From a virus, in IMG/VR virus record IMGVR_UViG_3300022871_000134, positions 1 to 21,825 of that record: a stretch of 21,825 bases of DNA, one strand, 5' to 3'. Shown here in pieces: positions 1-21,825 of the stretch. A program made the translations under genes and the position numbers. Numbering within the stretch: position 1 is the stretch's first letter; every line of letters starts with the position of its first letter. The notes beneath the pieces are model-generated. The model saw only the letters and a list, made by a program, of their open reading frames with translations, was not told where the DNA came from and searched no databases.

Positions 1-399
1 GAATTACTCACCTACAAAGGGGTTCGTAAGCACAAAGACAACCGAAAAAAAGGAATAGTTATTAGTGAGGGCAGGCAAAAGAAGTTAGAGATAGAGGTTA
101 AGATACTGACAGCAAAGCACCGTAAACAAATAGGCGAACTGATTGAGTATCAAGAACACCAAGACGAGATGGTTGAACTACTACAGCATTTTACAACAGC
201 CCTAGATTTCTTTTTAAACGAAACCAGACTTGTCAAGGACGAGCGGCTATTAAAAATAGCAGAGACGATAAGGGATAGAACAATATTAAGATTAAAAAAC
301 ATATTAGAAAATAAAGTGGAAAGTAGTTCGTCAAGTGAGGATAAGAATGCAACAAAGGACAATAAACAAATTAGTCCAATACCTAATACCCAGAGATAA
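1..399 (+). CDS. Terminase small subunit-like protein (Nu1-like), 5' end cut by window
   Basis: The frame is open from base 1 to a TAA at 397-399, so about 132 C-terminal codons are present and the start lies outside the window. The visible part is highly charged and helical: a basic stretch (KHKDNRKKG), then a long predicted coiled coil with a KLEIEVKIL...IGELIEY pattern and a second helical block, ending in a short ESSSSSED tail. Alternating Lys/Glu helices followed by a 'GEL' segment resemble the C-terminal half of Nu1-type small terminases, which recognise phage DNA and recruit the large subunit. Position directly before the large terminase, as Nu1 precedes gpA in lambda, is the main support. 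The 3' end overlaps the large terminase gene by about 50 nt. The DNA-binding domain would be upstream, so the identity is an inference from context and helix pattern. Confidence 0.55.
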   Translation, partial: ELLTYKGVRKHKDNRKKGIVISEGRQKKLEIEVKILTAKHRKQIGELIEYQEHQDEMVELLQHFTTALDFFLNETRLVKDERLLKIAETIRDRTILRLKNILENKVESSSSSEDKNATKDNKQISPIPNTQR

Positions 400-2164
400 T
401 CGTAACATCTGGCAGTGGGCAGAGTCAGACGATGGTATAGATTTCTCTCGTGTTGTTACTTACGACTGTTCCTATAAACGGAAGTTCTCAATTGATTTAT
501 TACCTTTTTGGAAAGAGCCCCTGAATAATGTATTAGATTTAAATTGCAGGGAACAGATAATTCTAAAGCCAGCTCGTGCAGGGGGCAGTATGACTTTACT
601 TGAGACAACAATGCGACACTCAATTGCCTGCCGTCCACAATCTATTTTATATATAACTGGTAGTAAAGAGTCTGCCGAAAGCTTCTTTAAGTTAAGGATT
701 TGCAAAGGAATGAAACTATCTCCTATAACAGAAGCTAAATATAAAGCAGCCAAAGTATATGATACTACCATCTTATTCCCCGACTCCCGATTAATGGCAA
801 CCTATCCAGGTAATAAGATGTTTGGCAAGAGTGACGCTTGGAGTCTTATCCTGGCTGATGAGATAAGTGCATATTTTGATCCTGCAGCTATTGCAGCTCT
901 CAGAACTCGTCAAGTAACCGTTCCCTTCTCTCATCTAATATTAATTAGTAGTCCTGACGCCAATCAACCTAGGAACTCAAATGATGATCCAATTCACATA
1001 GAATATGAAAAAGGCGATATGAGGGAATGGTTCTGTAAAGATCCAAAAACTGGTAATAAGTTTGTCTTCAAAATGGGCAGTCGCAAAGGCAATGAACCAG
1101 GATTAAAGATTAGCCAAGACGCAAAGAACAAGGATGGTAGTTGGAATATGAATACCGTGAGAAGAGATGTCTACTTCTTAACCCCAGACAAAACTAGGAT
1201 ATATGAGAAGAACAGAATGGATGTTGTCCGAACTGGCAAGTGGATACCAACCAGAAAAGATATGGAAAATGTTGAGCCAAATAGAAAGTCATATCATCTA
1301 AACGCTTTTTTGATGCCTTGGATTACTCTTGGAGAGTTGGCTTGTAGATGGATAGAGGCAGTGGAAACTTCTAAGTCAGAGGTTAGAAGTTTTATTATGA
1401 ACTACCTAGCGGAACCATATTATGAGAGTAAGATCCAGTTGAGAGGTAACGAGGTTATCTATGATAGGTGTGGAAATTATAAAAAGAACGACAACCTATT
1501 GACGATTGACGAATACAAAAGTAAGTATGAGATATTAATTAAAGACTATAAAGAAAAGAACAAAGACAAAGAGAAGGTAACGCCTAACCCAGTTCTAATT
1601 CTAACGGGTGATGTCCAGAAAACCAACCTCTATGCCTTGGCAAGATTGTGGTTTAACAATGGTGATAGTTATCTAATAGACTGGGCTTCCGTTCCTACCT
1701 TCTCAGATTATGTAGCCTTTGATGAGAGATTAAAACCCTACTACTGCGGCATTGATATTAACTATCGTGATCGGGCGGCGGAGGCTACTGATATTTGCTG
1801 GAAACATAGGATGATTGCTATGGTGGGTAGTAAAGCCAGAATGAAAAACCGTATAGACATAACCTTGGTTGACCCATATCAGGGCACTAAGTATGGTGGT
1901 AAACACAAGATAACCCAGATTATGTTTGATAGTTCATTTTTTAAAGATTTGTTATTTGAATTAATTAACAACCAAAGAAAGAACCAATGGTATATCTATG
2001 ACAGTCCAGAGAACGAGTATGTCCAACAGTTAAACTCAGAGCGTAAGATTGACGGCAAGTGGGAGCAGATTAAAAACGACAACCATGCATTAGACTGTGA
2101 GATAGAGAGTTTAGTAATCGCATACCACCTAGGATTTATCAACCCCCAAATAGGAGAGACATAA
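347..2164 (+). CDS. Phage terminase large subunit, GpA family
   Basis: This is the ATPase-nuclease that cuts and translocates phage DNA into the prohead. I chose ATG 347 because GAGG at 337-340 sits six bases ahead; an in-frame GTG at 335 would add four residues. The product is 605 aa, close to lambda gpA (641). The ATPase half shows a non-canonical Walker A loop, KPARAGGS (residues about 74-81), and Walker B LILADE (about 167-172). The nuclease half shows ILTGDVQ (acidic Asp at about 422) and NDNHALDCE (Asp at about 583), matching the GpA-type pattern of a 'GvDvQ' strand and a late 'NhaLDc' motif. The stop overlaps the next ATG (TAATG). No frameshift is seen. GpA-type terminases usually make cohesive ends, so cos packaging is a reasonable inference. 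Confidence 0.93.
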   Translation: MQQRTINKLVQYLIPRDNRNIWQWAESDDGIDFSRVVTYDCSYKRKFSIDLLPFWKEPLNNVLDLNCREQIILKPARAGGSMTLLETTMRHSIACRPQSILYITGSKESAESFFKLRICKGMKLSPITEAKYKAAKVYDTTILFPDSRLMATYPGNKMFGKSDAWSLILADEISAYFDPAAIAALRTRQVTVPFSHLILISSPDANQPRNSNDDPIHIEYEKGDMREWFCKDPKTGNKFVFKMGSRKGNEPGLKISQDAKNKDGSWNMNTVRRDVYFLTPDKTRIYEKNRMDVVRTGKWIPTRKDMENVEPNRKSYHLNAFLMPWITLGELACRWIEAVETSKSEVRSFIMNYLAEPYYESKIQLRGNEVIYDRCGNYKKNDNLLTIDEYKSKYEILIKDYKEKNKDKEKVTPNPVLILTGDVQKTNLYALARLWFNNGDSYLIDWASVPTFSDYVAFDERLKPYYCGIDINYRDRAAEATDICWKHRMIAMVGSKARMKNRIDITLVDPYQGTKYGGKHKITQIMFDSSFFKDLLFELINNQRKNQWYIYDSPENEYVQQLNSERKIDGKWEQIKNDNHALDCEIESLVIAYHLGFINPQIGET

Positions 2165-2379
2165 TGGAACCAATAAGTGTGTTAAGGAAATGGTTCAAGA
2201 AACATAAGAGCCCAATACAAATGGGCGTGGCAGTAGAATATGGGATACCGAAATGGATTGGTGAGAAGTATCCCTGTGAGAACGGGCTAGTCCAATCAAT
2301 GTGTATTATTTGTGAACTCGGTGAACCAGTTAGGGTGTATTTTGATTATATACCAAAGGAGAAAAATGAGAAAATGTAG
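2164..2379 (+). CDS. Small hypothetical protein
   Basis: This 71-residue protein starts within the terminase stop (TAATG), which suggests translational coupling. It has a basic N-terminus (RKWFKKHK), a central VAVEYGIPKW segment and three cysteines (one in YPCENG, two in MCIICE). It overlaps the next gene by 14 nt. I do not recognise a family. In lambda-like phages the gap between the large terminase and the joiner usually holds at most one gene, so this and the following three are accessory insertions in that slot. That the frame is really used is supported by the coupled start and tight packing only. Confidence 0.6.
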   Translation: MEPISVLRKWFKKHKSPIQMGVAVEYGIPKWIGEKYPCENGLVQSMCIICELGEPVRVYFDYIPKEKNEKM

Positions 2380-2659
2380 AGAATGTAAAATCCTAAAAGA
2401 TGAAAGCGAATTTAGCGTCGCCAAAAGTAATAAGGATGGGTTAAACAATAGGTGTAAGAGATGTGTATGTAATTATGGAAAAAAATGGAATCAAAAACAT
2501 AAAGAGGAGAAGGTGGTATACTCAAAGAAATATAGACAGGAACATTTAGCTCACTTAAAAAAATATATGAAACAATATTATATAGACAATAAAGACAGGA
2601 TTAAACTGAGGGAATATATGAGTATGTCCTCAATGTCCTCGGAAAAGGAGAATAAATGA
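2366..2659 (+). CDS. Small four-cysteine zinc-finger protein with basic helical tail
   Basis: The start at ATG 2366 is set by AAGGAG at 2356-2361; the open frame upstream to 2312 lacks such a site. The 97-residue product opens with MRKCRECKILKDESEF, then GLNNRCKRC: two CxxC knuckles about 24 residues apart, the arrangement of the short zinc-binding modules common in phage accessory proteins and at the front of some HNH nucleases. No HNH residues follow. Instead there is a basic amphipathic region (YSKKYRQEH, LKKYMKQYY, NKDRIKLREY) suited to nucleic-acid contact. It is clearly paralogous to the next gene: both have KKC/RKC-x2-C, KDExEF, a second CxxC and a KKW or GKKW end. The stop overlaps that gene's ATG (ATGA). 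Function is unknown; nucleic-acid binding is inferred. Confidence 0.75.
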   Translation: MRKCRECKILKDESEFSVAKSNKDGLNNRCKRCVCNYGKKWNQKHKEEKVVYSKKYRQEHLAHLKKYMKQYYIDNKDRIKLREYMSMSSMSSEKENK

Positions 2660-2787
2660 AAAAATGTATCCAATGTAAAATGAAGAAAGATGAGAAAGAG
2701 TTTTACATATCTAGGGACAAAAAGAGTGGAAGTCTACCTGTATGTCACAAATGTTTACGGATAAATATGAAGAAATGGACAAAATAA
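2656..2787 (+). CDS. Minimal 43-aa zinc-finger paralog of the preceding gene
   Basis: This 43-codon gene starts at ATG 2656, inside the previous stop, with AAGGAG at 2645-2650 just ahead, and ends at TAA 2785-2787. The product begins MKKCIQCKMKKDEKEF and continues to a second CxxC (CHKC) and ends MKKWTK. Aligned by eye to the gene before it, it keeps the zinc-binding core (KKCxxCKxxKDExEF...CxxC...KKW) but lacks the long basic tail. It is either a tandem duplicate trimmed to its core or the front of a gene cut short by the HTH gene overlapping its 3' end. The strong ribosome site, coupled start and conserved cysteines make it a probable real gene. Its function is unknown. Confidence 0.65.
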   Translation: MKKCIQCKMKKDEKEFYISRDKKSGSLPVCHKCLRINMKKWTK

Positions 2788-3137
2788 AACAAGACTATAA
2801 CATTAATGATTTAAAAGATCCAAAAAAATACTGTGAGTTGTGCGGTAGTATTTTAGATCATCACGAGATTATTAAGAATTATAAGCCCATAGATATAATA
2901 AAAAAGATGATAGAGTTGTCTATACAATTCCCCAAGTCATTCCAGATATTATCCATAACTATACGCAACCCAGGATTGAGTTATCGTGAGTATAGTAAGA
3001 TACTAGGCGTGTCCTACAATGCAATATATCTGGGCATACAGCGATTGGAAAAACACTTTGCGATGAAGTTATATTGTCCTAAGTTCATTAGTTCTCCTGC
3101 CCAGAAGAGAAGAAGGAGAAGGGAGAGAGGTAAGTAA
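2742..3137 (+). CDS. HTH-like DNA-binding protein with one CxxC and a basic tail
   Basis: The longest frame starts at ATG 2742 (131 aa), but ATG 2751 and 2775 are also possible. None has a strong ribosome site, and 2775 gives an overlap with the preceding gene (13 nt) like the one just upstream. After a CELCG knuckle and a helical stretch (IDIIKKMIELS), residues about 85-110 read GLSYREYSKILGVSYNAIYL, which has the spacing of a helix-turn-helix: helix, 'GVS' turn, recognition helix. The C-terminus is strongly basic (KRRRRRERGK). It could be a late-gene regulator or a packaging accessory factor. A small-terminase role is less likely because the Nu1-like gene is upstream of the large subunit. 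The gene ends two bases before the first copy of the 22-bp intergenic motif. Confidence 0.65.
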   Translation: MSQMFTDKYEEMDKIKQDYNINDLKDPKKYCELCGSILDHHEIIKNYKPIDIIKKMIELSIQFPKSFQILSITIRNPGLSYREYSKILGVSYNAIYLGIQRLEKHFAMKLYCPKFISSPAQKRRRRRERGK

Positions 3138-3138
3138 C

Positions 3139-3160
3139 ATTGACAAAATATGGTATAATA
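3139..3160 (+). promoter_or_regulatory. 22-bp recurrent intergenic motif, copy 1 (candidate phage promoter)
   Basis: ATTGACAAAATA, four variable bases (TGGT), ATAATA. It lies 21 bases ahead of the gpW-like start. It is one of six near-identical copies in the window, all in gaps before gene starts. TTGACA looks like a -35 box, but the second conserved block is only 9-10 bases further, not 17. The function as a promoter is inferred. Confidence 0.6.
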
Positions 3161-3181
3161 GGATACTAAAGGAATAATATT

Positions 3182-3445
3182 ATGGCTTTACTTTCAGCAG
3201 AAGCGATGGCAGAACTTTGCCAGACCGCTTTATCAAGTATTATAACAGGTAAAATATCGTCATATAGTATTGGTGACTCTCAGTTTACTCGGCACAACAT
3301 TGACTCTCTTCAGAAGCTATACCAGTTTTGGAAGAAGGAAGCCTCTGTTGAAGCTAATGGCAAATCAAGAATACTAAAGGCTCAAATCAATAATGATGAT
3401 ATCTATCCCGCCGATTATGAAGAAGTTGTAGAAGAGGATTACTAA
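3182..3445 (+). CDS. Head-to-tail joining protein, lambda gpW-like
   Basis: This 87-residue protein starts at ATG 3182 behind AAAGGAATAATATT. Its N-terminal 50 residues follow the gpW pattern: an AELCQTALSSIITGK helix (alanine and leucine spaced as in gpW, ending in 'L..GK'), a short strand pair (SSYSIGDSQFTRHN) and a second helix (IDSLQKLYQFWKK). gpW (68 aa in lambda) binds at the portal vertex after packaging and forms the site for the next connector. The position between the large terminase and the portal is exactly that of W in lambda, which strengthens the call. The C-terminus is an acidic extension (EEVVEEDY) not needed by the family. The portal ATG follows the stop after one base. Confidence 0.8.
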   Translation: MALLSAEAMAELCQTALSSIITGKISSYSIGDSQFTRHNIDSLQKLYQFWKKEASVEANGKSRILKAQINNDDIYPADYEEVVEEDY

Positions 3446-3446
3446 T

Positions 3447-4427
3447 ATGTTAAAAAAGCTTCCTAAGTCCATTAAGACTAAAACGCCTGTGAGAAAAAGA
3501 AAAGCGTCTGGTTATGATGGTGCCTTGAATAGCAAGAACCGTTTAAACCGCTCTTATGTAACTACTTACTCTGTTGACGAAGATAATTTAATAGGAGCTT
3601 ATCAGGCAGAGAGATTGCGTCTTGAGGCAAAAGACTTGTTCAGGAACGGCATAGGTAAGGCTTGTGTAGACAGGTTTAGCACTTATGTAGTTGGCACAGG
3701 TTTTAACATTCAGGCTAAGACGAGCGATAAAATATGGAATACAAAGTCAGAAAAATATTTTCAAAATTGGGGTAAAGTAGCAGACTATAATAAAAGGAGA
3801 ACGTGGAATGAAATATTACAAACCATTGTCCGTGATAGATTGCTTGTCGGTGAATCGTTTTTTATCCTTACATTATGGGGGCAATTACAGCCAATTGAGG
3901 CAGAGAGGATCTGCACCCCAGAGCCAGCTAGTAAGTTTGCGACAAAGAAAATTGTTGCAGGTGCAGAGATTGTTAAAGGGATAATAGTTGCTTGGTATAT
4001 TTGTGACAGAGACAAGTATGGTGTTATTGACAAACGCAAGTATACTCGTATAGCCGCTAGAGATATGGTTCACGTAGCGGCAACTTGGAGATGGGATGCT
4101 GTCCGTAGTTTGGCAGAGTTATCACCGATATTAGATACACTCAGAGACAAATCTGAGTTTACAACTTCCACGATTATATCCGCCAAAATTGCTGCTCGTA
4201 AATCATTAATAGTAATGAGTGACAGTGATATGCCTACTACCCTGCCAGCTCGGAGCACCGATGAGTCTTCATCCAGCAGTGGTACAATCCAAAAACGCAC
4301 GAAGATTATCAAAACAAACGACGGCGAAATTTACTACGGAAATCCTGGTGACAAGCTGGAAACCTTAAACAAGAAGTGCCAGCAACAACCTACCCTGAAT
4401 TTACTAAGTCTATTCTGGGAGAGGTAG
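3447..4427 (+). CDS. Portal protein, gpB/Phage_portal_2 type, N-terminal part (frame broken)
   Basis: The start is ATG 3447, with GAGGA about ten bases ahead, right after the gpW-like stop. Residues 1-~310 match the lambda portal family: GYDGA near the N-terminus, the LRLEAKDLFRNG...KACVDRF helix and VVGTGFNIQAK (family pattern 'R.rdl.rNn..a..av....vG.G'), then ERICTPE, MVHVAATWRWDAVRSLAELSPIL and GEIYYGNPGDKLE. After that the reading frame carries an unrelated tail (CQQQPTLNLLSLFWER) to a TAG at 4425-4427, while the expected continuation appears in the -1 frame. Joined, the two parts give about 532 aa, essentially the length of lambda gpB (533). A short DESSSSSG tract sits in a presumed loop. 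As it stands this part alone would not make a working dodecameric portal. Confidence 0.88.
   Translation: MLKKLPKSIKTKTPVRKRKASGYDGALNSKNRLNRSYVTTYSVDEDNLIGAYQAERLRLEAKDLFRNGIGKACVDRFSTYVVGTGFNIQAKTSDKIWNTKSEKYFQNWGKVADYNKRRTWNEILQTIVRDRLLVGESFFILTLWGQLQPIEAERICTPEPASKFATKKIVAGAEIVKGIIVAWYICDRDKYGVIDKRKYTRIAARDMVHVAATWRWDAVRSLAELSPILDTLRDKSEFTTSTIISAKIAARKSLIVMSDSDMPTTLPARSTDESSSSSGTIQKRTKIIKTNDGEIYYGNPGDKLETLNKKCQQQPTLNLLSLFWER
4364..4380 (+). other. Frame-change site inside the portal gene (-1)
   Basis: The upstream frame is open to 4427 and the -1 frame is open from 4352 (a TGA lies at 4349-4351), so the change must occur between 4352 and 4424. C-TTA-AAC at 4364-4370 is phased as an X-XXY-YYZ slippery heptamer and would give LET-L-KQEV-PATTYPEF. 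A lost base in the A-rich stretch 4367-4376 (giving NKKV-PATTYPEF) explains the data equally well. I see no strong downstream hairpin, so a mutation or sequencing indel is slightly favoured over programmed shifting. Confidence 0.75.
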
Positions 4428-5044
4428 CTGCAATATTGGGCATATCTTATCAGGTGCTTATGTTGGAGTTAGCCAAGACAGATGAGGTGCAATTGAGAGT
4501 AGCTAGCCAGATATTTAAAATTTGGCAGCAATGGCTTTCTGAGAAATTCATTGAAAAGATTTGGAACTGGAGAATTGCCAAGGCTGTTAAGGCAGGAGAT
4601 TTGCCACCAGCACCCCTAGATGATAATGGTGTATCAGAATGGTATAAGATAGTTATCCTACCGCCACCTGATCCATTCGTAAAAGACGAAACCGCAAGAG
4701 ATGTTGCCGGTTTTAACCTTGGCTCCGTATCTATAACCCAGATTGCCCATAGAAAATCATTAGATAACAGGGAGTTACTAAGCGAAAAGACAGACGACAT
4801 TGGTGTTGCTATTGAATTGGCAGATGATTTGAATATAAAACATCCTGGGCAAAACATAACCTGGAGGGATGTTATTAACTCTACGGGTCCAGCGTCCTTA
4901 TCAGCCGTCCAAACTGCTGCCGATCAAGAAGTCCTAAAAGAAAAGGACGATAAAAAAGAAGAAGAGGAAGAAGAGGAAGAGGTTAAAAAGGTAGTAGTGC
5001 CAAAAAAGAGTATCATTAGTAAACTATTTAATAGATTTAAGTAA
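4376..5044 (+). CDS. Portal protein, C-terminal part in the -1 frame
   Basis: This frame continues the portal: PATTYPEFTKSILGEVAAILGISYQVL aligns with the family's 'PststfeaF....lr.iAaglGipYe.L' segment, which follows the 'pGd' motif found at the end of the first part. It then has the aromatic LRVASQIFKIWQQWLSEKFIEKIWNWRI helix, a PPDPFVKDETARD stretch typical of the gpB clip/wing end, and a long acidic tail (about 12 Glu in a row of 20) before a basic end (SIISKLFNRFK). The nominal first codon is GTG 4376, but no ribosome site precedes it and the sequence begins mid-domain, so independent translation is unlikely. It is best read as the second half of the gene at 3447. Confidence 0.85.
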   Translation: MPATTYPEFTKSILGEVAAILGISYQVLMLELAKTDEVQLRVASQIFKIWQQWLSEKFIEKIWNWRIAKAVKAGDLPPAPLDDNGVSEWYKIVILPPPDPFVKDETARDVAGFNLGSVSITQIAHRKSLDNRELLSEKTDDIGVAIELADDLNIKHPGQNITWRDVINSTGPASLSAVQTAADQEVLKEKDDKKEEEEEEEEVKKVVVPKKSIISKLFNRFK

Positions 5045-5048
5045 TGAC

Positions 5049-5070
5049 ATTGACAAAATAACTAATAATA
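5049..5070 (+). promoter_or_regulatory. 22-bp recurrent intergenic motif, copy 2
   Basis: ATTGACAAAATA, ACTA, ATAATA. It begins four bases after the portal stop and ends nine bases before the protease start, so it abuts the ribosome site (AAGGA at 5070-5074). A transcript starting inside the motif would have a very short leader. Confidence 0.6.
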
Positions 5071-5079
5071 AGGATTAAA

Positions 5080-6057
5080 ATGGATAAGAAAATATTAAGT
5101 ATAGTCAAAGTTAACAAATGGGCAATGGACATCGAAGCCTTTAAAGCCCTGCAAACAAATCTGCACTTAACAGATGCTTCCACTTTCGATTTAAAAATTG
5201 GTTACGAGCAACCCAACTACAATGTTGTTAATGGTGTTGCTGTTATCCCAATCAAAGGGGTGTTGTCAAAAGGCGTCTCTGATATTGAGGCTATTTTTCT
5301 AGATGTTATTGATACAGATAATGTTTCAGATATGTTTTCTAAAGCGGAAAGAGATGAAACTGTTGAGTCAATCGTGCTTGATATCAATAGCCCTGGTGGT
5401 TCTGCTGCTGGTATCCCAGAGTTATACGACAGAGTTTCCAATAGTTCCAAGCCTGTAATATCTTATGTTGATGAGATGTGTGCGTCGGGAGCCTACTGGA
5501 TTGCCTCTGCTAGTGACGCAATCTATGCAACCAAATCTGCTGATGTTGGTAGCATTGGTTGTTTCGTTTCGTTCCTTGATGTTAGTAAATACTTTGAAAA
5601 TCTTGGTGTGAAAAACGAAATGATTATCTCAACTGGATCAAAATATAAAGGGATGGGTGCTCCAGGGACATCGTTATCTGACACACATAGAGAGCAGTTG
5701 CAGACAGAGGTAGATTATATTAACGATATGTTCCACGAGGATGTTAACAAAAATAGAGCGATTAATCCTGACGATATGGCGGGACAAACCTTTATTGGTT
5801 CGATGGCTGAGAAAGCAGGTTACGTTGATAATATCGTGCTAGATGGTATTGATAGGGCAATGGCAGATGTTACTACCTTAGCTAATTTTAACGCCCAGAA
5901 ACAAGTATCGGAAACCTCAGTACAAGTTGAGGAATATAATTGTTCGTGTATAGATTGTGGGCACAAAATGAAATCGGATAAACATTGTAACACAATCAAG
6001 TGTCCTAAATGCGGCGGAGAAATGAGACGGCAGGAACGCCCAGGACCAGGAAGATAA
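5080..6057 (+). CDS. Head maturation protease, S49/SppA family (lambda gpC type), with C-terminal zinc ribbon
   Basis: This is a serine protease expected to cleave scaffold and other head proteins inside the prohead. The 325-residue product starts at ATG 5080 behind AAGGATTAAA. The S49 core is complete: VAVIPIKG strand (about 53-60), LDINSPGGS oxyanion segment (100-108), CASGAYWIAS with the catalytic Ser136, VGSIGCFVSF (156-165) and STGSKYKGMG with the candidate catalytic lysine (188 or 190). The position after the portal and before the scaffold and capsid is that of gpC. Unusually, residues 290-311 form a zinc ribbon with C290-x2-C293 and C308-x2-C311 (CIDCGH...CPKCGGEMRR), followed by a PGPGR end. 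In lambda the corresponding C-terminal region encodes the nested scaffold Nu3; here the scaffold candidate is a separate gene. Confidence 0.92.
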   Translation: MDKKILSIVKVNKWAMDIEAFKALQTNLHLTDASTFDLKIGYEQPNYNVVNGVAVIPIKGVLSKGVSDIEAIFLDVIDTDNVSDMFSKAERDETVESIVLDINSPGGSAAGIPELYDRVSNSSKPVISYVDEMCASGAYWIASASDAIYATKSADVGSIGCFVSFLDVSKYFENLGVKNEMIISTGSKYKGMGAPGTSLSDTHREQLQTEVDYINDMFHEDVNKNRAINPDDMAGQTFIGSMAEKAGYVDNIVLDGIDRAMADVTTLANFNAQKQVSETSVQVEEYNCSCIDCGHKMKSDKHCNTIKCPKCGGEMRRQERPGPGR

Positions 6058-6063
6058 TTAAGG

Positions 6064-6085
6064 ATTGACAAAATAACATATAGTA
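6064..6085 (+). promoter_or_regulatory. 22-bp recurrent intergenic motif, copy 3
   Basis: ATTGACAAAATA, ACAT, ATAGTA. It is the first of two tandem copies in the 77-base gap before the scaffold candidate. No gene start follows directly; the second copy lies 14 bases downstream. Confidence 0.6.
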
Positions 6086-6099
6086 CAAGTTAAAAAGAG

Positions 6100-6122
6100 G
6101 TTGACAAAATAAACATATAGTA
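6100..6122 (+). promoter_or_regulatory. Recurrent intergenic motif, copy 4 (one base longer)
   Basis: GTTGACAAAATA, AACAT, ATAGTA: the same motif with one extra spacer base, almost a duplicate of copy 3. It ends 12 bases before the scaffold-candidate ATG. The tandem pair is placed ahead of the scaffold and capsid genes, whose products are needed in the greatest amounts. Confidence 0.58.
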
Positions 6123-6134
6123 AGGAATATAATT

Positions 6135-6542
6135 ATGAGTGAAACAGTTGTTCAAAAATTAGAAAAAGCCGAAGCGTCAGTAAAAGAAAAAGATGCTGAC
6201 ATTGTTGCTAAGGTTGCAGATTTGAAAGTGGCAACCGAACTTGCAGAAGCAACTAAAGTTAAGGTTGATGCTTTTGATGTTCAAATTAAAGCGTTAGATG
6301 CTGAGATTGCTACTCTTAAAGAAGATGTTGCAACAAAAGAAGCATCAATCGTTGAACTGAATAAGAAAATAACTCTTAACCCAGTTGTTGACCAGCCAGA
6401 TGGTACTGCCGCAGTAGAAGATGGTGCTACCGATACTGTAGTGGTTGACCATTACAAAGTGTATAAGGAAATGGCAAACAAAAGAGAAGCAGCAGTTTAT
6501 TTCAAAGCCCACGAAGCCGAAATAACTGAAGCTTGCAAATAA
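6135..6542 (+). CDS. Putative scaffolding protein (coiled coil)
   Basis: This 135-residue acidic protein starts at ATG 6135 behind AAGGAATATAATT. Residues 5-78 are one long heptad-like coiled coil rich in Ala, Lys, Glu and Val (KLEKAEASVKEKDADI, KALDAEIATLKEDVATKEASIVEL), then a Pro/Gly/Asp linker (NPVVDQPDGTAAVEDG) and a short helical, basic-acidic C-terminal domain (YKVYKEMANKREAAVYFKAHEAEI). Head scaffolds are often short helical proteins with a charged C-terminal capsid-binding helix, and they lie between the protease and capsid genes, as here. I see no sequence match to a named scaffold family, so the role rests on position and fold. A decoration protein is a less likely alternative. Confidence 0.6.
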   Translation: MSETVVQKLEKAEASVKEKDADIVAKVADLKVATELAEATKVKVDAFDVQIKALDAEIATLKEDVATKEASIVELNKKITLNPVVDQPDGTAAVEDGATDTVVVDHYKVYKEMANKREAAVYFKAHEAEITEACK

Positions 6543-6578
6543 TCTCGTAAATAAGTAAATAAATAAAGGAATAAAATA

Positions 6579-7475
6579 ATGAGTATAACAGCGAATTTAG
6601 ATGTAGCCGTGATCGCCCAGAAAGCCATTGCGTCACTAAAAGTTAAGTTGCCTGCCCTTGCTGCGTTCTCCACCTCGTTTGGAGCTCAAGTGCAAGATAA
6701 GGGTGTGTCGGTAACCGTTCCATTGATTGGTTCAAAGACTGGTGGGGATTTCTCAGGAAATTACACCACGGATGCATCAAACAATGTGTCGTCAACTACC
6801 GTAACCCTTGACCAGTCAACGGATTCCGTAACTGGTTTAACAGACATCGAGTATGCGGATACTGGTTTACAAATTCTCAGCGACTATGCCGCAGAAGATA
6901 TGTATGCAGTTGCTAAGGTATGCGTAGATTATGCATTGGGCATCGTAACTGTTGCAAATTACCAAAGAGAGTTTGAGGTTGCCGCAGCCAGTTTTGCTGT
7001 TAGCTCTGTTATCTCTCTTAAAGCCGAGGCAATGAAGAGAGGTTTTGACACTGGCATAATTATGCTTAATGCAACGGCTTATGCCGCTTGGTTGGCTAGT
7101 TATGTGACCGCAGTTACATTCACTCCTGGCCAAAACCCAGAAACTACAGAGTTCCTTGGATTTAAGGTAATACCTTATATGAGTATGCCAACCAGCGAAG
7201 CTCTGATCGGTATTTGTTGCAATCCTGTCGCCCTGGCAGTTGCCTCAAGACCAGTTGCAGTGCTTCCTGGTGCAGGAACTGGAACTCAGCAAGCAGTTGT
7301 AACTGATGCTGACTCTGGTATTAGCCTTGGATTGAGAAGCTATTACAGCAACGACACTGGTAGACAAATCCAGGCCGTACATCAAGTTCACGGTGCCGCA
7401 GTAGGTAAGGCTGACGCTTTGATCAGGATTGTTTCAACTGATCAGAACAACAGTAGCACCTCGTCACAGACCTAA
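6579..7475 (+). CDS. Major capsid protein candidate, paralog 1
   Basis: This 298-residue protein starts at ATG 6579 behind AAAGGAATAAAATA. It has an N-terminal helix (NLDVAVIAQKAIASLKVKLPALAAF), a strand region with VTVPLIGSKTGGDFSGNYTTDASN, then TDIEYADTGLQIL, a long alpha region (VISLKAEAMKRGFD...IIMLNATAYAAWLA), and a conserved end (GISLGLRSYYSNDTGRQIQAVHQVHGAAVG). The composition, size, absence of membrane segments and place after protease and scaffold all fit an HK97-fold coat protein, with a P22-coat-like feel, but I cannot name a family with certainty. It is followed after 66 bases by a strongly similar gene. Its tail is short and only mildly serine-rich (NNSSTSSQT), unlike its paralog. 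It is the better candidate for the bulk shell subunit. Confidence 0.75.
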   Translation: MSITANLDVAVIAQKAIASLKVKLPALAAFSTSFGAQVQDKGVSVTVPLIGSKTGGDFSGNYTTDASNNVSSTTVTLDQSTDSVTGLTDIEYADTGLQILSDYAAEDMYAVAKVCVDYALGIVTVANYQREFEVAAASFAVSSVISLKAEAMKRGFDTGIIMLNATAYAAWLASYVTAVTFTPGQNPETTEFLGFKVIPYMSMPTSEALIGICCNPVALAVASRPVAVLPGAGTGTQQAVVTDADSGISLGLRSYYSNDTGRQIQAVHQVHGAAVGKADALIRIVSTDQNNSSTSSQT

Positions 7476-7495
7476 GTTAGTAAAATAAGGAAGTA

Positions 7496-7526
7496 GTCCT
7501 CCTCCTGCTAAACCCAGGAGGAGAAC
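7496..7526 (+). other. Stem-loop between the two capsid genes
   Basis: A 12-bp stem (7496-7507 pairing with 7515-7526, one C-A mismatch) closes a 7-base loop. The arms are CT-rich and AG-rich. No T-run follows, so it is not a standard intrinsic terminator. It could attenuate transcription or protect the upstream capsid mRNA from 3' decay, setting different levels for the two capsid proteins. Confidence 0.65.
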
Positions 7527-7541
7527 TTCATAGGTAAAAAT

Positions 7542-8600
7542 ATGAGTATAACATCTGATCTGGATCTATCCGCAATTGTAAAAACTGCGATTGCAAGTTT
7601 AAAAGTTAAATTACCTATTTTATCTGCGTTCTCCACCGACTTCGGTGCTCAGGTAAAGTCCGTTGGAACCTCGTTAACTGTGCCTTTAATAGGTGCTAAA
7701 TTGACTGCTGGAGCATTTAGTGGTAATTATACTACTGATGCTAGTAATAGTGTAACATCGACAAAAGTAACCCTAGATAAGTCAACAGACAGCGGAACGG
7801 GATTAACCGACATCGAATACGCCGACACTGGTTTGCAAATTTTAGGTGATTATCTGAAAGAAGATGTCTATGCTGTAGCTCGAGTTGTGGTTGATAACGC
7901 CCTAGATATAATTACTGTCGCAAATTACGCAAACGAATATGTCAAAGCCGCTGCGTCTTTTGATTTAGACTCAGTGATTGCCCTTAAAACACAGGCTATG
8001 GCGTTAGGTTGGGACAGAGGAACGATTGTTTTAAATGCAGATGCATATGCTAATTTCCTTGGAGAATATGTTGATGCGGTGACATTTACGCCAGGACAAG
8101 ATCCGAATGTCCTTGAATTTTTAGGTTTTAAAATTATATGTTATCCAAATTTGCCTACAACTGAAACAATGATTGGTTTCTGTTGTAATCCGATTAGTAT
8201 AGCAGTAGCAAGTAGACCTGTAGCCATTCCTCCGAATGCAAAAGCAGGTGGCACGACAGTATCAGTTACTACAGAAGCCGATAGCGGTATTTCTCTTGGA
8301 TTAAGAAGTTATTACTCAAACGATACTGGCAGACAAATTCAAATTATCCATCAAGTTCACGGTGCCGCAGTAGGGCTCACAAATGGTTTAATTAGAATAG
8401 TCTGGTCTGACCAGATTGGTTCAACAAGTTCGGAAAGCAGCTTGAGTAGCCCAAGCAGCCCTAGCTCTCCTAGTAGCAAGAGTAGCTTAAGCAGCCCTAG
8501 CAGCAAGAGTAGCCTAAGCAGCCTGTCGTCAAGTAGCGAAAGTAGTTTAAGTTCTGTTAGTTCAATTAGTTCAATTAGCTCAATTAGCTCAAATCCATAG
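7542..8600 (+). CDS. Major capsid protein candidate, paralog 2, with C-terminal serine-rich tail
   Basis: This 352-residue protein starts at ATG 7542. Residues 1-~290 align over their whole length with the preceding capsid gene, sharing MSIT, IASLKVKLP, VPLIG, FSGNYTTDASN, TGLTDIEYADTGLQIL, VTFTPGQ, CCNP, VASRPVA and SGISLGLRSYYSNDTGRQIQ; identity is roughly 60% by eye. DNA identity is much lower except for a 26-bp identical patch (7380-7405 versus 8349-8374). The paralog adds a tail from about residue 296 of Ser-Ser-X triplets (SSPSSPSSPSSKSSL, SSISSISSISSNP), coded by 8427-8591. The tail would be disordered and probably exposed on the shell. The gene could encode a minor coat subunit, a vertex subunit or a decorated form. 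A strong terminator follows. Confidence 0.75.
   Translation: MSITSDLDLSAIVKTAIASLKVKLPILSAFSTDFGAQVKSVGTSLTVPLIGAKLTAGAFSGNYTTDASNSVTSTKVTLDKSTDSGTGLTDIEYADTGLQILGDYLKEDVYAVARVVVDNALDIITVANYANEYVKAAASFDLDSVIALKTQAMALGWDRGTIVLNADAYANFLGEYVDAVTFTPGQDPNVLEFLGFKIICYPNLPTTETMIGFCCNPISIAVASRPVAIPPNAKAGGTTVSVTTEADSGISLGLRSYYSNDTGRQIQIIHQVHGAAVGLTNGLIRIVWSDQIGSTSSESSLSSPSSPSSPSSKSSLSSPSSKSSLSSLSSSSESSLSSVSSISSISSISSNP
8427..8591 (+). repeat. Serine-coding repeat tract, capsid paralog 2 tail
   Basis: About 55 codons of Ser-Ser-X, mostly AGT/AGC pairs with X = Leu, Pro, Lys, Val or Ile. It begins just after the end of homology with capsid paralog 1, so it is an addition to the C-terminus. Confidence 0.85.
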
Positions 8601-8629
8601 TCGTAACATTGTCGGTCGGTCGGTTGGTT

Positions 8630-8664
8630 AAAGAGCACGGGTCCTCCTCCCGTGCTCTTTTTTT
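8630..8664 (+). terminator. Strong intrinsic terminator after the capsid genes
   Basis: A perfect 12-bp stem (8630-8641 with 8649-8660, GC-rich centre AGCACGGG/CCCGTGCT) closes a 7-base loop and runs into seven Ts (8658-8664). It starts 30 bases after the capsid paralog 2 stop. It should end the head transcript. A copy of the 22-bp motif starts 12 bases after the T-run, as expected if that motif restarts transcription. Confidence 0.93.
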
Positions 8665-8675
8665 GCCTTTTTAAC

Positions 8676-8697
8676 ATTGACAAAATACCCAATAATA
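8676..8697 (+). promoter_or_regulatory. 22-bp recurrent intergenic motif, copy 5
   Basis: ATTGACAAAATA, CCCA, ATAATA. It lies between the intrinsic terminator and the 8727 gene start (29 bases ahead). This placement is the best contextual evidence in the window that the motif is a promoter. Confidence 0.68.
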
Positions 8698-8726
8698 GAA
8701 CTCTAAATTAATTAAGGAGTAATATT

Positions 8727-9041
8727 ATGGCTATTGATGTTGATATTTTTGCTGAAGATTTTGCTATTGCACTTGCTGATATACCTACTAATGCTGCTTT
8801 TGATAATTTCCATCTCAATGTCTTATTCCAGAAGGTAAATCAGCAAGAGACACCACTAATGGAGGGCGTAGAGGGTAACCTAGTGGCTGTGGCATATGTA
8901 TCCTTAGCATCCTTGGGGACGCATACTATTAGTATTGGTGACAAATGCACTATTAATTCCAATCAGTATAGAGTTAACGCCGTCAACCCTTATACCCACG
9001 GTCAATTTTATCGCCTTGACCTAGTTGACGAAAACTCTTAA
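8727..9041 (+). CDS. Putative head-tail connector/stopper (gpFII-like)
   Basis: This 104-residue protein starts at ATG 8727 behind AAGGAGTAATATT, the strongest ribosome site of the window. It has an acidic N-terminus (VDIFAEDFAIALADIP) and a beta-rich remainder ending HTISIGDKCTINSNQYRVNAVNPYTHGQFYRLDLVD. The late 'GD...i.g..y.V..v.p...g..rl.L' pattern is that of small beta-barrel stoppers such as lambda gpFII (117 aa), which seal the filled head and dock the tail. Size and place, first gene after the capsid and before a gpZ-like gene, agree. The match is by pattern only; other small neck proteins remain possible. Confidence 0.5.
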   Translation: MAIDVDIFAEDFAIALADIPTNAAFDNFHLNVLFQKVNQQETPLMEGVEGNLVAVAYVSLASLGTHTISIGDKCTINSNQYRVNAVNPYTHGQFYRLDLVDENS

Positions 9042-9051
9042 GGATTAAAAT

Positions 9052-9705
9052 ATGTCCGTCCAAGTTGACTTAACACAATTTAATGCCGCAATGCTCCGTT
9101 ATAAAAAAGAAACAGGCAAGACGCTAGAAGAGTCTTGTAACCGTTCCTTAAAGAACCTCATCATCCACGCTGTTAAAGGTAACTATATCCGTCAGGCACA
9201 AAGAGCAAGTATAGAAGCAATCAGGAGAGCACCATGGTTTAACAAATATATAACTAAATTACTTGGGCATAAATTTACACCAAGTAAAGCAAGGAAGGTA
9301 ACTCAAAAAGGCATGGGGCTAAGTGGCAGGAAATCAACAACTGATTATAGGATTAAATGGGACAAACTTGCCAATGCAATAATTAAAAAAAGAGTTAGGG
9401 CAATAAAATTTTTAACAAAACTAATGGCTAGTTGCTCTCGTGTTATCCCAGCTAAAAATGCAAAGTCGGCAGGCTGGGTTGCTAAGATACCAGGGAGTTT
9501 TGCTTATGTTAAGGTAGCAACCCAGATGAAACCAACTGCATCAATTAGTTTTGGGTTTGATTATAAAAACTCTAGAAAAAGAGTTAAATCATCTGGTGGT
9601 GCGGAGAGAATAATGGGGCAGGCGATACGGAAGGCAGTTCCAGAGACCGTAAAAGATATGGAACAATATATTGCCAATAAGTTGCGTAAAAAATATAAGC
9701 AATAG
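9052..9705 (+). CDS. Putative tail completion/minor tail protein (gpZ/gp10-like)
   Basis: This is a 217-residue, strongly basic protein with ATG 9052 behind AAGGATTAAAAT. It opens VDLTQFNAAMLRYKKETGKTLEESCNRSLKNLIIHAVK, an amphipathic helical start common in gpZ and HK97-gp10-type tail completion proteins, which have a helical 'f...l.......k..e...n..a..l...a' opening. It has several Arg/Lys-rich stretches and a C-terminal helix (VKDMEQYIANKLRKKYK). Lambda gpZ (192 aa) sits in the same place, between FII and U. Its job would be to ready the tail for joining to the head. The family assignment is by pattern and synteny, not by a diagnostic motif. Confidence 0.55.
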   Translation: MSVQVDLTQFNAAMLRYKKETGKTLEESCNRSLKNLIIHAVKGNYIRQAQRASIEAIRRAPWFNKYITKLLGHKFTPSKARKVTQKGMGLSGRKSTTDYRIKWDKLANAIIKKRVRAIKFLTKLMASCSRVIPAKNAKSAGWVAKIPGSFAYVKVATQMKPTASISFGFDYKNSRKRVKSSGGAERIMGQAIRKAVPETVKDMEQYIANKLRKKYKQ

Positions 9706-9722
9706 TATAATAGGTATAATTA

Positions 9723-10226
9723 ATGGCTAATATTTATAAAATCAAAAAGGATGTTGAAAATCTTTTTAAGCAATATCTAAGAGACGAGTTGCCTCCAACC
9801 GAATCTTCTTCATCATCATCCCCTAGCTCAATTAGTAATACTTATTCTGGCAGTTCCAACAGCTCATCCGACAGGGATTATAATTATCTAACTGGTATGA
9901 CGGGTGATGAATTTGCCTTGCCTGCCATTACTATTATCTGTCAGGAAGCCAATATGGACATACTATCCTACAACTGGGACTGTCTGGTTGAGATAGGCAT
10001 ATGGCACCATTATGCTGACTCAACAAGGGCGATCCATAACGACAAGGTAGCAGAGATTAGAGATAAACTGATTGTTGACTCTGAGGATTTATGCACAATC
10101 TTGAACACCAATACCTTAGGAATAGATGCTATGCTCTATACTCCAACGGAAAGTAATAGAAGCGTAGAAGGTAAAAAATGGCTAACCGTTCAATCATTAA
10201 CCCTCAAATGTAACTACTTAGGATAA
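9723..10226 (+). CDS. Tail terminator-like protein (gpU position), paralog 1
   Basis: This 167-residue acidic protein starts at ATG 9723. The gpU position (after the gpZ-like gene) and size suggest a tail terminator, which caps the growing tail tube and fixes its length. It has an N-terminal helix (KKDVENLFKQYLRDEL), a serine-rich loop at about 28-49 (SSSSSSPSSIS...SSNSSSD), then YLTGMTGDEFALPAITI, DILSYNWDCLVEIGIWHHYADSTRAIHNDKVAEIRDKLIVDSEDLCTILN and a closing strand (EGKKWLTVQSLTLKCNYLG). The N-terminal 150 residues of the gene at 10888 match it closely (LxGMTxxEyxLPAI, LSYNW, HYxDS, HxDKVA, DKLxVDSxDLCxILNT, GKKW). The stretch just before its start (TATAATAGG) resembles the 3' half of the 22-bp motif but lacks TTGACA. 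Confidence 0.5.
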   Translation: MANIYKIKKDVENLFKQYLRDELPPTESSSSSSPSSISNTYSGSSNSSSDRDYNYLTGMTGDEFALPAITIICQEANMDILSYNWDCLVEIGIWHHYADSTRAIHNDKVAEIRDKLIVDSEDLCTILNTNTLGIDAMLYTPTESNRSVEGKKWLTVQSLTLKCNYLG

Positions 10227-10228
10227 TT

Positions 10229-10888
10229 ATGAGCAAAATAGCAATAGGTATTAGGTGTTTTGGTAACCCAGATAGTATGTTCCATCGTTCTCTTATCCGT
10301 TTTCTGCAATTAAATAAAACACAGAACACAATGCTTTTACCAACTGTTTATGATCTACCCTACCATGTTGCAGCCAATGAGATTTCAAAGCTATTTCTAG
10401 ATAGTGGATATGACAACTTACTCTTCCTAGATAGCGATATGGTGTTTGAGTATGAAGACTTTTTAAAGATTAAAGCCGACATTGAAGATCCAAAGAATGA
10501 CAAGTATGGAATTATATCAGGATTATACCCCACACGCAGAGGAAAACTAATGCCATTAGTGATGTTTAAGCAAGGAGACGCATGGGTTAGCGATGTAACT
10601 AAATTAGTTGATGGGATTACAACAGTGGACGGTTGCGGATTAGGATTTACTGTTGTTAGAAGAAAATGTTTTGACCTACCTTGTTTTAAAGATAGTCCAT
10701 ATTTTGTGATGAAAGAAGAAGTAAGTGAAGATGTTTATTTTTGTGAAGCAGTAAAAGAACACGGTATATTAACTGGTTTGGATAAGGATATAAACCTTGG
10801 TCATAGAACAGCAGTAACAGTAAAATGGAATTTAAAAGATAACAAGGCGGATTTATTTACCCAGGATTGTTTTGGGAGAAGTAATTAA
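10229..10888 (+). CDS. Glycosyltransferase, GT-A fold (family 2-like)
   Basis: This 219-residue protein starts at ATG 10229 (AGGATAATT ahead), two bases after the previous stop. It has GT-A hallmarks: a leading strand IAIGIRCFG, YDNLLFLDSDMVFE with the metal-binding DxD as Asp68-Ser-Asp70, GIISGLYPTRR, VDGCGLGFTVVRRKCF, then SEDVYFCEAVKEHGI (166-180) and INLGHRTAV with a late His. This is the usual phage GT-A layout, in which SED and GH supply acceptor and metal contacts. It should transfer a sugar from a nucleotide sugar; donor and acceptor cannot be read from sequence. It is sandwiched between two tail terminator paralogs and its stop overlaps the start of the giant serine-rich protein (TAATG), so that protein's serines are the obvious acceptor candidate. 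It lacks membrane segments, so it probably acts in the cytoplasm. Confidence 0.82.
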   Translation: MSKIAIGIRCFGNPDSMFHRSLIRFLQLNKTQNTMLLPTVYDLPYHVAANEISKLFLDSGYDNLLFLDSDMVFEYEDFLKIKADIEDPKNDKYGIISGLYPTRRGKLMPLVMFKQGDAWVSDVTKLVDGITTVDGCGLGFTVVRRKCFDLPCFKDSPYFVMKEEVSEDVYFCEAVKEHGILTGLDKDINLGHRTAVTVKWNLKDNKADLFTQDCFGRSN

Positions 10889-13584
10889 TGACACAAAGAT
10901 ATCAAAATGTAGAAGCGGTTCTTGAAGATATTTTCAAACAATATCTCCTGGGTAGCCTATACTCTTTTTCGTCTTCTTCTACATCTGGTTATGCTTATCT
11001 TGAGGGTATGACGGATGAGGAATACACCTTACCTGCTATCCTTATACAATGTCCTACGGCAATTGTTGATCCCTTAAGTTATAATTGGACGATTAATGTC
11101 AATATTAGTGTAGCCAATCATTATGTTGACAGTAATTCTGATGCCCACGAAGACAAGGTTGCTAAGGTGTTTGACAAGTTGGTTGTTGACTCTGACGATT
11201 TATGCGACATTTTAAACACAACATCCTTAGATTTACACTGTCAGCAATGGAGTATTCTTGATGCCAAAAAAGAAGTAGTGGGTAAAAAATGGATATCAAC
11301 CATTTATGCCACAATGCTTTGTAACTTGAGATTTCCTGAGAGTAGTTCTTCATTTAGTAGTTTAAGTTCCGCTAGTAGCCCAAGCAGTTTGAGTTCTTTC
11401 AGTAGTAAAAGTAGTTCTAGTATCTCTTCTGTTTCCAGTAGCACAGCGACATCTGCAAGTCCAAGTTCTATTAGTAGTAAGAGTAGTTTGTTTTCCAGTA
11501 GCAAGAGTAGCGTTAGTAGCGTGAGCAGCCCATCATCAAGTAGCAAGAGTAGTTTAAGTTCGGCTAGTAGTTTGAGTAGTGCTAGTAGTATGTCTTCTAG
11601 TAGCAAGAGTTCCTTAAGCAGTCTATCTTCAAGCAGTATTAGCAGTGTTAGTAGCCTAAGTAGTTTGAGCAGCCTAAGTTCAAGTAGCCCTAGTAGTAAG
11701 AGCAGTTTAAGTTCCTTGAGCAGCCTAAGTTCCAGTAGTAAGAGTTCCTATAGTAGTATTAGTAGTGCAAGCAGTTTATCTTCTAGTAGCATTAGCAGCC
11801 AGAGCAGCCTAAGTAGCTTAAGCAGTTTGTCATCCAGTAGTCAAAGTAGTTTAAGCAGTCTGAGCAGCCTAAGTTCTAGCAGCCTAAGTAGTCTGAGTAG
11901 CCAGAGTAGTATTTCTTCAAGCAGTATCAGCAGCCAGAGTAGCCAGAGTTCCTTGAGCAGCCTAAGTTCCAGTAGTCAAAGTAGCCCAAGTAGTTTAAGT
12001 AGCTTATCTTCTAGCAGCCTAAGTAGCTTATCTTCAGTTAGTAGCCTAAGTTCCAGTAGTCAGAGCAGCTTAAGTAGCCTGAGCAGTTTAAGTTCTAGCA
12101 GCCAGAGTAGTTTGAGTTCCTTAAGCAGCCTGTCGTCTAGCAGCCAGAGTAGTCTAAGCAGTTTAAGTAGCTTAAGTTCTAGCAGCCTAAGTAGTCAGAG
12201 TTCCTTGAGCAGTCTATCCTCTAGTAGTCAGAGTAGCCCAAGTAGTTTAAGTAGCATATCATCCAGTAGCCAGAGTAGTCTTAGTAGTCTGAGCAGTTTG
12301 TCATCTAGCAGTGTTAGTAGTGTCAGCAGCATAAGTAGTGTTAGCAGTTTATCTTCCAGTAGCCAGAGTAGTTTGAGTAGCCTAAGCAGCCTGTCGTCTA
12401 GCAGCCAGAGTAGCCTTAGTAGCCTGAGTAGTTTGTCTTCTAGTAGCCAGAGCAGTCAGAGTAGTTTAAGTAGTTTGTCATCCAGTAGTCAGAGTAGTAT
12501 CAGTTCCTTAAGTAGCATATCATCCAGCAGCCAGAGTAGTCTAAGTAGTCTTAGTAGCCTAAGTTCCAGTAGTCAGAGTAGCCCAAGTAGTTTAAGTAGC
12601 ATATCATCCAGTAGCCAGAGCAGCCAGAGCAGCCTGAGCAGCCTAAGTTCAAGTAGTCAAAGTAGCCCAAGTAGCCTGAGTAGCTTATCTTCCAGTAGCC
12701 AGAGTAGCCCAAGTAGTTTAAGTAGCTTAAGTTCTAGCAGCCTAAGTAGTCAGAGTTCCTTAAGCAGCCTGTCGTCAAGCAGTCAGAGTAGTTTGAGTTC
12801 CTTAAGTAGCTTATCTTCCAGCAGCCAGAGCAGTTTAAGTAGTCTGAGTAGCCTATCGTCTAGTAGCCAGAGTAGTCTAAGTAGCCTGAGCAGTTTAAGT
12901 TCTAGCAGCCAGAGTAGTTTGAGTTCCTTAAGCAGTCTATCTTCTAGCAGCGAAAGTTCCTTGAGTAGCCTATCATCTAGTAGCGAAAGTTCCTTAAGTA
13001 GTCTATCATCTAGTAGCGAAAGTTCCTTAAGTAGCCTATCTTCCAGCAGTGAAAGTTCCTTGAGTAGCCTATCTTCTAGTAGCGAAAGTTCCTTGAGTAG
13101 CCTATCATCTAGTAGTCAAAGTAGCCTAAGCAGCCTAAGTAGTGATATCTGTCCTAATAACATATCAGCAATCAATACAGATATACACGCTGATGATACT
13201 ATATTTACTATTGAGAGCCAAATAGCATTGACAGTTAATGGTGGTGTTGACCAGGATAATTACTTATTGCTGTATGACGGAGATACTGCTGGTCAACCTT
13301 ATGACAATGACAATAGATTTTACGGTGAGGTTACTACCTATGATGCTCAGACCTTGACATCTAATGGATTTGTAACAACCTTGGTTAATGGCAAGGAATA
13401 TTACTTACCAATCTATAAGGGCGATGCAACTGTTGATTGTTGCTCTAACTTAATTGGCACACAATACGCAGAAGAATTTTTTGATACTTACACCTTAGCT
13501 GGGTATATATTAATTAAAGTTAATGGAGATGTATTTAAATACACCCCTGTATTTGAGGTAGCGGAAAGTTCTAGTAGCCCGTAG
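10888..13584 (+). CDS. Tail terminator paralog 2 fused to a 600-residue serine-rich repeat and a C-terminal domain
   Basis: This 898-residue protein has three parts. Residues 1-~150 are paralogous to the gene at 9723 (LEGMTDEEYTLPAI, LSYNW, ANHYVDS, DKLVVDSDDLCDILNT, VVGKKW). Residues 152-752 are Ser-Ser-X repeats, mainly 14-residue (SSLSSLSSLSSSSQ) and 11-residue (SSLSSLSSSSQ or ...E) units with X = Leu, Gln, Pro, Lys, Glu, Val or Ile. Residues 753-898 are a separate, apparently folded beta-rich domain (DTIFTIESQIALTVNGG, NYLLLYDGDTAG, YYLPIYKGDATVDCCS, YILIKVNGDVFKYTP). It starts inside the glycosyltransferase stop. The repeat region keeps its frame through about 1.8 kb, which implies selection on the protein. 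It would be disordered and extended; a surface arm on the neck or tail is inferred. No secretion signal is present. Confidence 0.85.
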   Translation: MTQRYQNVEAVLEDIFKQYLLGSLYSFSSSSTSGYAYLEGMTDEEYTLPAILIQCPTAIVDPLSYNWTINVNISVANHYVDSNSDAHEDKVAKVFDKLVVDSDDLCDILNTTSLDLHCQQWSILDAKKEVVGKKWISTIYATMLCNLRFPESSSSFSSLSSASSPSSLSSFSSKSSSSISSVSSSTATSASPSSISSKSSLFSSSKSSVSSVSSPSSSSKSSLSSASSLSSASSMSSSSKSSLSSLSSSSISSVSSLSSLSSLSSSSPSSKSSLSSLSSLSSSSKSSYSSISSASSLSSSSISSQSSLSSLSSLSSSSQSSLSSLSSLSSSSLSSLSSQSSISSSSISSQSSQSSLSSLSSSSQSSPSSLSSLSSSSLSSLSSVSSLSSSSQSSLSSLSSLSSSSQSSLSSLSSLSSSSQSSLSSLSSLSSSSLSSQSSLSSLSSSSQSSPSSLSSISSSSQSSLSSLSSLSSSSVSSVSSISSVSSLSSSSQSSLSSLSSLSSSSQSSLSSLSSLSSSSQSSQSSLSSLSSSSQSSISSLSSISSSSQSSLSSLSSLSSSSQSSPSSLSSISSSSQSSQSSLSSLSSSSQSSPSSLSSLSSSSQSSPSSLSSLSSSSLSSQSSLSSLSSSSQSSLSSLSSLSSSSQSSLSSLSSLSSSSQSSLSSLSSLSSSSQSSLSSLSSLSSSSESSLSSLSSSSESSLSSLSSSSESSLSSLSSSSESSLSSLSSSSESSLSSLSSSSQSSLSSLSSDICPNNISAINTDIHADDTIFTIESQIALTVNGGVDQDNYLLLYDGDTAGQPYDNDNRFYGEVTTYDAQTLTSNGFVTTLVNGKEYYLPIYKGDATVDCCSNLIGTQYAEEFFDTYTLAGYILIKVNGDVFKYTPVFEVAESSSSP
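11341..13143 (+). repeat. Large serine-coding repeat (Ser-Ser-X, 33/42-bp units)
   Basis: Spans 601 codons without a frame break. Unit lengths of 42 and 33 bp alternate. Six units with Glu cluster at the 3' end (about 12950-13110), while Gln units dominate the middle and varied X residues the 5' end. Serine is coded by both AGY and TCN: L-flanked Ser pairs are mostly AGY-AGY, and four-Ser blocks usually carry a TCN codon near the front. Two serine codon families mixed throughout limit the length of perfect DNA repeats. Confidence 0.92.
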
Positions 13585-13586
13585 AC

Positions 13587-13608
13587 ATTGACAAAGTAAT
13601 ATAAGGTA
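13587..13608 (+). promoter_or_regulatory. 22-bp recurrent intergenic motif, copy 6 (diverged)
   Basis: ATTGACAAAGTA, ATAT, AAGGTA: the least conserved copy, with one change in the first block and changes in the second. It begins three bases after the serine-rich gene's stop and ends 30 bases before the 13639 start. Confidence 0.5.
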
Positions 13609-13638
13609 GAACATTAATTATAATTAAAGGAATAAAAT

Positions 13639-13989
13639 ATGAGCACAGCACCAATTCAAAAAGGTACAACGGTTTTTCTTGGTTACGGTAGTTACACATA
13701 CGATGTCATATTGACAGACGATATGACCGTATCTCCAATCGCAGATGTGTCAACGATTAATGACGAAATGAATGCTACAACTACAGTTATCGTATATAAT
13801 CCTGGCGAACATCTTGATATGTCGGGAGTTATAAAAGGCACCGTGGTTCCTACTATTCTATTAGTGGGTGGAACGGTTTCAATTAATGCAGTCACCTGGA
13901 GAGTTGAGAAATACGATATTAAACTTGCCAGAACGGAAGCTAAGTTAACATTAGCAGCGATTAAAGAAGCAAGTATGACATATACCTAA
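13639..13989 (+). CDS. Putative small tail tube or tail structural protein
   Basis: This 116-residue protein starts at ATG 13639 behind AAAGGAATAAAAT. It is almost all beta: TTVFLGYGSYTYDVILTDDMTVSPIADVSTI, ATTTVIVYNPGEHLDMSGVIKGTVVPTILLVGGTVSINAVTWRVEKYDIKLARTEAKLTLAAIKEASMTY. Repeating strands with 'GtVvP', 'GGtvsI...tWrV' and 'tLtLaai' are typical of small tube- or ring-forming phage proteins. It has its own upstream motif copy, as an abundant product might. Lambda gpV, the tail tube protein, follows gpU as this gene does, but gpV is about twice as long. A connector-type ring protein is an alternative. No other tail tube candidate is visible in the window. Confidence 0.45.
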   Translation: MSTAPIQKGTTVFLGYGSYTYDVILTDDMTVSPIADVSTINDEMNATTTVIVYNPGEHLDMSGVIKGTVVPTILLVGGTVSINAVTWRVEKYDIKLARTEAKLTLAAIKEASMTYT

Positions 13990-14022
13990 ACTTTAATTGT
14001 TGTGTAGGATTAAAGGATTAGG

Positions 14023-14649
14023 ATGTATAGCATATATCAAGATGCACTATTGGCACCAAAAGATGTAGCCATTTGTGGCATAGAGATTGGGCAACTAACA
14101 ATTGCTCAATCTGCTTGCCTGTGGGCTATGGAAAACCCTTTTGTATTTTCTGCTAAGGGTAGTCTTGCTCAATTTTGTACTGTCTTAGTAGTCCTTCAAA
14201 AGTCCTACCCCTTCAGCGATATAGACAATTGGGTTACGGAAGCATTAGCACTGAGAAAGAAATTAGTTGAAAAACCAAGGGGTATATTGAAATATTTTAA
14301 AAAGAATAAGGTTTACAGCATAGACGATATTGACATAGAAATACAAAGCCTTGTTAATTATTTTAAATATCATAACAAAGCCCATCCTAGGGCTTTCCCT
14401 GCTGACCAACCAAACAAAACTCCAACCATCCCCTGGCAATGGAGTGTTGTATTTTCACTGAGAAGATACTTCAAAGAAGATGATATTAAGGCTTGGAACT
14501 ATCCATTACTGAAGGCTATGGCATACCACGCTGCTATATGTCACTCATTGGGCGATGACACTTTATACAACGAAATGGATTGCAACATTCGTGAAGAAGG
14601 TGAAAAGGAAGAAGAATTAAAAGAAGAGGAAAAATCAAATGGCGGATAG
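14023..14649 (+). CDS. Putative tail assembly chaperone (gpG position)
   Basis: This 208-residue protein starts at ATG 14023 behind AAAGGATTAGG. It is largely helical with an aromatic-rich middle (YHNKAHPRAFPADQPNKTPTIPWQWSVVFSLRRYF), a conserved-looking AMAYHAAICHSLGDDTLYNEMD segment and an acidic, lysine-rich tail (EEGEKEEELKEEEK). It sits between the tail tube candidate and the tape-measure candidate and overlaps the latter by 11 nt, the slot of the gpG/gpGT tail chaperones. Those are usually made by programmed frameshifting; I see no second chaperone frame here. The function is inferred from position only. Confidence 0.4.
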   Translation: MYSIYQDALLAPKDVAICGIEIGQLTIAQSACLWAMENPFVFSAKGSLAQFCTVLVVLQKSYPFSDIDNWVTEALALRKKLVEKPRGILKYFKKNKVYSIDDIDIEIQSLVNYFKYHNKAHPRAFPADQPNKTPTIPWQWSVVFSLRRYFKEDDIKAWNYPLLKAMAYHAAICHSLGDDTLYNEMDCNIREEGEKEEELKEEEKSNGG

Positions 14650-16225
14650 AGCACAAATTAATGCAGTCATAAAAGGTGATGCTAAGGATTTTAATAAGTC
14701 AATTGACTCGGCAAGTAACAAGGCAAAAACCTTTGTTACTGGGGCTCTCAAACAAATGGGCGGTGCTATAGTTGCTGCCTTTGCCGTTCAACGGGTTATC
14801 CAGTTTGGTAAAGAGTTATTAAGAGTTGCTGATGATATACAAACAACCGCAAACACCTTTGGCATAGCAGTAGAGTCAGTGCTTGCATTTAAAGGAGTAA
14901 TGGCAGAGTCGGGAATTGGTGTTGAGAAGTTTATGAAGATGTTTGGACGAATGGTATCGGCACAGGCAGATGCTCGTAAGGGATTAACCACATATGTTGA
15001 TGCCTTGAGAGATATGAATATTTCCGCTAGAGATTTTAGTAGTTTAAAGGTTGATAAGTTAATGGAATTAATGGCAAAGAAATATCAAGAGGCTGGGGAC
15101 AAAATGTTATTCCTTGGTGGTGCTGCTAAACTTTTGGGCACAAAGATAGGCCCAAATTTAATTGAGGTGTTCCAAAGGATTAATGAAGAGGGAATGGCTG
15201 AGTTTACTGAAGAAGCTAAAAAAGCTGCCGACGGAGTAAAAGAACTAGCGGCTACAAGTGATGCATTAGAGGGGTTTTTTGATACTATTCAAACTCGTTC
15301 ATTATCGGCAGCGGGAGCAATGATTTCACTTGGAAAAGAGTTTCAAGCAATGGCAAAGTGGTATCAAGGTGGTATTGGTCCTTTAGGCGAAATGAGATCG
15401 GGAAGGAAAGAAACCTTTAAATCAATAGGGTTGGGGCGTTTTGAAGAAGATGTTACAGATGAAGAAAGAGATGACTTTGATGAAGTTGCAAAACTTGTTA
15501 ATAAACAAGTAGACGAGATAACAGGCGGTGGGTTAAAGGGTTATCTTTACAAAGTTATGCATCCACAATTGATGCAAGTTTTGTCTGATTATGCCACAAC
15601 ATTAATACGCAAAAGAAAATTAAGAGAAGAAGACGAAGCAAAAGAAAAACAAGCCGCACAAGATAAATTAAAAGCAGATAGACTACTTGCAAATTCACCA
15701 ATGCCATCCGAATCAAAAGAATTTTTAAAATGGTATGATTTGTATGAAAAAAGATTATTAGGACAAAAAGATATACTTAGTCAAATTGCTTATTATGAAG
15801 AAGAAATTAATTCCTTGCACAAAGACCAAGTAGAAGATCCATCAAATTATAATATTGCAATTGATATTTTAAAATTAGAGAAGAAGAGATATGATTTAGT
15901 TGTTAAAATAAATAAAGAGCAAGAAAAAGGATTGAAGGATTATTTTAAAGACGAAGAAGCATTTGCTAAACGGCTGGGTAAGGCTAAAAAAGAGGAAGAA
16001 AAAAAGATAGAAGAGGCACCTAGAGAAAGGTTTAACGAACTAGCAAGGATAGGTGGACAGGTTGGTGGACAGGGTAACTTTGCAGCAGGCAATGCAATTA
16101 AGGCAATTAATGTGGCAGAAAAACAAGCTAGGATTGCAGAGTCAAGTGATAAAAAATTAACAGAAATAAGAGTTGCGGTAGATAAGTTAAACAACAAGCC
16201 AGAAGAAGGGGCAGTTTTACAATAG
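14639..16225 (+). CDS. Putative tape measure protein
   Basis: This 528-residue protein starts at ATG 14639 with GAGG about nine bases ahead, overlapping the previous gene by 11 nt. The N-terminus AQINAVIKGDAKDFNKSIDSASNKAKTFVTGALKQMGGAIVAAF is a typical tape-measure opening: a helical 'k.f.k.l..a...' repeat leading to a hydrophobic, glycine-rich helix (about 35-52). Most of the rest is charged coiled coil (KEEEKKIEEAPRERFNELARI, RIAESSDKKLTEIRVAVDKL). If this is the tape measure, the usual rule of about 1.5 angstroms per residue predicts a tail near 80 nm. It is short against lambda gpH (853 aa). A different coiled-coil tail protein is possible, but the position after the chaperone candidate supports the call. 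Confidence 0.65.
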   Translation: MADRAQINAVIKGDAKDFNKSIDSASNKAKTFVTGALKQMGGAIVAAFAVQRVIQFGKELLRVADDIQTTANTFGIAVESVLAFKGVMAESGIGVEKFMKMFGRMVSAQADARKGLTTYVDALRDMNISARDFSSLKVDKLMELMAKKYQEAGDKMLFLGGAAKLLGTKIGPNLIEVFQRINEEGMAEFTEEAKKAADGVKELAATSDALEGFFDTIQTRSLSAAGAMISLGKEFQAMAKWYQGGIGPLGEMRSGRKETFKSIGLGRFEEDVTDEERDDFDEVAKLVNKQVDEITGGGLKGYLYKVMHPQLMQVLSDYATTLIRKRKLREEDEAKEKQAAQDKLKADRLLANSPMPSESKEFLKWYDLYEKRLLGQKDILSQIAYYEEEINSLHKDQVEDPSNYNIAIDILKLEKKRYDLVVKINKEQEKGLKDYFKDEEAFAKRLGKAKKEEEKKIEEAPRERFNELARIGGQVGGQGNFAAGNAIKAINVAEKQARIAESSDKKLTEIRVAVDKLNNKPEEGAVLQ

Positions 16226-16245
16226 AATAAATTAGGATAAATATT

Positions 16246-17004
16246 ATGGCAGATCCAATAGTTCATAACGATATAGTCGTAACTAACAAGGTGCGAAAAA
16301 CAAAGTCTCCAGATAAAGGAGTGGTTACTGAAACCACTTATAAAGGCACTAAGTCAAAGATTGAGGAAAAGTTTAATACTTTGTCTAATGTTACTGATAG
16401 CTTAGATACTTTAAAAGCGGGTTGGGGCGATACTGCCGTTCCAGAGTTAGTTGTTACCCAGGATAATAATACATCAACCAGTGGTGGTCCCGAAACCAAT
16501 GTTGCACTGGATATCTACTGGGAACTTGATGGTAATACAATTCAAGATCCTGTTGAGAAAAATGATTATTTCAACGAAAGCGACGAAACAACAACAGATT
16601 GTGCCCAAGCACTTAAAGACTACAGGGATAACAAAAAATCAACCACGGCAACCAGAGTAAGAGCCATACAATTATTTGAAGATTGCCTATCAAGAGGACA
16701 AGAAAATGTTCCTGTATTTAATATTGTTTTAAGGGAAGTGAAACTTTGTGCCAGGGGTTCAAATATTGTTCCCTCAATGGAAAATATTTTTGAAGTCCAA
16801 ACCCTAGACACTATTGACCCTCCAGATCATATTAAAGATCCGTTAGAAGCTCTTAGTTTTGAGTGGCTAAAACAACCCCCTAGGATTCGCCAAGTTTCCA
16901 AAACAAAATACCAGATTACAACAGAATGGTGGTCGGCTAAAAAATGGGCAGGAGCGTTTTATCCAGAAGGAACGGGTGACCCAGAAAAGATTGACGATAC
17001 ATAG
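16246..17004 (+). CDS. Minor tail protein of unknown type
   Basis: This 252-residue protein starts at ATG 16246 with TTAGGATAAATATT ahead. It is acidic overall. The first 75 residues are polar (KGVVTETTYKGTKSKIEEKFNTL), the middle has many Asp/Asn/Thr, and the C-terminus carries an aromatic cluster (EWLKQPPRIRQVSKTKYQITTEWWSAKKWAGAFYPEGTGDPEKI). Its place after the tape-measure candidate is where distal tail (gpM, gpL or Dit-like) genes lie in siphophages. I do not recognise a domain. No signal peptide or membrane segment is seen. The next gene begins 11 bases later. Confidence 0.5.
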   Translation: MADPIVHNDIVVTNKVRKTKSPDKGVVTETTYKGTKSKIEEKFNTLSNVTDSLDTLKAGWGDTAVPELVVTQDNNTSTSGGPETNVALDIYWELDGNTIQDPVEKNDYFNESDETTTDCAQALKDYRDNKKSTTATRVRAIQLFEDCLSRGQENVPVFNIVLREVKLCARGSNIVPSMENIFEVQTLDTIDPPDHIKDPLEALSFEWLKQPPRIRQVSKTKYQITTEWWSAKKWAGAFYPEGTGDPEKIDDT

Positions 17005-17015
17005 GATTTTAACCA

Positions 17016-17534
17016 ATGGCTTTAGACTCAAGAATAAAAAGATTTCATCCTGGAGAGAACCTAAAGGCTGATGACCTAAACACCATAGGAAATGCTGCAA
17101 GTAGAGCGTTAACGGCTGACTTCTCCCAAACAACCACAGGCTCTCTTGCTCGCCGTATGCGTAGGTTCTGGGGTGGATCTACAGCAACTGGTCTTGATAT
17201 GACCAATATTGATTTTGGTTATGTTATTGCCGATTCCGTTTTGAGGACGGTTAATATTAATGCTGGGGTATTCCGTTTATCCCAACAGCATTTTTCCGTC
17301 TTAGGTGCGACAGGGTTAGTGGCAAACACATCTCCTTCTTATTGCTACCTAGAATATGTCCGTGACGGCACTCCAGCTATTATGCCTTTAACTAATGATT
17401 TGAATGCCACAATACCCGATACTACAGCCTATAGGCGTTTACTATATACATTTACCATATCTGCTTTAGGTGTGTTAGAGGAACCATCAATCCATAATCT
17501 AGGTGGAGTATTTGTAGGAGCATACTGGGCTTAA
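17016..17534 (+). CDS. Tail-tip or fibre-associated protein
   Basis: This 172-residue protein starts at ATG 17016; the ribosome site is weak (AGGATTTTAACCA). It opens MALDSRIKRFHPGENLKADDLNTIGNAASRA, a pattern of short N-terminal helical segments frequently seen at the start of phage baseplate or fibre proteins, then a GGSTATGLDMTNIDFGYVIAD beta region, FRLSQQHFSVLGATG and a hydrophobic end (GGVFVGAYWA). Its stop overlaps the start of the next large gene (TAATG), so translation is probably coupled. It could be a fibre attachment adaptor. No family is recognised with certainty. Confidence 0.5.
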   Translation: MALDSRIKRFHPGENLKADDLNTIGNAASRALTADFSQTTTGSLARRMRRFWGGSTATGLDMTNIDFGYVIADSVLRTVNINAGVFRLSQQHFSVLGATGLVANTSPSYCYLEYVRDGTPAIMPLTNDLNATIPDTTAYRRLLYTFTISALGVLEEPSIHNLGGVFVGAYWA

Positions 17535-20500
17535 TGTGGACATCTATTACATACGGTTTTTTATATATCTTAACGAATATGGTTTGGCAGACGCCCATAA
17601 CCAGTCTCACCAATTCGCCTATAAGTTCTGCTTCTGATTGGGCTACTAATTCCTCTGCCATAATCCAGAGATGCTTAGCAACTAAAAACGACACCAACAC
17701 TCTATCTTTGGCTGACCAAACTGTTATAAAAATAACTTGGGAAAGCAATACGGTAGACTACTCTTGGAATACCGTAACCAATATGGGTGCCACCAATGCT
17801 GTAACGAATTATTATTCCAAATATTATCTCTACGGCAAGCAAAATTACTCAACCGTCTCAAGGTATGATGAAGAGAACGGATTTGAAATGGCTGCAACCA
17901 ATACCCAGTGGTTCAAACTGGATAATTATGGCGTCAGTCCTTTGCTGTGGGGTGGGGGAATGTATGCCTCATCTGTGCTTACATCTACTGTTCCGACCGT
18001 CCTTGGACCATTCCAGGTAGCTTCACAGGCGGGTAGATATATATACGATACGGAAACAAATTACTGGGCATATTATGGGAATATTATAACCACAAATGGT
18101 ACTGGTACGAACCAAACAATTGTCACTAATTGGGGGGTTATTTACCCAACCCAGTTATGGGATCAGGTAACGATTTCTAATGAGTTCTTTGTTGAGATCC
18201 CATTCCAGGTTAATGATACGAGTTCGTATTACTTTTGCGACCAACCTACCACATCGGAATTGGATAAGGTATTCATTAATTACAATCCTACAGACCAAAG
18301 ACCTAACGCAATTACCCCTTTAATGGGTAGAGACCATTTATTATTAATGGACGCAAAAATTTTAGAATTAATACCCAAATATTATAATGACAAGGTTGCA
18401 GTGGGTGGTTCGTTTGATAACTACTGTGCTACTAGTGGGGTAACTTGGGTATCTAATTATTATGTTGGGGCTTGTTGGTTTGATATGGCAGATGTTTTGT
18501 CTATTGCCACTTCCAGATATAATACAGTTCTAGTTGTTCCTAGTGGCACAATTGTTTCCACTAATATTATTTCAGCTACCTCTAACGATTATGATTATGT
18601 AACTAATACTCTCCCAGAGGTAGCAGGAGATCCTGGAGATTACGACAGGACAACGGATGCTGATGATTGGACTTCCAGGAGTGGTAGTGATACAAATTAT
18701 TATACCACTACGGAAGAGTCGGAAGGTGGTTCAACTTGGGGACCTGGAACACCAACAACAAGGGAAGTAACCGTGCCTCCTGGAACAGGAACAATCACTA
18801 GAACAACAATTGTAACTAATATTATTTATGTTGGTGGTGCTGAAGGCTCTGCAACAAATCATAATGCTACAAAGGTATCAACAACTAGTCGCCCAGGATC
18901 GACCTATGCCACAAATGTAACCTCTTGGACTGGAATAAGAGGAGTGGGCATAGCGGGTGAAATTGATTATTATTTTTACGAAGAATATGCAACATCTAAT
19001 GATTATACCCGTAGGGCTACTGTTGGTACAAACACGGTTACATCAACATACTCCAGGGAACACCATACTGACGCAAGCACTAGCAATCATTATAACAAAA
19101 CAACTCTAACAACAAATTGGATTAAACACGATAGAGTTATTGTTTGGGCGAAGGTTCCTTTTACAACTGATGTTACTGCTTTAACATTAATTAGTTCAAA
19201 CAATTGGACATCTGGGGTTAACCAGTATTATGACAAATATGAATACAATCCAACCTGGTCTACCAACTACTCATCGACTTGGTGGAGAGTGGGGAGCGAT
19301 GTTACAACAACAAGCCTAACAACTAATTTCTGGTGGTTATGGACTACTCAGACATATACTATTGCTGGACCTTACGATGGCGTTTTAAATACATCTAACC
19401 ATACGGATACTGGCACGAGTGATTTTTATAATCGTAGTTATCAAACAAACTTTACCTATAGTGCCACTAGAGTCTACATCTGGGCAGGCGTAAGTGACCT
19501 GTTGTCTGACTATATGACACCTTGGGTTGTGGATAGTCAAGAAACCAATGTAGTCGGTGACACAACCTATTATGACTCTAAACTATATAATCACGGTTGG
19601 AGTCCTACTTACAATACGGGTTGGAGATTATACTCAGAGACGGCACCAACATTGACGGGCTATGACACAAAATATTTATGGGATTATAGCACAACAAATT
19701 ATTACAAATATGAATATGATTACTATAAGGCAGTGACAAATCCACCTGCTCCGTCATATTATTATCCTAGGAGTTATACCTATTACTGGGAATATCCAAC
19801 AGAAGTTATAACTACCCATTATTGCAACGAACTCTATACGCCCTATGGATGGCAACCAACCGTTAATTTTTACACCCTCTATCATTATCACGGTGGAGCA
19901 TATTACGACGGCAAAAATTATTTCAAAACCATTGATAACTTTGTCTACACAAAAGACCAATCTGTTTATGGAATAGATGAGCCAAGATACACCATAAGAT
20001 ATAAGTCAAGTTACGAATCGCCACCCCTATATACCGTCTCTAGTTTCTGGGATGCAAACAGCAATCTACTGGGTGGCACAAACTGGATGATTAATCCAAC
20101 CTATTTAACTGAGACTCAAACTTGTTTATCATCTAATGTTTTGTCGGTTACAAATGACGGTGTTGTTTCTACTTGGACGAATTATGTTACGACAAATACG
20201 ATTATAACTAATGCTGCTGCCTATTCAAATGACTGGGCAATATCAATGTGGGGAGATAGTTTTATACAACGCTATAAAGCAACTACTACATTACAATGGA
20301 CTACTTGTGGAACATATATTGAAAGTGCAACAAGAACAATTGGCTGGGTAACAAATGACGCAACTTGGGCAGCAGCAACAATAACAACAAATATAGGTGG
20401 GGTGTATAATAGTTCTATCCAGGGTTATGGCTTTGCGTATACTGGCATTCCATTTTACTACATTTATTCCAAGACAATGATTAGGGCAAAGAGATTGGCA

Positions 20501-20779
20501 GGTTATATACTGGACGGTGATATTGATTGTTATATGCAATTTGGCACAATATTGTCGGGCAGATATGACTTAGAGAGTTTAGGCTATGACCTAGGACCTT
20601 ATGTTAAAGTAAGTGAGTTAACCATACCATCTGGAGATACAGAGTCAGGTTGGCTTGGAGACATTACTACAGTTCCGACTTATGGAAGTTTAACTACTTA
20701 TGATTGGGCACATCCTTGGGGATACAAGATACAAAATAAGGCTGGTGCAGCAGTGTTTGTTTTTAAACCAGAGTTTTAA
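17534..20779 (+). CDS. Large tail fibre/tip protein, Tyr-, Trp-, Asn- and Thr-rich, with duplicated modules
   Basis: This 1081-residue protein starts within the previous stop (TAATG). It is exceptionally rich in Tyr, Trp, Thr and Asn with many short 'TNYY' and 'NTW' phrases, a composition of beta-rich extracellular or receptor-contacting tail proteins. A glycine/threonine-rich stretch lies at about 395-440 (GGSTWGPGTPTTREVTVPPG). Two modules of about 112 residues are repeated: HTDxxTSxxYN...RVxIWA at about 511 and 623, and YYDKYEYNPTWS versus YYDSKLYNHGWS at about 565 and 679. A partial third unit (HYCNELYTPYGWQPT) starts near 762. The C-terminal 100 residues look globular. No signal peptide is needed for a virion protein. 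Adhesin or receptor-binding function is inferred from size, composition and position. Confidence 0.65.
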   Translation: MWTSITYGFLYILTNMVWQTPITSLTNSPISSASDWATNSSAIIQRCLATKNDTNTLSLADQTVIKITWESNTVDYSWNTVTNMGATNAVTNYYSKYYLYGKQNYSTVSRYDEENGFEMAATNTQWFKLDNYGVSPLLWGGGMYASSVLTSTVPTVLGPFQVASQAGRYIYDTETNYWAYYGNIITTNGTGTNQTIVTNWGVIYPTQLWDQVTISNEFFVEIPFQVNDTSSYYFCDQPTTSELDKVFINYNPTDQRPNAITPLMGRDHLLLMDAKILELIPKYYNDKVAVGGSFDNYCATSGVTWVSNYYVGACWFDMADVLSIATSRYNTVLVVPSGTIVSTNIISATSNDYDYVTNTLPEVAGDPGDYDRTTDADDWTSRSGSDTNYYTTTEESEGGSTWGPGTPTTREVTVPPGTGTITRTTIVTNIIYVGGAEGSATNHNATKVSTTSRPGSTYATNVTSWTGIRGVGIAGEIDYYFYEEYATSNDYTRRATVGTNTVTSTYSREHHTDASTSNHYNKTTLTTNWIKHDRVIVWAKVPFTTDVTALTLISSNNWTSGVNQYYDKYEYNPTWSTNYSSTWWRVGSDVTTTSLTTNFWWLWTTQTYTIAGPYDGVLNTSNHTDTGTSDFYNRSYQTNFTYSATRVYIWAGVSDLLSDYMTPWVVDSQETNVVGDTTYYDSKLYNHGWSPTYNTGWRLYSETAPTLTGYDTKYLWDYSTTNYYKYEYDYYKAVTNPPAPSYYYPRSYTYYWEYPTEVITTHYCNELYTPYGWQPTVNFYTLYHYHGGAYYDGKNYFKTIDNFVYTKDQSVYGIDEPRYTIRYKSSYESPPLYTVSSFWDANSNLLGGTNWMINPTYLTETQTCLSSNVLSVTNDGVVSTWTNYVTTNTIITNAAAYSNDWAISMWGDSFIQRYKATTTLQWTTCGTYIESATRTIGWVTNDATWAAATITTNIGGVYNSSIQGYGFAYTGIPFYYIYSKTMIRAKRLAGYILDGDIDCYMQFGTILSGRYDLESLGYDLGPYVKVSELTIPSGDTESGWLGDITTVPTYGSLTTYDWAHPWGYKIQNKAGAAVFVFKPEF
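19061..19735 (+). repeat. Tandem duplicated coding module (~112 aa) in the large tail protein
   Basis: Two protein-level units, about 19061-19396 and 19397-19735, share an HTD...TSxxYN start, a TRVYIWA/DRVIVWA strand and a YYDxxxYNxxWSxxYxxxWRxxS core. DNA identity is low, so the duplication is old. A partial third unit begins near 19817. Boundaries are approximate. Confidence 0.6.
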
Positions 20780-21825
20780 ATGAATATTTATTGGTCATAT
20801 ACCGAACATAAAATAATCCAAAGCATTTATTCTAAAAATGTTGTTAACTCATTTACTTGGGTTCTTAGGGATTATGTTGCTATAGATTTATTTGTTGTTA
20901 CTCCCCAGATTTCTAACACTCAGCCATACATAATTGGTGAAATTCCCGATGGATTTTCTTTTAAAATATCTGGCAAAAAGAATAAATTTTTTAAAGACAA
21001 CCCATTACTATGCGATGGCTCTTGGACACAACACGGCACGGGCGAGGACACTTATTATGAGACTAATGTTAGATTAGATAACAACGCCCTTGTCCCAGAA
21101 ATGGGTGAAACAAGCGAATTAGATTTAATTGGAGAATTAGCCAGGACAAGAGAAAATGAAAATTATGATAGCACAAGATTTAATTTAAAAATTATATCTG
21201 ATATAATAAGGTTGAGCGATGTATGCCCAACTCCTGTGGAATACAGCTCTTCCAGCTCATTGAGTTCATTAAGTTCTAGTAGTTCGTCCTTCAGTAGTCT
21301 AAGTAGCGTAAGCAGTTATAGCAGTTCAAGCAGTGCTAGTAGCGTTAGTAGCTTAAGCTCCAGTAGCGTAAGTAGCCAGAGTAGCCAGAGTAGCGAGAGC
21401 AGTAGTGCAACTAGCACAAGCAGTAGCGAAAGTTGGAGCACGGAGACAAGCAGTTCCACATCCCAGAGCAGCCTAAGTAGTAGCTCGATCAGCAGTATTA
21501 GTAGTCTATCGTCTAGTAGTATCAGTAGTATAAGTAGTTCTAGTAGTTTGAGTAGCCTGAGTTCAAGTAGTTTGAGTAGTGTTAGTAGTCCTAGTAGTGT
21601 CAGTAGCACCAGTAGTAAGAGTAGCCCAAGCAGCCTGAGTTCCAGTAGCGTCAGTTCCGTATCCTCTGTAAGTTCGGAAAGTTCCTACCCTTACGAGGTA
21701 ACTTATTGCGATGGTAGGTTCTCTATATTCCCAAGGACGGAACCAAATATTGTGTTAGATAATAAGACGGGTAGATATTGGACAAAAGATGCCAATATTG
21801 GTGGAACTATGTCTCAAGGTGCTGC
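20780..21825 (+). CDS. Tail protein with serine-rich linker and DUF1566/Lcl-like C-terminus, 3' end cut by window
   Basis: ATG 20780 follows the previous stop with no gap, and the frame stays open to the window end (348 codons). The N-terminal ~155 residues form a distinct domain (MNIYWSYTEHKIIQSIYS, SFTWVLRDYVAIDLFVVTPQ, EIPDGFSFKISGKKNKFF, ETNVRLDNNALVPEMGETSELDL), probably an attachment domain to the tail. Residues 156-302 are a Ser-Ser-X linker with varied X residues. After YPYEVTYCDGRF comes NIVLDNKTGRYWTKDANIGGTM, which fits the opening of the DUF1566/Lcl C-terminal family ('v.DnrTGLmWtkdan.gg..tw.eA'). Members of that family have a C-type-lectin-like fold and bind surface ligands, so the protein is a candidate receptor binder. 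Less than 30 residues of that domain are visible, so the assignment is provisional. Confidence 0.75.
   Translation, partial: MNIYWSYTEHKIIQSIYSKNVVNSFTWVLRDYVAIDLFVVTPQISNTQPYIIGEIPDGFSFKISGKKNKFFKDNPLLCDGSWTQHGTGEDTYYETNVRLDNNALVPEMGETSELDLIGELARTRENENYDSTRFNLKIISDIIRLSDVCPTPVEYSSSSSLSSLSSSSSSFSSLSSVSSYSSSSSASSVSSLSSSSVSSQSSQSSESSSATSTSSSESWSTETSSSTSQSSLSSSSISSISSLSSSSISSISSSSSLSSLSSSSLSSVSSPSSVSSTSSKSSPSSLSSSSVSSVSSVSSESSYPYEVTYCDGRFSIFPRTEPNIVLDNKTGRYWTKDANIGGTMSQGA
21245..21685 (+). repeat. Serine-coding repeat tract, terminal tail protein linker
   Basis: 147 codons, mostly Ser-Ser-X with X = Leu, Val, Ile, Gln, Tyr, Phe, Glu, Ala, Thr, Pro or Lys. It is less regular than the tract at 11341-13143, has no dominant 11- or 14-residue unit, and includes an odd Trp (ESWSTETSSS). 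It links two apparently folded domains. Confidence 0.88.

Follow-up and report, generated by a model that had tools for sequence, protein, structure and literature searches.

A conserved directional motif ahead of virion genes as a candidate late promoter series in a family of uncultured phages

GENES AND MOTIF COPIES IN THE WINDOW

The window, that is, the whole stretch of DNA analyzed here, is a 21.8-kb virus record with packaging, head, and tail genes on the + strand. Matches in PHROGs were obtained for a terminase, a head-tail adaptor, a portal, a protease, two capsid paralogues, and a tape-measure gene. The names that an initial annotation had assigned to the head-tail adaptor, portal, protease, and capsid genes were thereby upheld, and those of the "scaffold" gene (6135-6542) and the "tail tube" gene (13639-13989) found no PHROGs match to back them. 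The features considered below are as follows:

2775-3137, + strand: gene for a 120-residue protein with a zinc knuckle and a helix-turn-helix (HTH), a candidate reader of the motif (PF13412 HTH_24, E 1.4e-4, just below the cut-off)
3139-3160, + strand: motif copy s1, TTGACA AAATATGG TATAAT A, 5' of the head-tail adaptor gene (3182-3445)
5049-5070, + strand: motif copy s2, 5' of the head maturation protease gene (5080-6057), with the ribosome-binding site (RBS) directly at the motif end
6064-6085, + strand: motif copy s3, first of a tandem pair, 5' of the putative scaffold gene (6135-6542)
6100-6122, + strand: motif copy s4, second of the tandem pair
8630-8660, + strand: intrinsic terminator (hairpin, then a T run; z -6.74) between the capsid genes and s5
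8676-8697, + strand: motif copy s5, directly 3' of the terminator and 5' of a connector-type gene (8727-9041)
13587-13608, + strand: motif copy s6, 5' of the gene at 13639-13989

The initial annotation had described six copies of a motif, ATTGACAAAATA-N4-ATARTA, all on the + strand and all in gaps between ORFs, and pattern matching confirmed this: the pattern is exact at 3139, 5049, 6064, and 8676 and has three mismatches at 13587, and all copies are 22 bp long except that at 6100, whose spacer is one base longer. By chance, 0.17 matches to the pattern are expected per dinucleotide shuffle, and at least five matches were reached in 0 of 100 shuffles. A strand and position bias was evident: all copies lie in gaps, and the perfect 11-mer TTGACAAAATA occurs five times on the + strand and never on the - strand of the whole 21.8-kb record, in which a reversed control pattern had no match. 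The copies were said to lie 9-30 bases 5' of gene starts, and this agrees with the distances measured, the 22-mer ending 21, 9, 13-14, 29, and 30 nt short of the ATG and, in the first tandem copy, s3, 49 nt short of it. De novo word counts gave a weak signal in the window (six copies, a number that one of three shuffles also reached) and a clearer one in two related contigs, L090 and L091.

The copy at 8676 indeed follows a strong terminator directly (12-pair stem plus T run, z -6.7). Terminators whose hairpins differ in sequence occupy the corresponding place in L090 and L091 (z -6.08 and -7.08, respectively), and the order of terminator, motif, and gene at s5 is thus found in three phages. 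As the terminator stands directly before s5, a fresh start signal is needed after it.

CONSERVATION AT GENE JUNCTIONS

Relatives were obtained by scanning viral contigs with the terminase, protease, capsid, and HTH protein, both as single proteins and as profiles. Three contigs stood out: L079 (7.0 kb, 94.7% identity to the window over its long aligned stretch), L090 (14.8 kb, ~68-84% identity over longer stretches, the same record as L080), and L091 (11.7 kb, ~64-68% DNA identity over longer aligned stretches), which is the most diverged; beyond these, the scans returned distant relatives only. The motif is kept at every homologous junction that is covered (4/4 in L079, 6/6 in L090, and 5/5 in L091), which together with the six copies of the window makes 21 sites in four contigs, all of them on the coding strand and in intergenic gaps. 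Homologues of s1 and s2 are found in all three relatives, and that of s6 at 14616 in L090. The tandem pair s3-s4 is present in all four contigs, the two copies being spaced by 36 nt in the window, 33 nt in L079, 28 nt in L090, and 35 nt in L091. Insertions of HNH-type genes in L091 separate s1 and s2 from the gene upstream, each copy having remained with the gene that follows it.

Two of the L079 sites, s1 and s2, are identical to those of the window and were dropped, and column counts were made on the remaining 19 sites. A matrix built from these distinct sites scored them at 15.8-31.5, and the best other place in the four contigs, on both strands, at 9.9; as the matrix was trained on the same 19 sites, the informative quantity is the gap to the remaining sequence.

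Scans of viral collections with three forms of the motif returned 73, 20 (tandem form), and 27 stretches, and multiple good-scoring copies per record were confined to this family (L090 and L023, the latter being the same contig as L079). Seven better single matches were checked for their context, some being intragenic and others lying 5' of genes in unrelated records; the remaining collection matches look like chance, ordinary sigma-70 tandem boxes, or other repeats. The distant relatives L092 and L093 (terminase identity 34% and 33%) are without the motif, and six distant relatives showed nothing resembling it in de novo word counts. A different, palindromic repeat was observed in L094. Isolate phages gave no DNA match to the window and none for the HTH protein, their best terminase identity being 24%, and in bacterial genomes the capsid profile had no match and the terminase profile one distant match (22%, Cerasicoccus arenae). 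No description of the motif was noted among the papers listed in literature searches, those listed for the literal 11-mer appearing unrelated.

ANATOMY OF THE MOTIF

With positions numbered from the first T of TTKACA, the 19 distinct sites yield a refined motif, RSA-TTKACAAAATA-N3-WAWRRT-A, which adds three upstream bases (RSA, positions -3 to -1) to the motif first described. Positions 1-10 (TTKACAAAAT) do not vary other than by the K at position 3, a single exception at position 9, and another at position 10; positions 11-12 are mostly AA, positions 13-14 are variable, positions 15-20 form the WAWRRT box, position 21 is mostly A, and positions 22-24 are mostly purine. A second block had been proposed 9-10 bases after TTGACA; the block itself is real, and its placement is better described as WAWRRT at 8 nt, the spacing at which 14 of 19 sites match in full, compared with at most 3 of 19 at every other spacing from 0 to 30. 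In the window taken by itself, where a spacing of either 8 or 9 was accepted, WAWRRT is matched in 36 of 36 letters; shuffles gave 25.3 on average, and none of 20,000 did as well. The earlier remark that no consistent -10 hexamer lies at 16-18 bases also holds, since the columns of the 19 sites show none. Overall, the element spans ~24 bp, compared with the ~23 bp within which a T7-type promoter lies, is not palindromic, and occurs in a single orientation; a purine occupies position 19 in 18 of 19 sites, within the stretch (19-21) where transcription would start under the preferred reading.

A ONE-BASE CHANGE SHARED BY ALL L091 SITES

In the window, L079, and L090, position 3 is G at 16 of 16 sites; in L091, it is T at five of five, giving TTTACA. 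Between the window and L091, this position is changed in 5/5 sites and the other nine core positions in 0/45 (Fisher p 4.7e-7); between L090 and L091, 1/45 of the other core positions is changed (p 2.8e-6). The five L091 sites occupy four gaps with different flanks, and the same change at all of them is as expected from an altered shared reader. The position-3 switch, TTG to TTT or the reverse, is one evolutionary event. This concerted change points to a trans-acting, phage-specific reader and not to the -35 box of host sigma-70, as far as can be judged from sequence comparison, and it is also compatible with a host switch in which a different host factor was encountered.

GEOMETRY RELATIVE TO RIBOSOME-BINDING SITES

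From the first T of the motif to the ATG, the distances in the window, L090, and L091 are 42, 42, and 38 nt for s1; 30, 21, and 20 nt for s2; 34, 33, and 33 nt for s4; and 50 nt in each case for s5. The AGG of the RBS begins at position 22-23 in s2 of the window and in all three s4 sites; in s2 of L091 the ATG itself begins at position 21 and an AGG is absent, and across the tabulated sites the AGG position varies from 11 to 40. At several sites, therefore, the RBS or start codon is at the motif end or at most 2 nt from it, which implies that a transcript serving the adjacent gene starts at or before position 21.

We tallied 12 site-gene pairs (s1, s2, s4, and s5 in the window, L090, and L091; our own count) according to whether the AGG would fall inside the transcript. 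A start by position 21 includes it in 10 of 12 pairs and leaves it outside in two. If the second box is taken for a sigma-type -10 (start at ~26-28), the AGG is inside in six and outside in six, and if TTKACA is taken for a -35 box, inside in three and outside in nine, sigma-70 starting transcription ~35 nt on from its -35 box. As read-through from upstream could serve any of these genes, the geometry is an argument and not proof.

PROPOSED LATE PROMOTERS WITH A PHAGE-SPECIFIC READER

Conservation at homologous junctions, the strand and gap bias, the order of terminator and then motif, the change at all L091 sites, and an RBS geometry that speaks against a -35 role all favor a phage-specific late promoter. 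Judged from these sequence patterns, it is quite probable that the motif functions as a promoter, if the two readings that do not involve host sigma-70 alone are taken together. We place middling confidence in the reading that the copies are a set of late promoters with a phage-specific reader, for which a phage RNA polymerase is the likeliest candidate. The earlier proposal of a phage-specific late promoter distinct from sigma-70 is thus supported, and the phage RNA polymerase or sigma-like factor that it suggested is a candidate reader; no RNA polymerase gene was found in these fragments, in which the zinc/HTH protein is the only candidate regulator seen.

Under the preferred reading, the virion (late) genes of the phage would be transcribed from the six copies as their promoters. 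The reader, most likely a phage-encoded single-subunit RNA polymerase, would recognize the invariant block RSATTKACAAAATA, melt the AT-rich box WAWR, and start transcription at a purine near motif position 19-21, placing the 5' end of the message at or shortly before the RBS of the next gene. The capsid unit would be closed by the terminator and transcription restarted by the next copy, s5, and the tandem pair s3-s4 may boost the scaffold/capsid unit. Among known phages, Xp10 has lambda-like head genes and a single-subunit polymerase.

Several observations weigh against this reading. Unlike in T7-type phages, a search for a single-subunit RNA polymerase (PF00940) was negative in all nine records searched, all of which are fragments, with a positive T7 control. 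The s2 messages of L090 and L091 would be leaderless under the preferred reading. Moreover, excerpts of the literature describe a core, CACTATAG, common to T7, T3, and SP6 promoters (PMC13029058), and the stretch from -7 to +1 as the more conserved part between T7-type promoters (PMC9596486); motif positions 13-14, which are variable, fall within that stretch and so argue against a T7-type core. At the fitting offset, the mean match to CACTATAG is 4.05 of 8, with at least six letters in 4 of 19 sites and a best of 7/8 in two L091 sites, and another offset scores higher (4.89). The resemblance to this core is not convincing, and we did not file the motif as a T7-type promoter, although its size and predicted start geometry would fit. 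It shares with the T7, T3, SP6, and EM1 promoters, as far as these excerpts describe them, a length of ~20 bp, directionality, and many copies before genes (PMC9596486, PMC13029058), the EM1 promoters lying 9-82 bp from the start codon (PMC9596486). It likewise shares with the T7 type, on the same partial basis, a specific block that changes from phage to phage and, after it, an AT-rich box that melts and a purine at which transcription starts, both roles being predicted ones here. It differs in that the core CACTATAG, at -7 to +1, is not conserved and three variable bases separate the blocks.

ALTERNATIVE READINGS

The alternative that survives best, which we consider possible yet rather unlikely, is that host RNA polymerase is redirected by the phage zinc/HTH protein (2775-3137), which would bind TTKACAAAATA, with WAWRRT serving as the -10 box; the protein would then be a sigma region-4-like factor or an Ltr/RinA-like late activator. 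Its gene adjoins s1 upstream in the window, L079, and L090, with one HNH gene in between in L091, and its profile is present in 4/4 motif-bearing records and in 0/5 distant relatives. Besides the weak HTH match, sigma-70 region 4 (PF08281) scores 12.6-12.8 bits, below the cut-off, in the window, L079, and L090, with no match in L091. The top six Foldseek matches of a predicted model are region-4 (-35-binding) domains, which may hint at such a role, but their E-values of at least 0.31 are not significant and the mean pLDDT of the model is 61.5; a second structure comparison returned a mixture of LuxR-type, sigma, and other HTH folds (Z at most 8.2), and no solved structure was found by sequence. 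The recognition-helix stretch reads SYNAIYLGIQ in the window and SYNSIYLGIQ in L090, both TTG phages, and SKMAICLNIK in the TTT phage L091; however, the protein shares only 55% identity between TTG and TTT phages, and this single event shows no link. A sigma-type -10 at the second box would also start the transcript past the RBS in s2 and s4, and L095 has HTH proteins directly after the terminase, yet lacks the motif.

Known phages offer partial parallels, drawn here from excerpts of the cited papers. The sigma-factor promoters of phiEco32 and 7-11, which were found by comparison of intergenic regions, are a conserved low-copy intergenic motif ahead of late genes (PMC4331800), as is the motif here; the 7-11 motifs, as excerpted there, are short (TG, TGATGT, TATA) and without the long upstream block seen here, and, unlike in those phages, no sigma factor gene was found by a region 4 search (PF08281). 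In the staphylococcal phage phi13, the gene of the late regulator Ltr directly precedes the late promoter on which Ltr acts, four direct repeats being potential binding sites (PMC13123087), and the candidate regulator gene here similarly adjoins the first motif copy upstream. The excerpted phi13 arrangement is a promoter upstream of the late genes, compared with six sites across the head and tail genes here, and, unlike Ltr, RinA, and ArpU, the zinc/HTH protein is without a family match: none of these three families is among the Pfam/PHROGs matches listed for it, at E up to 1.

Instead of a promoter, the motif could be an operator bound by a protein, or an RNA element of the 5' leader that acts in translation control or processing; this appears improbable. 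The motif does lie near start codons, and a protein that binds RNA or DNA specifically would likewise yield a concerted one-base change; against this, the motif is non-palindromic with one orientation only, its distance to the RBS is variable, it comes after a terminator, which calls for a new start, and a fixed AT-rich box lies downstream.

It is very improbable that the copies are usual host promoters, whether of sigma-70, with TTGACA in the -35 role, or of another host sigma factor. TTGACA is the -35 consensus and s1 has GATACT at 16 nt (10/12), but sigma-70-like sites are not in excess in the window (55 versus 58.7 in shuffles, sd 7.8), full matches to WAWRRT number 0/19 at each of 16, 17, and 18 nt with no -10-like conservation there, the G of TTGACA is absent from all L091 sites together, and the start would fall past the RBS in s1, s2, and s4 of all three phages; we rejected this reading on spacing, RBS geometry, and the L091 change. 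An origin by chance or through sequence relatedness alone, for which AT-rich gaps and the small number of lineages might speak, is barely credible in view of the shuffles and of a core conserved in surrounding DNA that has fallen to about two thirds identity.

IMPLICATIONS

Returning to the proposed late promoters with a phage-specific reader, we tentatively suggest that the system is an undescribed one, in which a dedicated polymerase or sigma-4-like factor is paired with a 24-bp late promoter and in which, in one lineage, the specificity of the factor and all of its promoters have jointly switched by one base. If this is true, sister phages whose promoters differ by one base per site would constitute a natural specificity-swap experiment, and the protein and residue that set promoter specificity would become directly askable. 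The promoter and its reader would be a new orthogonal pair, and in an uncultured group of phages the units of late transcription would be defined.

Portal, capsid and serine-rich protein genes of the window and its relatives

The portal gene of the window is covered by two overlapping open frames. The corresponding reading frame is unbroken in the related viral contigs L079, L090 and L091; the split in the window may be a sequencing error or a real frameshift. The tandem pair of capsid paralogues is common to the window, L090 and L091, and a strong hairpin between the two paralogues is conserved in all three. The SSxSSx-repeat serine-rich protein is shorter in L090 (626 residues), and similar serine runs were also observed at the end of one capsid paralogue and beyond window position 21300.

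Features of the window and related contigs
Window 2312-2659, endonuclease-like gene (PHROGs match: endonuclease VII)
Window 2656-2790, 43-residue zinc-finger reading frame immediately upstream of the HTH gene, whose start it overlaps
Window 3447-5044, portal gene, break near 4376-4427
Window 6579-8600, two tandem capsid paralogues
Window 10888-13584, 898-residue protein, half serine, with SSxSSx repeats
L091 4462-5085 and 6908-7540, HNH/zinc-finger endonuclease-like genes, class assigned by eye
L095 3450-4192, pair of small HTH-like proteins directly after terminase, CxxC pairs present in one of them

Small genes and repeats

HNH/zinc-finger endonuclease-like genes, two in L091 and one in the window, adjoin motif-bearing junctions or the HTH gene. 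In the distant relative L095, the HTH-like pair occupies the same position after terminase as the zinc/HTH gene of the window. Another distant relative, L094, carries a palindromic repeat around AAGCGGACA-GGA-TGTCCGCGCGCC, with at least eight dispersed copies, all on a single strand.

Follow-up and report, generated by a model that had tools for sequence, protein, structure and literature searches.

A glycosyltransferase (GT) of a viral protein family and a giant serine-rich protein are encoded by overlapping genes among the head, neck and tail genes of an uncultured tailed phage. The GT has the GT-A fold and intact invariant motifs, its relatives in other phages are encoded beside capsid and neck genes, and purifying selection acts on the GT as well as on the serine codons and the tip of the serine-rich arm. 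Few systems are known in which phage enzymes glycosylate the virion, and a GT gene overlapping that of a giant, putatively neck-borne Ser-rich arm represents a compact two-gene unit for the study of donor, acceptor and consequences. The GT family as a whole is not specifically tied to Ser-rich proteins, and its pairing with one characterises this phage lineage.

Gene organisation of the window

The window, that is, the whole stretch of 21,825 bases analysed here (viral record IMGVR_UViG_3300022871_000134), is a fragment and not a whole genome. All its main genes, and all features given below, lie on the plus strand. The terminase gene (335-2164) matches the GpA families of Pfam, and is followed by the portal gene (3447-5044), the gene for an SppA-like protease (5080-6057) and two paralogous genes for major capsid proteins, MCP-A (6579-7475) and MCP-B (7542-8600), whose products are 67% identical; MCP-B matches the major head protein family phrog_283 (E 2.5e-8). 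Small neck-type genes come next, and after them the short gene 9723-10226, the GT gene (10229-10888), the Ser-arm gene (10888-13584) and the tail genes.

The portal gene of the window consists of two overlapping reading frames (3447-4427 and 4376-5044), but it is intact in the near-identical contig L004 and in the relatives L001 and L003, so that the split is probably a sequencing or assembly frameshift of the record. In relatives, methyltransferase genes, one of them of the FkbM type, adjoin the terminase (L001, 515-2298; L003, 622-1323); instead of these, the window has at that place a small gene with paired CxxC motifs (2312-2659).

In profile searches with capsid, portal, terminator, GT and arm tip, L001 was the only relative found to span the GT/Ser-arm region, since L003 and L004 stop short of it. 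A search of 84,980 genomes of bacteria and archaea with portal and capsid gave no relatives, and among phages no DNA relatives of positions 9052-14650 were found. The sole capsid match in named phages, a weak one, was to Verrucomicrobia phage P8625 (E 9e-3), and the top terminase match was to a Paenibacillus phage (24%).

The glycosyltransferase and its family

The earlier note on this DNA had described a GT-A enzyme with DxD, SED and GH motifs, encoded by a reading frame whose stop overlaps the start of the next. Both frames are present, encoding 219 and 898 amino acids, and the TAA of the GT gene (10886-10888) shares one nucleotide with the ATG of the Ser-arm gene (10888-10890). The identification of the enzyme is likewise borne out. 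It matches phrog_1574 (E 2.4e-16), and by sequence its sole solved relative is A197 of the archaeal virus STIV (PDB 2c0n, E 7.5e-7). The AlphaFold model (pLDDT 86) also finds 2c0n as its best Foldseek match (E 1.5e-11, TM-score 0.63/0.71), followed by human LH3, mimivirus R699 and COLGALT1, all three of them GT-A enzymes acting in protein glycosylation. Across 20 aligned members of the family, D68, D70, G137, G139, E167, D168, F171, C172, G179 and H192 are invariant. The motifs named in the note thus comprise invariant residues: the metal and nucleotide-sugar motif D68-S-D70 (10430-10438), S166-E167-D168 (10724-10732), whose D168 is aligned with D151 of A197 in the alignment to 2c0n, and G191-H192 (10799-10804). 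Having the fold together with the DxD and ED motifs, the protein is a GT-A glycosyltransferase of the A197-like/phrog_1574 viral family, and is predicted to be catalytically active. It is 89% identical to its counterpart in L001, with a dN/dS of 0.093; the GT and the C-terminal domain of the arm are the best-conserved proteins between both genomes.

Relatives of the GT are encoded in 487 of the 600 viral-contig stretches that were candidates, and the gene neighbourhoods of 21 representatives at 60% identity were surveyed. The two genes directly upstream match PHROGs of major head proteins and head maturation proteases, while genes downstream match those of neck, head-tail adaptor and head-closure proteins. 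In L007 and L008 the capsid gene order differs, yet the GT again lies one gene after the capsid. The confinement of the family to the head-neck block of unrelated phages points to a virion target, most simply head or neck, and it is rather probable that a virion protein is the acceptor. The phage members of the family (for example L131-L136, L171, L007 and L008) share with the GT of the window this location and the invariant D68, D70, E167, D168, F171, C172 and H192, but are only 20-29% identical to it, are encoded directly after the capsid gene or one gene on, and have no strongly Ser-rich neighbour. Moreover, the capsid proteins beside other members do not have Ser/Thr-rich C-termini, which indicates that the family needs no Ser-rich acceptor. 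An annotation as "serine-rich adhesin" beside the GT of L007 was discarded as support, because the sequence contains no Ser-Ser repeat.

With strongly Ser-rich defined as at least 45% serine over 60 residues, none of 80 loci of the GT family contained such a gene. Conversely, no GT of the phrog_1574 type was found at 120 loci retrieved by the DNA pattern of the Ser repeat, nor in 25 whole records of Ser-rich phages. The pairing with a Ser-arm gene therefore rests on two related genomes. The coupling proposed in the earlier note is consequently upheld in part: the GT-A enzyme, the place of its family beside capsid and neck genes, the selection on serine and the enrichment of GT genes in Ser-rich phages (see below) support it, but not as a dedicated pair. 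The note had held that a GT always present without a Ser-rich protein in related phages would speak against its proposal; this is what is observed at the level of the family, but not in L001, the only close relative covering the region.

The Ser-arm protein and other serine tails

The Ser-arm protein, a putative tail terminator with an extension, consists of three parts. The N-terminal domain (10888-11340) shares 45% identity with the product of 9723-10226, which has a small Ser-rich insert, so that paralogs are encoded on both sides of the GT; it is 75% identical to L001 and has a helix-strand-helix-strand pattern, predicted with low confidence. The 601-residue Ser block (11341-13143) follows, and the C-terminal domain of 146 residues (13144-13581) closes the protein, being 90% identical to L001 with a dN/dS of 0.085. 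In Pfam, PHROG and arm-tip profile searches, no relative of this last domain was found beyond L001.

The claim that the GT lies between two tail terminator paralogs holds as regards paralogy, over the N-domain. The assignment as terminators is suggested by gene order, the pair lying between neck and tail genes (9723-10226 between neck and tape-measure genes), and by a low-confidence fold, the N-domain having a pLDDT of about 60 in a structure model built on four sequences. The two putative terminators matched no PHROG or Pfam family, and comparison with gp15 of Verrucomicrobia phage P8625, chosen as the likeliest counterpart, gave no match.

The Ser-Ser-X repeat has exactly the 601 residues that had been claimed for it (amino acids 152-752), with 426 serines (71%). 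As the other proteins of the window contain 2-13% serine, this composition is not due to chance. The block has the form (SSx)n, interrupted every 3-5 triplets by an extra SS, and is predicted to be disordered (pLDDT about 30). The non-Ser residue recurs at every third position 128 times, and at a spacing of five, through the extra SS, 39 times, resulting in units of 14, 11 and 17 residues. At each extra SS the register of the triplets shifts by two residues, which gives the periods 11, 14 and 17. The 24 in-register units of 42 bp that were compared have 24 distinct DNA sequences and 8 protein sequences, and in the Ser columns of these units the mean diversity at codon positions 1, 2 and 3 is 0.096, 0.096 and 0.453, respectively. 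Distinct DNA units and third-position variation indicate that the block grew by duplication of DNA and then diverged with serine kept by selection; it is purifying selection, not neutral drift, that has maintained the serines. In L001 the Ser block, whose flanks share 75% and 90% identity with those of the window, has 329 residues, 78% of them serine, and is built of other repeats, the longest DNA word common to both blocks being 15 bases.

The additional Ser tails reported for the capsid and the terminal protein are also present. MCP-B carries one at residues 289-350 (8406-8591), and the product of the last gene (20780-21823), which runs off the end of the record, has a 147-residue Ser block (residues 156-302, 71% Ser; 21245-21685). 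The MCP-B tails of the window, L001 and L003 are of unrelated sequence, and every one ends in SSNP. Tandem capsid paralogs occur in all relatives, with the long Ser tail on the second paralog only; MCP-A of the window lacks it.

Comparison with known systems

The GTs of the serine-rich-repeat adhesins of Gram-positive bacteria (GtfA/GtfB) form a Ser/Thr GlcNAc-transferase of the GT-B fold, whose targets are exported cell-wall adhesins. The earlier note had drawn this comparison, and the likeness stands as far as a long Ser-rich repeat with an adjoining GT gene is concerned. The enzyme of the window, in contrast, is of the GT-A fold and encoded beside a virion gene, and no accessory Sec genes are among the annotated neighbours (capsid, neck and tail genes) in this genome fragment. 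Since its GTs are of another fold, the adhesin system is an analogy only.

The closest known enzyme is A197 of STIV, the nearest solved structure by both sequence and fold: a GT-A protein of about 200 amino acids with DxD and ED motifs and no extra domains. It is essential, its loss being lethal to the virus, the exchange D151E delays replication, and it is thought to glycosylate the capsid (PMC10551542). The viral origin of the gene and the proposal of a virion target are thus shared features. The identity, however, is about 25%, STIV is an archaeal membrane-containing virus, its jelly-roll capsid protein is an acceptor by proposal only, and a Ser-rich arm is not described in PMC10551542.

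Mycobacteriophages, according to PMC12363180, which reports Freeman 2023, glycosylate capsid and tail-tube proteins by their own GTs. Che8 (gp110), Corndog (gp38) and Myrna resemble the present case in that virion proteins are the proposed targets of a GT which the phage itself encodes, with the difference that glycosylation was shown there, in that account, whereas here we infer it. When the GT was compared by tblastn with 50,697 phage records, none of the 94 matches was named as a Mycobacterium phage, and hence no sequence relationship to the mycobacteriophage GTs was detectable. Virion glycosylation by phage enzymes is therefore already known, established in mycobacteriophages and proposed for STIV, as far as these sources report it.

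Proposed role and alternative explanations

The reading favoured here is that of a virion-protein GT whose acceptors in this phage include Ser-rich disordered parts, and we rate it at even chances; much the same balance applies to the narrower statement that the Ser arm or the Ser tails are acceptors of the predicted GT. A cytoplasmic GT-A enzyme would move sugar from a host nucleotide-sugar to virion proteins of the same operon, and the acceptors in this lineage would probably include the 600-residue arm of the neck protein, perhaps as the main one, and the Ser tail of MCP-B. The N-domain would, by its gene order, probably be located at the head-tail joint and, if the usual hexamer is formed, up to six long arms per particle could result. 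The product may be a hydrated, mucin-like arm, the glycosylated disordered Ser chain being extended and protease-resistant and displaying the conserved C-terminal domain as a tip held away from the neck.

Another possibility, less probable but to be taken seriously, is that the GT targets ordinary residues of capsid or neck proteins, as is presumably true of its relatives encoded next to capsid genes, and that the Ser arm, like the polyserine linkers of bacteria, serves as a flexible, unmodified spacer, the adjacency of both genes being incidental. The relatives of the GT agree with it, having capsid and neck genes as neighbours but no Ser-rich proteins, and capsid ends that are not Ser/Thr-rich, as does the predicted disorder of the Ser block. 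Against this, in the two genomes spanning the region the GT gene has no capsid gene next to it and instead immediately precedes and overlaps the Ser-arm gene, and GT genes are enriched in Ser-rich phages generally. It is improbable, on the other hand, that the target is a host surface glycan, with exclusion of other phages, or the phage DNA, and that the place among virion genes is meaningless. Both roles are known for phage GTs generally (among the works cited in PMC12619734), and genes for DNA modification could lie elsewhere, as the 21.8-kb record is a genome fragment; but the family stays in the head-neck block of unrelated phages, the annotated genes of the window include none for DNA-base hypermodification, and, A197 aside, the fold of the GT is closest to those of protein glycosyltransferases.

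Least credible of all, and very improbable, is the view of the Ser block as neutral low-complexity DNA grown by slippage, which would make glycosylation unnecessary. The 42-bp units, with their variants of 33-51 bp, must indeed come from duplication, and the repeat sequence has been wholly replaced between the window and L001. Nevertheless, all 24 units differ as DNA, nearly only at third codon positions and with serine kept, and Ser richness persists in the arm of L001 and in the capsid tails of the window, L001 and L003.

Ser-rich proteins and glycosyltransferases in other phages

Beyond the phrog_1574 type, GT2, GT4-like (PF13692) or GT9 genes over the cut-off were found in 14 of the 25 records of Ser-rich phages, against 4 of 25 controls (Fisher p 0.007; length-stratified permutation p 0.012), the controls being records that came from the same searches but lacked Ser-rich genes, unmatched for gene module, and related records not being fully independent. 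Among the 25 Pfam families listed for 148 neighbours of Ser-rich genes, GT families were on top, whereas the 25 listed for 148 control neighbours included none. Given these controls, the kinship of records and the restriction to 25 families, the wider link of Ser-rich phage proteins with GT genes is suggestive only. It would mean that sugar-coated phage particles are possibly commoner than recognised. The more ambitious idea of a phage-made mucin, with long, disordered Ser-rich arms of neck and capsid O-glycosylated by a GT of the same operon, and of a recurrent, unrecognised module of Ser-rich proteins with assorted GTs in environmental phages, is doubtful at present. The literature library searched contained no paper on phage Ser-rich repeats or arms paired with GTs.

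Beside Ser-rich virion-type genes in L045 (59-3735), L029 (4324-7821) and L015 (6385-8399) there are clusters of genes from other GT and methyltransferase families; the GTs are of PF11397 and other types in the first, of GT9 in the second and, as a weak match, of GT2 in the third. Finally, a near-pure poly-serine protein of 973 amino acids is encoded in L310 (7391-10312) and also in L241, L264 and L248, viral contigs that come from several metagenomes and are about 63.8 kb long.
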